Positions 1 to 64,000 of a stretch of DNA of 64,000 nt are shown here, one piece after another. The translations under genes and the position numbers were made by a program. A model generated the notes under the pieces. That model worked only from the letters and a program-made list of their open reading frames with translations, ran no database searches and was not told the origin of the DNA. The first letter of the stretch is position 1. Every line of letters starts with the position of its first letter. This DNA is from Alphaproteobacteria bacterium (GTDB taxonomy: Bacteria; Pseudomonadota; Alphaproteobacteria; Micropepsales; Micropepsaceae): NCBI GenBank assembly GCA_025350465.1, contig JANXXU010000006.1, positions 62,001 to 126,000 on the forward strand, read 5' to 3'.

Positions 1-2010
1 AACCGCACGGCGAAAGAGTGGGACTTGAGCGACACCGCCGATATCCCGACCGCAACCGTTGTCGTCGAAGGCGCACGCGGCGAAGCAAAGTCTGCGCCGA
101 CCGGGACGTCGTCGTCGCCGGCCGCGCATCCGGGCGCCGTGTTCGACCGTCCGCGCCTCGTCGCAACGATCGATCGCACCGCCTACGAAACCGTCACGAC
201 CGAGGAAGCGTTCGAGCGCTGGCTCGCCCGCATTCACCAAGACGGCCGCGTGGCCGTCGCCCTCGCGACCTCCTCGCCGTCCGACATCAACGCGCGCCTG
301 ATCGGCGTCGCGCTTGCCGTGCGGCCGGGTGAGGCTTGCTACATTCCGCTTGGCCACGGTGCGGGCGCCGGTCTCGATTTCGGCGCGGCGCCAAAGCAAC
401 TGGCCGGCCAACGCGTGGTCGCCAAACTCAAGCCGATCCTTGAGGACGACGGCATTCTCAAGATCGGTCACGACATCAAATTCGACTTGCACGTTTTCTT
501 GGGCCTCGGCGTGCGCGTGCAAACGATCGACGATACGATGCTGCTGTCCTATGCGCTGGACGAGGGCGTTCGCGCGCATGGCTTGATCGACCTGGCGCAA
601 GATTGCCTGAAGCACAAAGCGCTCGAATACAACGAGATCGTAGGCAAAGGAAAAACCCAAGTCGCCTTCGAACAGGTCCCGATCGGCGAAGCGACAGCTT
701 ATGTGGCCGAGCGCGCGGACGTTGCCCTGCGCTTGCATGGTTTGATGAAGCCGCGCCTCGCCGCCGAGCGCATGACGACGGTCTATGAAACGCTGGAGCG
801 ACCGCTCGTCGGTGTTCTCGCCGACATGGAGCACGCCGGCATCTTGGTTGACCGCGAAGTGCTCTCGCGCCTATCGGGCCGCTTCGCGCAAAAGATGGCG
901 GCGCTCGAAGACGAGCTCTACAAGCTCGCCGGCGAGCGCTTCAATCTCGGCTCGCCGAAACAACTCGGCGATATTCTTTTCGGCAAGATGAGCTTGCCGG
1001 GCGGCCGCAAGACCAAGACCGGCGCTTGGTCGACGGACGCCGACGTGCTCGAAGAACTTGCCGCGCTCGGCCATCAACTGCCGCGCGACATTCTCGAATG
1101 GCGCCAGCTTGCGAAGTTGAAGAGCACTTACACCGACGCGCTGCCGACCTTTATCGATCCGCATACCGGACGCATTCACACCTCCTACACGATGGCCTCG
1201 ACCTCGACCGGGCGCTTGTCGTCGAACGATCCGAATCTGCAGAACATCCCGATCCGCACGGAAGAAGGTCGCCAAATCCGCACCGCCTTCATCGCCGCGC
1301 CTGGCATGAAACTGATCAGCGCCGACTACAGCCAGATCGAACTGCGCCTGCTGGCGCATATCGCCGACATTCCGGCGTTGAAGAAAGCCTTCGCCGAAGG
1401 CCTCGACATTCACGCCATGACGGCGTCCGAAATGTTCGGCGTGCCGGTCAAAGGCATGGACCCAGCGATCCGCCGCCGCGCCAAGGCGATCAATTTCGGC
1501 ATCATCTACGGCATCTCGGCCTTCGGCCTCGCCAACCAGCTCTCCATCCCGCGCGACGAGGCGCAGGCCTACATCAAGACCTATTTCGAGCGTTTCCCCG
1601 GCATCCGCGCATATATGGATCGGACCAAGGCGCTGGCGCACGAACAGAAATTCGTCACCACGATTTTCGGCCGCAAGGCCCATCTGCCCGACATCAACGC
1701 CTCGAACCCGTCGCTGCGTGCCTTCCTTGAGCGCGCCGCCATCAACGCCCCGATCCAAGGCTCCGCCGCCGACATCATCCGCCGCGCCATGATCCGCCTG
1801 CCTGACGCACTGAAGGCGAAAAACCTGTCAGCGCGCATGCTGCTGCAAGTGCACGACGAGCTTGTCTTCGAAGCGCCCGAGGCCGAGGTGAAGGAAACCT
1901 CAGCCGTCGTGAAGCGCGTGATGGAAGGCGCCTGCCATCCCGCAATCGAGCTCACCGTGCCGCTCATCGCCGAAGCAAAAGCCGGCAAACACTGGGACGA
2001 AGCGCACTAG
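1..2010 (+). CDS. polA: DNA polymerase I, 3' part of the gene (truncated by window edge)
   Basis: Family A DNA polymerase used in Okazaki fragment processing and repair synthesis. The frame is open to base 1, so the TTG at 25 is not the true start; the N-terminal 5' nuclease lies outside the window. Visible are a 3'-5' exonuclease-like domain (bases about 200-760) and the complete polymerase domain. Motif A DYSQIELR lies near 1324, motif B RRRAKAINFG near 1471 and motif C VHDE near 1849. The exonuclease fold is kept (KIGHDIKFD, YVAERADVALRL), but two of the three acidic motifs are altered: the DxE of motif I is replaced by LAT, and the motif III Asp by Arg. Proofreading is therefore probably inactive (inference). 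The next gene begins about 40 bp downstream on the same strand. Confidence 0.96.
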   Translation, partial: NRTAKEWDLSDTADIPTATVVVEGARGEAKSAPTGTSSSPAAHPGAVFDRPRLVATIDRTAYETVTTEEAFERWLARIHQDGRVAVALATSSPSDINARLIGVALAVRPGEACYIPLGHGAGAGLDFGAAPKQLAGQRVVAKLKPILEDDGILKIGHDIKFDLHVFLGLGVRVQTIDDTMLLSYALDEGVRAHGLIDLAQDCLKHKALEYNEIVGKGKTQVAFEQVPIGEATAYVAERADVALRLHGLMKPRLAAERMTTVYETLERPLVGVLADMEHAGILVDREVLSRLSGRFAQKMAALEDELYKLAGERFNLGSPKQLGDILFGKMSLPGGRKTKTGAWSTDADVLEELAALGHQLPRDILEWRQLAKLKSTYTDALPTFIDPHTGRIHTSYTMASTSTGRLSSNDPNLQNIPIRTEEGRQIRTAFIAAPGMKLISADYSQIELRLLAHIADIPALKKAFAEGLDIHAMTASEMFGVPVKGMDPAIRRRAKAINFGIIYGISAFGLANQLSIPRDEAQAYIKTYFERFPGIRAYMDRTKALAHEQKFVTTIFGRKAHLPDINASNPSLRAFLERAAINAPIQGSAADIIRRAMIRLPDALKAKNLSARMLLQVHDELVFEAPEAEVKETSAVVKRVMEGACHPAIELTVPLIAEAKAGKHWDEAH

Positions 2011-2050
2011 GCGCGATAGTTGTTCGGCTCGATTCGTGGTAGCATTTGAT

Positions 2051-2293
2051 ATGAACGTCGCACTTCCCAAACGCTGGCAAAAATTCGTCCGCTCTCGTGT
2101 GGCTCAGGGCCGCTACGGGAGCGAGGGAGAAGTTGTGGATGCGGCCCTGGAGCTACTGCGGCAGCGGGAAGCTCAGGTCGATCTGCTTAAGAAAGAAATC
2201 GAGGCTGGTCGGCGCAGCGGCAAGGCGCGCCCATTTGATCCGGAAGGCATCAAGCAGCGAGGACGCGCCAAACTTGCCGCACGGGCGGAGTGA
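2051..2293 (+). CDS. parD: ParD/CopG-type antitoxin
   Basis: Antitoxin of a type II toxin-antitoxin pair; binds and neutralises the following ParE toxin and normally represses its own operon. The N-terminus MNVALPKRWQKFVRSRV followed by GRYGSEGEVVDAALELL is a ParD ribbon-helix-helix signature, and the charged C-terminus is the usual toxin-binding tail. I chose the ATG at 2051 because it gives the canonical ParD N-terminus; a GTG at 2036 would add five residues. The stop overlaps the parE start by 4 bp (GTGA), so the pair is translationally coupled. No palindromic operator is obvious in the 40 bp after polA. Confidence 0.85.
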   Translation: MNVALPKRWQKFVRSRVAQGRYGSEGEVVDAALELLRQREAQVDLLKKEIEAGRRSGKARPFDPEGIKQRGRAKLAARAE

Positions 2294-2589
2294 CGATCCG
2301 AGGCGTCAAGATTACGCCGCTCGCTGAGAGTGACCTCGACGAAATTTGGCTCTCCATTGCTGGCGATTCCGTTGCGCGAGCGGACAAATTCATTGATGAC
2401 CTAACAGATCGATTTGTGCTTCTTGCCAGCACTCCACGCGCGGGCCGCGCGCGCCCGGAATTGGCGCAGGGTCTCCGCTCGTTCGCATTTCGCAAGTACG
2501 TGGTCTTTTATTCGCTTGCAGACGAAAGCGTGCTCATTGAGCGCGTGCTTCACGGGTCGCGCGACATTTCACGCCTGCTGACGCGCTGA
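2290..2589 (+). CDS. parE: ParE/RelE-superfamily toxin
   Basis: Toxin partner of the upstream antitoxin. ParE proteins poison DNA gyrase, whereas RelE relatives cleave mRNA; the sequence alone favours ParE. It is 99 aa, the usual length. The N-terminus VKITPLAESDLDEIWLSI is the family hallmark helix, and FRKYVVFYSLADESVLIERVLHGSRD is the conserved C-terminal strand pair, here cited as two adjacent segments. Start is GTG, overlapping the antitoxin stop. The ORF is intact, so the module may be active. Confidence 0.86.
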   Translation: MTIRGVKITPLAESDLDEIWLSIAGDSVARADKFIDDLTDRFVLLASTPRAGRARPELAQGLRSFAFRKYVVFYSLADESVLIERVLHGSRDISRLLTR

Positions 2590-2635
2590 CCCTGGTTTTA
2601 TTCGCCGGCGGCGGGAAGTTCTTGCGCCGCCGCTC

Positions 2636-3409
2636 TCACACCGGCGTATAAATGGCGAGTTTCAGCCCCGGATCGTCGTTGGCCTGAAAGGTCGCGTACT
2701 CAAAGCGCCGCGCGCCCTTCTTGCGATGGCTCAACACTTTCTGACCGGCGCTGGCGCCGCGAATATCATGCGCCTTCCACCAGGTTGCGAATTCAGGGCA
2801 CCCTTGTCGAAGGCGCTCCAAGAGTTCGACGAACGCCGGATCGCCGGCCCAAAGATCATGCGTCGCACGAAACTGGGCGACCATGCGTTTGGCTTCGTCG
2901 GCCCAGCCCGCTCCAAAAAGACGTCGCGTGCTCGGATTGGTCAGCATGCAGACGAGGATATTGCGGTCCGCTTGGGCGAGACGGCTGAAAGCGAATATCT
3001 CGTCCGCAGCCTTATTCCAGGCGAGAATGTCCCATCGCCGGCCTGTGACATAGGCAGGCAGATTAAGCCCTTCGACCACGCGTCTGACCGCCGCGGGCAC
3101 GCTCTCGATCGAGAATGCGCGCCGGTCGGCGTTGCGCGTTAGCGCCCGCAGATGGGCATGCTCGGGCTTGTTCAGGCGCAATGCGCGCGCCAGCGCATCG
3201 ATCGTGGTGACGGAAGGATTGACGCTTCGCCCTTGTTCCAGCCGGATGTACCAGTCGACGCCGATGCCCGCGAGTTGCGCCACCTCCTCCCGCCTCAGAC
3301 CCGCAGTCCGGCGCCTTCGCCCGCTGGGAATGCCGACCGTCTTGGGGTTCAGATTTTCGCGTCGCGACCGGAGGAAATCGCCAAGCTCGCTTTGCCTCGC
3401 ATCCGCCAT
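2636..3409 (-). CDS. XRE-family regulator with MmyB-like ligand-binding domain
   Basis: Transcription factor with an N-terminal helix-turn-helix (about residues 8-75, containing RRTAGLRREEVAQLAGIG and WYIRLEQGR) and a C-terminal MmyB-like domain (VTGRRWDILAWNKAADEIF, near residue 125). Proteins of this architecture usually sit next to an oxidoreductase gene and control it. Here it is divergent from an MDR dehydrogenase across a 106-bp gap holding an inverted repeat. The ATG at 3409 was chosen; a GTG at 3418 adds three residues and neither has a strong Shine-Dalgarno. Ligand unknown. Confidence 0.85.
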   Translation of the reverse strand: MADARQSELGDFLRSRRENLNPKTVGIPSGRRRRTAGLRREEVAQLAGIGVDWYIRLEQGRSVNPSVTTIDALARALRLNKPEHAHLRALTRNADRRAFSIESVPAAVRRVVEGLNLPAYVTGRRWDILAWNKAADEIFAFSRLAQADRNILVCMLTNPSTRRLFGAGWADEAKRMVAQFRATHDLWAGDPAFVELLERLRQGCPEFATWWKAHDIRGASAGQKVLSHRKKGARRFEYATFQANDDPGLKLAIYTPV

Positions 3410-3441
3410 GGCCTGCACGATCTCATTTGGGAGGGTTTCTC

Positions 3442-3464
3442 AGTCCTAGGATAATACCAGGACT
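3442..3464. promoter_or_regulatory. Inverted repeat, candidate operator of the divergent pair
   Basis: AGTCCT and AGGACT form a perfect 6-bp inverted repeat separated by 11 bp, centred in the gap between the XRE regulator and the MDR gene. Position and symmetry suit a dimeric helix-turn-helix repressor. Assignment to the adjacent regulator is inference. Confidence 0.45.
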
Positions 3465-3515
3465 TCATGCGATCGAACAGCCCTGCGACAATGGGCCATT
3501 CAAGAAAGGTGGGCC

Positions 3516-4595
3516 ATGAAAGCAGCAATCCTGAAGTCGTTTGGATCACCGCTCGTCGTTGATACCTTGCCCGATCCGGTGCTCGGCACCGGCGAAGTGA
3601 TTGTCGATGTCGTGGCGGCCGGCGTTCTGCCCTATGCGAACGAGGTCTTCAGCGGCGCGCGCAAATATCTGCTCACTCTACCGATCGTGCCGGGAGCCGG
3701 CGGCATCGGCCGCGTCCGTGCCGTCGGACCGGACGCGACGCGCCTCGCCGTCGGCGATTGGGTCTCGTGCGATCCCACGGTGCGCTCTCGCGACGACGCC
3801 TTGACCCCCGACATCACGTTGCAAGGGGTGAGCGCGCGCGGGGAGGGCGGCTTGCGCCTACAAAAGCATTTCCACCACGGCTCCTACGCCGAGCAAATAC
3901 GGGTGCCGACCGAGAACGCGATACCGATCGGCGCCATCGATCCGGTGGATGCCGGCAAATGGTGCGCGTTGAGTCTCTTTCTCGTGCCCTATGGCGGTCT
4001 TCTCGCCGCGAACTTTCAGGCGGGCGAAACGCTGTTGGTCAGCGGCGCCACCGGCAATTTCGGCAGCGCCGGTGTCGCCGTCGCTCTGGCGATGGGTGCG
4101 GGCTGCGTCGTCGCCCCAGGCCGCAACGAGAAGATGTTGGCGGATCTCACACGCCGCTTCGGCCGCCGCGTTCGCATCGTCACGCTCACCGGCGATGAGG
4201 GTGCGGATTGCGAGCGGATGAAGAAGGCCGCTCCAGGTCCGATCGATTGCGTGCTCGACTTGCTGCCGCCTTCCGCCGGCACCAAACCGGTGCGCGCCGC
4301 GGTGATGACCGTTCGGGAATATGGCCGCGCCGTCCTGATGGGCGGCGTCGGTATGCTGGGCGGCGACGATTTGGCGCTGCCTTACCCGTGGATCATGCGC
4401 AACAACATCACCGTACGCGGCCAGTGGATGTACCCGCGTGAAGCCACGACGCGTCTGGCCGCCCTCGTTCGCGCCGGCCTCCTCAATCTCGATGATGTCG
4501 AAACCACATCGTTCACGCTCGACGACATCAACAAAGCGGTTGCCCACGCCGCGGCCACCGGCGGCCCCTTCAAGCGAACCGTGGTCTGTCCGTGA
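3516..4595 (+). CDS. Medium-chain (MDR) alcohol dehydrogenase-like oxidoreductase
   Basis: NAD(P)-dependent oxidoreductase of the medium-chain dehydrogenase/quinone oxidoreductase superfamily, 359 aa, substrate unknown. The N-terminal GroES-like domain (KSFGSPLVVDTLPDPVLGTG) is followed by a Rossmann domain with SGATGNFGSAGVAVALAMGA near residue 174. The four-cysteine structural zinc loop is missing and the usual catalytic Cys of zinc ADHs is replaced (AAGVLPYANEVF), so it is probably zinc-independent. A clear AAGGTGGG ribosome site precedes the ATG. Probably controlled by the divergent XRE regulator. Confidence 0.85.
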   Translation: MKAAILKSFGSPLVVDTLPDPVLGTGEVIVDVVAAGVLPYANEVFSGARKYLLTLPIVPGAGGIGRVRAVGPDATRLAVGDWVSCDPTVRSRDDALTPDITLQGVSARGEGGLRLQKHFHHGSYAEQIRVPTENAIPIGAIDPVDAGKWCALSLFLVPYGGLLAANFQAGETLLVSGATGNFGSAGVAVALAMGAGCVVAPGRNEKMLADLTRRFGRRVRIVTLTGDEGADCERMKKAAPGPIDCVLDLLPPSAGTKPVRAAVMTVREYGRAVLMGGVGMLGGDDLALPYPWIMRNNITVRGQWMYPREATTRLAALVRAGLLNLDDVETTSFTLDDINKAVAHAAATGGPFKRTVVCP

Positions 4596-4598
4596 TCG

Positions 4599-4663
4599 CC
4601 TGGGAGCGCCAGCATCTTGCCCGCTTGAAGAAAAAGAGCGGGCGGGACGCCCGCGCTCCCAGG
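4599..4663. repeat. 65-bp palindromic repeat, copy 1
   Basis: Starts CCTGGGAGCG and ends CGCGCTCCCAGG, with two inner GC hairpins around an A-rich centre (CTTGAAGAAAAAG). It lies immediately 3' of the MDR gene. Almost the same sequence occurs in reverse orientation at 4987-5051, and a half copy is at 34407-34435. REP-like in structure; it may also act as a transcription terminator. Confidence 0.85.
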
Positions 4664-4764
4664 CGCGTTCGTGTTCACGATTTCTCAACGAATCGTCTGA
4701 TGGCGTTTACACCTCAATTTAACCACGGCGGGCGCAGGCTTCCGATCAAACGCGGAAGGTACGC

Positions 4765-4971
4765 ATGTCCAGCTTGTCATCGGCGCAAATCAACATACTC
4801 GCGACTGCCATCGCGGACATTCACATTCCCGCCGTGGATACAGATCCGCGCGCCATCGGCGACATCCTACGCCCGTTCATGCTGGAGCTGCGCCGCAGCC
4901 GCATGACCGGCAGGCCGATGCAAAAGGAAATTCTGGATCGCTTCTGCGGCAAAGCCGCAACGTCGCTCTAA
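4765..4971 (+). CDS. Small hypothetical protein between inverted repeats
   Basis: 68-aa predicted protein that I do not recognise. ATG preceded by GGAAGG at suitable spacing. Contains two helical-looking segments (AQINILATAIADIHIPAV and AIGDILRPFMLELRRSRM) and an Arg/Lys-rich end; no signal peptide or membrane segment. It is the only gene in the 323-bp segment bounded by inverted copies of the 65-bp repeat. Confidence 0.55.
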   Translation: MSSLSSAQINILATAIADIHIPAVDTDPRAIGDILRPFMLELRRSRMTGRPMQKEILDRFCGKAATSL

Positions 4972-4986
4972 CGCCTGCAATTCTTG

Positions 4987-5051
4987 CCTGGGAGCGCGGG
5001 CGTCCCGCCCGCCCTTTTTTCTTAAGCGGGCAAGATGCCCGCGCTCCCAGG
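4987..5051. repeat. 65-bp palindromic repeat, copy 2 (inverted)
   Basis: Reverse complement of copy 1 with a handful of differences. It lies 7 bp beyond the pckA stop, so on the minus strand it follows pckA directly and its two strong GC hairpins could end that transcript. Confidence 0.85.
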
Positions 5052-5058
5052 CAACCAG

Positions 5059-6675
5059 TTACTCCGCTGCCGCCGCAAGCTTCGGCGCCGCCGCCTTCAC
5101 GTCCGCGCCGACGTGCGCTTCGAACTTCTCGAAATTCTTGCGGAACATCTGCACGAGCCGGATGGCCTGGGCATCGTAGGCCGCCTTGTCGCCCCAAGTC
5201 TGCCGCGGATCGAGGATCTTCGCATCGATCCCCGGTACCGCGACCGGCACCTGAAAGCCGAAATGCGGATCGGTCCGCATCTGCGTCGCCTTCAGTGTTC
5301 CGTCGAGCGCGGCCGAGAGCAGCGCGCGCGTCACTTTGATCGGCATGCGCGAGCCGGTGCCGAAGGCGCCGCCCGTCCAACCCGTATTCACCAGCCAGCA
5401 ATCGACTCTGTGCTTGGCGATCAGGTCGCGCAACAGATTACCGTATTCCGTCGGATGGCGCGGCATGAACGGCGCGCCGAAGCAGGTCGAAAACGTCGGC
5501 TGCGGCTCCTTGCCCAAGCCCTTTTCCGTGCCGGCGACCTTTGCCGTGAAGCCGGAGAGGAAGTGATACATCGCTTGGCTCGGCGTCAGCTTGGCGATCG
5601 GCGGCAGCACGCCGAAGGCGTCGGCCGTCAGCATGACGATGTTCGACGGTTGACCGGCAAGGCCCGTCGAACTGGCATTGGGAATAAAATGGATCGGATA
5701 GGCGCCGCGCGAGTTCTCCGCGAGCGATGCGTCGTTGAGATCGAGCTCTCGCGTCGCCTCGTTGATCACGACGTTTTCAAGCACCGTGCCGAACCGTTTG
5801 GTCGTCGCATAGATCTCCGGCTCCGCCTCAGGCGACAGGCGGATCATCTTCGCGTAACAGCCGCCCTCGAAATTGAAGACGCCGGTATCCGACCAGCCGT
5901 GTTCGTCGTCGCCGACAAGCGTGCGCGTCGGGTCGGCGGACAATGTCGTCTTGCCCGTGCCCGACAGCCCGAAGAAGATGGCGGACTCGCCGCTCGCGCC
6001 GACATTGACCGAGCAATGCATCGGCATGACGCTCTTCGGCGGCAGCAAATAATTGAGGATCGTGAAGACCGATTTCTTCATCTCGCCGGCATAGGACGTG
6101 CCGCCGATCAGCACGAGCTTGCGTTCGAACGACACGGCGATGACGGTACCCGACGCCGTGCCGTGGCGCTCCGGGTCGGCTTGCAGACCGGGGAAGGCTA
6201 TGATCGTGAATTCGGGATTGAAGCGGTCGCGGTCGCCCGCCGTCGGCTCGATCAACAGATTTTGGACGAACAACGAATGCCAGGCGAGTTCGGTAACGAT
6301 GCGCACCGGCAGGCGGTGCGTCGGATCGGCGCCGCCGAACAGGTCCTGAACGAATAGATCGCGGCGTTGGGCATATGATTGGAACGCCTGTAAGAGCGCA
6401 TCGAAATGCGCCGGCTCCATCGCTTTGTTGTTGTCCCACCAGACGTGGCGCTCGACCGAGGGTTCGCGCACGATGAATTTGTCGCCGGCCGACCGGCCGG
6501 TATGGATGCCGGTCTGCACGACCAGCGGTCCCTCTTTGGCCAGCACCCCTTCATGGCGTTCGATCGCCATTTGGACCAATGTCGCCATCGGCAGATTCCA
6601 ATAGACGCAAGCCAAGTTCTTGAGGCCGATGCGGTCAAGACCTTGCGCGCTCACGTGCTGTCCGACTATCTGCAT
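5059..6675 (-). CDS. pckA: Phosphoenolpyruvate carboxykinase (ATP)
   Basis: Converts oxaloacetate plus ATP to PEP, CO2 and ADP; first committed step of gluconeogenesis, cytosolic. 538 aa, the usual length of ATP-type enzymes. Shows the substrate loop [13 protein letters not shown], the P-loop [11 protein letters not shown] with following metal-binding DDEHGW, and ENVVI. The ATG at 6675 is preceded by GGAGAG. It is divergent from chvI, the arrangement seen in rhizobia, where ChvI and carbon status influence pckA. The 296-bp gap to chvI presumably carries both promoters, but I could not pick out convincing elements. Confidence 0.97.
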
Positions 6676-6971
6676 TCAATATCTCTCCAGCCCAAGGCGT
6701 CTTTTTCGTTGGAAATCCGAGCGAACAGCGTCAACGGAGACCGGCGAACATAGGGGCGGCCGGTTGGGCTGGCAATATCGTGAACCTGCCGTTTCTCTTG
6801 GTGCAGGCGCAGCAAAAGCGCCGCCACGCCGAGCGCAGTTTGCTCGACGGTTAACCCGAACTTTGTCGCCCAGCGCCCTTCTTTCGCCGCGAACTTGGGG
6901 TGTTTACATGGCGTCACAGGGGTCGCGCCCATATAATCGAGCGTCGTGAGATTCTCTTGGAAAATGGCTGG

Positions 6972-7670
6972 ATGACAACGATCGCCCTCGTCGACGATGA
7001 CCGGAATATATTGCAGTCGCTGACCATCGCCCTCGAACAGGAGGGCTATCACGTCAAGACCTACACCGATGGGGCGACGGCGTTGAGCGCGCTGACGGCG
7101 ACCCCGCCGGCGCTCGCCATCCTGGATATCAAGATGCCGCGGATGGACGGCCACGAGGTGCTCCGTCGCCTTCGCCAGAAGAGCGACATGCCGGTGATTT
7201 TTCTGACCTCGAAGGACGAAGAAGCCGATGAGGAAGTGGGCTTAAGTCTTGGCGCCGACGACTACATCAAAAAGCCGTTTTCCCAACGCCTGCTGTTGCA
7301 GCGCGTGCGCGCGGTGCTCCGTCGCGCCGAGATGCGGGGCGCGCCCGCGCAAACGGAGCCTGCGAAGGAAGTTCTGACGCGCGGCAAGCTGACGCTGGAC
7401 GCGCAACGTCATGCCTGCACGTGGGACAGCAAGGAGGTCCAGCTGACGGTGACGGAGTTTTTGATTCTGCAGGCCCTTGCGCAACGTCCCGGCTTTGTGA
7501 AGAGCCGCGACAATTTGATGGACGCGGCCTACGACGATCAGGTTTACGTCGATGACCGCACGATCGACAGTCACATCAAACGTTTGCGCCGCAAGTTCAA
7601 GTACCACGATCCGGAGTTCGATGCGATTCATACGCTCTACGGCGTCGGCTACAAGTACACCGAAAGTTGA
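6972..7670 (+). CDS. chvI: Response regulator ChvI (OmpR family)
   Basis: DNA-binding response regulator paired with ChvG; in rhizobia and Brucella this system controls envelope, acid and host-adaptation genes. The receiver domain (residues 1-120) has the acidic pocket DDD, the phospho-acceptor in [10 protein letters not shown] and the Lys of YIKKPF. The C-terminal winged helix (about 135-232) includes [12 protein letters not shown] and [17 protein letters not shown] chose the ATG at 6972, which starts directly at the receiver fold; the frame extends upstream to 6900 without support. The stop overlaps the chvG TTG start. Confidence 0.93.
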
Positions 7671-9388
7671 CTGCGACGAACACCGCCCCCGATCAGGTTA
7701 AGCCCACGCAAAGAGTGCATTGGTTGCGTGGTGCCGGCGCGGCGTTGCGCCACGCGTGGCCTTTCAAGCGCAAACAGCGCGGTCTCGTCGCACGCCCGCG
7801 GCGCTGGGCGCTGACGGCGCAAATCATCGTCTTCAATCTGTTCGCCCTGTCGGTTTTCATCATCGCCGTAATCTGGGTGCAAGGCACGCGCTCCGGTCTC
7901 GTCGACGAGCGCATCTCGTCGCTCACCGCACAGGCGCAGATCGTAGCCGCCGCCCTGGCAAAAGACGCGGCGGCCGGAGGCGACTCGGCGACCGATCTGG
8001 ACGGCGATCTGACCGTCGACGTGCTCAAGCTGCTCGTCGGTCCGACCGGCATGCGCGCGCGTGTGTTCAGTCGCAGCGGCCATTTCGTGCAGGACACGCG
8101 CTTTATATTGTCTCGCAATCAGGTCGAGCGCGCCGAACTTCCGGCGCCGGGCCGCACCGATTGGACGGCCTTCATGTACCGCGCCTTCAACAGCGCGCTC
8201 TATTCGTTGGTGGGCCGGAAGGGGCCGCTCGCCAAGGAGGACCCGAGCAACGACGGCCTTACTTATGAGGAGGTGCGCCACGTCATCCAAAAGGGCGAGC
8301 CGGGCTCGACACAGCGCATCGATGCCCAAGGCAAGCTCATCGTATCGGTCGCGGTACCCATTCAGCGCTTTCAGTTCATGCTGGGCGTCTTGATGCTTTC
8401 GACGGAGGCCGGGGACATCGACGATGCGTTGCGCGAGGAATGGCTGCGCCTGATCGTCGCGGCGTTGTTCGCGATCCTGCTGATGGGCGCGGCCTCCGTG
8501 TTTTTGTGGGTGCGTATGACCCGGCCGTTGCGCGAATTGGCCGATGCCGCCGACGCCGTCCGCCGCCAAGGACGCGAGGCCAACGCCATCCCGAACATGC
8601 GCAACCGGCGCGACGAGATCGGCGATTTGTCGGTGGCGCTACGCAGCATGACGTCGGCGCTCTATTCGCGCATCGATGCGATCGAGCAATTCGCCGCCGA
8701 CGTCGCCCATGAGATCAAGAATCCGCTGACCTCGGTGGCGAGCGCCGTCGAAACGCTAGGCCAATCGGCCGACGAAGGGCGTCGCAAGAAGCTGATGAGC
8801 GTCATTCGCGACGACGTGCAGCGCATCAATCGCTTGATCACGGACATTTCCGATGCCTCGCGCCTGGATGCCGAGTTGTCGCGCGAGAGGTTGGTCGATG
8901 TCGATCTGATCGAATTGTTGCGCGCCGTGACGAGCCTCTATCAACGCGAAGAGGAACAGGCGCCGCGCGTCTTGCTTGACACGTCGTCGGAAACCATCCC
9001 GGCGCAGGGCGTTATCGTGCACGGCCTCGACGGTGCGATCGCGCAGGTTTTCCGCAACGTCGTCGACAATGCCGTTTCCTTCAGCCCGCCCAATGGCGAA
9101 GTGCGCGTCGCACTTGAGGTCGCGGGCGGGCAGGCGATCGTAACCGTCGACGACCAAGGACCCGGCATTCCCGAGGACAATCTCGAAGCGATCTTCCGTC
9201 GCTTCTATACCGAGCGTCCGGCAAAGCACGGCTTCGGCAAGAACTCCGGACTGGGCCTGTCGATCTCGCGCCAGATTGTGGAAAGGCATCGCGGCCGAAT
9301 ATTTGCCGCCAATCTGCAGAGCGAACCGGCCGGTTCGGTCAACGGCGCGCGCTTCACCGTCGTGCTGCCGCTTCGGGTCGCGCCGTGA
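7667..9388 (+). CDS. chvG: Sensor histidine kinase ChvG/ExoS
   Basis: Inner-membrane sensor kinase that phosphorylates ChvI. 573 aa: cytoplasmic basic N-terminus, TM1 around residues 49-71, a periplasmic sensor of about 180 aa, TM2 near 265-285, HAMP, HisKA with [15 protein letters not shown] (phospho-His 348), then HATPase_c with [21 protein letters not shown] and [12 protein letters not shown]. Starts at TTG overlapping the chvI stop by 4 bp and ends overlapping the hprK start by 4 bp, so chvI-chvG-hprK are translationally coupled. Confidence 0.94.
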
Positions 9389-9822
9389 CGAGCGTGCTGG
9401 TGCACGCGACGACGATCCAACTCGTTGGCCATGGTGTTCTCATTTTGGGAGACTCCGGGTCGGGCAAGAGCGATCTTGCGCTTCGCCTGATCGCCGAGGG
9501 CGCACTGCTCGTCGCCGACGATCAGACGTGCCTGACCCTCCAAGACGGCCATCTTGTCGCCACGGCGCCCACGACGATCGCCGGGCGCATCGAAGCGCGC
9601 GGTATTGGCATCCTTCCTGCGCCGCAGGTCGAATCCGCGAGATTGCGTTTGGCGGTGCGCCTTTCGACGGTACCGATCGAGCGCATGCCCGAAGCTTCGC
9701 TTTGGCATCCCCCGGGCGGCGTTGCCGGGACGCCTCACCTGCCCCTAATCGCACTGGCGCCCTTTGAGCCGTCTTCCCTGATAAAGCTGCGAATGGCGCT
9801 GGGCGCTGTGCTTCGAGCGTAA
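9385..9822 (+). CDS. hprK: HPr kinase/phosphorylase, short alphaproteobacterial form
   Basis: Phosphorylates and dephosphorylates the regulatory Ser of HPr. 145 aa, lacking the N-terminal domain of Firmicutes HprK, as is usual in Alphaproteobacteria. Walker A ILGDSGSGKSDLALRLI spans residues 20-36, with acidic ADDQ at 44-47 and the signature IEARGIGIL near 69. GTG start within the end of chvG. Its substrate HPr is encoded two genes downstream. Confidence 0.93.
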   Translation: MTSVLVHATTIQLVGHGVLILGDSGSGKSDLALRLIAEGALLVADDQTCLTLQDGHLVATAPTTIAGRIEARGIGILPAPQVESARLRLAVRLSTVPIERMPEASLWHPPGGVAGTPHLPLIALAPFEPSSLIKLRMALGAVLRA

Positions 9823-9960
9823 CGGTCAAGGGTGGACCCTGGCGGCCTGGCGCGTTGAGGTTCGGGGCGAACCCGATTATGTCTATGCGCGCGATTTGCC
9901 GGGCCTTGATTTGCTGCGCCGCCTCCCAGGCGGTGCAAGCCCGGTGCAAGCGGGTATCGA

Positions 9961-10365
9961 ATGATCGGCTTAGTTCTTGTGACGCATGGCCGCCTTGCGG
10001 ATGAGCTCAAGGCGGCGACGGAACATGTCGTTGGTCCGCAAACGCTCTTTCGAACGGTCTGCATTGGCGCTAACGACGACATGGAAGCGCGCCGGCGCGA
10101 CATTCTCGACGCGATCAAGACCGTGGACGTGGGCGAAGGCGTCATCCTTCTGACCGACATGTTCGGCGGCACGCCGTCGAACCTGGCGATTTCCGCAATG
10201 GGCACGGGCAAGGTCGAGGTCATCGCCGGCGTCAATCTGCCGATGCTCATCAAGCTCGCCTCCGTGCGTGTCAACGCAAAGCTCATGGAAGCCGTCGACC
10301 GCGCCCAAGAGGCCGGCCGCAAATATATTCGCGTCGCCTCGAAGGAATTGGCCGGTGGCGGATGA
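9961..10365 (+). CDS. ptsM: PTS EIIA component, mannose type
   Basis: Terminal phosphoacceptor of the alphaproteobacterial regulatory PTS; no cognate sugar permease is expected here. 134 aa with the phosphorylation site His9 in LVLVTHGRLA and the conserved ILLTDMFGGTPSNLA near residue 61. Often annotated manX or EIIA-Man. Separated from hprK by 138 bp, where many relatives carry rapZ; no rapZ is present. Its 3' end overlaps the HPr start by 11 bp. Confidence 0.92.
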   Translation: MIGLVLVTHGRLADELKAATEHVVGPQTLFRTVCIGANDDMEARRRDILDAIKTVDVGEGVILLTDMFGGTPSNLAISAMGTGKVEVIAGVNLPMLIKLASVRVNAKLMEAVDRAQEAGRKYIRVASKELAGGG

Positions 10366-10642
10366 GGCAGGCTCGCTCGAGCGCCGCCTCAAGATCGTGA
10401 ACACCAAGGGGCTGCACGCACGCGCGTCGGCCCGGTTCGTCCAGTGCGCCGCGAAGTTCGATGCCAGCGTGACCGTGACCAAAGACGGGCAAGCCGTGTC
10501 GGGCACCTCGATCATGGGCTTGATGATGCTGGGCGCCGGGCCCGGTAGCGACGTGGTCATTCGGGCGCGCGGTCGACAGGCGCGCGAAGCGTTGGACGCG
10601 CTGGAAAATTTGATCGCGACCAAATTCGGCGAAGACGCTTAG
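10355..10642 (+). CDS. ptsH: Phosphocarrier protein HPr
   Basis: Phosphotransfer protein of the PTS, 95 aa. His21 in GLHARASARFV is the PEP/EI-dependent site and Ser52 in SGTSIMGLMML is the HprK site, so both regulatory inputs are conserved. I chose the GTG at 10355; a longer frame to 10268 lies inside ptsM and gives a non-homologous extension. Confidence 0.93.
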   Translation: MADEAGSLERRLKIVNTKGLHARASARFVQCAAKFDASVTVTKDGQAVSGTSIMGLMMLGAGPGSDVVIRARGRQAREALDALENLIATKFGEDA

Positions 10643-10659
10643 GGAGTGCGGCCCACGTG

Positions 10660-11556
10660 ATGTGGATATCGAAGGCGCTTGCCGCACTCTTCGTTTCGCT
10701 TGCGGCTCTAAGCGATTTTGCCATCGCCGCCGACCAGCCGCCGCCCGCCGCGGCGACGCCCGCAATGTGGGTTGTCGAGAAGAGCGGCAAGACGCTTTAT
10801 TTGTTCGGCTCGATCCATTTGTTGCCGGCGCAGGTCAAGTGGCGGCGACCCGAGCTGGATGCGGCGATTGCCGCGTCGAAAGTGTTCGTCTTCGAAGCGC
10901 CCGTCGACGGCGGCGGCGGCAGCGCCATGGCGAGCTTCATTGAGACCGGCGGCAAACTGCCTGCCGGCACGACGCTCCAGGACGTGCTTCCCGCCGATCT
11001 CTACACCCAACTCGAAGACGCATCCTGGAGCGTCAATTACCCGCCGATGTTGCTCAAACAATTCCGCCCTTGGCTCGCGGCCGTCAGCTTGGAATTGTTT
11101 TCCTACATCAAGGCCGGCTTTTCGACTTGGTACGGCGTCGACCAAGTGATCGAGAGCGAGGCCAAGAACAACGGCCGGTCGCTCGACTATCTTGAAACCG
11201 TCGAGGAGCAGTTGTCGTTTTTCTCGCGTCTCGATCGCAAGGTCGAAATCGCCTATCTGCGCGAGACGGTCCGCAGCATCTTGCAAGAGCCCAATTCCCC
11301 CAACGACCTCGTCACAGCATGGGCGAGCGGCAAACCGGAAAATATGATCGGCCTCCTCGACGATGCATTCGAGAAGATCCCGGCTTTGCGCGGCCAGCTC
11401 CTCATTGCGCGCAACCGCAATTGGATCCCCAAACTCGAGGCGATGCTGGCCTCGCCCGACACGCATTTCGTGACGGTCGGGGTCGGCCATTTGGTAGGCC
11501 CGGATAGCGTCATCGCGCAGCTCAGGGCCAAGGGCTACAAGGTCTTGGGCCCGTAA
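10660..11556 (+). CDS. TraB/GumN family protein, exported
   Basis: Predicted secreted or periplasmic protein of the TraB/GumN (TIKI-like, putative metal-dependent protease-like) family, biochemical role not established in bacteria. About 298 aa with a signal peptide (residues 1-24, cleavage near AIAAD). The N-terminal LYLFGSIHLLP and C-terminal FVTVGVGHLVGPDSV hold the family His-containing motifs. Start taken as ATG 10660; a GTG directly before it is equivalent. Lies between ptsH and ahcY on the same strand with a 14- to 17-bp gap after ptsH. Confidence 0.85.
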   Translation: MWISKALAALFVSLAALSDFAIAADQPPPAAATPAMWVVEKSGKTLYLFGSIHLLPAQVKWRRPELDAAIAASKVFVFEAPVDGGGGSAMASFIETGGKLPAGTTLQDVLPADLYTQLEDASWSVNYPPMLLKQFRPWLAAVSLELFSYIKAGFSTWYGVDQVIESEAKNNGRSLDYLETVEEQLSFFSRLDRKVEIAYLRETVRSILQEPNSPNDLVTAWASGKPENMIGLLDDAFEKIPALRGQLLIARNRNWIPKLEAMLASPDTHFVTVGVGHLVGPDSVIAQLRAKGYKVLGP

Positions 11557-11567
11557 CAGATAAAGAC

Positions 11568-11583
11568 ATAAACATTTCTTTAT
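11568..11583. promoter_or_regulatory. AT-rich palindrome upstream of ahcY, candidate operator
   Basis: ATAAACATTTCTTTAT has perfect ATAAA/TTTAT arms and lies about 70 bp before ahcY in otherwise GC-rich DNA. Its shape recalls operators of ArsR-type SAH-responsive regulators (SahR) found before ahcY in several proteobacteria; that link is from memory and unverified. No such regulator gene is in the window. Confidence 0.4.
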
Positions 11584-11587
11584 ATCT

Positions 11588-11623
11588 GGCTTGCCGCAAG
11601 CCTTTCGGGCTGATATAGAGCCC
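11588..11623 (+). promoter_or_regulatory. Structured leader of ahcY (two consecutive hairpins)
   Basis: GGCTTG-CCG-CAAGCC is a perfect 6-bp hairpin, followed three bases later by GGGCT and AGCCC (11607-11623) around a 7-nt loop; the ribosome site GGGAGC follows at 11641. Could be a regulatory leader. I could not match it to a SAM/SAH riboswitch consensus with confidence. Confidence 0.3.
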
Positions 11624-11653
11624 CGCGTTCAGCCGCAAAAGGGAGCACCCGCC

Positions 11654-13081
11654 ATGGCCGCCGATCATCCAATGAAACGAGTTGAGACGCTGGCCGATCA
11701 TAAGGTGAAGGATCTCTCGCTTGCCGAGTGGGGCCGGCGCGAGATCGCCATCGCGGAAACCGAAATGCCCGGCCTGATGGCGCTGCGCGAGGAGTTCGGC
11801 AAGCAAAAGCCGCTCAAGGGCGCGCGCGTCGCCGGTTGCCTGCACATGACGATCCAGACGGCGGTCTTGATCGACACACTTAAGGTGCTGGGCGCCGATG
11901 TGCGCTGGGCCTCATGCAACATCTTCTCGACGCAGGATCATGCGGCGGCTGCCGTCGCCGCCGCCGGCGTGCCGGTGTTTGCCGTCAAGGGCGAGTCGCT
12001 GCCTGAATATTGGGAATACGTGCATCGCATCTTCGAGTGGGCCGACGGCGGCTCGCCGAACATGATCCTCGACGACGGCGGCGACGCGACGCTGCTCTGC
12101 GTCTTGGGACCGAAGGCCGAGCGCGATCCGACGGTCATCTCCAAGCCGCAAAACGAGGAAGAGGAGGCGCTCTTCGCCGTCATGCGCAAGCGCATCGACA
12201 AGCATCCGGGCTGGTATTCCAAGCAAGCCGCCGCCATCCGCGGCGTCACCGAAGAGACGACGACCGGCGTCCACCGCCTCTATCAGATGGCCGAGCGCAA
12301 GGAGCTTCCGTTCCCCGCGATCAACGTCAACGACAGCGTCACGAAATCGAAATTCGACAATCTCTACGGTTGCCGCGAAAGCTTGGTCGACGGCATCAAG
12401 CGCGGCACCGATGTGATGATGGCGGGCAAGGTTGCGATGGTGGCGGGCTTCGGCGACGTCGGCAAAGGCTCGGCGGCCTCTCTGCGCAACGCCGGGTGCC
12501 GCGTGGTCGTTTCCGAAATCGATCCGATCTGCGCGCTCCAAGCCTCGATGGAGGGCTTTGAGGTTACCACGATGGACGACGCGGCCTCTCGCGCCGACAT
12601 CTTCGTCACCGCGACCGGCAATCTCGACGTCATCACCATCGATCACATGCGCCAGATGAAGGATCGCGCCATCGTCTGCAATATCGGCCATTTCGACTCC
12701 GAGATTCAGGTGGCCGCGCTGCGCAATTACAAATGGCACAACGTCAAACCGCAGGTCGACGAGATCGAATTCCCCGACGGCAAGCGCATTATCCTGCTGT
12801 CGGAAGGGCGCCTTGTGAATCTGGGCAACGCCACCGGCCACCCGAGCTTCGTGATGAGCGCCTCGTTCTCCAACCAGGTGCTGGCGCAGATGGAACTCTG
12901 GCACAATCACGCGAAATACGAGCACAAGGTCTTCGTGCTCCCCAAGAAGCTCGACGAGAAGGTGGCGCGCCTCCACCTCGCCAAACTCGGCGCCAAGCTG
13001 ACGGTGCTCTCGGAAAAGCAATCCGACTATCTCGGCACCCCGGTCGAAGGCCCCTTCAAGGCGGATCACTACCGCTACTAG
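11654..13081 (+). CDS. ahcY: S-adenosylhomocysteinase
   Basis: Hydrolyses S-adenosylhomocysteine to homocysteine and adenosine, clearing product inhibition of methyltransferases; cytosolic NAD-bound tetramer. 475 aa. Shows [15 protein letters not shown], the substrate loop [17 protein letters not shown], the NAD-binding [10 protein letters not shown] and the C-terminal end FKADHYRY. The ATG at 11654 follows GGGAGC at ideal distance; the frame runs upstream to 11591 through the leader but is not supported. Linked to the ptsH cluster, as in many Alphaproteobacteria. Confidence 0.97.
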
Positions 13082-13102
13082 TGCACCACCCCCACCCGTT
13101 TT

Positions 13103-13142
13103 CCTCCCCCGCGTGCGGGGGAGGGGGACCGCGGAACGCGGT
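13103..13142. repeat. Double-hairpin GC repeat after ahcY
   Basis: CCTCCCCCGC-GT-GCGGGGGAGG is a perfect 10-bp hairpin, followed by ACCGCG-GAA-CGCGGT. Lies 22 bp after the ahcY stop and may terminate its transcript. A related two-hairpin element is at 20728-20779. The rest of the gap to 13322 shows no further feature. Confidence 0.7.
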
Positions 13143-13322
13143 GGAGGGGGGACGTGCCCGGACACTGGCAATGTTTTGTCCATGAGGCCGTGTTTGGACA
13201 TTCGGCTTGCGACGCAGCTTCCACGTTTCTGATCGGCTCCCGCGAATTGGTTTGCGTCGCGGGGGCGCGTCAGCGCTTTGGCATCCGTGTAACATGGCAT
13301 GAGGGGCAGGGAGGCTGACGGG

Positions 13323-15305
13323 ATGGGCGCGCGTGCGGTGAGAGGATGGTTCGCGGCTAGCGTGGCGTTCGCGACGCTTCTAATTTTCCCAACGCTCGGC
13401 GCCGCCCTACTCACCGCGCCGGCCCGAGCCGCCGAGACGGAGCCAAGCGCGCAGGAACTTGAAGCTCTCACCAAAGCTTTTGCGGCACAGGATGCCAAGG
13501 ACTGGGCGAGCGCGAAAGCGCTTTCGGAAAATCAGCCGGCCGTCGTGCGCGACCTCGTGCAATGGCGCTATGTGTCGTCCGAGGTCTCCGGCGCGACCTT
13601 CGACGAGATCGATGCCTTTGTCGCCGCGCACACCAATTGGCCGGGACGCTTTCAGATCGTGCAGCGCGGCGAGGAAACGCTCCTGACCAACGCGCTGGTC
13701 GAGACGAAAGGGCCCGCCTGGTTCAAAGCTCATCCGCCCCGCACCAGCGGCGGCTGCCTCGCTTGGGCGAAATTTCAGTTCGCGCACGGCGAAAAGCCGG
13801 AGGCACTTTCCGGCATCAGGCGTTGCTGGTTGGCGCTCACGCTAAACTTTGCCGACTACCAGGACTGGGCGAACGTCACGCAGATGGCGCTGCCCGAAGG
13901 CGATCACCTCGCGCGCGCCGACACCGCGCTGTGGAACGGGAATGTCTCAGCCGCCCGCGAACTCTTGGCCGTCTTGTCTGCAAAGGCACACGCCGTGGTG
14001 GACGCAAGAGTCAAGATCCAGTCGGGCAACGCGATCGATCTCGACGATATCTTGGATGACGCGCCGTCCCCCGCTTGGGCCGCGAGTCTCATCTATGACC
14101 AGGCGGTGCAGCAGCGAAAGGCCGGCAAGACGAAAGAGGCCTGGTCGTCGCTGATGAAGGCCGACGACACCGGTGCGCTACCGCCTTCGTATTCGCAAAG
14201 CTGGTGGAGCGAACACAATCTTGAGGCGCGCACCGCACTTGACGCCCGCGAGGTCGACACGGCCTACAAGCTCGCGTCCCGCAGCCATCTCACCGCCGAC
14301 AGCAATGTCGCCGCGTATCTCGAGGCGGAGTTCCTGTCCGGCTGGATCGCGCTGCGCAATTTGGACGAGCCGAAAAAGGCGCTGATCCATTTCCAAAACG
14401 TAGAGGCAGCGGCGAAGTCGCCGATAACGCACGCCCGCGCCGCCTATTGGACGGCGCTCGCGCTGAAGGCGCGCGACGAAGAGGAAAAGGCGCGGGGCTC
14501 GTTCGCCGCAGCCGCCGCGGAGCCGGCCACGTTCTATGGGCGGCTCGCGCTCGAGACGCTGCAGGATGCGCCCCCGTCGGGAGCCCGGACACCAAAACCA
14601 TCAAGCACCACAGCCGGCGAAGACATCGAGGAACTCGTCCAAGCCTCAGCCACGCTGCTCCTCATCGGCGACAACCGCCGCGCCAACGCCTTTGCCAATG
14701 CCGCCATCGATGGTTGCCAGTCGACGGCCTGCGCCACGACGCTGAGCGCGCGCCTCTCGGCGCTGGGCAACAACTACGGCGCGCTGCGCAGCGCCAAGAA
14801 GGCGCAGACTCTGGGCGTGTCCAGGCCAGACCAACTCTATCCACTGATCGACCTGCCGGCAGCTTGCGCGACGGCCGGCGTTCCGCCCGCGCTGATCCTG
14901 GCGCTTGTCCGGCAGGAGACCGAGTTCGATCCCTCCGCCGTCAGCAACGCGAACGCACGCGGCCTGCTTCAGCTCCTGCCCTCGACCGCAAAGGAGGTGG
15001 CGCGGCGATACGCCGTTGCCTATGCCGGAGCGGACGATCTGCTCAAGCCCGACACCAATCTTGCGATCGGCTGCTATCACGTGAAGGATCTGCTCGACGC
15101 GCTGGGCGGCAACTGGGTTTTGACCATTGCCGGTTACAACGCCGGCAAGGCGCGCGTCACGGCCTGGACCGCCGCGCACGGCGACCCGCGCGACGCGAAA
15201 GTCGACGTCGTCGACTGGATCGAAGCGATCCCCTTCGACGAAACCCGCAACTACGTGATGCGCGTGCTCGAAAACGAACTCGCCTACAAGACCCGCCGCA
15301 GCTAA
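13323..15305 (+). CDS. Soluble lytic murein transglycosylase
   Basis: Periplasmic enzyme that cleaves the MurNAc-GlcNAc bond of peptidoglycan with formation of 1,6-anhydro ends. 660 aa: signal peptide (residues 1-36, cleavage near ARAAE), a long alpha-superhelical (TPR/Slt70-like) region, and a C-terminal GEWL domain with catalytic Glu in LVRQETEFDPSAVS, then ARGLLQLLPSTAKEV and IAGYNAGKARV. ATG 13323 follows AGGGAGG; an in-frame ATG at 13299 is possible. Its anhydro-muropeptide products link functionally to amgK-murU near 37 kb. Confidence 0.93.
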   Translation: MGARAVRGWFAASVAFATLLIFPTLGAALLTAPARAAETEPSAQELEALTKAFAAQDAKDWASAKALSENQPAVVRDLVQWRYVSSEVSGATFDEIDAFVAAHTNWPGRFQIVQRGEETLLTNALVETKGPAWFKAHPPRTSGGCLAWAKFQFAHGEKPEALSGIRRCWLALTLNFADYQDWANVTQMALPEGDHLARADTALWNGNVSAARELLAVLSAKAHAVVDARVKIQSGNAIDLDDILDDAPSPAWAASLIYDQAVQQRKAGKTKEAWSSLMKADDTGALPPSYSQSWWSEHNLEARTALDAREVDTAYKLASRSHLTADSNVAAYLEAEFLSGWIALRNLDEPKKALIHFQNVEAAAKSPITHARAAYWTALALKARDEEEKARGSFAAAAAEPATFYGRLALETLQDAPPSGARTPKPSSTTAGEDIEELVQASATLLLIGDNRRANAFANAAIDGCQSTACATTLSARLSALGNNYGALRSAKKAQTLGVSRPDQLYPLIDLPAACATAGVPPALILALVRQETEFDPSAVSNANARGLLQLLPSTAKEVARRYAVAYAGADDLLKPDTNLAIGCYHVKDLLDALGGNWVLTIAGYNAGKARVTAWTAAHGDPRDAKVDVVDWIEAIPFDETRNYVMRVLENELAYKTRRS

Positions 15306-15402
15306 CCGCTGCAGCCGCAGGAACTCAACCAACTCCTCCGCCCCACGCCTTAAACGGAGGGGGCACTGCGCCGTCTGTTGTGGGGCGCGCGATGTGCGGG
15401 GG

Positions 15403-15424
15403 ATAGGTATCGTGTCTCTGTATT
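15403..15424 (+). repeat. Half copy of the GGTATC-TGTC repeat
   Basis: ATAGGTATCGTGTCTCTGTA matches the right arm of the copy at 29413-29434 at about 19 of 22 positions. Lies just beyond the 3' end of the SIR2-like gene; no left arm is visible. Confidence 0.5.
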
Positions 15425-15441
15425 GTCTCCCAAATTACCCT

Positions 15442-16692
15442 TTAGCCGAATTCGTGCAAAATCTTATCCGTGTGACGACACGCCTCAAGCATACCGTTGT
15501 ACCAAATTGATAGCCGTTTGCCCGGCGCAGTGCAGCGCTCGAACTCCCTCGCCCTTCTTACCTCATCCACCGTGTTTGGGTGCGAGTAGCCGAGCCACTT
15601 CATTGAGCCCGAAGGGGCACGAAAAACCCGAAGGGCTCTCGCTGGGCCGGACACCGAGTCGTCGAAGTCGCCGCCAGCGAGCATCTCGCCATCTTTTGCA
15701 AAATCGAGAAATACAACCGGGCGTTCTCGCCCGTCTCGATAGTTCGCGAAGGACGTCCGAACATGAGCATCGGCCAAGCTAAAGCCAGCAAACAAAAGAG
15801 CGTCTGATTGATACACAAGTCGGTCTAGTTCGGAATAGTAAGTTCTAAATGGCAGGCGTTGAATCTGCTGCGTCTTACCATATCCGGCGATGATGGATGA
15901 GGTGGGAAACTCGTTGCCTTCAGCGGTTCGTTGGGTCAAACGCCCAAACGAGTTTTGGTGGAACGGCTCATCCAAATCAGGCTGCCAGATTACGCCGTGA
16001 AGGTCTCCGTCCGTCACGTCCATGTCGAAATGCACGCACCCGTGTAGATGCAGCAGACACGGCCACGCAGTTCGATTGACTATCCGTCCCTGTTTGAATC
16101 TGCCATCGCTAGGATCGAATCCGGTTTCGATACCGGGTAAGCTTCGGCAGATAAGATCGTCGTAATTAGTGGTCACCACCGCGCAGTCAAACTTCTCGGT
16201 AAGGCCCGCAAAAAACTGCCCAAATTCCTTAACCTTTGATACCATCAAAGGATCACGCTGACGGCATCGCCGCCTGAACTCATCCAACAATTCATCGACA
16301 AGCGTTTGCCCCAGATGGCGCAAGACATCTTGAGGTTGCAATTTAACAGAGCCAGTTTGAACGACAGACGGGAGCGGGTTCTTCGTCACAAACGCGCCAA
16401 GCGGTCCCGTAAAATTGCCTGCAGGAATCACGGACGCCAATGCGGAGATCGCATAAAGCACATCTTCGAAGTTCGGCGTCTTATTCAGGAATGACGCCGT
16501 GCTTGTGCCCCAGTAGTCCGTGATCGATTTGAATATGCTCCCGTACAGATTGGTTTTCGGATCGTCGACAAGCGGAAAAAGTTCCTGCGCTTTCTTAAGC
16601 AGGAAATCATGTACACCACCTACAGACGGCATGCCAAAGTCAACAGAGGCGCCCGCACCGGCGACTACGAGCAGCTTTCGCTTTTCCGTCAT
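15442..16692 (-). CDS. SIR2-like domain protein, possible NAD-consuming defence effector
   Basis: 416-aa protein with a SIR2-type Rossmann fold: the glycine loop VVAGAGASVDFGMPS at residues 9-23, TTNYDDL at 174-180, LHLHG at 214-218 (the family His) and FAGFSLADAHV at 301-311. SIR2_2-type domains occur in anti-phage systems such as ThsA and DSR, where they deplete NAD; whether this one does is inference. No recognisable second effector domain, and no TIR or pore partner is adjacent. ATG 16692 follows GAGGAATTGGC; the frame extends to 16743 with a poorer start. Base composition is visibly less GC-rich than the flanking core genes, consistent with transfer. Confidence 0.75.
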   Translation of the reverse strand: MTEKRKLLVVAGAGASVDFGMPSVGGVHDFLLKKAQELFPLVDDPKTNLYGSIFKSITDYWGTSTASFLNKTPNFEDVLYAISALASVIPAGNFTGPLGAFVTKNPLPSVVQTGSVKLQPQDVLRHLGQTLVDELLDEFRRRCRQRDPLMVSKVKEFGQFFAGLTEKFDCAVVTTNYDDLICRSLPGIETGFDPSDGRFKQGRIVNRTAWPCLLHLHGCVHFDMDVTDGDLHGVIWQPDLDEPFHQNSFGRLTQRTAEGNEFPTSSIIAGYGKTQQIQRLPFRTYYSELDRLVYQSDALLFAGFSLADAHVRTSFANYRDGRERPVVFLDFAKDGEMLAGGDFDDSVSGPARALRVFRAPSGSMKWLGYSHPNTVDEVRRAREFERCTAPGKRLSIWYNGMLEACRHTDKILHEFG

Positions 16693-16846
16693 TGCCAATT
16701 CCTCATTCTCTCGGATCACCCTGTTCTTCGATGCCTGTCGCAACCGAGGCGCAACTCGAATTCGTTACATGGTCGCTATCGCACGCTGCCCCGAATCACT
16801 ATCCTTAGCTTAGTGATTCGCACCACGCATAAGATGGAAATTTAAG

Positions 16847-17182
16847 ATGCGCGTTTCAGCAAGCGGATGGAGTCGAAACTGCGGTACGCACGAAATTTGC
16901 AATGTCGCGCTGGAGGATTTGGCCTGCACCAAGTGTCCGACCATGTTGAATGCCCATCGTCCGTCCTTGTATGAGAGCGAAGACGAGTTGGTGTTTGTTA
17001 CCCGTTCCTATTTGACTCTCAACGGAAATTTCGCCGTGGAGGTCAGGCTAACGAAATTAGAAATCGTCAAGCTCGTAAGAGATGCCTTCTCAAATGATGA
17101 ATTTCTTAGCTCGCTCATGCGGCTTGAGCCGCAAGAACGAGTCGAATCGAACGATCAGCGCACGATGCAAGCCGTTAAGTAA
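16847..17182 (+). CDS. Hypothetical protein divergent from the SIR2-like gene
   Basis: 111 aa, not recognised. The N-terminal third contains three cysteines (CGTHEIC and ACTKC) and may be non-coding; an internal ATG at 16943 would give a cleaner 79-aa protein with a beta-strand then helix pattern (NFAVEVRLTKLEIVKLVRDAF). No signal peptide or membrane segment. With the SIR2-like gene it lies between two copies of the GGTATC-TGTC repeat. Confidence 0.45.
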   Translation: MRVSASGWSRNCGTHEICNVALEDLACTKCPTMLNAHRPSLYESEDELVFVTRSYLTLNGNFAVEVRLTKLEIVKLVRDAFSNDEFLSSLMRLEPQERVESNDQRTMQAVK

Positions 17183-17230
17183 CTTGCGCTCGAGACTCAC
17201 GGGATCGCCGGCAATTTCGGTCGATAATGT

Positions 17231-17282
17231 GGCGACATGATACACATTACGCCTTATCACAAGGAACAGGTATCATGTCCCC
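17231..17282. repeat. GGTATC-TGTC hairpin repeat
   Basis: GGCGACATGATAC and GTATCATGTCCCC pair at 12 of 13 positions around a 26-nt loop. Same family as the hairpin at 27805-27865 and the arms at 15403 and 29389. Lies between the small hypothetical gene and the DUF2971 gene. Confidence 0.7.
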
Positions 17283-17318
17283 TCATTTCTATCTGGAATT
17301 TCAAATCGCCCTCGGCTG

Positions 17319-18269
17319 CTACTTGCCGCGATAGGGAATGCTACTCCGGTGTACGTTGGCCGTCAGACCTAGACTCCTGAGATAATGATCCATTGAAGCT
17401 CTTGATAGCTCAGGGGTAGCGGTTGGTCCGACAAAAACCTGCTGAATCTTTACGCCGTGCCCGTCGGGTGGCAACGGAAAATGAACGTAAGGAATTAAGT
17501 ATGTAGCGCCTTCGCGAAACTTCATGCCAAGGCTGGTCGCAAGTCTCACAGCGAGAACCAGGCGCCATTCGCGCTCTTCTGCAAATTTTGGATGTTTGAT
17601 CAGCGCCGCGGTTTTGAACAAATCGGTTTGTATTTCATCAAACAGTTTATCGAATTCGGCTGATGAATTCGCCTGATCAGCCAACTTCAAAACCGCATCG
17701 ATGATGTCTGCTGCAATTCTTGCGACCTTCTCAGCTTCGTATATGCATTCGCCAATTTGCGCCGAGGCACCGGATGCAGAGGTGATCAATTCCGTAGGGT
17801 CAAAGCTGATTGATACGCCTTTTCCGAAGTCACTATAACCCCGCCACTGGCTCAACAGGTCGCCATCCTCAATAAAGGAAGCCACCAGGACCGAGCCATC
17901 GTTGATTTTCTTTGCGCGAAGCCAGCGTCGAAATTCTTCAAGGACACGTTGCTTCTGAAGTGCCTCCTCCACCCGCCGTTGATTTTGGACATAGCTTTGT
18001 TGTTGGTCCAGACTTCCCGAGGTGTCTGTGTTGTCGCCCTGCGGCTGGTGCCCTGCGCCTTTTTGCCCTGCGATGAACCGTTTGCCGATTTCGGAATCGA
18101 CCACATCAAGAAAAAACTCCACTTCGGCTGAATCATTCAAGTAGCGGTAGTCAGTAGCCCATATGGCTTTGTCTTTGGCGATGCCAATCAGACCTCCCAA
18201 CGTCGTATAGTGAAAAAGCGGTCGTGTCGGCTGGGCGGCATATAGTTTTGACACCAATCCTTGCAGCAT
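17319..18269 (-). CDS. DUF2971 domain protein
   Basis: 316-aa cytosolic protein of the DUF2971 family, function unknown. Hallmarks are LFHYTTLGGLIGI (18-30), ATDYRYLNDSAEVEFF (38-53), SFIEDGDLLSQWRGY (131-145) and HPKFAEEREWRLV (226-238). The conserved His-Tyr, the S-x-W-R-G-Y block and the Glu-Glu-Arg-Glu-Trp-Arg block are all intact. The H-Y...E arrangement is reminiscent of ADP-ribosyltransferase-like folds, which is speculation. A Gln/Asp-rich insertion (75-110) is predicted disordered. These genes are common in accessory islands. Confidence 0.85.
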   Translation of the reverse strand: MLQGLVSKLYAAQPTRPLFHYTTLGGLIGIAKDKAIWATDYRYLNDSAEVEFFLDVVDSEIGKRFIAGQKGAGHQPQGDNTDTSGSLDQQQSYVQNQRRVEEALQKQRVLEEFRRWLRAKKINDGSVLVASFIEDGDLLSQWRGYSDFGKGVSISFDPTELITSASGASAQIGECIYEAEKVARIAADIIDAVLKLADQANSSAEFDKLFDEIQTDLFKTAALIKHPKFAEEREWRLVLAVRLATSLGMKFREGATYLIPYVHFPLPPDGHGVKIQQVFVGPTATPELSRASMDHYLRSLGLTANVHRSSIPYRGK

Positions 18270-18355
18270 TTTTCGCTACCCTCAGTCGAATACCCATGCT
18301 TGGGCTTAATTCAAGACCAGACTCCAGCGGCGATTTCCAGCCGGCGCCAGCCCGG

Positions 18356-18886
18356 TCAAGCAGGGACGTACGTCAACCTGATCACGTCCTCGCCAATTCG
18401 ATCGCTGGCCACAAGGCGGAGCGGTGGCCGGGGGCCGGCGAAGAAGGGCTTGCCGTGACCGAGCACGACGGGGTGGAGGTAGAGGCGATACTCATCAATA
18501 AGACCAAGGTCGGTTAGGCTTCGTGCCAAGTCCGGTCCGCCAACTTCGATCTCCCCAACGAACTGAGCCTTGAGCCCGCGTATCGCCGCCTCGATGTCGT
18601 TGTCGACAAGCGTGGCGTTGGGGCCGACCGACTTCAAAGAGCGCGACACGACCCACTTCAGTTGGCGCCGCCACGCAGCCGCGAAGTCGCGCTCCACCGC
18701 GTCCCACTCGGGATGATCCTCGTCCCAATAACGCATGACCTCGTACAAGCGGCGACCGTACACGCTGCCCACCTGGTCGCGCGCCTGCTCGATGAAGTGA
18801 TGGAAAAGCGTTGGGCTTGGCGCAAACGCCGTGTGGTCAACGTAGCCGTCCAAGGACTGGTTCATTCCAAAGACGAGCTTCGCCAT
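18356..18886 (-). CDS. Dihydrofolate reductase-family protein (RibD C-terminal-like)
   Basis: 176-aa NADPH-binding reductase-like protein of the family often called YyaP/YwjB. N-terminal KLVFGMNQSLDGYV, then VYGRRLYEVMRYWD, IEVGGPDLARSLTDLGLIDE and LHPVVLGHGKPFF are typical. Not the folate-pathway FolA, and its substrate is unknown. Probably a stand-alone gene, with 24 bp to the end of the next minus-strand gene upstream. Confidence 0.85.
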   Translation of the reverse strand: MAKLVFGMNQSLDGYVDHTAFAPSPTLFHHFIEQARDQVGSVYGRRLYEVMRYWDEDHPEWDAVERDFAAAWRRQLKWVVSRSLKSVGPNATLVDNDIEAAIRGLKAQFVGEIEVGGPDLARSLTDLGLIDEYRLYLHPVVLGHGKPFFAGPRPPLRLVASDRIGEDVIRLTYVPA

Positions 18887-18910
18887 GATGCAAATCCTCC
18901 GCTTTCGAGC

Positions 18911-19453
18911 TTAATGGGCCCCTTGGCCTGCCACTCTGCATTTGGAGAGAATCTCATCCACGACGCGTTCAAGCGGCGCAGTGGCGTCGATGACGACGCC
19001 ACCCTTCGGGGTATCTTCTTTCGTTGCATGCAATCGCGCAATCAGTTCCCGTTCGCCGGGTCTGCCGCCAAACTCATCTTCAGGTCTTCCGGCAAGCCGC
19101 CGGTTCAACGTGTCGAGATCGATTTCGAGAACGAAAACCCCGTCGAACAAATCGATAAAGCGGGAGAAATTTCGAGAGCCGCCGCAGAAGAAGGAGATCG
19201 CGTTGCTTCGATCGGCGACCACGGATCTGACTTTGTCTGCGTCCCAAATGTGATGCGCGTGCCCCCAGGCGACGCTGTCCGTCACGCGCTCGCCGGCAAG
19301 CCCATCCACCGGTGCACCAGTCTTTGGATCGCCCCGATAAGCCAACTCTCGGTCACCGTTGATGGCGTGGTAACCGCGTCGCCGCAGTTCGTGGCAGACT
19401 GACGTCTTGCCGGTGCCCGAAACGCCTTCGATCAAATAGTTTCTGATGCCCAT
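18911..19453 (-). CDS. Small P-loop ATPase/kinase
   Basis: 180-aa nucleotide-binding protein resembling shikimate/adenylate kinase-like AAA proteins. Walker A is LIEGVSGTGKTSVCHEL (7-23); FVLEIDLDTLNRRL resembles a Walker B and base-binding region; a LID-like Arg-rich stretch is not obvious. Such proteins are often annotated as AAA family ATPase, substrate unknown. Its stop is 24 bp from the start of the DHFR-like gene, so the two may be co-transcribed. Confidence 0.75.
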   Translation of the reverse strand: MGIRNYLIEGVSGTGKTSVCHELRRRGYHAINGDRELAYRGDPKTGAPVDGLAGERVTDSVAWGHAHHIWDADKVRSVVADRSNAISFFCGGSRNFSRFIDLFDGVFVLEIDLDTLNRRLAGRPEDEFGGRPGERELIARLHATKEDTPKGGVVIDATAPLERVVDEILSKCRVAGQGAH

Positions 19454-19602
19454 CCTATCGCTCTCGCTAGAAAAGTCCCTCGCGGAAGCCCGGCCGCAAC
19501 GCCACGCGGGCCTCTCTTAGAACGCGTCGCAGAACTCGAGATGGGTTTTGGCGTCGGCCCATCAGTCCCAAACGCCCCGGTCCTTCAGGCAGCAAGCACG
19601 GG

Positions 19603-19842
19603 TTAGGCCACCCTATAGTCGTGTTCGCCGCAACTCATGAGCCATCGCTTTTGGTGCAAATCTGTCGTCTCGCCATACCTGACCCAGCACTCCGGACAGT
19701 AGAGGCCGCCAGCCAACAGAGCTGCGTAGTAAATCCCGCGCACTTCCGCCTCCGGGTCGACGTCCTTGAGGTCGGCGGCGACGGCGTGCGCCCGTCCGAT
19801 CAAGGATTGCCTGAACAACAGTTCCCACTTTTCGGTCGGCAT
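19603..19842 (-). CDS. Small hypothetical protein with zinc-ribbon-like cysteines
   Basis: 79 aa, not recognised. N-terminal helical half (LIGRAHAVAADLKDVDPEA) and a C-terminal half with CPEC and a later Cys and two His (SCGEHD), possibly a metal site. ATG start; no signal peptide. A plus-strand reading frame starts at 19841, overlapping this start by two bases. Confidence 0.5.
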   Translation of the reverse strand: MPTEKWELLFRQSLIGRAHAVAADLKDVDPEAEVRGIYYAALLAGGLYCPECWVRYGETTDLHQKRWLMSCGEHDYRVA

Positions 19843-20200
19843 GAGAGACGCCTATGAGGTTGCGGCTGTTGTCGCAAGAATCGCGAAGCTGTTCGGTCTG
19901 CCGATCTTGTCCGGGCTGACACACGCCGATCCATCCCCGCATGACTACATGACCGACGTCGTCGGGTTCTTGTCAGACGCGCGAGCGAGTTCGTCACTAT
20001 CGCGCTATATCTCTTTCGCACCCCACTCTACTTTTTTCGAGCGCACCGGGCCGGTATCGTTGCCACTTGACGGCCTGTCCACCGATGCCGACAGCAAGGC
20101 ACCCTCGCGCCCAAGACTTCAACATGGCGGTCGCGGCCGTGGGAAATCCACAATGGTGGCATGCCAAGGCAGGGGCGCGCGGTGCCACGCGCACCAATAG
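19841..20200 (+). CDS. Possible gene remnant (hypothetical)
   Basis: From ATG 19841 the first 60 or so codons read like protein (RDAYEVAAVVARIAKLFG, then LSGLTHADPSPHDYMTDVV); the remainder is low-complexity, Arg/Gly-rich and overlaps the end of the secreted-protein gene on the other strand. It may be the 5' end of a decayed gene. I cannot name a family. Confidence 0.22.
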   Translation: MRDAYEVAAVVARIAKLFGLPILSGLTHADPSPHDYMTDVVGFLSDARASSSLSRYISFAPHSTFFERTGPVSLPLDGLSTDADSKAPSRPRLQHGGRGRGKSTMVACQGRGARCHAHQ

Positions 20201-20577
20201 GTGCCCGAGGCAATCGATTTTTGGTGCACTCCATACTGGATCTGGCCGTCGTACTGGCAAATACCTTCCGTTTGCCTGCGCACGATGGTTAGGCGGCCCC
20301 TTGTCGTCGGGTCGTAGGAAATCATCAATAATAGATCTGCTTCGATGCGTTGATGGCCCATTATCCAAGCCCCGCGAAAGTCACCATCTTGCAGGTTGGG
20401 ATGCTTGGGCCACCAAAGTCCGTGCCAACCGCCCTCTTGCTCAGACCAGGCGACCATCAACTCGGGATGGAAGGGATTATCAATTGGACATGCGCCCTTT
20501 TGCTGGGCCAACGCCGACACCGGTATGAGCACCATCAGGCCGATTGCGCTAAATATCTTCCGATAAGCAATGGACAC
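20119..20577 (-). CDS. Hypothetical exported protein
   Basis: 152 aa with a signal peptide (residues 1-26, hydrophobic IFSAIGLMVLIPVSALA, cleavage before QQ). The mature part is rich in Trp and contains three Cys (GACPIDN, GICQYDG, YWCAWH), suggesting a disulfide-stabilised beta protein. I chose GTG 20577 because GGGAGGTGG precedes it and it starts at the signal peptide; the frame extends to 20664. Function unknown. Confidence 0.6.
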   Translation of the reverse strand: MSIAYRKIFSAIGLMVLIPVSALAQQKGACPIDNPFHPELMVAWSEQEGGWHGLWWPKHPNLQDGDFRGAWIMGHQRIEADLLLMISYDPTTRGRLTIVRRQTEGICQYDGQIQYGVHQKSIASGTYWCAWHRAPLPWHATIVDFPRPRPPC

Positions 20578-21267
20578 CGCCACCTCCCAAAAGCCCGCGC
20601 GCCAGCCGAGCTTAACATTCCGGTGCCGTTCGTGCAGAACTCTCGTGCAGAATCCGAGCATCAACCCGATCCAAGCCGGGAAATCGTGCTGTGCGACACC
20701 ACGAGCGTCACGGCAATTGGCTCGCCACTTCCCCTGCGAACGCGCGGGGGAAGAAAGAAACTGCGCGCGTTCCGCGCAGCTCTCTTCCGCAGAAGTGCCT
20801 TCGCAAAGGCGGATCGCGATTCACTTCTTCGCGCACCGTATCAATCGAGTCACATGTTCCGGCAATCTGCGGCCGCGCACACCGTGCGAACATCTTCGCG
20901 CGCGCTCTTCATCCGATCTCTCAACTGCGCTGAGCAAGCAAAAGTTACCAAAGCGTTAATTTGAGTCCGCACGCCGCGAAAGTTGTTGCGTTGACTTCGC
21001 GTGTTCTCGGTCGCTTGCTAGGGCTGCGGTGTTAACCACGCGTATAGGTCTTCGCGCTTGGCGCCCCTATGATTCTTGCGAGCGAAAGTGATTCTCGCGG
21101 AAGGGGAATCAAAGCGCGAGGAAGCGGGGGCTTAGCGGCGGTTTTTTGAGGCCAGGCGACGGCGCATTCTATGCGCTTGCGTACCTCTCGAAGCTTTCGC
21201 CTTTCCCGTTCTCCATCGCGCGTCGGCGTTGCGTCGCCGGTCCTTGAACGTGGGTGCGGGGTTACGG
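20578..21267. other. 690-bp gap before divL
   Basis: No convincing gene on either strand. It contains the double-hairpin repeat at 20728-20779, a short direct repeat TCGTGCAGAA (20629 and 20642) and, upstream of divL, a TTGACT at 20991 followed 18 bp later by TTGCTA, a weak sigma-70-like promoter. The rest shows nothing I can name. Confidence 0.5.
20728..20779. repeat. Double-hairpin repeat, second copy
   Basis: CTTCCCCTGCG-AAC-GCGCGGGGGAAG, imperfect, followed by CTGCGCG-CGTTC-CGCGCAG, a perfect 7-bp stem. Same two-hairpin layout as 13103-13142, including the GGAACG/CGTTCC loop of the second hairpin. Confidence 0.55.
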
Positions 21268-23643
21268 GTGGAGTTGTCGAGCGACATTGCAACGGTGCTG
21301 CCGTTCGGCATTACGCTGGGCGCAATCGCTCTGGCGGCCTCGCTCGCCTGTGTCGTCCTCTTCGTTCGCATCCACACCGATCGCTTATTGCGTCGTGCGA
21401 CGATCAAGACCACGGCGGCCGAAGCCAAATATCAGCGCGAAGAAGCGATCGTCTCGTCCGAGCCGGGCGCGCTCTATGTCTGGAATAGCGGCGGTTCTGA
21501 GCCGCTGACGCGCTCGGGCGCCGCCAATCTGTTGGCCGGCTGCTTGGACGCGGAGGAGGGCGAGACCCTCAAAGGCGCGATCGGCGCGCTCTCCGCGCAA
21601 GGCTCGCTCTTCTCCCTCACCGTGCCCGGCGCCGATGGCCGCGTCTTTCAGGCCTACGGCAAGCCGGCCGCGGGCCAAGCCGCCGTTTGGCTGCGCGACG
21701 TCACGCCCGACACCGAGGCCGCCTATTCGCTGTCGGTCCGCCTTTCGGGCACCGAGGCCGAAAGCGCCCAGCTTGGCGATTTGCTCGACGCCTCGCCGAT
21801 GCCGGTTTGGCGCCGCGGGCCCGATTTGGATCTCGTTTGGGTCAACCGCGCTTATGCCGCCGCCGTCGAAGCCGCGACCGGGCAAGACGCGGTCACCGAG
21901 CAAATCGAACTCGACCGCACCAGCCGCGATCTCGCCGAGCGTGCGCTCGAACTTGGGAGCGCCCAGCACGAGAAGCATTACGTCGTCGTCGGCGGTCATC
22001 GCCGCGCCCTCGACATCCACGCCGTGCCGCTGGGCGAGGGCGTGGCCTCCTATGCGATCGACGTCACCGACGTCGACGAAGCCAAGCGCCTGCTCCAGCA
22101 GCACATCGACGCGCATGAGGAAACGCTCGACCGCTTGCCGGCCGCCGTCGCGATTTTCGGCGCCGATCAGCGTCTGCAGTTTTCCAACAAGGCGTACGCG
22201 CGGCTCTGGGATCTCGAAGAGAAATGGTTGGACACGCATCCCTCCGACGGCGACATCCTGGAGAAGCTGCGTGAGTTCGCGCGGCTGCCCGAACAGCGCG
22301 ACTTCGGTTCGTGGAAGCGTGAGCGCCTGGCGCTCTACACGACGGTCGTTGAGAGCCATGAGGAACTTTGGCATCTGCCGCGCGGGCTGACGTTGCGCGT
22401 CAATTGTCAGCCCCATCCCTTCGGCGGCTTGATCTTCGTTTTCGCCGACGTCACCGATCAATTGTTGCTGGAGCGCAGCCTCAATCAGCTGGCCAACGTC
22501 CAGCGCACGACGCTCGACCATTTGGCCGAAGGCGTCGCGGTCTTCGGCAGCGACGGCCGCCTGAAACTCTTCAACACGGCGTTCGCCGAGATGTGGGGCA
22601 TCGAACCGCAAGCCCTGATCGATCGCCCGCGCTTTGCCGATATCTTCGCGCTCTGCCGCCGCTTGCTGCCCGACGAAGCGCATTGGTCGATGGTGACGAC
22701 ATTGATCACGGGCTCGAGCGCGACCGAGCGTCGTTCCGGCAAGGGCACGCTCGACTGCGCCAACGACAAGATCTTCTCGTTCAACGCCGCGCCCTTGCCC
22801 GACGGCTCGTTGTTGCTGAGCTACCGCGACGTCACCGACACCGCGATGAAGGAAAAGGCGCTCGAGGAGCGCAACGCCGCGCTCCTCGCCGCCGACAAGC
22901 TCAAGTCCGATTTCATCTCGAACGTCTCGTACCAACTGCGCACGCCGCTGAATTCGATCATGGGTTTTGCCGATTTGATGCAGCACGGCATCGCCGGCAA
23001 AATCAGCGACAAGCAAAAAGGCTATCTCGCCGACATCATGACCGCGTCCAAGACGCTCGAGACGCTGGTCAACGACATCCTCGATCTGGCGCTCATCGAA
23101 GCCGGCCGCATGGAGCTCGACCTCTCGCAAGTCGAGATCGGCGATGTCTTGACGGCAGTGCGCCCATTGGTCGAAGAGCGCGCGCGCAAGGCCAGGGTCG
23201 ACATTGTTTGCGACAACAATCCGGCGTCCGGCCACCTCTTCGCCGACCAGAAGCGCTTGCTGCAGATCTGTTACAATTTGTTGATCAACGCGATCGAGCA
23301 CACGCCGCCCAACGGCACCATCACCTACGGCGCCGACGCCATCGGCGGCGAGATGCGCCTCTACGTCAACGACACCGGCGTCGGCATCCCGCCCGAATAT
23401 CAGCCCGTCGCTTTCGAGCGTTTCGAGTCGACGACCAAATCGAAGGACTCCCGCCGCGCCGGCTTAGGCCTCGCGCTGGTGCGCAGCTTCGTCGAAATGC
23501 ACGGCGGCTGGGTCGAGCTCGACTCGACCGTCGGCAAAGGCACCCGTGTGATCTGCCACTTGCCCCGCGAGCAGCGCGCCAAGCTTCCCGCCGAAGCGGC
23601 CGGCAAAGCCGTTCGCCCACTCAAACGCACCGCAGTGAAATAA
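21268..23643 (+). CDS. divL: DivL-type PAS-domain kinase homologue with Tyr in place of the phospho-His
   Basis: Membrane-anchored kinase homologue that in Caulobacter acts with DivK and CckA to set CtrA activity and cell polarity. About 791 aa: TM near residues 10-33, three or four PAS-like repeats (about 160-500, e.g. LLDASPMPVWRRGP and LDRLPAAVAIFGADQR), then DHp and HATPase_c. The H-box reads FISNVSYQLRTPLNSIMGF with Tyr at 22930-22932 (residue 555), the hallmark of DivL (Tyr550 in Caulobacter). N-box NLLINAIEHTP, VNDTGVGIPPE and GLGLALVRSFVEMHGG are intact. The start is uncertain: TTG 21229, GTG 21250 or GTG 21268; the last has the best purine-rich upstream stretch. Confidence 0.88.
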   Translation: MELSSDIATVLPFGITLGAIALAASLACVVLFVRIHTDRLLRRATIKTTAAEAKYQREEAIVSSEPGALYVWNSGGSEPLTRSGAANLLAGCLDAEEGETLKGAIGALSAQGSLFSLTVPGADGRVFQAYGKPAAGQAAVWLRDVTPDTEAAYSLSVRLSGTEAESAQLGDLLDASPMPVWRRGPDLDLVWVNRAYAAAVEAATGQDAVTEQIELDRTSRDLAERALELGSAQHEKHYVVVGGHRRALDIHAVPLGEGVASYAIDVTDVDEAKRLLQQHIDAHEETLDRLPAAVAIFGADQRLQFSNKAYARLWDLEEKWLDTHPSDGDILEKLREFARLPEQRDFGSWKRERLALYTTVVESHEELWHLPRGLTLRVNCQPHPFGGLIFVFADVTDQLLLERSLNQLANVQRTTLDHLAEGVAVFGSDGRLKLFNTAFAEMWGIEPQALIDRPRFADIFALCRRLLPDEAHWSMVTTLITGSSATERRSGKGTLDCANDKIFSFNAAPLPDGSLLLSYRDVTDTAMKEKALEERNAALLAADKLKSDFISNVSYQLRTPLNSIMGFADLMQHGIAGKISDKQKGYLADIMTASKTLETLVNDILDLALIEAGRMELDLSQVEIGDVLTAVRPLVEERARKARVDIVCDNNPASGHLFADQKRLLQICYNLLINAIEHTPPNGTITYGADAIGGEMRLYVNDTGVGIPPEYQPVAFERFESTTKSKDSRRAGLGLALVRSFVEMHGGWVELDSTVGKGTRVICHLPREQRAKLPAEAAGKAVRPLKRTAVK

Positions 23644-23661
23644 CCGCGCGGGCATCGCCGG

Positions 23662-24822
23662 TCAGGCGTTCGATTTCCAAACCATTTCCGACGCTTGAGA
23701 ACCGGTTTGGACGGTGCGGCAATTTTCGAATTCCTGAAACACTTCGATGAGCTCGGGGCCCTCCATGGCACCGAGCGCGCCGCCTTTGAATTTGAACTCC
23801 CAAAAGCTCGACACATGACTGACCGTGCCTGCGTTCTCGCCGATCTCGAGAAACATCGCGGGCGACTTGAGCAGGAAATCCTTGAACGCCGCGGGCCGCT
23901 TTTCGACCGTCATGGTCTGGTAGGCGGCGTCATAGATGCTGAGCAGGGTGTACACCGTCTTCATTTTCTCTCGGATCATGGCCGTCGTCCGCGTCCGCAT
24001 GTTTTTGACCGTCGTGGCGGACGTCGCGTCGCAATTGGCAAAGCCGATGCGTTGCATCTGCTCCACGGTGGTCGCGGCCTTCGCCAAAATCCTTTTGAAC
24101 ATCCATTTGTAATAGAGAAATCCCTTCCAGCAAAAGACGCCGTCCGCCCATTCGGCGCCGTCCAGACCCAGCGCCGCCCGCAACGGCGCCAAGCTGTCGG
24201 CATTCTCGTCGGACATGATTTTGGACGCCATCTGTCCGCACAGTTCTTTGGCGGCCTCGCTTTTCGAATTGCCCGCGAAGGCCATCTCGACGAGGCCGTT
24301 CACCTGCTCGCTGACGAAAGCCACCATGCTGTTCAAATCGGCGTCGGAAATCTGGAAATAGCACCGCGCCGGATCGCGGCTCAACAATCTCAGCTGCTCG
24401 CGCAGCAAAAACGGATCGAGCGACGGAAGTTTGTCGAGCGCGACCAGGAGCTCGGCGTCCTTTTGCAACTCGGCTTCATCCTTATAGCCGCCGGCCAGAT
24501 CTCTCAGCGCGCCTTCGAAATTTTTCTGGCCGACGAAGATATTCGTGCCCCCGATGCCCAGATCGTCCTTGGCGAACGGCAAAATCACCTTCGTCACGCT
24601 GGGCTTGAGCGATTGGAAAAGATAGTGGTCCGCGCCGCGCAGCGCGTGCTTCATGATCAAGGCGCGGTTCAAGGCTTTGCTGAAGAAAAACGGTTTGCCG
24701 TTGAAGGGCTCGGTCGCGCCGAAGCGCTCGTGCACCACGTGCAAATTGAGGATGCGCGACGTCGATCCCGATTTTTTGATCAAGGCAAGGCTGCGAAACG
24801 TCACCGGCCACCACCGATCCAC
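23662..24822 (-). CDS. Hypothetical protein, 386 aa
   Basis: Not recognised. Soluble, mostly alpha-helical by composition. It begins with a mixed segment (SGSTSRILNLHVVHERFG), a middle helical part (SEQVNGLVEMAFAGNSKSEAA) with CWKGFLYYKWMFKRILAKA, and a basic Met/Thr-rich helix (VKNMRTRTTAMIREKMKTVY). No signal peptide. GTG 24822 is the first start; GTG 24804 is an alternative with a better upstream GGTGG. Converges on divL with an 18-bp gap. Confidence 0.65.
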   Translation of the reverse strand: MDRWWPVTFRSLALIKKSGSTSRILNLHVVHERFGATEPFNGKPFFFSKALNRALIMKHALRGADHYLFQSLKPSVTKVILPFAKDDLGIGGTNIFVGQKNFEGALRDLAGGYKDEAELQKDAELLVALDKLPSLDPFLLREQLRLLSRDPARCYFQISDADLNSMVAFVSEQVNGLVEMAFAGNSKSEAAKELCGQMASKIMSDENADSLAPLRAALGLDGAEWADGVFCWKGFLYYKWMFKRILAKAATTVEQMQRIGFANCDATSATTVKNMRTRTTAMIREKMKTVYTLLSIYDAAYQTMTVEKRPAAFKDFLLKSPAMFLEIGENAGTVSHVSSFWEFKFKGGALGAMEGPELIEVFQEFENCRTVQTGSQASEMVWKSNA

Positions 24823-24941
24823 TCGACGAAACTCGTCGCACGACGATAACCGGCCCCTGTTAATTTTGGCTGTCGGGCTCGGCGGTGCAAATGGTTAGTT
24901 TCGCCTTTACGGCGGTGCTGACAACGCACCGGAAGTCTGGG

Positions 24942-25706
24942 TCACGAACGGAGCCACGGCCGCTTGGCAAGCACTCTTCCGATGACAACGCCGATCGCGA
25001 GCGATGCCAACCACTGCGGCAGAGTCCAAACATGGTAGCCCCAGTCGTAGCCGGCACCCCACACCACGCGCCGCCAGAGTTCTTCATAGATGCCGGTCAG
25101 CAGGTAACTGCTCAAAAACACGATGCCCAGGCTGACGAACATTCGTCGCCTGAGCCACTGAGCGGCCAGCGCGAAACCGATCAACGAGCCCAGATGCATG
25201 GGCCACCGGAAGTCCACCCACTTGATGAATTCGACATCGTACGAATCCAGACCGTACGACAGCGCCGACCCGACGGCGTAGAGCACGCAGACTGCCGCTA
25301 TGCTCTTGACGATGGACCGCACGTCCAAACCGCCGGCTGTCGCCTCGGTGTTTTCGGTCTTCGGCGCGGCTGCCGTTTCACGCCGGCGGCCATAGCGGCC
25401 CAACCGGCCCGACGGATTGTCGATCGCTGTTTTCAAGCGCAGTCCCAGCCAGAAAACGATGAAGGCGCTTGGGATCGCGTCGAGGAAAAAGAAATAGGGC
25501 ATGTCCATGAGGGTCAGGAAGGGGAGGTCGGCGAACGGAACGAGCTTCGGTATGAAATTGATACTAAGCGCCACGGCCGACCACACGAGCGGACCTGCCA
25601 AGGCATAAAGGAGCGCCGCACCCAAATGTCGCTTCGCCATGACGGCCACGGCAAAGAACCAGAGGGCCGAAACGATCCAGCTGATCCATAGGACTGGATG
25701 CGGCAT
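24942..25706 (-). CDS. Multi-pass integral membrane protein
   Basis: 254 aa, about seven hydrophobic segments (e.g. LWISWIVSALWFFAVAVMA at the N-terminus, LLYALAGPLVWSAVALSI, SIVKSIAAVCVLYAVGSAL and FVSLGIVFLSSYLLTGIY) with a charged cytoplasmic loop near residues 100-130. I cannot assign a family. ATG 25706 follows GGAGTGTGTC, and the frame upstream to 25862 lacks membrane-protein character. Possibly related in role to the membrane protein at 26083-26853, from which a repeat element separates it. Confidence 0.65.
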   Translation of the reverse strand: MPHPVLWISWIVSALWFFAVAVMAKRHLGAALLYALAGPLVWSAVALSINFIPKLVPFADLPFLTLMDMPYFFFLDAIPSAFIVFWLGLRLKTAIDNPSGRLGRYGRRRETAAAPKTENTEATAGGLDVRSIVKSIAAVCVLYAVGSALSYGLDSYDVEFIKWVDFRWPMHLGSLIGFALAAQWLRRRMFVSLGIVFLSSYLLTGIYEELWRRVVWGAGYDWGYHVWTLPQWLASLAIGVVIGRVLAKRPWLRS

Positions 25707-25870
25707 GACACACTCCAAAAATGGCGCAGACCTCTGACAGGCAAGGCCGCGACTGTATGTCCTGGAGGAACAGTAGGTGACCGTTCTCATCGAAGGCAAT
25801 AGAGCCGGCCGAACGCGCTCGGCAGCACGGTCCTGTAATCGGCGCGTCCGCTTGCGAAGCACCCCTCGTT

Positions 25871-26036
25871 GTCATCCCGGAGTTAGGCGAGCCCAACTGC
25901 GTCAGCAGTTGGCTTAAGCGAGCCTTACATCCGGGACCCAGTGATCGTAGCGCTCGGCGCATCGTTCCTGGCTCCCGGTGCTAAGCGTCGCAACACGGAT
26001 CGCTATGCGATCCGGCTCCGCTAAGACCGGGATGAC
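25871..26036. repeat. 166-bp intergenic palindromic element
   Basis: Bounded by a perfect 10-bp inverted repeat GTCATCCCGG / CCGGGATGAC, with inner small hairpins (AACTGC-GTCA-GCAGTT). Elements with these ends are common between genes in Alphaproteobacteria (from memory). It fills most of the 376-bp gap 25707-26082; the remainder shows nothing else. Confidence 0.75.
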
Positions 26037-26082
26037 AAGGAGGAGTTACCAACGCCCGTATCGGCGAGAAGGTCGTCGAGGT

Positions 26083-26853
26083 TCATGCCTCAGGATCGCG
26101 CAGCGCAATCCTCACGGCAAGCCGAGGAGAGAGCATCGGTATCATGACGACCGCGCTCGCGGCGGCGACGGCGTAGATCAGGCTGAGAAAATAGCCCTCA
26201 AAGCCGATCGCTTCGCCGGCCGCGTAGATAATTTTCGGCAACGGCGGCCACGCCAGAAACAAGAGATTCTCCGCCGCATTTGCGATCCAATAAAAACAGC
26301 CGCAAACGGCGACGGTCGAACAGAATCTGACGAGGCCGGGACGGCGCGTGGCATCGAGCGCCGCGGCAAGCGTCCACGCGCAGACAAAAATGTTGCCGAA
26401 GAATAGGTCGAGGTACGCGCGCTCGCTGTTGCCGCCATAGGGCAGGAACAAGATTTCGCGCCCGAGGGCGAGGATGGGCGTAATGGCAACCACGGCCGAC
26501 GACAGGAACGCTTGCTCGTCGTCGCTCGAAGCGAGTTCGAGAGCGCGCAACCAAAGGAAGAAGGTCGCCATATCCCAGATCGCCACAAACCCGTATGACG
26601 CGTCCACGCGGGCGTACACTTCTTGGATATTCACCAAAACAAGATCGGCGCACAGGCACGCCAAAATGAGAGGCAACAGAACCTGGCGCGCACCCGCCGC
26701 GTGAGACCATGCCCTGTGCAACGACTGCAACGAGAGGGTCAGTACTGCAAAATAGAGTCCGAAGATGACGTGGCTCGGCCAAGCCGCCAGATCCGCGCCC
26801 TCAACGCCGGCGAGTTCCAGACGCCCATATCTGAATCCCATGGCAATGAGCAA
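26083..26853 (-). CDS. Multi-pass integral membrane protein
   Basis: 256 aa with about seven membrane segments (VIFGLYFAVLTLSLQSL, VLLPLILACLCADLVLV, FCSTVAVCGCFYWIANAAE, FLSLIYAVAAASAVVMIPML). No family recognised. The first available start is TTG 26853 (ATG 26841 next), but the hydrophobic first helix appears to continue upstream (VIAKLIPAAIA) for about a dozen codons to a TAG, with no ATG/GTG/TTG, so the original start may have been lost. Confidence 0.6.
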   Translation of the reverse strand: MLIAMGFRYGRLELAGVEGADLAAWPSHVIFGLYFAVLTLSLQSLHRAWSHAAGARQVLLPLILACLCADLVLVNIQEVYARVDASYGFVAIWDMATFFLWLRALELASSDDEQAFLSSAVVAITPILALGREILFLPYGGNSERAYLDLFFGNIFVCAWTLAAALDATRRPGLVRFCSTVAVCGCFYWIANAAENLLFLAWPPLPKIIYAAGEAIGFEGYFLSLIYAVAAASAVVMIPMLSPRLAVRIALRDPEA

Positions 26854-26935
26854 TGCGATCGCAGCGGGAATGAGCTTGGCGATGACGTTCGTCCCCTATT
26901 GTGTGCAATCACCCTACCGCGGCGCCGCGCCAATG

Positions 26936-27406
26936 CTAGTGGCGCGGTTCGATCGTCACCTCGCGCGTGACCGCGACATGCGGCGCTTTGTCGGCCGGGA
27001 GACCGGGCACCTCGACCGCCAAATCGAGAGCGTCGGCCATCGTTGCCGCGCGGCGCAAGGCGCCGGAGATGGTGTCGATCTCCACGCTGAAGGCGTAGCA
27101 CTCGACGCCGCGTAGCATCACTTCGGGCGAACCCTTGTCCGCGTGGTGCACGATTCGGGCGTCGTTGGGATGAGCTAGACCAAGGCCTCCTGCAGCCGCG
27201 TCAATCTCGGACAGTTCGCGTTCTGTCGTCGAGTTGATATCATGAGCCGCAACCTCGGGGGCCGAGCATTCAAAGTCAGCGTCCGGGCGTCCAGCATTGC
27301 CGAGGCCAAGAAGCTCGCCCAGAACGGAGATGGATGCGAAGCACGGCCAGGCCGATTCGCCGGCCGGATGGTCCTGAACCTGGTCAAAGTCGAAGTTTGA
27401 CTCCAA
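26936..27406 (-). CDS. Hypothetical protein, doubtful
   Basis: 156 aa, not recognised. The C-terminal half (VMLRGVECYAFSVEIDTI, then AATMADALDLAVEVPGL) reads like a folded alpha/beta domain; the N-terminal half is Gly/Ala/Asp-rich and less convincing. TTG start with no ribosome site. It could be a real gene starting further in or a decayed one. Confidence 0.4.
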   Translation of the reverse strand: MESNFDFDQVQDHPAGESAWPCFASISVLGELLGLGNAGRPDADFECSAPEVAAHDINSTTERELSEIDAAAGGLGLAHPNDARIVHHADKGSPEVMLRGVECYAFSVEIDTISGALRRAATMADALDLAVEVPGLPADKAPHVAVTREVTIEPRH

Positions 27407-27418
27407 GCAGATGGAGAA

Positions 27419-27757
27419 ATGACGGTGCCACGCTATCGAGTTACCATTCGTCCCGAGGGCGGAAGTAAAATAGCAAATGCTTTGGTTAGCCTCGCATTCT
27501 TGCCCTCCGCCTTGTTGGGTTTGGTCGTGGTCCTGTTCAGCCCAGCATTTGGAATGCTGATCGGGGCTATCGCCATCATCGTGGGCATAGGCCTTTTTAT
27601 CGACGTCCGGTTGGGCTGGGGCCTTGTATGGTTTGTCGGAGGGATTCTACTATTCAACTTCTGCTTAAGCAGAAGTGACGCTCCAGGCGCTTCCAACGCT
27701 CTTTTTTTCGGCAGCCATTATGGCGAACCCATGCCGATTGTCTCTAGCCCACACTAA
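27419..27757 (+). CDS. Small predicted membrane protein
   Basis: 112 aa, two to three hydrophobic helices (LVSLAFLPSALLGLVVVLF, GMLIGAIAIIVGIGLFI, GWGLVWFVGGILLFNF) with a basic N-terminus (VPRYRVTIRPEGGSK) that should face the cytoplasm. Lower GC than its neighbours. Family unknown. Confidence 0.55.
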   Translation: MTVPRYRVTIRPEGGSKIANALVSLAFLPSALLGLVVVLFSPAFGMLIGAIAIIVGIGLFIDVRLGWGLVWFVGGILLFNFCLSRSDAPGASNALFFGSHYGEPMPIVSSPH

Positions 27758-27804
27758 GCTCGGGTGCCATCGCCGAGGCAATCCGCCTTTAATCAGGTTA
27801 ATCA

Positions 27805-27865
27805 GGGGACAGCATACCTATTCGCGCGGTCCAGCAACACGGACCGTAATGGGTATCCTGTCGCC
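27805..27865. repeat. GGTATC-TGTC hairpin repeat, fullest copy
   Basis: Imperfect 61-bp palindrome: outer arms GGGGACAGCATACCTATT and AATGGGTATCCTGTCGCC pair at 15 of 18 positions, and an inner perfect CGGTCC/GGACCG stem sits on an 8-nt loop. A second copy of its right half is at 29389-29446. The structure resembles REP sequences linked to RAYT transposases, but no such transposase is in the window. Confidence 0.8.
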
Positions 27866-27891
27866 GAATTTTTCTGAGTTTTCTGAAACTC

Positions 27892-28245
27892 TCAAAACTT
27901 CTCGATCTTCAGTTTGATGCCGTCCGGCACATGGTTGAGCCGCACGTCCGCGCCGTAGACGACGACGATCGTCGCCCCTTCCGTTTCCGTCTTGAAGCCG
28001 CCGAGGATGTTCGCCGAAGCGTTGATCGCTTGGCAGACCTGCGCCGCGGTGGCGCCCGGTTGCAGAGTCTCTATGAAACCGGAGCCCTTGGGCGGGCCGT
28101 TCGTGACGAAGATGGGGCTCGCTTTCGTCACCGTCCCGCCCTCGCAGGTGAAGACGACGCCCGGCCCCTTCCCATGCGCGGCTGCGGGCAGCGCGCCCAG
28201 CAAAATGGCGCACGAAATCGCGGCAAGGCAATTGAGAAGCTTCAT
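27892..28245 (-). CDS. Hypothetical exported protein
   Basis: 117 aa, clear signal peptide (NCLAAISCAILLGALPAAAH, cleavage before HGKG). The mature domain is small, Gly/Thr-rich, with two Cys (FTCEGG and QVCQAI) that could form a disulfide. Family unknown. Last of three minus-strand genes for exported proteins with 14- to 15-bp spacing, likely one operon. Confidence 0.65.
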   Translation of the reverse strand: MKLLNCLAAISCAILLGALPAAAHGKGPGVVFTCEGGTVTKASPIFVTNGPPKGSGFIETLQPGATAAQVCQAINASANILGGFKTETEGATIVVVYGADVRLNHVPDGIKLKIEKF

Positions 28246-28259
28246 GGCAGTCCCTTTCT

Positions 28260-28643
28260 CTATCGGATCGCAATGGTCAGCGTGAACGGACCGAGCGAGT
28301 GGTCGGCCATCATGTTAGGACTGAGCTCCAAGGTATATGTGCCGGTCGACGTGAGCGCGATGGTGTTCGGCAGGCCGGGCCCATCCGATTGCCGCGAACC
28401 TGCAAATATCATGCGCACGTCTGCTCCCTCCTCGCTCCACGTCAGCGTTTGCCCGGCGCGCGCGCGAAACGAATAGGCGCAGCAGTCGGCGTTTTGCACC
28501 ATGCGGCCCTTGAGCGTGACGGCGTGCGCGCCGTGCGCAAAATGAATCGGGATCGGACAGGCCCGCGCGCCCGCCACGCAGTGTGCCGGTGCGTTACCCA
28601 CCAAAGAGAGCGCGACCCAGGCTATGAATTCGGCGCCGGACAT
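28260..28643 (-). CDS. Exported protein with PPC-like beta-sandwich
   Basis: 127 aa. N-terminal signal-like segment (FIAWVALSLVGNAPAHC), then a domain resembling bacterial pre-peptidase C-terminal (PPC) folds: SFRARAGQTLTWSEEGADV, then STGTYTLELSPN and FTLTIAI. PPC domains usually accompany secreted enzymes; here it is alone. Middle gene of the three-gene exported cassette. A CC pair (ADCCAY) is unusual. Confidence 0.65.
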   Translation of the reverse strand: MSGAEFIAWVALSLVGNAPAHCVAGARACPIPIHFAHGAHAVTLKGRMVQNADCCAYSFRARAGQTLTWSEEGADVRMIFAGSRQSDGPGLPNTIALTSTGTYTLELSPNMMADHSLGPFTLTIAIR

Positions 28644-28658
28644 CGTGCCTTCCCTGCG

Positions 28659-29216
28659 TTAGGACGGCACGTAAAACGTCGTCGTGTCGACGACGACGTT
28701 GCAAAACCCGTCGAAGGCCTTGTCGTCGCCCCAAAACACGATGCGCTTGATGCCCGGCCCGGTCAGCGTGAACTGGCGCGCGGGCACGTCGCTATAGCTG
28801 CGGATCTCGCCCTCGTTGACCGTGCTGAGCGTTGCGCCCTTCTCGTCTTGCGCGGTTGCCGTCCACACTGGATGGGTCACCCCGCTCGGCCCCGCGACCA
28901 GACGCGAGCGGTTGAACTCGAATTTGATACCGGCGTTGTCGAACTCCATGGTGTAGTGGCAGGGATGGCCGCCCTGCTGCACCAAGACCATGTTGCCGCG
29001 CGCCCCCGCCAGCGCTTGCCCGCCGTAGACATAGCGCGAATCCATCAGCACCACCGGTTGATCGGCCGGCGCATACACGGTGACTCCGATCGATCGAAGC
29101 GCGGTATTGAGCGCGTCGCCTTTGATCCCCTCGCGTGGAAAGTCATCATCGGCGCGCGCCATCGAAACGGCGGCGAGTGCGAGCGCGAGACCCGCGACCG
29201 CCAAACGAATATTCAT
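28659..29216 (-). CDS. Hypothetical exported protein
   Basis: 185 aa from ATG 29216, chosen because it begins the signal peptide IRLAVAGLALALAAVSMARA; the frame upstream to 29474 is not protein-like. The mature part is beta-rich (VVLMDSRYVYGGQALAG, MVLVQQGGHPCHYTMEF, IKRIVFWGDDKAFDGFCNVV) with two Cys. First gene of the exported cassette. Confidence 0.65.
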   Translation of the reverse strand: MNIRLAVAGLALALAAVSMARADDDFPREGIKGDALNTALRSIGVTVYAPADQPVVLMDSRYVYGGQALAGARGNMVLVQQGGHPCHYTMEFDNAGIKFEFNRSRLVAGPSGVTHPVWTATAQDEKGATLSTVNEGEIRSYSDVPARQFTLTGPGIKRIVFWGDDKAFDGFCNVVVDTTTFYVPS

Positions 29217-29388
29217 GTGTCGTCGTTCTTTTGAGCGCGAGGACCCTGGGCCATCTCGCATGCGATAGCAATTGACGCTCCGGCCACCTCGACGATTCCC
29301 CCGCGGCGAGAAAATCGGTCGCTTTCGTAATCTCCTTGTCGCGTTGGTAAGCTGAAGTGCGCGGACACATGCCCGGCCCGAGAGCAGT

Positions 29389-29446
29389 CGCACGGTCCAA
29401 CGAAGCGGAGCGCAATAGGTATCCTGTCGCCGTATTTTTTTGAGTT
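29389..29446. repeat. GGTATC-TGTC repeat, right-half copy
   Basis: About 80 percent identical to 27824-27881 over 58 bp, including GGTATCCTGTCGCCG followed by an AT-rich tail and TGAGTT. In the same orientation as the other copy, so the two form direct repeats around the three exported-protein genes. Confidence 0.7.
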
Positions 29447-29474
29447 GCGCGGGTGCCGATGCGATGTGCGTCAA

Positions 29475-30200
29475 TTAAGGATTGGGCCACACACCGGCAG
29501 ATAGGACAAACATTGGGGGGCCAAAATCGGTCGAACTATGGAAACCTGCACTACAGTCATGAGTATCAAAGAAATACATTCGCTGAACGTAGGTTAGCGT
29601 TTCTGAACCGGAGATTTGGCCGGATCCGGCCAGATAGTCGAACGGTAAGTAGGCCATTTTATCGGCCTTGGTTTCAGTTCTTGTTTGACATCCGGCGAGG
29701 CCACCATGAACTGTAAATTTATTTGCCAACTTCGTATAAACGGTATCGCCGATCTTCAACGGTGGTTTTTTGCGCAGCCAATCGATCAAGTCCTTGATTA
29801 CTTGAACATCGACAGGTCCGACTATTCCAACAACCAGAGCCGAGATTGAGCCTGGTTGCCATTTGACGGCGAAATGACCCGCACGAATGCCTTCGGAAAA
29901 ACCGGCCGGATTGAACACATAGAGCGTTTTGTTGGAAGACGCGAAAAAGGCATCCAACTGATGTTGCGTTGCCAGGTTTGTGAGAACGTCTTTTGCGTCT
30001 GGAATATTTTGAGTCGGTCGCGTCGGTCCCCGGCTGTACGTCGGCGCTGCTTCGGCTCCTGATGCCGCCGAGATGAATGCACATAGGATGAGGGACCCAA
30101 CGAGACCTACAGCCGAAGCGATTCTCGAAAGGTCCCGACTAAGACGCAGTCTGAGCGATTGAGGTTGCTGCACATTTGCCCCCACGGGAAGTGCCACCAT
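29475..30200 (-). CDS. Hypothetical exported protein
   Basis: 241 aa, not recognised. Long N-terminal region then a signal or anchor segment (IASAVGLVGSLILCAFISAA, about residues 27-46), and a mature domain with LYVFNPAGFSEGIRAGHFAV and two Cys (LAGCQTR, THDCSAG). Arg-rich n-region. Less GC-rich than core genes. Confidence 0.6.
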   Translation of the reverse strand: MVALPVGANVQQPQSLRLRLSRDLSRIASAVGLVGSLILCAFISAASGAEAAPTYSRGPTRPTQNIPDAKDVLTNLATQHQLDAFFASSNKTLYVFNPAGFSEGIRAGHFAVKWQPGSISALVVGIVGPVDVQVIKDLIDWLRKKPPLKIGDTVYTKLANKFTVHGGLAGCQTRTETKADKMAYLPFDYLAGSGQISGSETLTYVQRMYFFDTHDCSAGFHSSTDFGPPMFVLSAGVWPNP

Positions 30201-30266
30201 CTCAACAATGCGCCCAAACCAGAAAATTTGCCAGCATGCGTTTTGGCTGGGTCTGGCTCAGGATAG

Positions 30267-31142
30267 TCAATTCTCGTTGAGTCCGTGCGGGGCGTGCGTG
30301 TGCAAGCGAGCCTTCCACGAGCCCTCGATCTCAATGACGTCCTTCGAGTCCATATCCGGCGAAACGCGCTGCAAAATGCTGAATCGGAAATGGCGCGCGT
30401 CGCGCTTGCGAAGAAGATGATTCCCGCCATGGCCCACGGCCGCGTAGTTCAACCATCTGCCGAGCAAATTGTTGGACCCGTACGCTGAGCCCACGTAGCC
30501 TCGCGCATCCGAGGTATCGAAAATATAGTAGATAGCGCGCCATTCGGAGAGTTTGGCCTTCCAACTCGCCGGCAGAATTCGAAGTTCGTCCCAAGTCAAA
30601 TTTATTTCATCCCAATTGAGAGCGCGCGCGTCGAGGACGCTTTCCTCATGAATCGCGAGGACCGGGATGATGTTGTTGTGCGCGCGGCGCCACCACGCTC
30701 TCTCCGGGGGCGGCCAGCCGACGACCAACTTTCCCTTCCATTGCTCGTAGAAGTCGGTGCGCGCGAGATCAAACCAAAGCACCGAGGTCCGATCGTCTTC
30801 CTCGGCGAAACCTCGCATGCCGAACGGCTTGAGTTCGGCGTAGGCCGGGATTTTCCAGAACTCTTCGCGCGTCACCGTTCTCGACGCGCCAATTGAATAG
30901 AGGCCGATAAACAATGCCTTGCCGGGCTCGTGCCCGATGAACGATGCGACGTGCTTGGCGCCGCGCATGGCATTTTCGACGCGGCTGCCATGCGTTTGCT
31001 GATAGGCATTGAAGAGCTCCGGTCTTTCCGCCGCGAGCCACGGCAACACTTTTCTCAGTTCGGGCTCGTTTGGTCGATGCCGAAACACGATCACTTCACG
31101 CGCGCCAACGCCCTTGTCAGCGAGTAGGTCGTTCAGGTTCAT
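30267..31142 (-). CDS. GIY-YIG nuclease-domain protein
   Basis: 291 aa. The C-terminal GIY-YIG domain shows IYYIFDTSDARGYVG (204-218), the catalytic Arg in LLGRWLNYA (229), a candidate metal-binding Glu in VIEIEGSWKARLHT (271/273) and a GLNEN end. The N-terminal 200 aa form a separate domain of unknown function (e.g. KHVASFIGHEPGKALFIGLY). Likely a DNA endonuclease; a role in repair or in defence against foreign DNA is inferred from context. ATG start; 83 bp from the PIN-like gene upstream, same strand. Confidence 0.8.
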   Translation of the reverse strand: MNLNDLLADKGVGAREVIVFRHRPNEPELRKVLPWLAAERPELFNAYQQTHGSRVENAMRGAKHVASFIGHEPGKALFIGLYSIGASRTVTREEFWKIPAYAELKPFGMRGFAEEDDRTSVLWFDLARTDFYEQWKGKLVVGWPPPERAWWRRAHNNIIPVLAIHEESVLDARALNWDEINLTWDELRILPASWKAKLSEWRAIYYIFDTSDARGYVGSAYGSNNLLGRWLNYAAVGHGGNHLLRKRDARHFRFSILQRVSPDMDSKDVIEIEGSWKARLHTHAPHGLNEN

Positions 31143-31225
31143 GTTTTACCGCCGGGTCTGGAAAATAAGGGGATGCTTTGCCGCTTAAACACGACAGCGG
31201 TGCCCTATTGGGATCATGCCACCCG

Positions 31226-32119
31226 TCACTGGCGATTGTCCGGGTATCCGTCTTTGATGCTCGCGGGGCTCGCCGAAGCCTCAAGCGCCTCGAGAAAGCG
31301 GATTACACCTTGCCGGCGAGCAGAGAAGACCGCCGCCGTTCGAATTGTGAGTCCTAGCTCCGTGAACCTGCGTTTCATCCGTTCGTGCATAGCTTCCCAC
31401 TTTCCATCGAGCAACACGAAATCACAGTAGACGATGGAGAGGGTGGCATGATGGATGTCGCCGGCATCGTTTCGATCAATGCTGAAAGTCTCATCCAGAA
31501 ACGCGGGGCGTAACAACCCCTGCATGACGGCCAGTGTCGGCACATGAGCCGGATGGGCGGCGAAGTTCTTCACTTGACCGACCATCTCCGGGTCGCGCCT
31601 TAGCTCATTAATGCGGTCTGCAAGGGCCTGATTCGACTCGTGCCAGATAGCGCCAAGTCTCTCGCGGTTTTTGGCAATAGCCTCGATGATGTTGGCGAGC
31701 GTAAAGGGTTGGAAGTCGTCGGTACGGTCGCGTCCGACCGCCACAAGCAGCTCCATGTCCGGTGGTGCCTTCAGACGAATCTTGATGTCCCGCAGTTGCT
31801 TTTCCTGGTTGATCGCCTGTTGCACGTCGAACATTGCGAAGTAGACGTTCGGGAGCACGGCTTCGAACAACCTAGCCGTCTCGCGTGCGTGTCGTGCATC
31901 CGTCGGCCCGGTGATCTCGGCGAAGTTCGTGTGCGCCACGACAAGTGCACCACCACTCGATTTAAGCGCGCGGACGAAGCGCCGGCCCTCTTCCTCACTG
32001 CTCGAAAAGCGCCGGATGGCCCAATGATCGAGGTACACGGTCGGAAAGTCGAATGACTGGAGGACGCGAAGCATCCCTTCATTGATTTCGAATCTAACGG
32101 GCATTCCACGGACTTTCAC
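31226..32119 (-). CDS. PIN-like nuclease-domain protein
   Basis: 297 aa. Acidic residues sit as in PIN domains: Asp31 in VYLDHWAI, Glu68 in HTNFAEITG, then DRNDAGDIHHATLSIVYCDF with Asp218/Asp221 and Asp233, and Asp238 in LLDGKWEAM. A helical insertion (90-200) separates the halves. Probably a ribonuclease; there is no antitoxin-like partner. GTG 32119 is taken as start (ATG 32104 alternative). The frame continues open upstream into the end of the preceding gene and reads protein-like, so the true start may be further 5'. Confidence 0.7.
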   Translation of the reverse strand: MKVRGMPVRFEINEGMLRVLQSFDFPTVYLDHWAIRRFSSSEEEGRRFVRALKSSGGALVVAHTNFAEITGPTDARHARETARLFEAVLPNVYFAMFDVQQAINQEKQLRDIKIRLKAPPDMELLVAVGRDRTDDFQPFTLANIIEAIAKNRERLGAIWHESNQALADRINELRRDPEMVGQVKNFAAHPAHVPTLAVMQGLLRPAFLDETFSIDRNDAGDIHHATLSIVYCDFVLLDGKWEAMHERMKRRFTELGLTIRTAAVFSARRQGVIRFLEALEASASPASIKDGYPDNRQ

Positions 32120-32169
32120 CCAAGAGAAGTAGCGCTTGCTTTCGCCGCCGCCATCATCCTCGATCGCCT

Positions 32170-33165
32170 CTAAAATGGAATCTCGTCGTCTATCGACGCT
32201 TGCGTGCCTGGAAGCGCACCCGCCGGCAAAGGCATGCTCGTCACTATGAACAGATTTACGATGTCCTCTCGATCCATGAACATGATCTGGCTGCGTTTCG
32301 TCTGATCCAACTTACTGCCAATCCAATTGCGTGCTGCTTTGGTAATCTCTCCACCTGCCACGATGAACGCGTGGTCCACCAAGACGCGTCGGCTCAGTTC
32401 AGGATCAAAAATCTCGTGACCGAGCATCATTAGAGCCTGATTGTGGATCTCCGCGACATTGGTGTTTGCGGACTTGCTCGTGCCGGCTGCATCCAACTTC
32501 CCTTTCTTGGCCTGGAGACCAAAATAGAGGACGTGCTGTGTTGGCAATGTGTATTTCATCCAAACGTCCTTGCCATATTCCAGCGCTTTGTCTTTGTGCC
32601 CCGCTGCGGTAATCCTATGGAAACCCAGCTGCCGAAACAGCGGCAACAATACTTGTTCGATCAGCTCGTCTTCAGATACCTTATCGAGATAACCCACTAG
32701 CAGATCGCGGCGCTCCAGCTCGGCTTTAGAAAACGGGCGGTGCGGATTGGCGTCGGGCGCGATAATCGTGTTCGTGCCGAGATGGCGAAGGTGGCATTGC
32801 TTGTCGTCCGCGTAAAACGCTTCGAAACCCTCTCGGTTCAGCGACGCGTTCAGCGTCTTCAATGCTGCAGTCCTTTCGTGTCCTTCGTTTGTGGCGTCCG
32901 CGGGGTCCATTAGGACTCGGATAATGTTGCAGAATGGGGTGGGCGGCGTCTGAGCGTTTGGGTGGGGCCCTTCAAGAATCTCCGCAAGTGTGTTCGCGAC
33001 CCACGCGTTGCGCGTTGAACCATCGTGCGCATAGTCTGTATCCGCGTCGCGGAAAAACCGAGTGATGTAGCTACTGCTACGATAGGGGAAGCACACTTCC
33101 TCTGGCTTCCCATTGCCGCAGATCATATCTGCAATCTCGTCGAGCGTTCGTTGGCGCCATTTCAT
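32170..33165 (-). CDS. Restriction-endonuclease-like (Mrr-type) protein with Abi-like N-terminal domain
   Basis: 331 aa. The N-terminal 65 aa (YRSSSYITRFFRDADTDY, then HDGSTRNAWV) resemble a small domain found at the start of several abortive-infection and nuclease proteins (recalled, unverified). The C-terminal 170 aa look like an Mrr-type PD-(D/E)xK nuclease: DELIEQVLLPLFRQLGF (166-182), EYGKDVWMKY with Asp200, and FGLQAKKGKL with Gln218-Ala-Lys220. A defence or DNA-cleavage role is inferred. 50 bp separate it from the PIN-like gene; divergent from 33281-33970. Confidence 0.72.
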   Translation of the reverse strand: MKWRQRTLDEIADMICGNGKPEEVCFPYRSSSYITRFFRDADTDYAHDGSTRNAWVANTLAEILEGPHPNAQTPPTPFCNIIRVLMDPADATNEGHERTAALKTLNASLNREGFEAFYADDKQCHLRHLGTNTIIAPDANPHRPFSKAELERRDLLVGYLDKVSEDELIEQVLLPLFRQLGFHRITAAGHKDKALEYGKDVWMKYTLPTQHVLYFGLQAKKGKLDAAGTSKSANTNVAEIHNQALMMLGHEIFDPELSRRVLVDHAFIVAGGEITKAARNWIGSKLDQTKRSQIMFMDREDIVNLFIVTSMPLPAGALPGTQASIDDEIPF

Positions 33166-33280
33166 CCGAATCCGCCTCCCGACCTAAGCGCAAGAAGGAC
33201 AGACTCTAAGTGCCGCTTGTCCATGAATCGCCCGGCTCATAAAGTAGGGCAAGCGGGCGCTAAGCGGCTAGTGTCTTCAG

Positions 33281-33970
33281 ATGCGACTCACACTCGAAGA
33301 AATTCGCAAACCGCGTTCCTGGGCCGAATTTCACGCCTTTTTTACCACTGTATCTGACGGGGCGCGCGCAAATGAGGAAACGAAGAGAAGGTTTCGCCTG
33401 GAAAGCGGCGCCTACAAGCGTTGGCGTGACGAGGTGATGCCGTTGATGCAATTCTGCAAAGCCGAGAGCGTGGCAGACAGCGCGACGATTCAAGTGTTTG
33501 CCGACGACGGGCCCGTTGACGCGCAGATTTCTGGATTTCCGTCCAGTGCAGACACCACCACGATAGAAATTACTCGCGCGATTGATGGTCAGGATGAGCG
33601 CCTGCGCATGGAGCTCCTCACGGAAAAAGGATCTGCGCCGGGCGCCGGCCCAATACGACGTGTGCAGCTGGACGGAGTTAAGGTGATCGAGGCAGAACTT
33701 GAATCGCAGTCGCACGAGGACATTGCATCCCGGCTCATCCGGCTAGCCAGCGATTCAATAATACAAAAGGGCGCAAAGAAATATCCGCCGAGCACCTGGC
33801 TTCTCGTAGACGCCGTTGAATTTCGAACGGCTACAGAAGAGATCCGCCCGAGAATCCATGCCGAGTGCGCGAAGGTCGCAACACAAACCTCGTTCGATCG
33901 TGTTTATCTCCTCGCTGCGTATCGCGATGAACAGGGTAGGGTTCAGGTCGCGAGTTCGCGTTTGAAATGA
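33281..33970 (+). CDS. Hypothetical protein, possible PD-(D/E)xK-like fold
   Basis: 229 aa, not assigned. GPVDAQISGF followed by TTTIEITRAIDG has the D...E-x-T spacing of some nuclease-like folds, and HEDIASRLIRLASDSIIQKG with STWLLVDAVEF fits the following helix and strand. No usual Lys in the motif, so catalytic ability is doubtful. ATG 33281; 115 bp from the divergent REase-like gene, so a shared control region is likely. Confidence 0.6.
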   Translation: MRLTLEEIRKPRSWAEFHAFFTTVSDGARANEETKRRFRLESGAYKRWRDEVMPLMQFCKAESVADSATIQVFADDGPVDAQISGFPSSADTTTIEITRAIDGQDERLRMELLTEKGSAPGAGPIRRVQLDGVKVIEAELESQSHEDIASRLIRLASDSIIQKGAKKYPPSTWLLVDAVEFRTATEEIRPRIHAECAKVATQTSFDRVYLLAAYRDEQGRVQVASSRLK

Positions 33971-34176
33971 CGCGTTGCACATCGATCTGCTCGCACGAAT
34001 TGTCCAAGGCACCTTGCGCCGTGGGCGTTTATGTTCTACATTTGTTCCGATACGCAAGAGCACGCTTCTCGCGCACCAACTCTTTGACATCGTCCATCCA
34101 ATCCCAAAGGCGGTCGCGGCCGAAAGCGCGATGTGTGCCCCGAATTGCGCGCGCAGCGGCGCTACGACACCGACGC

Positions 34177-34270
34177 TGTAACGGCAACACGCAGTTTGCA
34201 ACGGCAATGCAACGGCTGTGTAACGGCAATAGCCCAGCAATTTCAACGGTGTAACGGATGCAACGGCAAA
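34177..34270 (+). repeat. Tandem TGYAACGGC array
   Basis: Seven occurrences of AACGG on the same strand at 34180, 34200, 34211, 34222, 34245, 34253 and 34262. Three form perfect-register 11-mers (TGCAACGGCAA, TGCAACGGCTG, TGTAACGGCAA). An 11-bp period equals about one helical turn. Confidence 0.75.
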
Positions 34271-34333
34271 AGGGTGGGGTCTCATTCGCAATTCGCAACT
34301 GGCGTGCGTCTGCGAACAAGGCGGCACCCCGCC

Positions 34334-34358
34334 GCTGTAAATTTCGGTTATTTACAGC
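34334..34358. promoter_or_regulatory. Perfect 9-bp inverted repeat
   Basis: GCTGTAAAT and ATTTACAGC around a 7-nt centre TTCGGTT. AT-rich arms in GC-rich DNA suggest a protein-binding site; no U-tract follows, so a terminator is less likely. Partner unknown. Confidence 0.45.
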
Positions 34359-34406
34359 GAACAACAGCGGGCGCAGGTGCGAAGGCGCCCGGCGGTTTTC
34401 TCTTCT

Positions 34407-34435
34407 GAAGCGGGCGGGACGCCCGCGGTCCCAGG
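34407..34435. repeat. 65-bp palindromic repeat, half copy
   Basis: GAAGCGGGCGGGACGCCCGC followed by GGTCCCAGG matches the right half of the copy at 4599-4663. Lies 5 bp beyond the ferredoxin stop, again 3' of a gene. Confidence 0.7.
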
Positions 34436-34439
34436 CGGC

Positions 34440-34760
34440 CTAGTGTTGGCTCTTCGGCGTGCGCACGACGAGCCCGTCGAGCGCGTCCGACACCTTGATC
34501 TGGCAGGAGAGGCGGCTGTTCGACTCGAGCCCTTCGGCGAAGTCGAGCATCGTCTTCTCCATTTCCTGCATCGGCTCGAGCTTCTCCAGCCACGCCTTGT
34601 CCACATAGACGTGGCAGGTCGCGCAGGCGCAGGCGCCGCCGCAATCCGCGTCGATCCCCGGTATCAGGTTCTTGACCGCGCCCTCCATCACCGACATGCC
34701 GGTCTTGACCTCGACCACATGCTCTTTGCCGCTGAACTCGATGTACTTGATCTTGGCCAT
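34440..34760 (-). CDS. [2Fe-2S] ferredoxin, adrenodoxin type
   Basis: 106-aa electron carrier. The cluster ligands are in [16 protein letters not shown] plus a fourth Cys in RLSCQIKV, the vertebrate/ISC-type spacing. C-terminal LDGLVVRTP is typical. Expected to pass electrons from the reductase encoded immediately upstream (34809-36029), possibly to a P450 or to Fe-S assembly. ATG 34760 chosen over the adjacent ATG 34763 on ribosome-site spacing (AGGA). Confidence 0.93.
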
Positions 34761-34808
34761 CATTCGTCCTTGGAAGTCGCAAAGCGGTCGCGCATTGGGG
34801 GCAAAGCC

Positions 34809-36029
34809 TTAGCCCCCCATCTCTTTCATAGGAACGGCGCGGTCCGCAAGCCGTTCGGGCGCGACCTTCGCGCGCGCGGCGATCAGGCGGCGCCCCATCA
34901 TGTACTCGGGCGCGGCGTTGACGGCCTCCACCGCGACGATCGCCGCGGCGCGCAGGCGGAAAACGGCAAAGCTGCGCGCCGCCGGATCGCCGCGCAGCAC
35001 CAGCTGATCTTGCGGCCCCGAAAGCCCCGCGATCTGCAGCTTCAGATCGTATTGGTCCGACCAGAACCACGGCACCTCGGTATAGGGCTTCGGCTTGCCG
35101 CAAATCGCAGCCGCCGCGTGCTTCGCCTGGTCGATCGCGTTTTGCACCGACTCCAGCCGCGCACGGTTGGTCACGCTGTGCGCACACGGCAAGTCGGCGC
35201 AATCGCCGACGGCATAGATCTTGGGGTCGCTCGTGCGCGTGAACTCATCGACGACAATGCCGTTCGCGACCTTCAGTCCCGCGGCCTCGGCGAGCTCCAT
35301 GTTGGGCAAAATGCCGACGCCCGCGATCACGATATCGGCGGGCACGCGTCCCGCCGACGTCTCGACGACAAAGCTCGTGCCGTCGACCACGCCGATCTTA
35401 TCGACCCGCGTGCCCGTGTGAATGACGACGCCGGCCTTGCGATGCTCGGCTTCATAGAAGGCGGAGAGTTGCTCCGACACCGTGCGCGCCATGACGCGCG
35501 GCGCCATCTCCAGCACCGTGACGGTCAGCCCGCGCTTCTTCGCAACGGCCGCCACCTCAAGGCCGATATAGCCGGCGCCGATGATGACGAGCTTCACGCC
35601 CGGCTTGAGATAAGATTGCATCGCCTCGACATCGGCGATGCCGCGCAAATAACGAACGCCGGGCAGGTCCTCGCCGTTCGTCGTCAGATGCCGCACGCGC
35701 GACCCCGTCGCCAACACCAGCGCATCGTAGGCGATGCTGCGATTGTCGTGCGTCTCGACCCGGTGCAGTTCGCGATCGATGCGCGTGACCGTCGTGTCCA
35801 GGATCAACGTGCACTTGGCGTCGTCGTAAAATTCGCGCGGCTTGATGAACAACCGATCGAGCGCGAGTTCGCCGGCAAGGTAGGCCTTGGACAGCGGCGG
35901 GCGCTGGTACGGCAAATAAGGTTCGTCGCCGATCACCGTGATCGCCCCGGCGAAGCCCTCGGCTCGAAGGCTGGCGACGGTTTGGGCGGCCGCTTGGCCC
36001 GCGCCGACGATGACGACCGATTCGCTCAT
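34809..36029 (-). CDS. Ferredoxin reductase, FAD/NAD(P)-dependent
   Basis: 406-aa flavoprotein that moves electrons from NAD(P)H to a [2Fe-2S] ferredoxin. FAD motif VVIVGAGQAAAQTVASL (5-21), PYQRPPLSK, the second nucleotide motif LVIIGAGYIGLEVAAVA (about 147), the FAD site YAVGDCAD and the C-terminal reductase_C domain. I chose ATG 36029, directly at the FAD motif; the frame upstream overlaps tsaE in antisense. 48 bp from the ferredoxin gene, likely one operon; divergent from tsaE. Confidence 0.93.
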   Translation of the reverse strand: MSESVVIVGAGQAAAQTVASLRAEGFAGAITVIGDEPYLPYQRPPLSKAYLAGELALDRLFIKPREFYDDAKCTLILDTTVTRIDRELHRVETHDNRSIAYDALVLATGSRVRHLTTNGEDLPGVRYLRGIADVEAMQSYLKPGVKLVIIGAGYIGLEVAAVAKKRGLTVTVLEMAPRVMARTVSEQLSAFYEAEHRKAGVVIHTGTRVDKIGVVDGTSFVVETSAGRVPADIVIAGVGILPNMELAEAAGLKVANGIVVDEFTRTSDPKIYAVGDCADLPCAHSVTNRARLESVQNAIDQAKHAAAAICGKPKPYTEVPWFWSDQYDLKLQIAGLSGPQDQLVLRGDPAARSFAVFRLRAAAIVAVEAVNAAPEYMMGRRLIAARAKVAPERLADRAVPMKEMGG

Positions 36030-36116
36030 GCCTTGCCGTGGCGCCTTTCGCGGATTTGGCCGTTGCGTTAGCACGCTGGTTGCCCCGTGCAAAGCGCGCG
36101 GGTTACAAGGGCGCCG

Positions 36117-36614
36117 ATGATCGCTGCCATGGCCGATTCCCGCGCATCCAAGCCCCTGACGCTCGTCTTCGAAGACGAGGCGGCGACGGCGCGCTTCGCC
36201 CGGAAACTGGCGGCCGTGCTGACGAAGGGCGACGTGATCGCGCTCACCGGCGGCCTCGGCAGCGGCAAGACCGCGCTCGCCCGCGCCGTCATCCGCTCCT
36301 TCCTCCCCGACGAGGAAGTGCCGAGCCCGACCTTCACTTTGGTGCAGAGCTACGACACGCCGCACTTCGCGATTTGGCACGTCGATCTCTACCGTCTGAG
36401 TTCCGCCCGCGATGTCCGCGAACTGGGCCTCGACGACGCCCTCGACGCGAGCGTGCTCTTGATCGAATGGCCCGAACGCGCCGCCGCCTGGTTGCCCGCC
36501 GACCGCCTCGAAATCCGCCTCTCATTCGGCAAAACCGCAACCGCCCGAAAAGCAGAGCTGACCGGTCACGGCAATTGGGCCGGTCGCCTCGCCGCTCTTG
36601 AGGCAAGCGCATGA
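36117..36614 (+). CDS. tsaE: tRNA threonylcarbamoyladenosine biosynthesis ATPase TsaE
   Basis: ATPase that drives the TsaBD complex in making t6A37 of ANN-decoding tRNAs. About 165 aa. Walker A ALTGGLGSGKTALARAVI, then VPSPTFTLVQSY, HVDLYRL and LIEWPERA, all family signatures. ATG 36117 follows AAGGG; ATG 36129 and GTG 36087 are alternatives. The stop overlaps the amgK start by 4 bp. Confidence 0.94.
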   Translation: MIAAMADSRASKPLTLVFEDEAATARFARKLAAVLTKGDVIALTGGLGSGKTALARAVIRSFLPDEEVPSPTFTLVQSYDTPHFAIWHVDLYRLSSARDVRELGLDDALDASVLLIEWPERAAAWLPADRLEIRLSFGKTATARKAELTGHGNWAGRLAALEASA

Positions 36615-37732
36615 CCGCGGATCGTAAAGCGGCGATCGAAGCGTTCCTGCAAACGACCGGCTGGGCGCGGGCCGAGCGCCATCCGCTAGCTGGCGACGCC
36701 TCGACGCGCAGCTACCTCCGTTTGGCCGAGCGTGGGCACACCGCCATCCTGATGAATCAGCCGCGCGGCGCCGAGACGTCGTCCTGCCCACCCGACGCCA
36801 GCGAAGCTCAGCGTCGCGCCCTCGGCTACAACGCCGTCGCCCGTCTCGCCGGCCCCGACTGCCGCCCCTTCGCCGCGGTGGCCGCGCACTTACGCAAAAG
36901 CGGCCTCAGCGCCCCCGAGATCGTCGCCCACGATTACGATCAAGGCTTCCTTCTGATCGAAGATTTCGGCGACGGCCGCTTCGCCGATCTGATGGCCGGC
37001 GGCCGCGCCGAACAACCGTTCTACGAAAGCGCGATCGACGCACTGGTTCATCTCCACGCAGCGCCGGCGCCGTCGTCGCTGCCGGTCCCCGGCGGCGGCG
37101 CCGTCCCGCTTCTCGCCTACGACGCGGTCGCCATGGAAGCCGAGGTCGACCTGTTGGCGGAGTGGTTCTATCCCGCCGCCTCCGGTCGGCGCATGAGTGA
37201 CGATCAACGCGCCGCGTACCTCTCGCTCTGGCGCGCCGCGTTCGCGCACCTGGTTCACACGAAGCCCGTGCTCGTGCTGCGCGACTACCACGCCGAGAAT
37301 CTGATGTGGCTCGATCAGCGCACTGGAACAGCCCAGCCCGGTCTGCTCGATTTCCAAGACGCACTCGCCGGCTCGCCCGCCTATGACCTGATCTCGGTCT
37401 TGGAAGACGCGCGCCGCGACGTCGCGCCCGCGCTCGCCGAAACCATGACCGCGCGCTACATCGCCGCCCGCACAGCGCGCGACCCGGCCTTCGACGTGGA
37501 TGCGTTCAAGCTCGCCGCAGCACTCCTCGCCGCGCAGCGCAACACCAAGATCGTCGGCATCTTTTCGCGATTGTGGAAACGCGACGGCAAGCCGCGCTAC
37601 ACCAAATTCTTGCCGCGCATGTGGGGCTATCTGGAGCGCGATCTGCGCCACCCCGCACTCGCCGATTTGAGACAATGGTTCGACCGCTCTGTTCCGCCCG
37701 CCTGGCGCGGCACGCTCACGCTTGAGAGTTGA
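36611..37732 (+). CDS. amgK: Aminoglycoside phosphotransferase-family sugar kinase (AmgK type)
   Basis: 373-aa kinase of the APH fold. In Pseudomonas and relatives AmgK phosphorylates the anomeric position of MurNAc/GlcNAc for peptidoglycan recycling. The catalytic loop reads LRDYHAENLMW (Asp and Asn conserved, the usual His replaced by Arg) and the metal motif GLLDFQDAL. Coupling to murU downstream supports the recycling role over antibiotic resistance. Confidence 0.88.
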   Translation: MTADRKAAIEAFLQTTGWARAERHPLAGDASTRSYLRLAERGHTAILMNQPRGAETSSCPPDASEAQRRALGYNAVARLAGPDCRPFAAVAAHLRKSGLSAPEIVAHDYDQGFLLIEDFGDGRFADLMAGGRAEQPFYESAIDALVHLHAAPAPSSLPVPGGGAVPLLAYDAVAMEAEVDLLAEWFYPAASGRRMSDDQRAAYLSLWRAAFAHLVHTKPVLVLRDYHAENLMWLDQRTGTAQPGLLDFQDALAGSPAYDLISVLEDARRDVAPALAETMTARYIAARTARDPAFDVDAFKLAAALLAAQRNTKIVGIFSRLWKRDGKPRYTKFLPRMWGYLERDLRHPALADLRQWFDRSVPPAWRGTLTLES

Positions 37733-38460
37733 TGATGCCGAAATTTACGCGCGGAATGATCATGGCCGCCGGTCTCGGTGTGCGCATGCGGCCCCTGACC
37801 GACGACCGCCCCAAACCTTTGATCGAAGTCGGCGGGCGTACCTTGCTCGATCACGCGATCGATCGCTTCAAGGCGGTGGGCGTCAAGATGATCGTCGTCA
37901 ACGTGCACTACAAAGCCGACATGATCGTGGCGCATCTGAAGAAGCGCACCGATGTCGAAATCCGCATCCAGGACGAACGGCAAGAACTGCTCAATACCGG
38001 CGGTGCATTGAAGAAAGCCTTGCCGCATTTCGCAGGCGAGCCGTTCCTCACCTACAACAGCGACTCGATCTGGCTCGAGGGGATGGGCGCAAATCTCGAT
38101 CGCCTGACACAGCGCTGGAACGACGCCGAGATGGATTGTCTGATGCTGCTGGCGCCGACCTTCAGCGCCATCGGTTACGACGATCGCGGCGACTTCACGA
38201 TGGATGCGAACGGGCGCCTCGCGCGGCGCGAGCCTCAGCGTGTCGCGCCATTCGCTTGGCCGGGCGTGCAAATCATTCATCCGCGCCTGATCGAGAAGGG
38301 CAAGGGCGACGTGTTCTCAACGAACCAGCTCTGGGACGTCGCGATTGAAGCCGGGCGCCTCTACGGTCTGAGGCTCGAGGGCAAATGGATGCACATCGGC
38401 ACCCCGCAAGCGCGCGCCGAGGCGGAAGAATTTTTGCGCACACTGAGCACGGTCGCCTAA
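37732..38460 (+). CDS. murU: Nucleotidyltransferase (MurNAc-1-P uridylyltransferase type)
   Basis: Forms UDP-MurNAc from MurNAc-1-phosphate, bypassing de novo MurA/MurB (and so fosfomycin). 242 aa. Signature MAAGLGVRMRPLTDDRPKPL near the N-terminus, then TYNSDSIW with the metal-binding Asp, and WMHIGTPQ. ATG 37732 overlaps the amgK stop; ATG 37735 is equally possible. The substrate could also be another sugar-1-phosphate; the operon favours MurU. Confidence 0.88.
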   Translation: MMPKFTRGMIMAAGLGVRMRPLTDDRPKPLIEVGGRTLLDHAIDRFKAVGVKMIVVNVHYKADMIVAHLKKRTDVEIRIQDERQELLNTGGALKKALPHFAGEPFLTYNSDSIWLEGMGANLDRLTQRWNDAEMDCLMLLAPTFSAIGYDDRGDFTMDANGRLARREPQRVAPFAWPGVQIIHPRLIEKGKGDVFSTNQLWDVAIEAGRLYGLRLEGKWMHIGTPQARAEAEEFLRTLSTVA

Positions 38461-38471
38461 GCTAGCCGCCC

Positions 38472-41471
38472 ATGGCGCGGCCCCTCAATCTCTTCACGAT
38501 TCCGCCCGGCGCCGCGTTCGCCGATGAATTGGCGCGCGGCGCCCTGGCCCGCTGGGGCGATGAGCGCGATCCCCTCGCCATCTCGCGTCTTCTCATTCTT
38601 GTGCCGACACGCCGCGCCATCGGCGCCGTTAGCGACGCCTTCGCTCGCGTAAGGATCGGGGGCATTGCAGTCCTGCCGCGTATTCGCGCGCTGGGCGATT
38701 GGGACGACGAGCCCGACCTGGTCGGCGGTGACAGTGATTTCGTCGGTGAAGCCGCTCCCGATTTGCCGCCGCCGATCTCCGCTCTTCGCCGCGAGCTGTT
38801 GCTGACGGCCCTGATCCGTCGCTGGTCCGTTCGCGTGGAGGGAAGCGAAGGCGAGCGCTCGTACGGATCGCCGCCGGCTTTGGCCCTGGCGTTGGCGCGC
38901 GACCTCTCGCGCCTGCTTGATCAGGCCGCGGCCGAGGGCTTGGCGTGGGACCGATTGCAGGAGCTTGTCCCGGCTGAGCTTGCGACGCATTGGGACGTCA
39001 CTCTCAAATTCCTGAAGATCGTGACCGAAGCCTGGCCCGAAATGCTTGCGGGCGAACACGCCAGCGATGCCGTGGTTCATCGCGACACGGCGCTGCGCCG
39101 CGCGGCGGAGATCTGGAACGCAAATCCGCCGCCTTATCCAGTGGTCGCGGCCGGCTCGACCGGCAGCGTGCCCGCCACCGCGGTGTTGCTCAAGGCGATC
39201 GCCGGCTTGCCGCAAGGCGCAGTCGTGTTGCCCGGTATCGATCTTGCTACGTCGGACGACGAATGGAAGACGCTTGCGCCCGGTCATCCGCAGCACGGCA
39301 TGCGCGAACTGATCGCGAAGTTCGGCGCGACGCGCCGCGACGTAGAGCCATGGACGGATGCTCCGGGAAACGCGCCGCGCGCTGCGTTGTTGCGGCAGGC
39401 GCTGCGCCCCGCCGAAGCGACGGCCGAATGGCAAACTGCGATCGCCGATCAGAAGTCTGTTCTTATTGCCGGGCTCGCCGGACTGAAATCAGTGAGTGCA
39501 CGCACGCCGGCCGAGGAGGCGCAGGTGATTGCATTGGCCCTTCGCCGTGCGGCCGACGCGCCTGCCATGACTGCCGCACTTGTCACGCCGAACCGGTCTC
39601 TTGCTCGGCGCGTCGCAGCCGAATTGAAACGCTGGGATATCGACATTGACGATTCGGCCGGTATGCCGTTGTCAAAGAGCGTCCCGGGGCGGTTTCTGTC
39701 GTTGGTCGCCGAAGTTGCCGCCGAGCGGCTCGCGCCTGTACCGTTACTGGCGCTGCTGAAGCATCCGCTGACGACGCTGGGCTACGCCGATCGCAACGAC
39801 CTGCGCGCGCTCGCCGAGAATTTCGAATTCGAGGTGTTGCGCGGGCCACGACCATCGCCCGGTTTTGACGGCCTGCGTAGTGCCCTGTCGCAATGGCAAA
39901 CGGTCCGTTTCGGCGAACTCATCGACCGGCTCGAGGAATCGTTTGGAGATTTCGGCGCGGACGACATGCGTGGGGCGCTGCCGGTTGAAGTCGTGATCGA
40001 ACGACACAGAGCGGCTGTCGAACGCATCGCAACTGACACACGCGGAGACGTGGGCTCCCTGTGGGAGCACGAAGCCGGCCGCGTTGCTGCTGATTTGCTT
40101 ACCTCGCTCGCGACTGCGGCGCCGAATTGTGGCGTCGAATTGTCAGTCGCCGACTACGTCGATTTCGTTCGCACGGTCATGGACGCCGCATCCGTGCGCC
40201 CGCGCTTTGGGCGCCATCCGCGGCTGCACATTTGGGGACCGCTTGAAGCGCGCCTTCTGCAAGCGGATCTGACGATTTTAGGTGGCCTGAACGAAGGCGT
40301 TTGGCCGCCGTTGGCTGATCCTGGTCCCTGGCTCAATCGGCCGATGCGGGACGCGCTCGAGTTGAGCCAACCGGAGCGCCGCGTCGGCTTGTCGGCGCAT
40401 GATTTCGTTCAGGCCGCTGCTGGGGCGCGAACGTTGCTCACGCGCAGCGAAAAGGACGGAGGCACGCCGACCACGGCGTCGCGTTGGCTCACGCGCATCG
40501 CCATCGTGCTCGACGGTGCCGGTCTTGCCGATGAGTTCGTCGACGATGAGCTTATCGGCTTTGCACGGCGCATCGATCGTCCGCAGGTCGAGCGTCCGAT
40601 CACTCCGCCGCGTCCATGCCCGCCTTATGCGGCACGCCCGCGCGACCTTGCGGTGACCGACATCGAGCGATGGATTCGCGATCCCTACGCGCTCTACGCC
40701 CGCGCCATATTGAAGCTCAGGCCGCTCGATCCGCTCGACGATACCCCGACCGCAGCAGAACGCGGCATGGTTATTCACGGCGCGTTGGATCGTTTTGCGA
40801 AACAATTTCCGGGCGCACTGCCCGACGACGAGACGCCGTACGCAGCGTTGCTTGCGGCAGGACGCGAAGCGTTCGGCGAAATGCTGACACGCCCCGGCGT
40901 CGCAGCCTTCTGGTGGCCGCGCTTCGAGCGTATGGCGCGCTGGTTGATCGCCTTCGAGCGCAAGCGCCGTGCCGAAGGCGCGACCGTCACCAGCGAGGAG
41001 CTTGGCGCAATCGAGCTTGCCGGGCTCAACTTCAAACTGCGCGCCAGGGCTGATCGCGTTGACCTTTGGCCGGACGGTACGGCTTCGATCATCGACTACA
41101 AAACCGGACAGCCGCCCTCCGCAAAACAAGTCGTCACCAATCTCGCACCGCAAATTCCGCTCGAGGCTGCGATCGCGCTTGCAGGCGGATTCCCAAAATC
41201 CCGGCCGACGTCGATCCGAGAGCTACTGGTTGTCCATTTGAAGGGCGACACGATCGGCGGGCGGGCGATCCGGGTCGACGCGCCAGACGCGACGCCGGAC
41301 CAAATCGCCGCGAAGGCACGTGCCGGCTTGAGTCGTCTTGTCGCCGCCTATGACGACCCCACGATGCCGTACCTCGCGCGCCTGCGCGTCGTGCTTGAGC
41401 GCGTCGAGGGCGACTACGACCACCTTGCGCGCATCAAAGAATGGTCGTCGGGAGATGACAATGATTGGTGA
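38472..41471 (+). CDS. addB: Double-strand break repair protein AddB
   Basis: Subunit of the AddAB helicase-nuclease, the alphaproteobacterial counterpart of RecBCD. 999 aa: inactive helicase-like N-terminal and middle parts (LLILVPTRRAIGAV near 38, LHIWGPLEARLLQADLTILG near 585) and a C-terminal RecB-type nuclease with ADRVDLWPDGTASIIDYKTG carrying the D...DxK catalytic residues near 870. I do not see the four-Cys iron-sulfur staple of Bacillus AddB. Stop overlaps the addA start region by 11 bp. Confidence 0.94.
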   Translation: MARPLNLFTIPPGAAFADELARGALARWGDERDPLAISRLLILVPTRRAIGAVSDAFARVRIGGIAVLPRIRALGDWDDEPDLVGGDSDFVGEAAPDLPPPISALRRELLLTALIRRWSVRVEGSEGERSYGSPPALALALARDLSRLLDQAAAEGLAWDRLQELVPAELATHWDVTLKFLKIVTEAWPEMLAGEHASDAVVHRDTALRRAAEIWNANPPPYPVVAAGSTGSVPATAVLLKAIAGLPQGAVVLPGIDLATSDDEWKTLAPGHPQHGMRELIAKFGATRRDVEPWTDAPGNAPRAALLRQALRPAEATAEWQTAIADQKSVLIAGLAGLKSVSARTPAEEAQVIALALRRAADAPAMTAALVTPNRSLARRVAAELKRWDIDIDDSAGMPLSKSVPGRFLSLVAEVAAERLAPVPLLALLKHPLTTLGYADRNDLRALAENFEFEVLRGPRPSPGFDGLRSALSQWQTVRFGELIDRLEESFGDFGADDMRGALPVEVVIERHRAAVERIATDTRGDVGSLWEHEAGRVAADLLTSLATAAPNCGVELSVADYVDFVRTVMDAASVRPRFGRHPRLHIWGPLEARLLQADLTILGGLNEGVWPPLADPGPWLNRPMRDALELSQPERRVGLSAHDFVQAAAGARTLLTRSEKDGGTPTTASRWLTRIAIVLDGAGLADEFVDDELIGFARRIDRPQVERPITPPRPCPPYAARPRDLAVTDIERWIRDPYALYARAILKLRPLDPLDDTPTAAERGMVIHGALDRFAKQFPGALPDDETPYAALLAAGREAFGEMLTRPGVAAFWWPRFERMARWLIAFERKRRAEGATVTSEELGAIELAGLNFKLRARADRVDLWPDGTASIIDYKTGQPPSAKQVVTNLAPQIPLEAAIALAGGFPKSRPTSIRELLVVHLKGDTIGGRAIRVDAPDATPDQIAAKARAGLSRLVAAYDDPTMPYLARLRVVLERVEGDYDHLARIKEWSSGDDNDW

Positions 41472-44400
41472 CGCGATCCGCATTCAGCGCGTCGCCACCG
41501 ATCCGGAACACTCCGCATGGGTCGAAGCGAACGCTGGTTCCGGGAAGACTCACGTCCTCGTCGATCGAATCGCACGGTTGTTGCTGGACGGTTCGCCGCC
41601 CGATCGATTGCTCTGCCTGACGTTCACGCGCGCGGCCGCCGCTGAAATGACGGCGCGACTCTTCAAGCGTCTCGGGGCGTGGGCCTTGCAGGGCGAGGAA
41701 GCGCTGGCGGAAGATCTCGCGAGCCTCATCGGTGCTCCGGCCTCCGCCAAACTCCGGAATCGAGCGCGCCGGCTTTTCGCCGAAGCTCTCGAATCGCCGG
41801 GTGGATTGCGGATTCAAACGATCCACGCGTTCTGCGAACGCTTGCTCAAGCGCTTCCCGCTCGAAGCAGGCGTCGCGCCGCAATTCGCCGTGCTCGACGA
41901 CACGGTGATCAACGAGCTGTTGAGCGACGCACGCGATGATTTGCTGCGCCTCGCGCAGAACGACGAGGCGCTCGCCGAAGACATCTACGAGCTGACCGCG
42001 CACTCCGGCGAAGAGCGTTTCGACACCATGATGCGCGCGGTTGCGCGCGACCGCGGTGTACTGACGAAATTTCTGGATTCGAGGACGATCGGCCGTGCAG
42101 TCGAAGACATCTTCCATAAACTCGGTGCCCGCCCGGGTTCGACAAACGTCGAAATTTTCGAGGGTGCCTCCCGCTGTTTGTCGGCGACAATGGCTCAGCG
42201 CATCGCCGACGCCTATTCCAGGGGAGGCAAGACCGACTTGGAACGCGAACCGGCATTCCGCGCGTTCGCAGCGTCGCCCGGCGGAGAGACGTTCCGCGAT
42301 TTCGCCCCGCGGCTCCTCACCAAGGAAGGCGAAGTGAATGCAACGCTCGCCACCAAGAAGGTCATGGGCCTCGATCCCGAGGCGATGAGCGAATTGCCGA
42401 AGATTGCGGCGACCCTCTACCAGGCGAATATTGAGAGCAACGCGCTTTTCATCGCCGATCGGACCGCGCGTCTCGTGCGTGTCTCAAATCGGATGTTGCG
42501 GAATTTCGAGACCGCGAAGCGCCGTCGCGCCGCGCTCGACTATGACGACCTGATCGTTCACGTCCGCCGCCTCTTCGACAAGCCGGGCGCCGATTGGATT
42601 CTCTACAAGCTCGATGGCGGCATCGATCATATCTTGGTCGACGAGGCGCAGGATACGAGCCCGGTACAATGGGAAGTCATCATGCCCATCGCACAGGAGT
42701 TCTTCGCAGGTCGCGGCGCGGAGCGGAAATATCAAGCAGCCCGCCGCACGCTCTTCGCCGTAGGCGACGTCAAGCAGTCGATCATGTCGTTTCAAGGTGC
42801 GGATCCGGACGCCTTCGTACGCACCCACAGACTAGCTGAGGAGGCCGCGCGCGGCGCCCGGCTTGGCTTTGAGAACGTGACCCTCGACCGCTCGTTCCGT
42901 TCGGCGCCCCAAATACTGAAACTCGTCGACAGCGTGTTCGCGAATGCGAGCGCGCGAGAGGGGGTTACCTTCGAGCATGCGGTTGAACATATCCCCGTGC
43001 GCGACGACATTTCGGGCTTGGTCGAACTTTGGCCTGCGGTCCAGGCGTCGGAAGCACCGGAGCCGATCGCCTGGGACGCGCCGCGCGATCGCCCGACCGA
43101 CAGGCATCCGGCCGTCATCCTCGCCAGTTCGATCGCCGGCAAGATCGATCAATGGATCACCGGCGCTGAGGCAGTATTCGACTCATCCGCCAACGCGATG
43201 CGTAGGATGCATGCGGGCGACATCATGATCCTCGTGCGCCGCCGCGGCTTCTTTGCCGAGGAAATGATTCGTCAACTCAAGAAGCGCGCGATCCCTGTTG
43301 CTGGCGCCGACCGTCTGCAGCTGGTCTCCCACATCGCAATCAAGGATCTGATCGCGCTCGGCCGCTTTGCGTTGATGCCTCTCGACGACCTCAATCTCGC
43401 AGCCCTGTTGAAAAGCCCGTTTTGCGGACTCAGCGAACAGGCATTGTTCGAGCTTGCCTACAATCGCGGTAATGCGCCGCTGTGGGATCGTCTGCGCGCT
43501 CGCAGATCCGATATGGTATTCGCCTCGGCTGCGGAGTTTCTCGAAGCCGCCCGCAAAGAGGCCGACTACAAGCAGCCATTCGAATTCTACGCGCACATTT
43601 TAAGTGCGAGGGGCGGTTGGCGCCACGTGCTGGAACGCCTTGGCCTCGATGCAGCCGATCCCATCGACGAATTCATGAACGCGGCGCTCGAATTCGAGGT
43701 CGATCACACGCCCTCGCTCGAAGGCTTCTTGCATTGGATCGAAACGACGGAAGCCGAGATCAAGCGCGACCAGGATCGCACTGCCGGCGCTGTGCGCGTG
43801 ATGACGGTGCACGCGGCGAAGGGTCTGGAGGCGCCCATCGTTATCCTTCCCGACACCTGCACAACGCCCGAGAACGGTCGCCACGATCTCGAATTCCTCG
43901 ATGCCGACGGAATCCCGCTGTGGAAGATAGAGCCCAAGCGCGAAGTGCCCGCCCGTCTCGCCGCACGCGATGCGGCCAAGCGGCACCGCATGATGGAGTA
44001 TCGCCGGCTGCTCTATGTTGCGCTCACGCGACCGCGCGACCGCCTCTACGTCTGCGGCTACCAGACCAAACGCGGGCGCGAGGACGGCTGTTGGTACGAT
44101 CTGGTGCAAACGGCGATGAAAGAGTTGAGCGCAGCCGAGATCACAGACGGCGAGGTAACATGTCACCGCCTTGGTGCGGTGCCAGAGCCGAATACGTCTG
44201 CGGCGCCGAAAGCGCAGCGCTTGAACGAGCCGCTGCCGTTGTGGGTGCGCAGTACCGCGGCGCAGGAGCGTCTTATCCAACCTGTCAATCCTTCGGACGC
44301 CGTACGTTCTTCGCGCCCCGCCGCCGTAAGTGCATCGCGCAAGATCGAGATCGGCCCTGCGCTCGAGCGCGGTCGCGCAATTCATCGTTTGCTCGAAGTG

Positions 44401-44883
44401 TTGGCGCCGCTGGACTCCGCCGCCTGGCACCTGCAGGCGAGTGCGGTTGCAGCAACTCTGCTCGAAGATCCCGACCTCGCCCGTTCGGCCGCGGACGAGG
44501 CATTGCGCGTGCGCGCCGATCCGGCTCTTGCACATCTCTTCGCGTCCGGATCGCATGGCGAGGTCGCGCTGCGCGGCCGCGTCTCCTGGCGCGGCAGTGA
44601 AATTGAATTGGCCGCCCGCGTCGACCGCATCGTCGTAGAGCCCACTCGTGTGCTGATCGTCGAATTCAAGACCGATCGGGCAGTCCCCGCGAGCGTCGAT
44701 GGGATTTCACAAGACTATGTGACCCAACTCTCACTCTACGCCCGGGCAGCCGCCGATTTATTCCCGAACCGGCACATCGACTGCGCCGTCCTGTGGACGG
44801 CAAAGCCGCGTCTGGACACGATTTCCTCAAAGAATCTTGAGGCGATGGCGGCCACGCTTGACCCCCCTCAGGGTGCTTCCTAG
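41461..44883 (+). CDS. addA: Double-strand break repair helicase-nuclease AddA
   Basis: 1140-aa UvrD-type helicase with C-terminal nuclease; processes DNA ends for RecA loading. Walker A ANAGSGKTHVLV (23-34), DYDDLIVHVRRL, Walker B ILVDEAQDTSPVQW, motif III GDVKQSIMSFQGAD, motif V MTVHAAKGLEAP, motif VI RLLYVALTRPRDRLY, nuclease LIVEFKTDRAV. ATG 41461 has GGGAG at the right distance; ATG 41455 is too close to it and the longer frame to 41338 lies inside addB. Confidence 0.95.
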   Translation: MIGDAIRIQRVATDPEHSAWVEANAGSGKTHVLVDRIARLLLDGSPPDRLLCLTFTRAAAAEMTARLFKRLGAWALQGEEALAEDLASLIGAPASAKLRNRARRLFAEALESPGGLRIQTIHAFCERLLKRFPLEAGVAPQFAVLDDTVINELLSDARDDLLRLAQNDEALAEDIYELTAHSGEERFDTMMRAVARDRGVLTKFLDSRTIGRAVEDIFHKLGARPGSTNVEIFEGASRCLSATMAQRIADAYSRGGKTDLEREPAFRAFAASPGGETFRDFAPRLLTKEGEVNATLATKKVMGLDPEAMSELPKIAATLYQANIESNALFIADRTARLVRVSNRMLRNFETAKRRRAALDYDDLIVHVRRLFDKPGADWILYKLDGGIDHILVDEAQDTSPVQWEVIMPIAQEFFAGRGAERKYQAARRTLFAVGDVKQSIMSFQGADPDAFVRTHRLAEEAARGARLGFENVTLDRSFRSAPQILKLVDSVFANASAREGVTFEHAVEHIPVRDDISGLVELWPAVQASEAPEPIAWDAPRDRPTDRHPAVILASSIAGKIDQWITGAEAVFDSSANAMRRMHAGDIMILVRRRGFFAEEMIRQLKKRAIPVAGADRLQLVSHIAIKDLIALGRFALMPLDDLNLAALLKSPFCGLSEQALFELAYNRGNAPLWDRLRARRSDMVFASAAEFLEAARKEADYKQPFEFYAHILSARGGWRHVLERLGLDAADPIDEFMNAALEFEVDHTPSLEGFLHWIETTEAEIKRDQDRTAGAVRVMTVHAAKGLEAPIVILPDTCTTPENGRHDLEFLDADGIPLWKIEPKREVPARLAARDAAKRHRMMEYRRLLYVALTRPRDRLYVCGYQTKRGREDGCWYDLVQTAMKELSAAEITDGEVTCHRLGAVPEPNTSAAPKAQRLNEPLPLWVRSTAAQERLIQPVNPSDAVRSSRPAAVSASRKIEIGPALERGRAIHRLLEVLAPLDSAAWHLQASAVAATLLEDPDLARSAADEALRVRADPALAHLFASGSHGEVALRGRVSWRGSEIELAARVDRIVVEPTRVLIVEFKTDRAVPASVDGISQDYVTQLSLYARAAADLFPNRHIDCAVLWTAKPRLDTISSKNLEAMAATLDPPQGAS

Positions 44884-44936
44884 ATTGAGTTGACAATGCC
44901 AATGGCGCCACCCGCGCCCGCAAAAGGATAAGTCAA

Positions 44937-45254
44937 ATGGCCGACAAGATCACCGACTCGAGCTTCGAGAAGGACGTGCTGAATTCGTCGAAGCCGGTGT
45001 TGGTGGATTTCTGGGCTGAGTGGTGCGGCCCCTGCCGGCAGATCGGGCCGGCTCTCGAAGAACTCGCCGCTGAACTCGGCACCAAGATCACCGTCGCCAA
45101 GCTGAACGTGGACGAAAACCCGACGACGCCGGTGAAATATGGCGTGAAGGGCATTCCGACCTTGATGATTTTCAAGGACGGTCAAGTCGCGGCGACCAAG
45201 ATTGGCGCCATGCCGAAGCAAAAAATCAAAGAGTGGATCGACTCCACGATCTGA
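44937..45254 (+). CDS. trxA: Thioredoxin
   Basis: 105-aa disulfide reductase with the canonical active site WCGPC (Cys30/Cys33), VDFWAEW, cis-Pro in GIPTLMIF and a C-terminal KIKEWID helix. Usual neighbour of addA in Alphaproteobacteria. AAAGGA lies ahead of the ATG. Followed by a close paralogue 50 bp downstream. Confidence 0.95.
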   Translation: MADKITDSSFEKDVLNSSKPVLVDFWAEWCGPCRQIGPALEELAAELGTKITVAKLNVDENPTTPVKYGVKGIPTLMIFKDGQVAATKIGAMPKQKIKEWIDSTI

Positions 45255-45304
45255 GTCTTATTGAATCTAACCAGGTTCAATCTGATTCTCGTATCGGGGG
45301 TTCA

Positions 45305-45622
45305 ATGAGCGTTATCGTAAGCGAAGCGACATTCCAGCGTGACGTGCTGGCGTCGGCAAAGCCCGTATTGGTCGATTTCTGGACAGAGTGGTGTGCACCG
45401 TGCAAACCGCTCGCCATTTCGCTCGATGAACTCGCCAAAGAGCTCGGCGACAAAATCGTTATCGCCAAGATCAATGCCGAGGAAAACCCGACCATCGCGA
45501 ACAAATACGGTGTGCGTGGTTTTCCGACCATGCTGATCTTCAAGGACGGCGGTGTTGCCGCGTCGCGCAACGGCTCGATGCCGAAGCAGAAGATCAAGGA
45601 ATGGATCGATCAGTCGATCTGA
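45305..45622 (+). CDS. Second thioredoxin with a CAPC active site
   Basis: 105 aa, aligned end to end with the upstream thioredoxin (same length, FW-EWC at the same residues, PKQKIKEWID near the end), but the active site is WCAPC instead of WCGPC and several surface residues differ. Evident tandem duplicate. The changed dipeptide may shift redox potential (inference). ATG 45305 follows GGGGG; the frame runs upstream to 45233 into the first gene and is not used. Confidence 0.92.
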   Translation: MSVIVSEATFQRDVLASAKPVLVDFWTEWCAPCKPLAISLDELAKELGDKIVIAKINAEENPTIANKYGVRGFPTMLIFKDGGVAASRNGSMPKQKIKEWIDQSI

Positions 45623-45624
45623 GT

Positions 45625-46953
45625 TCAGGCATTTTCTCTGAGCACGGCGCCGGCAAGATGAAGCGATCCGCAAATCAGGACACGCGGCGCCGCTTTGGCC
45701 TTCGTCATCGTGGCGCGCGCGCCCACCTGTAGGAGCGCATCCTCAAGCGACGGTGCGGGGTCGGCGTCAAGCCCTTCGGCGCGCGCCGCGTCGTACAGTT
45801 GCCCGGGCCCAAAGCTCGCCGGCTCGCCCGGTATGGCAATGGTCGTAACGTGCTTTGCAAGACCGCGAAACGCCGCGAAGAAGCCGCGTGGGTCCTTCGT
45901 GTTGAGCATGCCGCAAATCAAATAGAGCGGGCGCGAATTGCGCTCCTCAAGATCGGCGAGTGTATGGGCAACGGCACGTGCCCCGTGCGGATTGTGCCCG
46001 CCGTCGAGCCAAACTTCCGCGCCTTTTGGGGCTGCGGTGACGAGCGGCCCTCGCGTCAAGCGCTGCAAGCGTCCGGGCCATTCGACCGTCATCAGCCCGC
46101 GTTCCAAATCGATGTCCTTCAACTCGAGCCAGCGCACCTGACGCAGCGCCGCAATCGCCGTCGCGGCATTGATCAGTTGATGCGCGCCCGCCAATCGCGG
46201 CAGCGGCAAGTCGATCAATCCCCGATCGTCCTGATAGACGAGACGGCGGTGTTCCTCATGCGCCATGAAGTCCTGGCCCCAGAGGATTAGCGGCGCATCG
46301 ATTTCCGCCGCCCGGGCTTCGATGACATCGCGGACTTCGTCGCTTTGCGGTCCGACGACGCCGACGACCCCGCTCTTTAGGATGCCGGCCTTTTCTCCCG
46401 CGATCGAAGTGAGTTCGGTGCCGAGATATTGCTGATGATCGATATCGATGGGGGTGATGATCGTCACCGCCGGTCGCGCCAGGACGTTGGTCGCGTCCAA
46501 ACGCCCGCCCAATCCCGTTTCCAGGATCACCGCATCGGACGAATGCCGGGTGAAGGCGAGAAATGCTGCCGCTGTCGTGATTTCGAAGAAAGTAATAGGC
46601 GCGCCGTCGTTGACGCGCTCGCACTCGTCGAGCAGTGCCGACAATTCGTCTTCGTCGATCAGTTTGCCGTTGAGGCGGATGCGTTCGTGAAAACGCACAA
46701 GATGCGGTGACGAATAGACGTGAACGCGTTTCCCCGCTGCTTCCAGGATCGAGCGTAGAAACGCGCAGGTCGAGCCCTTGCCATTCGTTCCGGCGACATG
46801 GAAGACAGGCGGCAATTTGCGCTCGGGGTTACCGAGCATTGCCAGCAGCTTCTCGATCCGCCCAAGCGACAGGTCGATGCTCTTGGGGTGTAGTGCGGTC
46901 AGCCGCGCGAGGATCCGGTCGCTCGCCAGTGCGCCGCCCGAGGCAGCGCTCAT
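45625..46953 (-). CDS. folC: Dihydrofolate synthase / folylpolyglutamate synthase
   Basis: Adds glutamate to dihydropteroate and to folates. 442 aa. P-loop [18 protein letters not shown] (53-70), [26 protein letters not shown] and the C-terminal domain with [16 protein letters not shown] overlaps the accD stop by 4 bp, the standard accD-folC pair. Converges on the second thioredoxin with a 2-bp gap. Confidence 0.96.
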
Positions 46954-47924
46954 GCCATCTCTTGCGGCGGGCTCGAGCGTTGGTCGTCGTCGGCTTGCGC
47001 CTGTGCCGCCTGCAGCATCGGAACGCCGTAAATGCTGAGTTCGTGCGACGGTCTGAAGTTGGTGACGCGCGCTGGGCGCCGCGTCAGCAGTCTCAACACG
47101 CGCGTGAGCATCTCGCGCATTTTGTGACGATGAACGACCATGTCGACCATGCCGTGATCGACCAGATATTCGGCGCGTTGAAACCCTTCGGGCAGCTTTT
47201 CGCGGATGGTATTTTCGATGACCCGCGGGCCGGCGAAGCCGATAAGCGCGCCCGGCTCGGCCATATGGATATCGCCAAGCATGGCGTAAGAAGCCGTCAC
47301 GCCGCCGGTCGTCGGATCGGTATGCACCACAATGTAGGGCACGCCCGCTTCGCGCAGCAACTGCACGGCGATCGTTGTGCGCGGCAATTGCATCAGCGAC
47401 AGGATGCCCTCCTGCATGCGCGCGCCGCCGGATGCGGTGAAGAGAACGAAGGGCGTCTTGTCGTCGGCCGCCGAGCGCATCGCGGCGACGAGGCCTTCGC
47501 CGACCGCCATGCCGAGCGACCCGCCCATGAAATTGAACGACTGCACGGCCACCGTGGTCTTGATGCCGCCGATCTCGCCGACGGCGGCTTTGAGCGCGTC
47601 CTGCTCGCCCGTCTTGCTTCGCGCGTCCTTCAGACGATCGACGTAGCGCTTCTCATCGCGGAATTTGAGCGGATCGACCGGCGTGTCGGGCAGCACCAGC
47701 AGTTGATAGTCGCCGTCGTCAAACAAGTTCGCCAAGCGCTCTTTGGCGCCGACCCTCATGTGGTGATCGCAATGCATGCAGACGTAATTCGCCGCTTCCA
47801 AATCGCGGTGAAAAATCATGCCGCCGCAGCTCGAACACTTGCGCCAGAGATTGTCGGGCGTCTCCGTCTTGGCGCCCCAGAAACTCTTGATCTTCGGCCG
47901 GACGAAATTGGTGATCCAATTCAT
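46950..47924 (-). CDS. accD: Acetyl-CoA carboxylase carboxyltransferase subunit beta
   Basis: Carboxyltransferase half that, with AccA, transfers CO2 from biotin to acetyl-CoA; first step of fatty acid synthesis. 324 aa with an N-terminal zinc finger (KCSSCGG and VCMHCDHH, about residues 29-55) and the crotonase-like core with [19 protein letters not shown] and [11 protein letters not shown]. The C-terminal tail is short and Asp/Ser-rich. Minus-strand run with trpA (41-bp gap upstream). Confidence 0.96.
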
Positions 47925-47965
47925 AGGGCTCGATACCGTTTACCGCTCATTAACCATGAACCTGC

Positions 47966-48790
47966 TCACCTGGGCGTTTGATGCGTCGCGTCGGCGAGTC
48001 GAGCAACCAAGCTTAGCACAGCTTGTGCCGACCCCGGCGAAATCTTACCTGCGCCGTCAACAAAACGGCCAATTTCTGCCACCAAGGCGGATCCAACGAC
48101 CGTTGCGTCGGCGACCTTTGCGATGGCGGCTGCGTCATCTTCCGTTTTGATGCCGAACCCGACGGCAACCGGCAGCGATGTTGCTGCTTTTATGCGCTTG
48201 ACCGCGACTGCCACATCGGCCGGGTTGACCTGCTTCGTGCCGGTCGGGCCGGTGATCGAGACGTAGTAGATAAAGCCGGAAGCGCCCGCGACAATGGTCT
48301 TGAGCCGGTAATCGTTGCTTGTCGGCGCTGCGAGTCGGATCAAGTCGAGTCCAGCCGCCGTTGCCGGCAGCCGCAATTCCTGGTCCTCCTCAGGCGTAAG
48401 ATCGACGACAATGAGGCCGTCTACGCCCGCGGCGCTGGCGTCGCGCGCAAAGCGCTCTACCCCGTAGGAATAGATGGGATTGAAGTAACCCATAAGCACC
48501 AGCGGCGTCGTCTTGTCGTCTTCGCGCAACGCGCGCGCCAGCGCCAGCGTCTTCGCCATCGTCTGCCCGCCTCGGAGCGCGCGAAGATAGGACGCTTGAA
48601 TGGCGGGACCTTCCGCCATCGGGTCTGTGAACGGCATGCCGAGTTCGATGATGTCGGCGCCGGCTTTCGGTAAGCCGCGCAAGATTTCGAGCGACGTTTC
48701 GTAGGTCGGGTCGCCAGCGCTGATAAAGGCGACAAAGCCAGCCCGCTTTTGCGTCTTCAATTGGGAGAAACGCGCGGCGATCCGGCTCAC
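47966..48790 (-). CDS. trpA: Tryptophan synthase alpha chain
   Basis: Cleaves indole-3-glycerol phosphate to indole. 274 aa TIM barrel. Catalytic Glu49 is in [16 protein letters not shown]; at the second catalytic position the Salmonella Asp60 is Glu60 here, a conservative change. [15 protein letters not shown] and [14 protein letters not shown] bind phosphate. GTG 48790 overlaps the trpB stop by 4 bp; the longer frame lies inside trpB. Confidence 0.96.
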
Positions 48791-50004
48791 AGCTTCGCGC
48801 CCAATCGCTCCGCGACGGCGAAGATGTCTTTGTCGCCGCGCCCGCACATGTTCATCAGGATGATTTTGTCGCGCGCCATTTTCGGCGCGAGCTTCGACGT
48901 GAAGGCCAATGCGTGCGCAGGTTCGAGCGCCGGGATGATCCCCTCCTGCAACGCGCAGAGTTGGAACGCCTCGAGCGCTTCGTCGTCGGTTGCCGAGACG
49001 TAGTTCACGCGCTTCATGTCGTGAAGCCACGCATGCTCAGGGCCGATGCCCGGATAGTCGAGACCCGCCGAAATGGAATGCGCCTCGATGATCTGCCCGT
49101 CGTCGTTCTGCAGCAGATACGTGCGATTGCCGTGCAGCACGCCGGGCCGCCCGCCGGCAAGCGACGCCGCATGCTCACCGCTATCGATGCCGTGGCCGGC
49201 CGCTTCGACGCCGTACATCTCCACACTCGGCTCATCCAGGAATGGGTAAAACAGACCCATCGCGTTCGAGCCGCCGCCAATGCAGGCGACCAGCGCATCC
49301 GGCAAGCGGCCTTCGGCCTTGAACATTTGTTCGCGTGCTTCGCGCCCGATCACCGATTGGAAATCGCGCACGAGCGTGGGGTAGGGATGGGGACCCGCGA
49401 CCGTGCCGATGATGTAGAACGTGTCCTCGACATTCGCGACCCAATCGCGCAGCGCCTCGTTCATCGCGTCCTTGAGCGTGCGCGAACCTGACGACACGGC
49501 GCGCACTTCGGCGCCCAGCAAGCGCATGCGAAACACGTTCGGCGTCTGCCGTTCGATGTCGGTCTCGCCCATATAGACGACGCACGGCAACCCGAAGCGC
49601 GCGGCGACAGTTGCCGTTGCGACGCCATGTTGACCAGCGCCCGTTTCGGCGATGATCCGCGTCTTGCCCATGCGGCGTGCGAGCAGGATCTGCCCCATGC
49701 AATTGTTGATCTTATGTGCGCCGGTATGATTGAGTTCGTCGCGTTTGAAATAGACCTTCGCACCGCCGAAGCGGTTCGTCAGCCGTTCGGCGAAATAAAG
49801 CGGCGAGGGGCGGCCGACATAGTGCTCCAAGAATTGATCGAGCTCCGCCTGAAAGCTCGGGTCCTTCTTCGCCGCCTCATATGCTTTTTCCAAATCGAGG
49901 ATCAGCGGCATCAACGTCTCGGCGACATAACGTCCGCCGTAGATTCCAAAATGACCCTGCGCGTCGGGACCTGTGCGATAGGAATTGAGCCGCGGCGCGT
50001 TCAT
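48787..50004 (-). CDS. trpB: Tryptophan synthase beta chain
   Basis: PLP enzyme joining indole with L-serine. 405 aa. PLP Lys98 is in [15 protein letters not shown], with the tight loop [16 protein letters not shown] and the phosphate cup [18 protein letters not shown] 50004 overlaps the trpF stop by 4 bp. Confidence 0.97.
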
Positions 50005-50666
50005 GCGGCCTGGCTTTCGCTGAACGCCGCCTTTGCGGCCGCCACGAAACTGCCGATGAGCTTGGTGTCCTTGATGCCGCGCGAACTCTCGACGCCCGAC
50101 GAGACATCGACGCCGCGCGCCCCGGAAATACGCACGGCCTCGGCCACATTCGCGGCCGTCAGGCCACCCGACAACATCCACGGTATGGAAAGCTGAAGTC
50201 CACTGAGTAAAGCCCAGTCGAACGGTTTTCCCTGGCCGCCGGTCGGGCCGTCCGGCGGCGCCTTCGCATCGAACAGCAGCTGATCGGCGGCGCCTTCGAA
50301 AGCTCGAACGCCGTCGCGTACGTCCTCGGCGTTGGCGATCGCCAATGCCTTCATCACCGGCAGGCCGAACCTCTTCCTGACAAAAGCCACCCGCTCGGGA
50401 TTCTCGCGACCGTGAAGTTGGAGCAGTTGCGGGTGAATGGCTTTGATGACGTCTTCGATCTCATGGTCGAGTGCATCCGCAAAGAGCGCCACGCGCACGA
50501 GCGATGCCGGTGCCAAGCCGGCAACGCCTTTCGCTTTTTGCGGCGTGACATAGCGCGGGCTCGACCGCACGAACGCGAAGCCGACATGCGTGGCGCCCGC
50601 ATTTGCCGTCGCGATCAAAGCGTCGGCGTCGCGAATTCCGCAAATCTTGATCGCAAATTTGTTCAT
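50001..50666 (-). CDS. trpF: Phosphoribosylanthranilate isomerase
   Basis: Isomerises N-(5-phosphoribosyl)anthranilate. 221-aa TIM barrel. Catalytic Cys in [12 protein letters not shown] and catalytic Asp in LLFDAKAPP, with [14 protein letters not shown] at the phosphate site. ATG 50666 overlaps the pyrF stop by 4 bp. Confidence 0.95.
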
Positions 50667-51379
50667 GCCGCGTGCGGAAACAGCTCATCGCGGATGGTGC
50701 GCGCCGCCGCTGCGGGATCGCTGGCGGCAGTAACCGGGCGCCCGACGACCAGGATGTCGGCGCCGAGCGCGCGTGCCTCAAAGGGCGTCATCACGCGCTT
50801 TTGGTCGCGCAGATCTGCACCGACAGGGCGAATGCCGGGCACGACGAGCATGAAGTCGCGTCCGAGCGTGGCGCGCAGCGGCGCAATCTCATGCGCGGCA
50901 CACACGACGCCGTCTAGCCCAGAGTCCTTGGCGAGCCGCGCCAACCGCAGAACCTGATCTTCAGCGTTGCCGGCGACGCCCGTTGCGTGAAGATCTTGAT
51001 CGTCGAGGCTGGTGAGGACTGTGACGCCGATGATCTTCATACGCTTGCTGCCGGCTTTCCGAGCCTCGTCGGCGGCGGCGCGCATCATGGCTGGGCCGCC
51101 GGATGCATGAATATTCAGGATCGCGACGCCGAGCGGCATGATCCCGCGCACGCCGCCCGCGACGGTGTTCGGGATGTCATGCAGCTTCAAATCGGCAAAC
51201 ACCGGCAGGCCGAGAGCGACAACCGCCTTGACCCCCTCAGGTCCGTTCGCGTTGAAGAATTCGAGCCCGATCTTCAGGCCGCCAACAAAGGGTTTGACGG
51301 CACGGCCCCAATCGAGTGCCTGGCGCAAATCGACGGTGTCGAGCGCGCAAAAGACCGGATTGGCTGGGGCGGGGCTCAT
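50663..51379 (-). CDS. pyrF: Orotidine 5'-phosphate decarboxylase
   Basis: Last step of UMP synthesis. 238 aa. Catalytic tetrad motif VFADLKLHDIPNTV, VVPGIRPVGADLRDQKRV and VVGRPVTAASDPAAA are classical for type I enzymes. First gene of the pyrF-trpF-trpB-trpA run; the next minus-strand gene upstream (OsmC type) ends 55 bp away. Confidence 0.95.
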   Translation of the reverse strand: MSPAPANPVFCALDTVDLRQALDWGRAVKPFVGGLKIGLEFFNANGPEGVKAVVALGLPVFADLKLHDIPNTVAGGVRGIMPLGVAILNIHASGGPAMMRAAADEARKAGSKRMKIIGVTVLTSLDDQDLHATGVAGNAEDQVLRLARLAKDSGLDGVVCAAHEIAPLRATLGRDFMLVVPGIRPVGADLRDQKRVMTPFEARALGADILVVGRPVTAASDPAAAARTIRDELFPHAA

Positions 51380-51434
51380 GCTGCGGCGCTTATATTCAGC
51401 CTGGATGCCGCTGGCAACGCCGGAGCCACGCTCT

Positions 51435-51866
51435 TTAGGTTTCCAGCGCCGCGTCGAGGTGAATATCGACCGCCGCCAAGGCCTTGGAGACCGGGCAGCC
51501 GGTCTTGGCCGTGTTGGCGAGCTCCTGGAATTTGGCCTGGTCGATACCGGGTACCTTAGCCCGGGTGATCAGGTTGATCCGGTCGATCGAGAGATTGCCG
51601 CCTTCGGAGGCGAGCCGCACGGTTGCCTCCGTATTGATGACGGTCGGTGGCGTGTGGTTACGCGTGAGTTGAGCCGACAGTGCCATCGAGAAACATGCGG
51701 CATGTGCCGCCGCGATCAATTCTTCGGGCGTCGTTTCGCTGCGTCCGCCCTCGGTCCTTGTTTTGAACGAATAGGGGCCCTGGAACAGACCTGTGCCGAA
51801 CGCCAGGCGGCCGGTGCCCTCTCGCAGATTTCCCTTCCATTCGGCTTTGGCTTTGCTAACGGTCAT
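51435..51866 (-). CDS. OsmC-family peroxidase
   Basis: 143-aa thiol-dependent peroxidase-like protein. The two redox Cys are in AAAHAACFSMAL and TGCPVSKAL. TPEELIAAAH is typical of the OsmC subgroup rather than Ohr. Probably detoxifies organic or inorganic peroxides. Divergent from 51903. Confidence 0.92.
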   Translation of the reverse strand: MTVSKAKAEWKGNLREGTGRLAFGTGLFQGPYSFKTRTEGGRSETTPEELIAAAHAACFSMALSAQLTRNHTPPTVINTEATVRLASEGGNLSIDRINLITRAKVPGIDQAKFQELANTAKTGCPVSKALAAVDIHLDAALET

Positions 51867-51902
51867 GGCGTCGTCCTCTGTTTGATCCGAGAGCTGAAAC
51901 TA

Positions 51903-52454
51903 ATGCGCGCCGGTGCAAAGCAAAGGTTCCTTACCCGCTTCCCCGCCCTGGCCGCCGCCGCGTTGGCGGTAACTGTCTCGATTGCGTCGGCGGCGACTAC
52001 GCCCCGCGCAGCGGCACTCGCGGCCCTCACCGACGCCAAGAAGGTCTACGAGAAGGTCTGTGAGGCGTCTCCTCAGCCACGCGCAACTGTTCTGCCCGCA
52101 GCGGTGGAGGTTCGGTTGAGCCGCGCGCTCGTCGTCACGTCCGACCTGTTGGCCAAGGGCGATGACCGCGAACTCATGACCGCGCTGATCGACTACACGG
52201 CCGTCAGCGAATGTTCCGCCGATCGCGATCGCGCCTTGGCGCTCGCGCGCATCTTTCGCGCCAAGGCCGAGCCGCTCAACGGATCGATTGCGGCGCTACC
52301 TGCCGCAGCGCGCTGCAAAGTGGTTGCGCAGTTGCAGTGGGGCTGGACGAATGATTTTCTCCCGACCCCCACGGCGCCAGGCGTCAGCACCGATCGCGAA
52401 GCGCGGCTTGTGAAATTGAAGCAGAGCGTACCGAAGCAGTGCTCGGCCGGTTGA
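51903..52454 (+). CDS. Hypothetical exported protein
   Basis: 183 aa from ATG 51903, with a basic start and signal peptide (FPALAAAALAVTVSIASAA, cleavage near residue 31). The mature part is helical with four Cys (KVCEASP, SECSADR, ARCKVV, KQCSAG), probably two disulfides. The frame extends far upstream in antisense to pyrF and OsmC and is not used. Family unknown. Confidence 0.65.
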   Translation: MRAGAKQRFLTRFPALAAAALAVTVSIASAATTPRAAALAALTDAKKVYEKVCEASPQPRATVLPAAVEVRLSRALVVTSDLLAKGDDRELMTALIDYTAVSECSADRDRALALARIFRAKAEPLNGSIAALPAAARCKVVAQLQWGWTNDFLPTPTAPGVSTDREARLVKLKQSVPKQCSAG

Positions 52455-52470
52455 TCAGTCGTCGGCGCGC

Positions 52471-52815
52471 CTAAACCGGCGCCATGTTTCGTCCCTCGAC
52501 GGGGCGTACGATGATCGCTTGCTGCACTTCGATCTCGCGCTCGAGCTTCTTCACTTGTTGCTCCGTCGCGCGGGCGGCACGGCGCGACGGCGCTTGCGCC
52601 AGATAGCTCGACCACCCGCCCAGCATCAGTCCGACAAGCGCGGCACCGAGCACGACGAGATAAAGTGGCACATAGAACGCGATCGCTGGTGCGGTCGCGT
52701 TGAAGGGATCAAAGCTCAAGAGCACGGCCTTGCGGTTTGCGATGGCAATCGCCGCGACGACGATCGCCAGCGGCCAGAAGACGAGTGCACCGAAAAAGCG
52801 GTTCAATAGACCCAT
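52471..52815 (-). CDS. lapA: LapA-domain (DUF1049) membrane protein
   Basis: 114-aa inner-membrane protein with two TM helices (FWPLAIVVAAIAIANRKAV and IAFYVPLYLVVLGAALVGLMLGG) and a cytoplasmic coiled-coil tail (TEQQVKKLEREIEVQQ). Relatives (E. coli LapA/YciS) work with LapB in LPS assembly control. 10 bp after ihfB, as in many proteobacteria. Confidence 0.88.
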   Translation of the reverse strand: MGLLNRFFGALVFWPLAIVVAAIAIANRKAVLLSFDPFNATAPAIAFYVPLYLVVLGAALVGLMLGGWSSYLAQAPSRRAARATEQQVKKLEREIEVQQAIIVRPVEGRNMAPV

Positions 52816-52825
52816 GGGCGATACG

Positions 52826-53113
52826 CTACTTCGCGCCGCCGTTCAGGCGGTCGCGCAGTTCCTTGCCGGTTTTGAAGAAGGGGACATGCTTGGCCGCGAC
52901 GTGAACGGCTTCGCCTGTGCGGGGGTTGCGCCCGGTGCGGGCAGGTCGCGATTTGACCGAGAACGCTCCGAAGCCGCGCAGCTCGACCCGATCGCCCTTG
53001 GCCAGCGCTTTGGCGATCTCGCCGAAGATCGTCGCCACGATGCGTTCGATGTCGCGCTGATAAAGGTGCGGATTTTGCTCGGACAATCTTTGCACGAGCT
53101 CGGACTTGATCAT
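52826..53113 (-). CDS. ihfB: Integration host factor subunit beta
   Basis: 95-aa HU/IHF-family DNA-bending protein. [20 protein letters not shown] at the N-terminus, [11 protein letters not shown], and the DNA-intercalating loop [14 protein letters not shown] with the conserved Pro. ATG 53113 gives the standard length; the frame runs upstream to 53227 without support. Position after rpsA confirms ihfB. Confidence 0.96.
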
Positions 53114-53276
53114 GGGCGTCCCTCGGCCGCTTCCAATCTTCGCAAGACTCAATCTGTGGAAGCTTAGGCAGCGACGAGGCTGCCAAGCGGCAGTCGAAGC
53201 GTCAAGCCGCAACGGTGGGCAACTCATTCAAATATCAAGGGTTTTCCCCGTTGCCCCGCTTTGCCAGCATGAAAGA

Positions 53277-53305
53277 AAAAGGGCGGCGCTAAGCGCCGCC
53301 CTTTT
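53277..53305 (-). terminator. Rho-independent terminator after rpsA
   Basis: AAAAGGGCGGCGCT and AGCGCCGCCCTTTT form a long perfect stem with a minimal loop, followed on the minus strand by CTTTTTCTTTC. Lies 23 bp after the rpsA stop, separating it from ihfB. Confidence 0.9.
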
Positions 53306-53327
53306 CGTTGGCCGGAACGAATTGGAT

Positions 53328-55052
53328 TTATTCCGGCTTGTCGTTTTTCCCCTTGCGCAAAGCCGCGCCGAGGATGTCGCCGAGCGAAGCGCCCGAATCC
53401 GACGAGCCATAGGCCGCCACGGCGTCTTTCTCCTCGGCTATCTCGCGCGCCTTGATCGAGAGCGTCAGCTTGCGCGCTGCCTTGTCGACATTGGTGACCT
53501 TGGCGTCGACCTTGTCGCCGACCGCATAGCGCTCGGGCCGCTGCTCGGCCCGGTCGCGCGACAGCTCGTTCTTGCGAATGAAGGCTTTGATTTCGCCGAC
53601 CATGACCTCGATGCCGCCGTCGTTGATCTCCGTGACGGTCGACGTGACGACGTCGCCCTTCTTGACCGGCCCTAGGCTTTCCATCGGATCGCCGGAGACC
53701 TGCTTCACGCCCAGCGAGATACGTTCTTTGTCGACGTCGATGTCCAAGACGACGGCTTTGACCATTTCGCCCTTCTTGAACTTCTTGATCGCTTCCTCGC
53801 CCGGCTCGTTCCAGTCGAGGTCCGACAAATGGGCCATGCCGTCGATCTCGCCGTCGAGGCCGATGAACAGACCGAACTCGGTGATGTTCTTGATCTCGCC
53901 TTCGATGATCGTGCCGACCGGGTGTTTGTCGGAGAACGCTTGCCACGGATTGTCCAAGGTCTGCTTCAAGCCCAACGAGATGCGGCGCTTTGCGGCGTCG
54001 ACCTCGAGCACCATCACCTCGACCTCTTGGCTGGTCGAAATGATCTTGCCGGGATGCACGTTCTTCTTCACCCACGACATTTCCGACACGTGGACGAGAC
54101 CTTCGACACCCGGCTCCAGTTCGACGAAAGCGCCGTAGTCGGTGATGTTCGTGACGCGGCCTTTGTACTTTGCGCTGATCGGGTATTTGGCGGCGACGCC
54201 CTCCCACGGATCGGCTTCGAGCTGCTTCATGCCGAGCGAAATGCGCTGCGTTTCCGGGTTCACTTTGATGACCTGGACTTTGACGCTTTGACCGATCGAG
54301 AGAACCTCGCTCGGATGATTGACGCGGCGCCACGCGATGTCTGTGACGTGAAGCAAACCGTCAACGCCGCCGAGGTCGACGAAGGCACCGTAGTCGGTGA
54401 TGTTCTTCACCACGCCTTCGATGATTTGGCTTTCCTTCAGGTTCGCTACGATCTCGTTGCGCTGTTCGGCGCGCGATTCCTCGAGAACCGCACGGCGCGA
54501 CACGACGATGTTGCCGCGGCGCTTGTCCATTTTGAGGATATGGAACGGTTCCTGCTTGTTCATCAGCGGGCCGGCATCGCGCACGGGGCGAATATCGACC
54601 TGAGATCCAGGCAGGAACGCGACGGCGCCGTCGAGGTCGACGGTGAAGCCGCCTTTGACGCGCCCGAAGATCACGCCGACAACGCGCGTCTTGTCCTCGA
54701 ACGCGCGCTCGAGGCGCGTCCATGATTCTTCGCGCCGCGCCTTGTCGCGCGACAGCACGGCCTCACCGAGCGCGTTTTCCACGCGGTCGAGAAACACGTC
54801 GACGCTATCGCCCACGGCGATGGTGGGCGTCTGGCCTGGCAATGTGAATTCTTTGAGTGCGATGCGGCCTTCGGTCTTCAGGCCGACGTCGATGACGGCG
54901 AAGTCGTTCTCGATCGAGACCACTTTGCCTTTGATGACATTGCCCTCTTGGGGCGCATGCGTTTTGAAGCTTTCTTCCAGAAGTGCGGCGAAGTCTTCCT
55001 TCGCCTGTGACGCGGGTTCTGTGTCTTTCACCGCGCGGGCAGCACGAGCCAT
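53328..55052 (-). CDS. rpsA: 30S ribosomal protein S1
   Basis: 574-aa mRNA-binding ribosomal protein with six S1 (OB-fold) repeats. Repeats 3-6 carry clear ITDYGAFVDLGGVDGLLHVTD-type cores (four cores at about residues 208, 293, 380 and 470; here ITEFGLFIGLDGEIDGM in one and ITDYGAFVELEPGVEGL in another). Lys/Glu-rich C-terminus. The 156-bp upstream gap to cmk is the usual place for its own promoter; no element was resolved. Confidence 0.97.
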   Translation of the reverse strand: MARAARAVKDTEPASQAKEDFAALLEESFKTHAPQEGNVIKGKVVSIENDFAVIDVGLKTEGRIALKEFTLPGQTPTIAVGDSVDVFLDRVENALGEAVLSRDKARREESWTRLERAFEDKTRVVGVIFGRVKGGFTVDLDGAVAFLPGSQVDIRPVRDAGPLMNKQEPFHILKMDKRRGNIVVSRRAVLEESRAEQRNEIVANLKESQIIEGVVKNITDYGAFVDLGGVDGLLHVTDIAWRRVNHPSEVLSIGQSVKVQVIKVNPETQRISLGMKQLEADPWEGVAAKYPISAKYKGRVTNITDYGAFVELEPGVEGLVHVSEMSWVKKNVHPGKIISTSQEVEVMVLEVDAAKRRISLGLKQTLDNPWQAFSDKHPVGTIIEGEIKNITEFGLFIGLDGEIDGMAHLSDLDWNEPGEEAIKKFKKGEMVKAVVLDIDVDKERISLGVKQVSGDPMESLGPVKKGDVVTSTVTEINDGGIEVMVGEIKAFIRKNELSRDRAEQRPERYAVGDKVDAKVTNVDKAARKLTLSIKAREIAEEKDAVAAYGSSDSGASLGDILGAALRKGKNDKPE

Positions 55053-55208
55053 GCGAATCTATTCTCCAATCAGTACGTTTCTGGCCGGCCGGTTGGATCC
55101 GGCGGTCTTGACCTGTCGATGTGTTTCGAAAGGCCCGAGGGTCACGGGGCAGGGCGACACGCGCAGCTTTAGGGCCCCAAACCCAAAGCGCGTGCTTCAC
55201 ACTGAGAT

Positions 55209-55856
55209 TTACGTGCGAAGAACCGCGAGGACGATGTCAAGCGCCCGCACGGCTGCCGCCTCTATATCCAAATGGGTTGTGTCCAGCAAGTGAGCGTCCC
55301 GGGCTTGTTTGAGGGGCGCGATGGCTCTCTCGCTGTCCCGGGCGTCCCGGGCGCGGATGTCGGCCAGAACTTCGGCCTCCGTGATCGAAGTGCCATGGGT
55401 CGTGAGTTCCAAAAACCGGCGGTGAGCCCGCACTTCCGGCGTCGCGGTAACGAACAACTTCACGGTCGCGGCAGGGCAGATGACGGTGCCGATGTCGCGC
55501 CCGTCCAAAACGGCGCCCTTTCCCCCTGGCGGGTGAGCTGCGAAGTCCTGCTGAAACGAGAGCAGCGCCTCTCGCACGCTCGAGATTGCGGCGACTTTCG
55601 ACGCCGCGACGCCGGTCGAATGCGCCCGCAACGCCGGATCTTCGAGCAACGAGAGATCGAGCGACTCGACAGCTGTGTTCGCCGCGCCAGAATCCGCCGG
55701 GTCGCCGCCTTTGCGCAAAACCGAAAGACCGACCACGCGATAGAGTGTTCCTGTGTCGAGATGCGCGAAGCCGAGGGCAGTCGCAATGCGGCGCGCGATC
55801 GTGCCTTTTCCGGAGGCTGCCGGCCCATCGATTGCGATGACGGGAAGCTTGCTCAT
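55209..55856 (-). CDS. cmk: Cytidylate kinase
   Basis: Phosphorylates CMP and dCMP. 215 aa. P-loop [19 protein letters not shown] (7-25), [12 protein letters not shown], the NMP-binding [12 protein letters not shown] and the LID-region [21 protein letters not shown] 55856 overlaps the aroA stop by 4 bp. Confidence 0.96.
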
Positions 55857-57205
55857 CGGTTCTTGAGTTGGAACAGCGCACCGATCTGACGCATCGCCGG
55901 CACGAAAGTCGGAAAACTGGTGGCGACGAAACTGGTGTCGTCGACCTTGATCGGCGCCTTGCTCGCCAAGCCTGCAATCAGGAACGCCATCGCGATGCGG
56001 TGATCCATATGCGTCGCGACAGTGGCCCCGCCCGCAAGTGAGTTTGCGCCGTGGCCTTCCACGGTCAACCAATCCTCGCCGATCTCGACCTTTGCGCCGC
56101 AGCGCTTCAAGCCGTCGGCGATGGCCGCCAGCCTGTCGCTTTCCTTGACGCGCAATTCGGCAAGACCGCGCATGATTGTGCGACCCTCCGCAAACGCCGC
56201 AGCGACGGCGAGAATTGGATATTCGTCGATCATCGACGGCGCAATCTCCGGCTCGATTTCCATTCCCTTGAGCACGCTTGCCCGCACAACGACATCACCG
56301 ACGGTTTCGCCGCTCTCTTCGCGCAAGTTCTCGATCGCGATGTTGCCGCCCATGCGCTGGAGCACCGTGATGAGGCCCGACCGTGTCGGATTGAGCATCA
56401 CCCCTTCGAGGCGCAAGTTTGAACCGGACACGAGAAGGGCCGCCACAAGCGGAAATGCGGCCGACGACGGGTCTCCGGGAACACGCACGTGCTGCGGCGC
56501 AAGCTCCGGCTGACCTTCGACATGGATGGCTGTCAGCCCGCCCTCGATCTTCTCGCTCGAAACGGTCGCGCCGAAATGCTTCAACATCCGTTCGGTGTGA
56601 TCGCGCGTCGCTTGGGCCTCAACGACGGTTGTCCGGCCCGGTGCGTTAAGGCCGGCGAGCAGCACGGCCGACTTCACTTGCGCCGACGCTACGGGCAGTC
56701 GGTAGCTGATAGGCATCGCCATGCGAGCGCCCTTGAGCGTGAGCGGCAGGCGGCCTCCGTCTCGCGCATGAAACTCGGCGCCGAACATCTCCAGTGGTTC
56801 GATCACGCGGCGCATCGGACGGCGGCAGAGCGACGCGTCGCCTGTGAAGGTGGCGCTGATCGGAGTCGTGGCGACCGCGCCCAGCATCAAACGGGCACCC
56901 GTCCCGGAGTTGCCGTGGTCGAGCACTTGCGCCGGTTCGGTAAATCCCCCGACTCCCACGCCGAAGATGGTCCAGGACCCGTCCTTGTCGCGCGCGATAT
57001 CGGCCCCTAGCGCTCGCAGGACGGCCGCCGTGGCCAAGACGTCGTCTCCTTCGAGCAGTCCGTCGACGCGCGTCTTCCCGACGGCTAGCGCCCCCAGGAT
57101 CAGCGCTCGATGGGAGATCGATTTGTCCCCGGGGACGCGAACAGTGCCCGAAAGCGGTCCGCTCGCGGTGGCGGTAAGCGGCGACGGGACAGTGTCGGTG
57201 GTCAC
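55853..57205 (-). CDS. aroA: 3-phosphoshikimate 1-carboxyvinyltransferase (EPSP synthase), CP4-like
   Basis: Sixth step of the shikimate pathway. 450 aa, closely resembling Agrobacterium CP4-type enzymes along its length ([36 protein letters not shown]-like [42 protein letters not shown]). The glycine-loop position that is Ala100 in CP4 is Gly101 here ([11 protein letters not shown]), predicting ordinary glyphosate sensitivity. GTG 57205 or TTG 57211 is the start; no ATG fits. Divergent from the TIGR02300-type gene. Confidence 0.96.
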
Positions 57206-57327
57206 GCTCAAATGCCGATAGCCATGAAGCCTTTGATTTTGGTCGTACAACTTCTCTTTGACAGGGGCCGCGCTTCGTGGCAATGGGACCCCCCTTAAAT
57301 CGCCCCCCACAATCCAGGACATCGCTG

Positions 57328-57876
57328 TTGGCTAGCCCTGATCTAGGTGAAAAGCGTATTTGCCCGAGTTGCGCGGCGCGGTTCTACGACTTGAACAAGC
57401 GCCCCATCGTTTGTCCGAAATGCGCCGTAAGCTTCCAACCCGAGGCATTGCTGCGTGTACGCCGGCCGCGTGCCGGCGCGCCGGCTGCGGTGCGCGAGGA
57501 ACCAGTCGAGGAGGTCGTTGTCGCCAAGGCCAAGGCAAGGCCAAAGGTCAAGGCGGAGGACGACGAAGACGAAGAAGTCGAGGACGCCGAAGAAGGCGCC
57601 AAAAAAGTAGCCGACGACGACGCGGAGGTTGAAGAAGAAGAGGAGGAGATCAAGGAAGTGGCGCTCGACGACGAGACCGCCGCAGATCCTGATCTTCTTC
57701 AGGACGAGGACTCCGACGAAAAGGCCGACAAGCCGGCGGCCGATGAAGATGTCGAGGTCGAGGTTGAAGAGGAAGCCGACGATGACGAGGAAGAGGACGA
57801 CGCTCTGATCGAAAATGTGGATGAGGACGCCGACGTCTCCGATATCATCGATCCTGGCGAGATCGAGAAAGAATAA
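57328..57876 (+). CDS. TIGR02300-type protein: zinc ribbon plus long acidic tail
   Basis: 182 aa, function unknown, conserved in Alphaproteobacteria next to aroA. The N-terminus has paired CPSC and CPKC separated by 13 residues ([20 protein letters not shown]), a probable zinc ribbon. After residue about 55 the protein is almost entirely Asp/Glu with some Lys, likely disordered. TTG 57328 gives the family N-terminus [12 protein letters not shown]; a GTG at 57277 adds 17 residues. TTGACA at 57258 could be a -35, but a matching -10 is weak. Confidence 0.88.
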
Positions 57877-57914
57877 GCGCAACCCCACGCCCAACGTGGG
57901 ACACGCGCGGTTCA

Positions 57915-57989
<75 letters not shown>

Positions 57990-57990
<1 letters not shown>

Positions 57991-58019
57991 GCCTTCGCGT
58001 GCAAAGCAAAGCGAAGGCT
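57990..58019 (+). terminator. Hairpin just after tRNA-Ala
   Basis: AGCCTTCGC and GCGAAGGCT form a perfect 9-bp stem around a 12-nt A-rich loop, starting at the tRNA 3' end. No U-tract follows, so terminator function is tentative. Confidence 0.45.
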
Positions 58020-58065
58020 GCCCGACGTAGCCATTTGGCGAAGGCGGACCTAGCGTCCGCAAGCG

Positions 58066-58320
58066 ATGGCTGGCAGGCCATCTTCGCTCGCCTTACGCGC
58101 AGGCGGCTTTGTCACCACGTTCGAGCATGGTGCGGCGATGTTGGGCAAGAACATGCGCGTGTATCAAGACGAGACGGTGCGTTTTGTGACCGAGCGTTTG
58201 GAACACGACACCGCGACGCTGGAGCAATTGGGAAAGAGTCGCAGCGTGCTCGATCTCTTTGCGATTCAGCAACGATGGCTCTGTGCGGAAACCCGCCGCT
58301 CTTCGTACGACGCAGAGTAG
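58066..58320 (+). CDS. Short phasin-like protein, probably truncated
   Basis: 84 aa. FEHGAAMLGKNMRVYQDETV and LGKSRSVLDLFAIQQRWLCAET follow the Phasin_2 helical pattern, but full-length phasins continue well beyond the point where this frame meets TAG. Phasins coat PHB granules or act as regulatory chaperones. ATG 58066 is the first start after an in-frame stop; ATG 58138 is an alternative. The 217-bp gap to the next gene shows no other feature. Confidence 0.55.
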   Translation: MAGRPSSLALRAGGFVTTFEHGAAMLGKNMRVYQDETVRFVTERLEHDTATLEQLGKSRSVLDLFAIQQRWLCAETRRSSYDAE

Positions 58321-58537
58321 CAACACATCCAAATTGTAGATTGAGCGCGCGCGCAGCGAGCGGCTTCACGTGTGTTCCGTTTTCCATGTGACCGCGCCGC
58401 GACAGTGCAAATCACCAGGCGCGACCCAGGCTCTTCGCCATCCCAATAACACCCGCGATGCGGCATGATACAAGATTGATTCGATTGAGTGGCGCTTGAC
58501 GGCGCATTGGCTGCCGTAAGCGCAAGGGATCTCGGCC

Positions 58538-60457
58538 ATGGCAAAGCCCCAGGCGAAGTCAAAAGTTGCGCCGCGCGAGGCTGTGCTTGTTCTCGGCATG
58601 TACGGGAGCGGCGCTTCGGTGCTGACGCGTGTGGCCAATCTCTTGGGCGCGGCGGCGGCGCCATACGTCGTAGGTGACCAAACCGCGGGCGCTCGCGACT
58701 CTTGGGAATCGGCCAAGATCGTTGCCTTGCACGACGAGATGCTGGCGACGCTCGACTCCGCTTGGGACGATTGGCGCCCGCTCAGCGCGACGTGGCGGGA
58801 CGGCGACGCTGCCGCGCATTTCGCCGATCGCATCCGCAAGGCGATCGAGGACGAGTTCCACGGCGCGCCGCTTTTCGTCCTCAAGGATCCACGCCTTTGC
58901 CGCAATCTCCCTTTTTGGATGTCTGCGCTGGAAAGCGCGAACATAAGAACCGCGCCACTGATCATCATCCGCAATCCGCTTGAGGTCGCGTATTCGCTTC
59001 GCGCGCATGACGGCTTCAACCTCGAGAAATCGATGTTGCTTTGGCTGCGCCATTATTTGGACGCCGAGTACGAAACGCGCCATCTGCCGCGCAATATCGT
59101 TACCTACGACGCCCTTCTCGAGGACTGGCGCTCGCTTGCGGTTCAGTCGGCGGGGCGCCTCGGTGTCACCTGGCCGCGCACGCCGACCGAAGCGAGCGCC
59201 GACATTCGCGCCTATCTGTCGCACGATCTGCATCATCAGCGCGCGACCAAGGCCGAGCTGCACGCAAGCACCGAGACCCCGGCTTGGGTCAAGGACGCCT
59301 ACGAAGCGCTGACCCGTCTCTGCGACGAACCGAAGAGCGGTTACGCCAAGCGCGAACTTGACAAAGTGCGCCAGGGCTTCGCCGAAAGCTGCAAGCTCTT
59401 CGGCACCGTCGCCTTCGCCGACCGCACGCGCGCCAAGCAGTTCGAAGCCGAAATGCACGCGGCGAACGCGCGCGCCGAAACGGCGGACACACTGCGCGCC
59501 GAACTCGATCGCACGATTGGCGCGAAAGATGCGCGTGAGGCCGAACTGGACGCACTCACGGCCAGCCATCTTGAATTGCAGGAGGTGAGCGCGCGCAACG
59601 AACACGAAGCGCAAGCGCTGAACACCGCACTCACTCAGGTCAAGCGCGAGTCTGCCGCAGCGTCCGAGGCGGCCGACGAACTCGAACAGCGCGCCGAGGC
59701 GGCAGAGCGTCACATCGCCGAACTCCTTAACATGGTCTCCGAGCTCGAGCTGCGCGAGGCGACGAGCCAGGAGGCGCTGGCCCACATGACCAGCGACGCC
59801 GGCGAACTCAGGACGCACGCGCGCGATCTGGGCGAGCGCATCGTTTGGATCGAGAAGGAGCTGCAAACCCATCTCGCGCGCAACGTCGAGGTCACTGTGT
59901 CGAAGTCCGACAAGGAGTCGCTGCTGGCGGCTCTTCAATCGGGTCTGTTGAGTTCGGCGCAGCTCCAGCAGGAGCTGGCGGCGGCCCGTCTCGAACTGAC
60001 TGCGCAGCAGGCAGCGGCATTGAATGCGACCGCCGAAGCGCGCATGAACGCCAATGAGCTGATCTCGGCCAAGAACCGGATGGCCGATCTCGAAGGCAAG
60101 GAGAAGGAGGCGAAGAAACGCCTCGCCCGCGTCGTCGAAGAGGCGGCCGGGTCCACCGCCAAGGCCAACGAGCTTCAGCGTCTGATCGACAACGCTCAAG
60201 CGAGCGCGCTGCGTTCCACCGACGATGTCCTGCGGGCGAACGAAGCGGCGGCCGAAATGCAGCGCGCGACGCGCGAGGCGGAGTCTCGCGCCGCTCGGCT
60301 CGAAGAAGATTTGCGCTTCGAGCGCCAACGCGTTTTGCAGCTCGAAAGGCGCCTCGCGACCTGGCTGGGCCTCTTGGGCTCCGCCGCCCGCAAGGCCGCC
60401 GGGTGGCCCGAAAAAGCTCGCCCCCCCGGCAAAGTCGCGCGCTCGACCTGGCGCTGA
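58538..60457 (+). CDS. Sulfotransferase-domain protein with long coiled coil
   Basis: 639 aa. The N-terminal 250 aa form a PAPS-type sulfotransferase fold: phosphosulfate loop VLVLGMYGSGASVLTRVANL (17-36), PLFVLKDPRLCRNLPFW and the 3'-phosphate site IIIRNPLEVAYSL. From about residue 300 to 605 it is a heptad-rich, Ala/Glu/Arg coiled coil. It ends in a short hydrophobic stretch and a basic tail. May sulfate a glycan or lipid; the coiled coil suggests oligomerisation or scaffolding. First gene of the surface-glycan cluster. Confidence 0.8.
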   Translation: MAKPQAKSKVAPREAVLVLGMYGSGASVLTRVANLLGAAAAPYVVGDQTAGARDSWESAKIVALHDEMLATLDSAWDDWRPLSATWRDGDAAAHFADRIRKAIEDEFHGAPLFVLKDPRLCRNLPFWMSALESANIRTAPLIIIRNPLEVAYSLRAHDGFNLEKSMLLWLRHYLDAEYETRHLPRNIVTYDALLEDWRSLAVQSAGRLGVTWPRTPTEASADIRAYLSHDLHHQRATKAELHASTETPAWVKDAYEALTRLCDEPKSGYAKRELDKVRQGFAESCKLFGTVAFADRTRAKQFEAEMHAANARAETADTLRAELDRTIGAKDAREAELDALTASHLELQEVSARNEHEAQALNTALTQVKRESAAASEAADELEQRAEAAERHIAELLNMVSELELREATSQEALAHMTSDAGELRTHARDLGERIVWIEKELQTHLARNVEVTVSKSDKESLLAALQSGLLSSAQLQQELAAARLELTAQQAAALNATAEARMNANELISAKNRMADLEGKEKEAKKRLARVVEEAAGSTAKANELQRLIDNAQASALRSTDDVLRANEAAAEMQRATREAESRAARLEEDLRFERQRVLQLERRLATWLGLLGSAARKAAGWPEKARPPGKVARSTWR

Positions 60458-60656
60458 GCGGGCTCCTCGCGCAAAATATCCGCCTGCGCCATTGTCGAAA
60501 CTGCGCCCACCATGCCTTGCAAAAAGCGCGGAAGAGAAAATCATGTCCGAGCGCGACCCAAGCGTCGCCGCCGGTTCGAGCTTTGCCTCTTGAACTGGAC
60601 AGCCCGCTCCGCTCCAGTGCCGGCGAGAAATTGGGCCTCGTGGATAAATCTTTGCC

Positions 60657-61814
60657 TTGGCTGATGCTGACCTAGAACTAACGATTCTCATGCCTTGCCT
60701 GAATGAGGCTGAGACCATTGCTGTCTGCGTCGCCAAAGCGTGTCGCTTTCTCGACGGCGCAAAAATCGCGGGCGAAGTGCTGATCGCCGATAACGGCAGC
60801 ACCGACGGCTCGCAGGCGTTGGCCCACGGCGCCGGGGCGCGCGTCGTTGCCGTCGCCGAGCGCGGTTACGGCGCGGCACTTCTGGGCGGCATCGCAGAGG
60901 CAAAGGGCCGCTATGTGATCATGGGCGACGCCGACGACTCCTATGATTTCGCCAAGCTTGACCTCTTCGTCGAGCGCTTGCGCGCCGGCGCCGACATCGT
61001 CATGGGCAACAGGTTCAAGGGCGGCATCGCGCCCGGTGCCATGCCGTTTCTGCACCGGTATTTGGGCAATCCGGTCTTGAGTTTCCTGGGCCGATTGTTC
61101 TTCGGCTTGCGCGTCGGCGATTTTCATTGCGGCTTGCGCGGCTTTGTCCGCGACCGGATCCGTGCGCTCGACTTGAAGACGACCGGCATGGAGTTCGCCA
61201 GCGAGATGGTGGTGCGTGCGGGGTTCGCCGGCTATCGCATCGAAGAGGTGCCGACCACGTTGGCGAAGGACGGCCGCTCGCGCGCGCCGCATCTGCGCAC
61301 CTGGCGCGACGGTTGGCGCCATCTGCGCTTTCTGCTGATCTACAGTCCGCGCTGGCTGTTCCTTTATCCGGGCCTCGCGCTCTTGGTCCTCGGTTTGATC
61401 GGGGCCATCGCTTTGCTGCCGGGCACCGTGCGCGTCGCCGGTATCGGTTTCGATATCCACACCTTCATCGTCGCTTGCATGGCGATATTGGTCGGCCTTC
61501 AGTCGGTGACGTTTGCACTTATCGCCCGCAAGTTTGGCGCGCGGCGCGGGCTCATTCCGCCTTCGGCCGGCTACGACGCGCTGCTCGAAAGCCTGACGAT
61601 GGAGCGCATGTTGTTGCTCGCGCTGATCGTCGGCTTGGGCGGCTTCTTCGGTGTGCTGAGTTGTGTGTCGGTGTGGGCCTCGGCGGGTTTCGGTCCGCTC
61701 GAATACGCCACGATGCTCCGCACATTGACCTTATCGGCGACGGCGGTCGCCGCGGCGCTGCAGCTCGCCTTCACCGCGTTCTTGAGCGGCGTGATGGATG
61801 TGGCAACCCGCTGA
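60657..61814 (+). CDS. GT2 (DPM1-like) glycosyltransferase with C-terminal membrane helices
   Basis: 385 aa. GT-A domain with LTILMPCLNEAETIAVCVA, IADNGSTDGSQ and the DxD-type motif IMGDADDSYDF; HCGLRGFVRDRI is the acceptor loop. After residue 235 come four membrane helices (PGLALLVLGLIGAIALLPG and later). Such enzymes pass sugar to polyprenyl phosphate or modify surface polymers. TTG 60657 is the first start after an in-frame stop; ATG 60690 would cut the first beta strand. Confidence 0.9.
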   Translation: MADADLELTILMPCLNEAETIAVCVAKACRFLDGAKIAGEVLIADNGSTDGSQALAHGAGARVVAVAERGYGAALLGGIAEAKGRYVIMGDADDSYDFAKLDLFVERLRAGADIVMGNRFKGGIAPGAMPFLHRYLGNPVLSFLGRLFFGLRVGDFHCGLRGFVRDRIRALDLKTTGMEFASEMVVRAGFAGYRIEEVPTTLAKDGRSRAPHLRTWRDGWRHLRFLLIYSPRWLFLYPGLALLVLGLIGAIALLPGTVRVAGIGFDIHTFIVACMAILVGLQSVTFALIARKFGARRGLIPPSAGYDALLESLTMERMLLLALIVGLGGFFGVLSCVSVWASAGFGPLEYATMLRTLTLSATAVAAALQLAFTAFLSGVMDVATR

Positions 61815-61839
61815 TGGGCCGTCGACAGCCATCGATTTA

Positions 61840-62652
61840 TTAGGGCTTGCGGAAGATCGTCACGACATCGTCGTACAGACCAGCCTTGTACTCGTGACCC
61901 TTGTCGTTCCAAACAGACACCTGCTCGGCGACGACAAGGCCCGACGAGCGGAGAAATTCGATGACGTCGTCGGTCGTAACGTCGCTGCGCCAGCCGCCCA
62001 GACCCCCGCCGACCGAACCATGCTGAACGACACCGGCACCGCCCGATTTTAGGACGCGCGCAAACTCGCGCGTATAGGCTTCGAACTGCGGCTTGTTGAT
62101 ATGGACGAATACGTCGAACGACCAAATGGCGTCGACCGAGTTGTCTGCGACCCCGGCGAGATCGGTGCCGCTGCCCACCCGAAACTCGACGTTGCCGCAA
62201 TGGGCGAACCGCGTGCGGCACTCCTCGACGCACGCCTCTGATATATCGATGCCTGTAAGTTTGCCGGCGCGCATCTGCAGCGCTTCGGTCCACCGTCCGC
62301 CGCCCGGCCCGATCTCGACCACATTGCCGCCGCGTGGAATGTTCGGCGCCAGCAGCGTGTCGATCACCGACTGCTTCCAAGCGGGCGAATGCGTCCATTC
62401 CTCGCCCTTGGCGCTCCAATCCCATTCGTTCCAAATGAGTTTGTTCATATCGGCGCTGTTCATGCCGGGCAAATTGCGCGCGCGTCGCCGACCGTCGGCC
62501 AGCGCGAAGGACTTGTCGGCGACCGCACTGGCGAGGTAGTAGCAACCCATCAGGAACGTCCACACGAAACCGTTTTCTTTGAACGAACGCTGCAGCAGGC
62601 GAAGCTTTGTCGACGTTCCAATTCGAGTTCGATTGTCGATGATGTCTTTCAT
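61840..62652 (-). CDS. SAM-dependent methyltransferase (class I)
   Basis: 270 aa. SAM site VVEIGPGGGRWTEALQMRA with acidic LTGIDISEACVEEC, then AIWSFDVFVHINKPQF and GGAGVVQHGS. A predicted N-terminal hydrophobic or amphipathic stretch (FVWTFLMGCYYLASAVA) may tether it to the membrane. Substrate unknown, probably a glycan or lipid. ATG 62652 chosen; divergent from GtrA across 26 bp. Confidence 0.88.
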   Translation of the reverse strand: MKDIIDNRTRIGTSTKLRLLQRSFKENGFVWTFLMGCYYLASAVADKSFALADGRRRARNLPGMNSADMNKLIWNEWDWSAKGEEWTHSPAWKQSVIDTLLAPNIPRGGNVVEIGPGGGRWTEALQMRAGKLTGIDISEACVEECRTRFAHCGNVEFRVGSGTDLAGVADNSVDAIWSFDVFVHINKPQFEAYTREFARVLKSGGAGVVQHGSVGGGLGGWRSDVTTDDVIEFLRSSGLVVAEQVSVWNDKGHEYKAGLYDDVVTIFRKP

Positions 62653-62678
62653 GACGCCACTATTGCACGGGCCGTTGA

Positions 62679-63083
62679 ATGTCTGAACACCGGTGGCGCA
62701 CACTGTCGAGGCAGCTGCTCGGCTTCGCGACGGTCGGAACGGCTTCGGCGTTGATCTACACGTTGGCGTCGAGCGCATTGGTGGCGATCGCCGGCTGGCA
62801 GGCATGGGTCGCCAGCGTTGTCGTCTACGCGATGCTCATTCCGCCGGCTTATCTTGCGCAACGCAAGATTTCCTTTCAAACCGCCGAAGGCCATAAGGTT
62901 GTTTTCACGCGCTATGTCGTGGCGACCGTGGGCGGTCTTGTTGCTGCGGCGGTTCTGGCACAGATCCTCCACGTGGCGCTCGCTCTGCCGGCGCTGGTTT
63001 CGTTTGCGCTGGTCGCGGTGACCATTGCGGCGTTCAATTTCGCCGTTCTCCGCCTTTGGGTTTTTCGCGACTTCGACGCCTGA
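62679..63083 (+). CDS. GtrA-family membrane protein
   Basis: 134 aa, four TM helices (LLGFATVGTASALIYTLAS, WVASVVVYAMLIPPAYLAQ, YVVATVGGLVAAAVLAQIL, LVSFALVAVTIAAFNFAVL) and the family pattern QRKISFQ...LWVFRD. GtrA proteins are thought to flip undecaprenyl-linked sugars; pairs logically with the GT2 at 60657. Confidence 0.92.
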   Translation: MSEHRWRTLSRQLLGFATVGTASALIYTLASSALVAIAGWQAWVASVVVYAMLIPPAYLAQRKISFQTAEGHKVVFTRYVVATVGGLVAAAVLAQILHVALALPALVSFALVAVTIAAFNFAVLRLWVFRDFDA

Positions 63084-63145
63084 ACGTGCATCCGCCGCCC
63101 GGCACGGGTATGGCGAAAGTCCCGAACTTCTGTTGATTATGATCC

Positions 63146-63844
63146 ATGTCCGAATGTGCCCAAGGCCCGAACAGCCAATACAATTTTGCCGCGCCCGATA
63201 GCCTGAGTGTGCGGGTTGCCGCGCGTGTCCGACGGCGCATGTACACGCGCTTCATGCGGAATTTCTCGCCGGACGAGCGCGACGATGTTCTCGACATCGG
63301 CGTGACCTCGGATCGTACGTACGAATCGTCGAACTATTTCGAGGCTTTTTACCCCTTCAAGCAGCGGGTGGTCGCCGCGGGCCTCGACGATGCCTCGTTC
63401 CTTGAACAAGCATACCCGGGCGTGAAATTCGTGTTTGCCAATGCGCTCAACCTGCCGTTCCGCGACCGTTCGTTCAGCTTTGTTCACTGTGCGGCTGTTT
63501 GGGAGCATGTGGGGAGCGCCGAACGTCAGGCGGCCATGTTGGACGAATGTCTGCGCGTCGCGCGCCGCGGCGTTTGTCTCACGACGCCGAACCGGTGGTT
63601 TCCGATCGAAGTCCACACGCAGATCCCTCTGTTGCATTGGCTCCCCAAGCGCCTTCACCGGGGAATTCTCGCAAGAACGAAATTTCATGCGCTGGCGCTG
63701 GAGAGCAACTTGAATCTGATGACGGGAAGCGAGATCAGGGTTCTTGCCAAGCGCCACCCTTCCTGGTCCTTCAAGCTCGAGTACGAAACGCTCCTGGGCT
63801 GGCCCAGCAATATCCTGTGCTTCGCGCACAGGCGCGGCTCATGA
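63146..63844 (+). CDS. Class I SAM-dependent methyltransferase
   Basis: 232 aa. VLDIGVTSDRTYESSNYFE replaces the usual E/DxGxGxG loop but keeps the position; FANALNLPFRDRSFSFVHCA and VWEHVGSAERQAAMLDEC are methyltransf_11 hallmarks, as is GVCLTTPNRWFPIEVHT. Substrate unknown. Stop overlaps the next start by 4 bp. Confidence 0.86.
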   Translation: MSECAQGPNSQYNFAAPDSLSVRVAARVRRRMYTRFMRNFSPDERDDVLDIGVTSDRTYESSNYFEAFYPFKQRVVAAGLDDASFLEQAYPGVKFVFANALNLPFRDRSFSFVHCAAVWEHVGSAERQAAMLDECLRVARRGVCLTTPNRWFPIEVHTQIPLLHWLPKRLHRGILARTKFHALALESNLNLMTGSEIRVLAKRHPSWSFKLEYETLLGWPSNILCFAHRRGS

Positions 63845-64000
63845 ATTTGCGAACGCTACGGAGCCTCGCATTTCCGCAACTCACGCCGCGCGTGACGTTG
63901 GGAATTGTGATTGCGACCTCTGCGTTGTCGCTCTTGTTTCGTTCGGCGATTCCGATTTCGGCCGGCGCCGATAATGTCGGCGATGATGCGCTCTTCGTTC
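63841..64000 (+). CDS. N-terminal part of a membrane protein (cut by window edge), possibly a GT-C glycosyltransferase
   Basis: 53 codons visible from ATG 63841, which overlaps the preceding stop. TM helix VTLGIVIATSALSLLFRSAI, then SAGADNVGDDALFV. An acidic pair just after the first helix is typical of GT39/PMT-like GT-C enzymes, which would fit the cluster; too little is visible to be sure. Confidence 0.6.
   Translation, partial: MNLRTLRSLAFPQLTPRVTLGIVIATSALSLLFRSAIPISAGADNVGDDALFV

Follow-up and report, generated by a model that had tools for sequence, protein, structure and literature searches.

The four genes that lie between positions 30267 and 33970 of the window, by which we mean the whole 64,000-nucleotide stretch of alphaproteobacterial DNA that was analyzed, do not look like one new defense system but like unrelated genes at an insertion hotspot. 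Two of them are recognizable as defense-type genes, a GIY-YIG gene of the Uzume type and a gene for an REase-like protein, and each probably works alone. With a probability of around two in three, the locus is best seen as a set of independent genes gathered by a hotspot at the right end of an insert, with the REase-like protein acting as a one-protein sensor-nuclease. The family to which this protein belongs is solitary, mobile, and strongly conserved, and it probably acts in phage defense.

Organization of the locus

The features of the locus and its surroundings are as follows.

21229-23643, plus strand: histidine kinase, left flank of the insert
23569-34409, no strand: strain-specific insert of ~10.8 kb, with limits from alignment to siblings; the four genes form its right end
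29475-30200, minus strand: orphan ORF of 241 aa adjoining the GIY-YIG gene, within the insert; no Pfam family, atypical codon use
30267-31142, minus strand: GIY-YIG protein of 291 aa, a full-length relative of PADLOC UzuA, with the GIY-YIG region at ~204-278
31226-32119, minus strand: orphan of 297 aa, PIN-like by motif reading only, starting 50 bp past the REase-like stop (GTG start)
32170-33165, minus strand: REase-like protein of 331 aa, with an NTD3-like module, a middle stretch, and a PD-(D/E)xK nuclease
33281-33970, plus strand: orphan of 229 aa, divergent from the REase-like gene; an ORF call with a positive codon score
34440-34763, minus strand: ferredoxin, right flank of the insert

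All four ORFs of the initial annotation exist at these coordinates. The codon score of each is best in the called frame and positive throughout, the weakest being that of the divergent gene at 0.043; six housekeeping genes reach 0.31-0.37, though they belonged to the training set. When alignment segments of more than 150 bases are counted, the kinase and ferredoxin segments lie only 53-157 bp apart in four of eight sibling stretches and are separated by other DNA, of 1.3 and 6.3 kb, in two more, while the remaining two are uninformative for the site. The insert appears to have been acquired horizontally, at a hotspot in the chromosome. Nothing ties the 241-aa ORF to a system. Promoter and terminator scans across 29400-34450 returned fewer sites than shuffled sequence (0 vs 2.2 and 3 vs 6.2, respectively), and so they give no evidence on transcription units.

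The GIY-YIG, PIN-like, and divergent genes

The GIY-YIG assignment of the first gene holds, since residues 1-291 match positions 3-278 of the 278-position PADLOC UzuA profile (PDLC03973) at an E value of 1.5e-74. The Pfam GIY-YIG profile reaches 17.3 bits, under its cut-off of 22.6. The catalytic motif of this fold is made up of Y, R, E, and N residues, and across 10 aligned sequences the C-terminal part has columns in which Y, G, R, E, and N never vary. By sequence, then, the protein belongs to the known system Uzume, and no paper was found that links GIY-YIG with Uzume.

The adjacent gene had been read as a PIN nuclease, and here no PIN profile or chain was matched, so that a motif reading (D31 and others) is all that remains of the assignment. 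Profile and PDB searches gave weak, unrelated matches, comparison with a VapC alignment by hhalign gave a probability of 0.4%, and a structure model built from the single sequence (pLDDT 35.5) was set aside. No relative was matched in 72,556 plasmid or 50,697 phage records, none of five pattern matches in viral contigs was confirmed, and among 100 relatives the protein is found in its own genome only. Across 385 class and 349 phylum samples the searches returned its own genome and one weak match, in genome G380, with an E value of 6.9e-4 (4e-7 with that locus searched alone). This candidate was rejected, as the strand opposite to it carries an 868-aa ORF at the same place and its alignment has 30 of 97 columns matched and contains 18 gaps. 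Of the three different nuclease folds originally proposed, the GIY-YIG and REase-like ones are upheld and the PIN fold is not; because the PIN fold is unproven, a joint action on RNA and DNA is also without support. The degenerate nuclease suggested for the divergent gene is likewise unproven; this gene has no relative in plasmids, phages, or viral contigs, and among 190 class genomes is found in its own only.

The REase-like protein

The REase-like protein harbors an AbiJ-NTD3-like module at ~residues 5-63, followed by a middle stretch of ~80 residues that leads to a PD-(D/E)xK nuclease of the MspJI/Mrr type at the C terminus (~145-318). The HDGSTR motif (47-52) and the D...QxK core described initially are both in place. 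In an alignment of 58 sequences, which comprises the window protein from residue 2 and members from 57 of 80 fetched loci, H47, G49, T51, and R52 of the motif and D200, Q218, and K220 of the core are invariant in 58 of 58.

Comparison of an AF2 model with solved structures indicates that the C-terminal half takes a restriction-endonuclease fold, the model having a pTM of 0.55 and low confidence at residues 188-198. The nearest fold is AspBHI (Z 10.1, rmsd 3.8, 136 residues aligned), and MspJI also matches (Z 8.7, rmsd 3.7, 137 aligned). This VIA comparison was used because Foldseek against the PDB gave FokI alone below an E value of 0.001, with a TM score of 0.28. Among the 50 matches listed, all begin at model residue 142 or later, so the match covers the nuclease half only. 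A viral fold search found nothing below E 0.001, and PDB sequence searches found no relative of the whole protein at E<=1 or of the N-terminal module below E 0.7.

The window protein itself reaches no Pfam cut-off (GATase_4 at 0.071 and GhoS at 0.17 were judged to be chance) and matches no PADLOC model at E<=1. Within the family, at E<=0.1, the AbiJ_NTD3 profile matches 6 of the 58 members (best 0.0061, the window protein not among them) and Mrr_cat matches three (best 0.01). The proposed fusion of an Abi-like N-terminal domain to a nuclease is sustained, with weak support from profiles and better support from shared sequence. The latter comes from two proteins, at loci L139 and L140, that share the N-terminal module (46% identity across 62 residues for L139, 43% across 53 for L140). 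Toward the C terminus, the two proteins match PADLOC PDC-S32 (E values of 1.3e-28 and 1.5e-29, respectively); no Pfam family was found in either at E<=0.01. Hence the ~60 N-terminal residues of the family recur ahead of a PDC-S32-type domain. In addition, positions 3-62 of the Stk2 kinase profile match residues 5-63 of the member at L052 (E 7.3e-5, 19.7 bits), a weak, minority match seen in one of eight members scanned; at E<=0.1, Stk2 is matched by 9 of 58. The N-terminal module is found in three of 172 class genomes (its own, G123, and G127), and the L139 version, used as a query, matches 41 plasmid records.

Distribution and selection

Relatives of the REase-like protein span several phyla at 62-78% identity (best 80 of 134 relatives). 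The gene is present in 46 plasmid records, with conjugative plasmids and plasmids of E. coli and Klebsiella among them, and in 16 IMG/VR viral contigs. Of 5426 E. coli genomes, 191 carry it; the single E. coli chromosomal context examined is a degenerate prophage. The gene is under purifying selection, with dN/dS of 0.053-0.105 in the six of nine pairs that have unsaturated dS, the ratio being undefined for the other three. Among the best 80 of 134 relatives, no true neighbor recurs in more than four loci. Among the plasmid and E. coli matches listed, the family is annotated as "hypothetical protein" throughout; PADLOC-DB 2.0 holds no model of its own for it, and six family protein accessions were not found in any paper.

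Genomic neighborhoods

Across 188 fetched loci outside the genome of the window, the REase-like gene is found in 116, the GIY-YIG gene in 20, and both in none, where the counts are of loci rather than genomes and some loci overlap (for example, L091 and L125). For the PIN-like and the divergent gene, these 188 loci hold no relative that convinces. The other three genes are near none of the best 80 of 134 REase-like relatives (tblastn, E 1e-4), at least 1.2 kb being present on the side of the PIN-like gene in 73 of these 80 loci, and the partner genes are in none of nine UzuA neighborhoods. Within these searches (0/80 and 0/9) the gene set is never seen together elsewhere, an outcome that the initial annotation had named as refuting its proposal; the idea of a four-gene unit falls, and a two-gene unit is unsupported.

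The defense-type setting of the nuclease-like genes is borne out. Among 150 ORFs adjacent to REase-like relatives, 128 PADLOC models are matched at 1e-10, compared to 8 among 149 control ORFs, these being counts of models rather than of ORFs matched and including, in both sets, generic models such as mad3 and mad8. The models include SduA, HamA, type I S and R subunits, SspH, and others. Neighbor ORFs come from a simple ORF-calling script rather than a gene finder, and controls came from the class of the window only (150 of 188 drawn, one of 2,894 aa dropped). Several immediate neighbors are ordinary metabolic genes.

Some neighbor clusters are shared between loci: L127 and L131, both UzuA loci, share two, one of which is also found at the REase locus L135, and the UzuA loci L128 and L130 share one that is also present at the REase locus L137.

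Possible modes of action

In the preferred reading, the AbiJ-NTD3-like module would keep the C-terminal nuclease silent within one polypeptide; phage infection or foreign DNA would be sensed, and the released nuclease would then cut the DNA of the invader, the host, or both. The antiphage activity and the autoinhibition are inferred, as are the trigger and the type of outcome, abortive infection or restriction. A rather less probable alternative is that the protein is a type IV restriction enzyme, dependent on modification, in which the N-terminal and middle parts would recognize a DNA structure or a modified base and the MspJI-like nuclease would directly cut modified DNA as it enters, without cell death. 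The nearest solved folds, AspBHI, whose entry names it as modification-dependent, and MspJI, fit such a role, as do the lack of any neighbor, and so of any methylase, recurring in more than 4 of the best 80 of 134 loci, and the strong purifying selection, which would suit an invariant chemical ligand. However, the fold match is restricted to the nuclease half, and the sharing of the N-terminal module with PDC-S32-type proteins and, weakly, with the Stk2 profile argues for a signal sensor rather than a modification reader.

It is improbable that the protein serves mobile elements instead of host defense, for instance by helping plasmids or prophages to compete or to be maintained. Its carriage by conjugative plasmids, viral contigs, and an E. 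coli prophage would be expected of such a role, whereas the gene also adjoins RM, Shedu, and Hachiman genes and has no recurrent neighbor fit for an antitoxin. The two readings overlap, in that competition of one element with another counts as defense too. More doubtful still is a real but rare co-transcribed system made up of the REase-like and PIN-like genes, perhaps with the GIY-YIG gene. These genes do lie on the same strand with gaps of 50 bp (REase-like to PIN-like) and 83 bp (PIN-like to GIY-YIG), the PIN-like gene is without relatives in the collections, and vapBC, a PIN toxin pair, adjoins the REase-like gene in all five enterobacterial plasmid records inspected. Yet the partners are absent from the REase-like and UzuA neighborhoods described above, and the plasmid vapC is on the opposite side of the REase-like gene and unlike the PIN-like protein. 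Among the loci searched, the only VapC-like match beyond those five plasmids is at L134 (38% identity), and PIN_4 is matched by two of 150 adjacent ORFs; vapBC was rejected as a general partner and taken instead as inherited by descent.

Tentatively, the sensor-nuclease reading can be extended to a strikingly conserved, solitary immune nuclease shared across phyla, whose ~60-residue module might be a general infection sensor that is also placed ahead of the Stk2 kinase and PDC-S32-type effectors. If so, the low dN/dS would point to a trigger that phages find hard to change, such as a host process or DNA structure rather than a phage protein surface. What the follow-up uncovers is a widespread single-gene family, unnamed so far, that has a sensor-like module in common with a candidate defense protein and, weakly, with a known abortive-infection kinase. 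The module offers a route to learning what AbiJ-NTD-type domains detect, and since the system is a single gene it is directly testable.

Comparison with known systems

The initial annotation had named no known system that the combination of genes matches. By sequence the GIY-YIG member is Uzume, from which it shows no difference that we found. In the available part of one source, Dnd modification systems are described as bordered by PIN, GIY-YIG (URI), and stand-alone REase genes together (PMC10853773). Such a mixture is therefore not unheard of. The same part of that source places an REase family in AbiJ systems too. The consulted part of another report describes E. coli defense proteins that distantly resemble REases, one of which carries a domain of the Mrr family at its N terminus; AbiJ is not mentioned there (PMC9519451).

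The best reading of the REase-like protein is as a variant of the AbiJ-NTD-plus-enzyme design from 2013, in which an N-terminal module (AbiJ-NTD1 to 5), proposed to be a sensor or antitoxin, precedes an interchangeable enzyme (PMC3710099, as available in part). The window protein likewise has an NTD3-like module followed by an enzyme. Among the examples given in that part, NTD1/NTD2 are joined to an Mrr-type REase and NTD3 to a DUF2726 REase; the pairing of an NTD3-like module with an MspJI/Mrr-type nuclease is not named there. In the literature searched, AbiJ_NTD3 as spelled was not found and AbiJ-NTD3 is scarcely named. In contrast to AbiJ, the REase-like protein is without the C-terminal HEPN RNase domain, its C-terminus modeling as a PD-(D/E)xK nuclease.

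With MspJI and AspBHI (PDB 4f0q, 4oc8) it has in common the C-terminal PD-(D/E)xK domain (Z 8.7-10.1), whereas its N-terminal module is one that PDC-S32-type proteins also have and that, weakly, matches Stk2. MspJI, like the REase-like protein, has a D...QxK core. Stk2 is a kinase with a role in abortive infection, and the start of its profile weakly resembles the N-terminus of the REase-like member at L052. However, in Stk2 the effector is a protein kinase, whereas in the REase-like protein it is a nuclease.

Genes of the insert and their surroundings

The four genes considered here, which the initial annotation had proposed as one new nuclease-based defence system, are found as open frames at the positions claimed for them:

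30267-31142, minus strand, GIY-YIG protein (UzuA)
31226-32119, minus strand, PIN-like protein, 297 aa
32170-33165, minus strand, REase-like protein, 331 aa
33281-33970, plus strand, divergent protein, 229 aa

For each of them the called frame is the top scorer of the six by codon use, and all four scores are positive (REase-like 0.081, PIN-like 0.144, UzuA 0.213, divergent 0.043); six housekeeping genes score 0.31-0.37, values that are not independent since these genes belong to the training set. The G+C content is 0.55-0.58 across 30-34 kb versus 0.60-0.67 for most of the window, and both codon scores and composition fit acquired genes. A 241-aa orphan frame beside the four genes (29475-30200) has codon use atypical for the genome (score -0.122).

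The genes lie between a histidine kinase gene (21229-23643, plus strand; Pfam HisKA and HATPase_c) and a ferredoxin gene (34440-34763, minus strand), which are 10.8 kb apart in the window. The ferredoxin is matched in 11/11 genus genomes, and nine of these matches are close, at 79-100% along almost the entire protein. In an alignment of eight sibling stretches to the window, four (L143, L145, L148, L149) have the ferredoxin segment 53-157 bp after the kinase segment. Other DNA separates the two segments in L144 (~1.3 kb) and L142 (~6.3 kb), and in L142 this DNA encodes a transposase of IS1595 type and a DUF3800-like protein that falls slightly short of the Pfam cut-off; the kinase match is absent ahead of the ferredoxin in L146, and the L147 stretch ends too soon. 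The short sibling gaps, set against that of the window, show a strain-specific insert in a hotspot, and the four genes make up the right end of that insert. The 241-aa frame is found in one of 11 genus genomes and the PIN-like gene in one of 100 relatives, in each case the genome itself.

The left half of the insert contains an imperfect 59-nt direct repeat (83%; 27822-27880 and 29388-29446), whose copies flank small ORFs that look secreted by eye. A second variable interval, at 13081-21400, spans ~8 kb, the corresponding stretch in six siblings (L142-L145, L148, L149) measuring 0.9-3.1 kb, and its G+C falls to 0.51 at 16-18 kb.

Recurrence of the four genes

A pattern search of the genome collection gave 134 relatives of the REase-like protein, the best 80 of which, at 62-78% identity, come by title from Alpha-, Beta- and Gammaproteobacteria, Actinomycetota, Bacteroidota, Cyanobacteria and others. 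Relatives of the PIN-like, UzuA and divergent proteins were found by tblastn (1e-4) at none of these 80 loci, in 73 of which the sequence continues for 1.2 kb or more past the gene on the side in question. ORF clustering of the same loci gave no recurrent neighbour: leaving aside the gene itself, the four commonest clusters (58, 10, 10 and 7 loci) overlap it, and non-overlapping clusters reach at most four loci. Among 188 fetched loci outside the genome itself, some of them overlapping, the REase-like gene is present in 116 and UzuA in 20, never together, and none has a PIN-like or divergent relative over more than 150 residues. The proposed four-gene unit did not recur in the loci compared, and a joint system of either four or two of the genes is highly improbable. 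In class genomes, two neighbour families occur next to UzuA loci as well as REase-like ones (L127, L131, L135; L128, L130, L137).

The GIY-YIG protein is a full-length match to PADLOC UzuA (E 1.5e-74), a single-gene system, and retains the catalytic-type residues. UzuA is matched at E<=0.001 in 19 of 385 class genomes, its own included, some matches being partial or weak; nine UzuA neighbourhoods have no neighbour cluster common to more than two, and a Bradyrhizobium plasmid copy is surrounded by transposases and introns. Uzume is entered with unknown mechanism in a review table (PMC12926258) and is described as carried mostly by plasmids in the Bacillus cereus group (PMC11811056). Uzume is already known.

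The PIN-like protein matches no PIN profile, and none of the collections searched yielded an accepted relative; of the fold originally assigned there is left a set of motifs (VYLD31, NFAE and a late acidic cluster) compatible with a putative, unproven PIN domain. The divergent protein likewise has no relatives in the collections searched.

The REase-like protein

An AF2 model built with 58 sequences (mean pLDDT 85.4, pTM 0.55) aligns to AspBHI over residues 144-317 (Z 10.1) and to MspJI over residues 144-315 (Z 8.7), with Shedu, FokI and HamA as lower-ranked matches; Foldseek on its own gave weak TM-scores. MspJI-type enzymes use D and QxK, and the nuclease core and HDGSTR motif initially described are both borne out, D200, Q218 and K220 (Lys220 of the initial annotation), as well as H47, G49, T51, R52 and W55 in the HDGSTR region, being invariant in 58/58 members. 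AbiJ_NTD3 is weakly matched by six of the 58 and Mrr_cat by three. The family profile matches 11/385 class genomes, five (its own included) nearly full length and the rest partially.

Two 337-aa proteins of other class genomes (L139:5481-6491 and L140:5419-6429) carry the N-terminal module, as HEGSTR/HDGSTR, with a different C-terminus. Their N-terminal regions are 46% (over 62 residues) and 43% (over 53) identical to that of the window protein, and their C-terminal parts match PADLOC PDC-S32 (E 1.3e-28 and 1.5e-29). In one of eight family members scanned, L052, residues 5-63 match Stk2 profile positions 3-62 (E 7.3e-5). One short N-terminal module thus stands ahead of two different types of C-terminal part at the least, and perhaps of a third.

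Probable defence setting and mobility

Among 150 ORFs immediately adjacent to REase-like genes, 128 PADLOC models were matched at 1e-10, a count of models rather than ORFs, each matching at most two ORFs. The 25 models listed include PDC-S28, SduA, HamA, type I specificity and restriction subunits, SspH, Aga_REase-PNTD and a CARF regulator, together with the generic mad3, mad8 and DinG. Control ORFs (149), taken from class genomes in arbitrarily chosen 12-kb stretches of which 17 of 18 contributed, matched eight models: mad3 and mad8 (five ORFs each), SspA, DndA, three PDC-S31 models and one ATPase model. Support for a defence setting of REase-like genes (128 versus 8 models) is good but not exact, because the same ORF is matched repeatedly by models of one kind and the control is not phylum-matched. 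In Pfam the adjacent ORFs include three integrases and several ordinary metabolic genes.

The gene occurs in 46 plasmid records, the match spanning 80% or more of the query in 36 of them and 24 being conjugative, and on 16 IMG/VR contigs, with no match in 50,697 phage records at E 0.001. It is present in 191 of 5426 E. coli genomes (191 chromosomal and two plasmid places); the single chromosomal context examined (L087:12001-12981) is a degenerate prophage of lambdoid type that lies between rspB and ydfJ. Across the 12 plasmid contexts examined, out of the 46 records, there are vapBC, an ABC-three-component system with a helicase, genes of Abi and AbiEii type, and methyltransferase/SNF2 genes, as well as catabolic and other ordinary genes; in five enterobacterial plasmids (L083, L084, L154, L155, L156) vapBC lies 139-158 bp upstream of the REase-like gene. 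The dN/dS is 0.053-0.105 in six of nine sequence pairs, dS being saturated in the other three.

Interpretation and relation to known systems

We consider it most probable, at roughly two in three for the whole combination, that these are independent defence genes in a hotspot and that the REase-like protein is a self-contained sensor-nuclease; the competing readings overlap in part. Such a candidate would act alone, as one polypeptide, and its cut could be aimed at invader DNA alone, as in type IV-like systems, or also at the cell's own DNA, as in an abortive response. Cleavage restricted to invader DNA seems rather unlikely. The N-terminal module, which other proteins also carry and which is weakly linked to Stk2, a kinase with an abortive role, leans towards a sensor of infection.

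The window protein reaches no Pfam cut-off and matches no PADLOC model, the 58 aligned members match PADLOC weakly (best, Stk2), and no mention of six family accessions was found in the literature searched. The AbiJ-NTD-plus-enzyme design is known in outline. A 2013 study (PMC3710099) described AbiJ-NTD1 to 5 in fusions with domains such as REase, TIR and kinase, and proposed for them a role in sensing invaders and keeping the toxin in check; the module-plus-nuclease architecture of the REase-like protein falls under that proposal.
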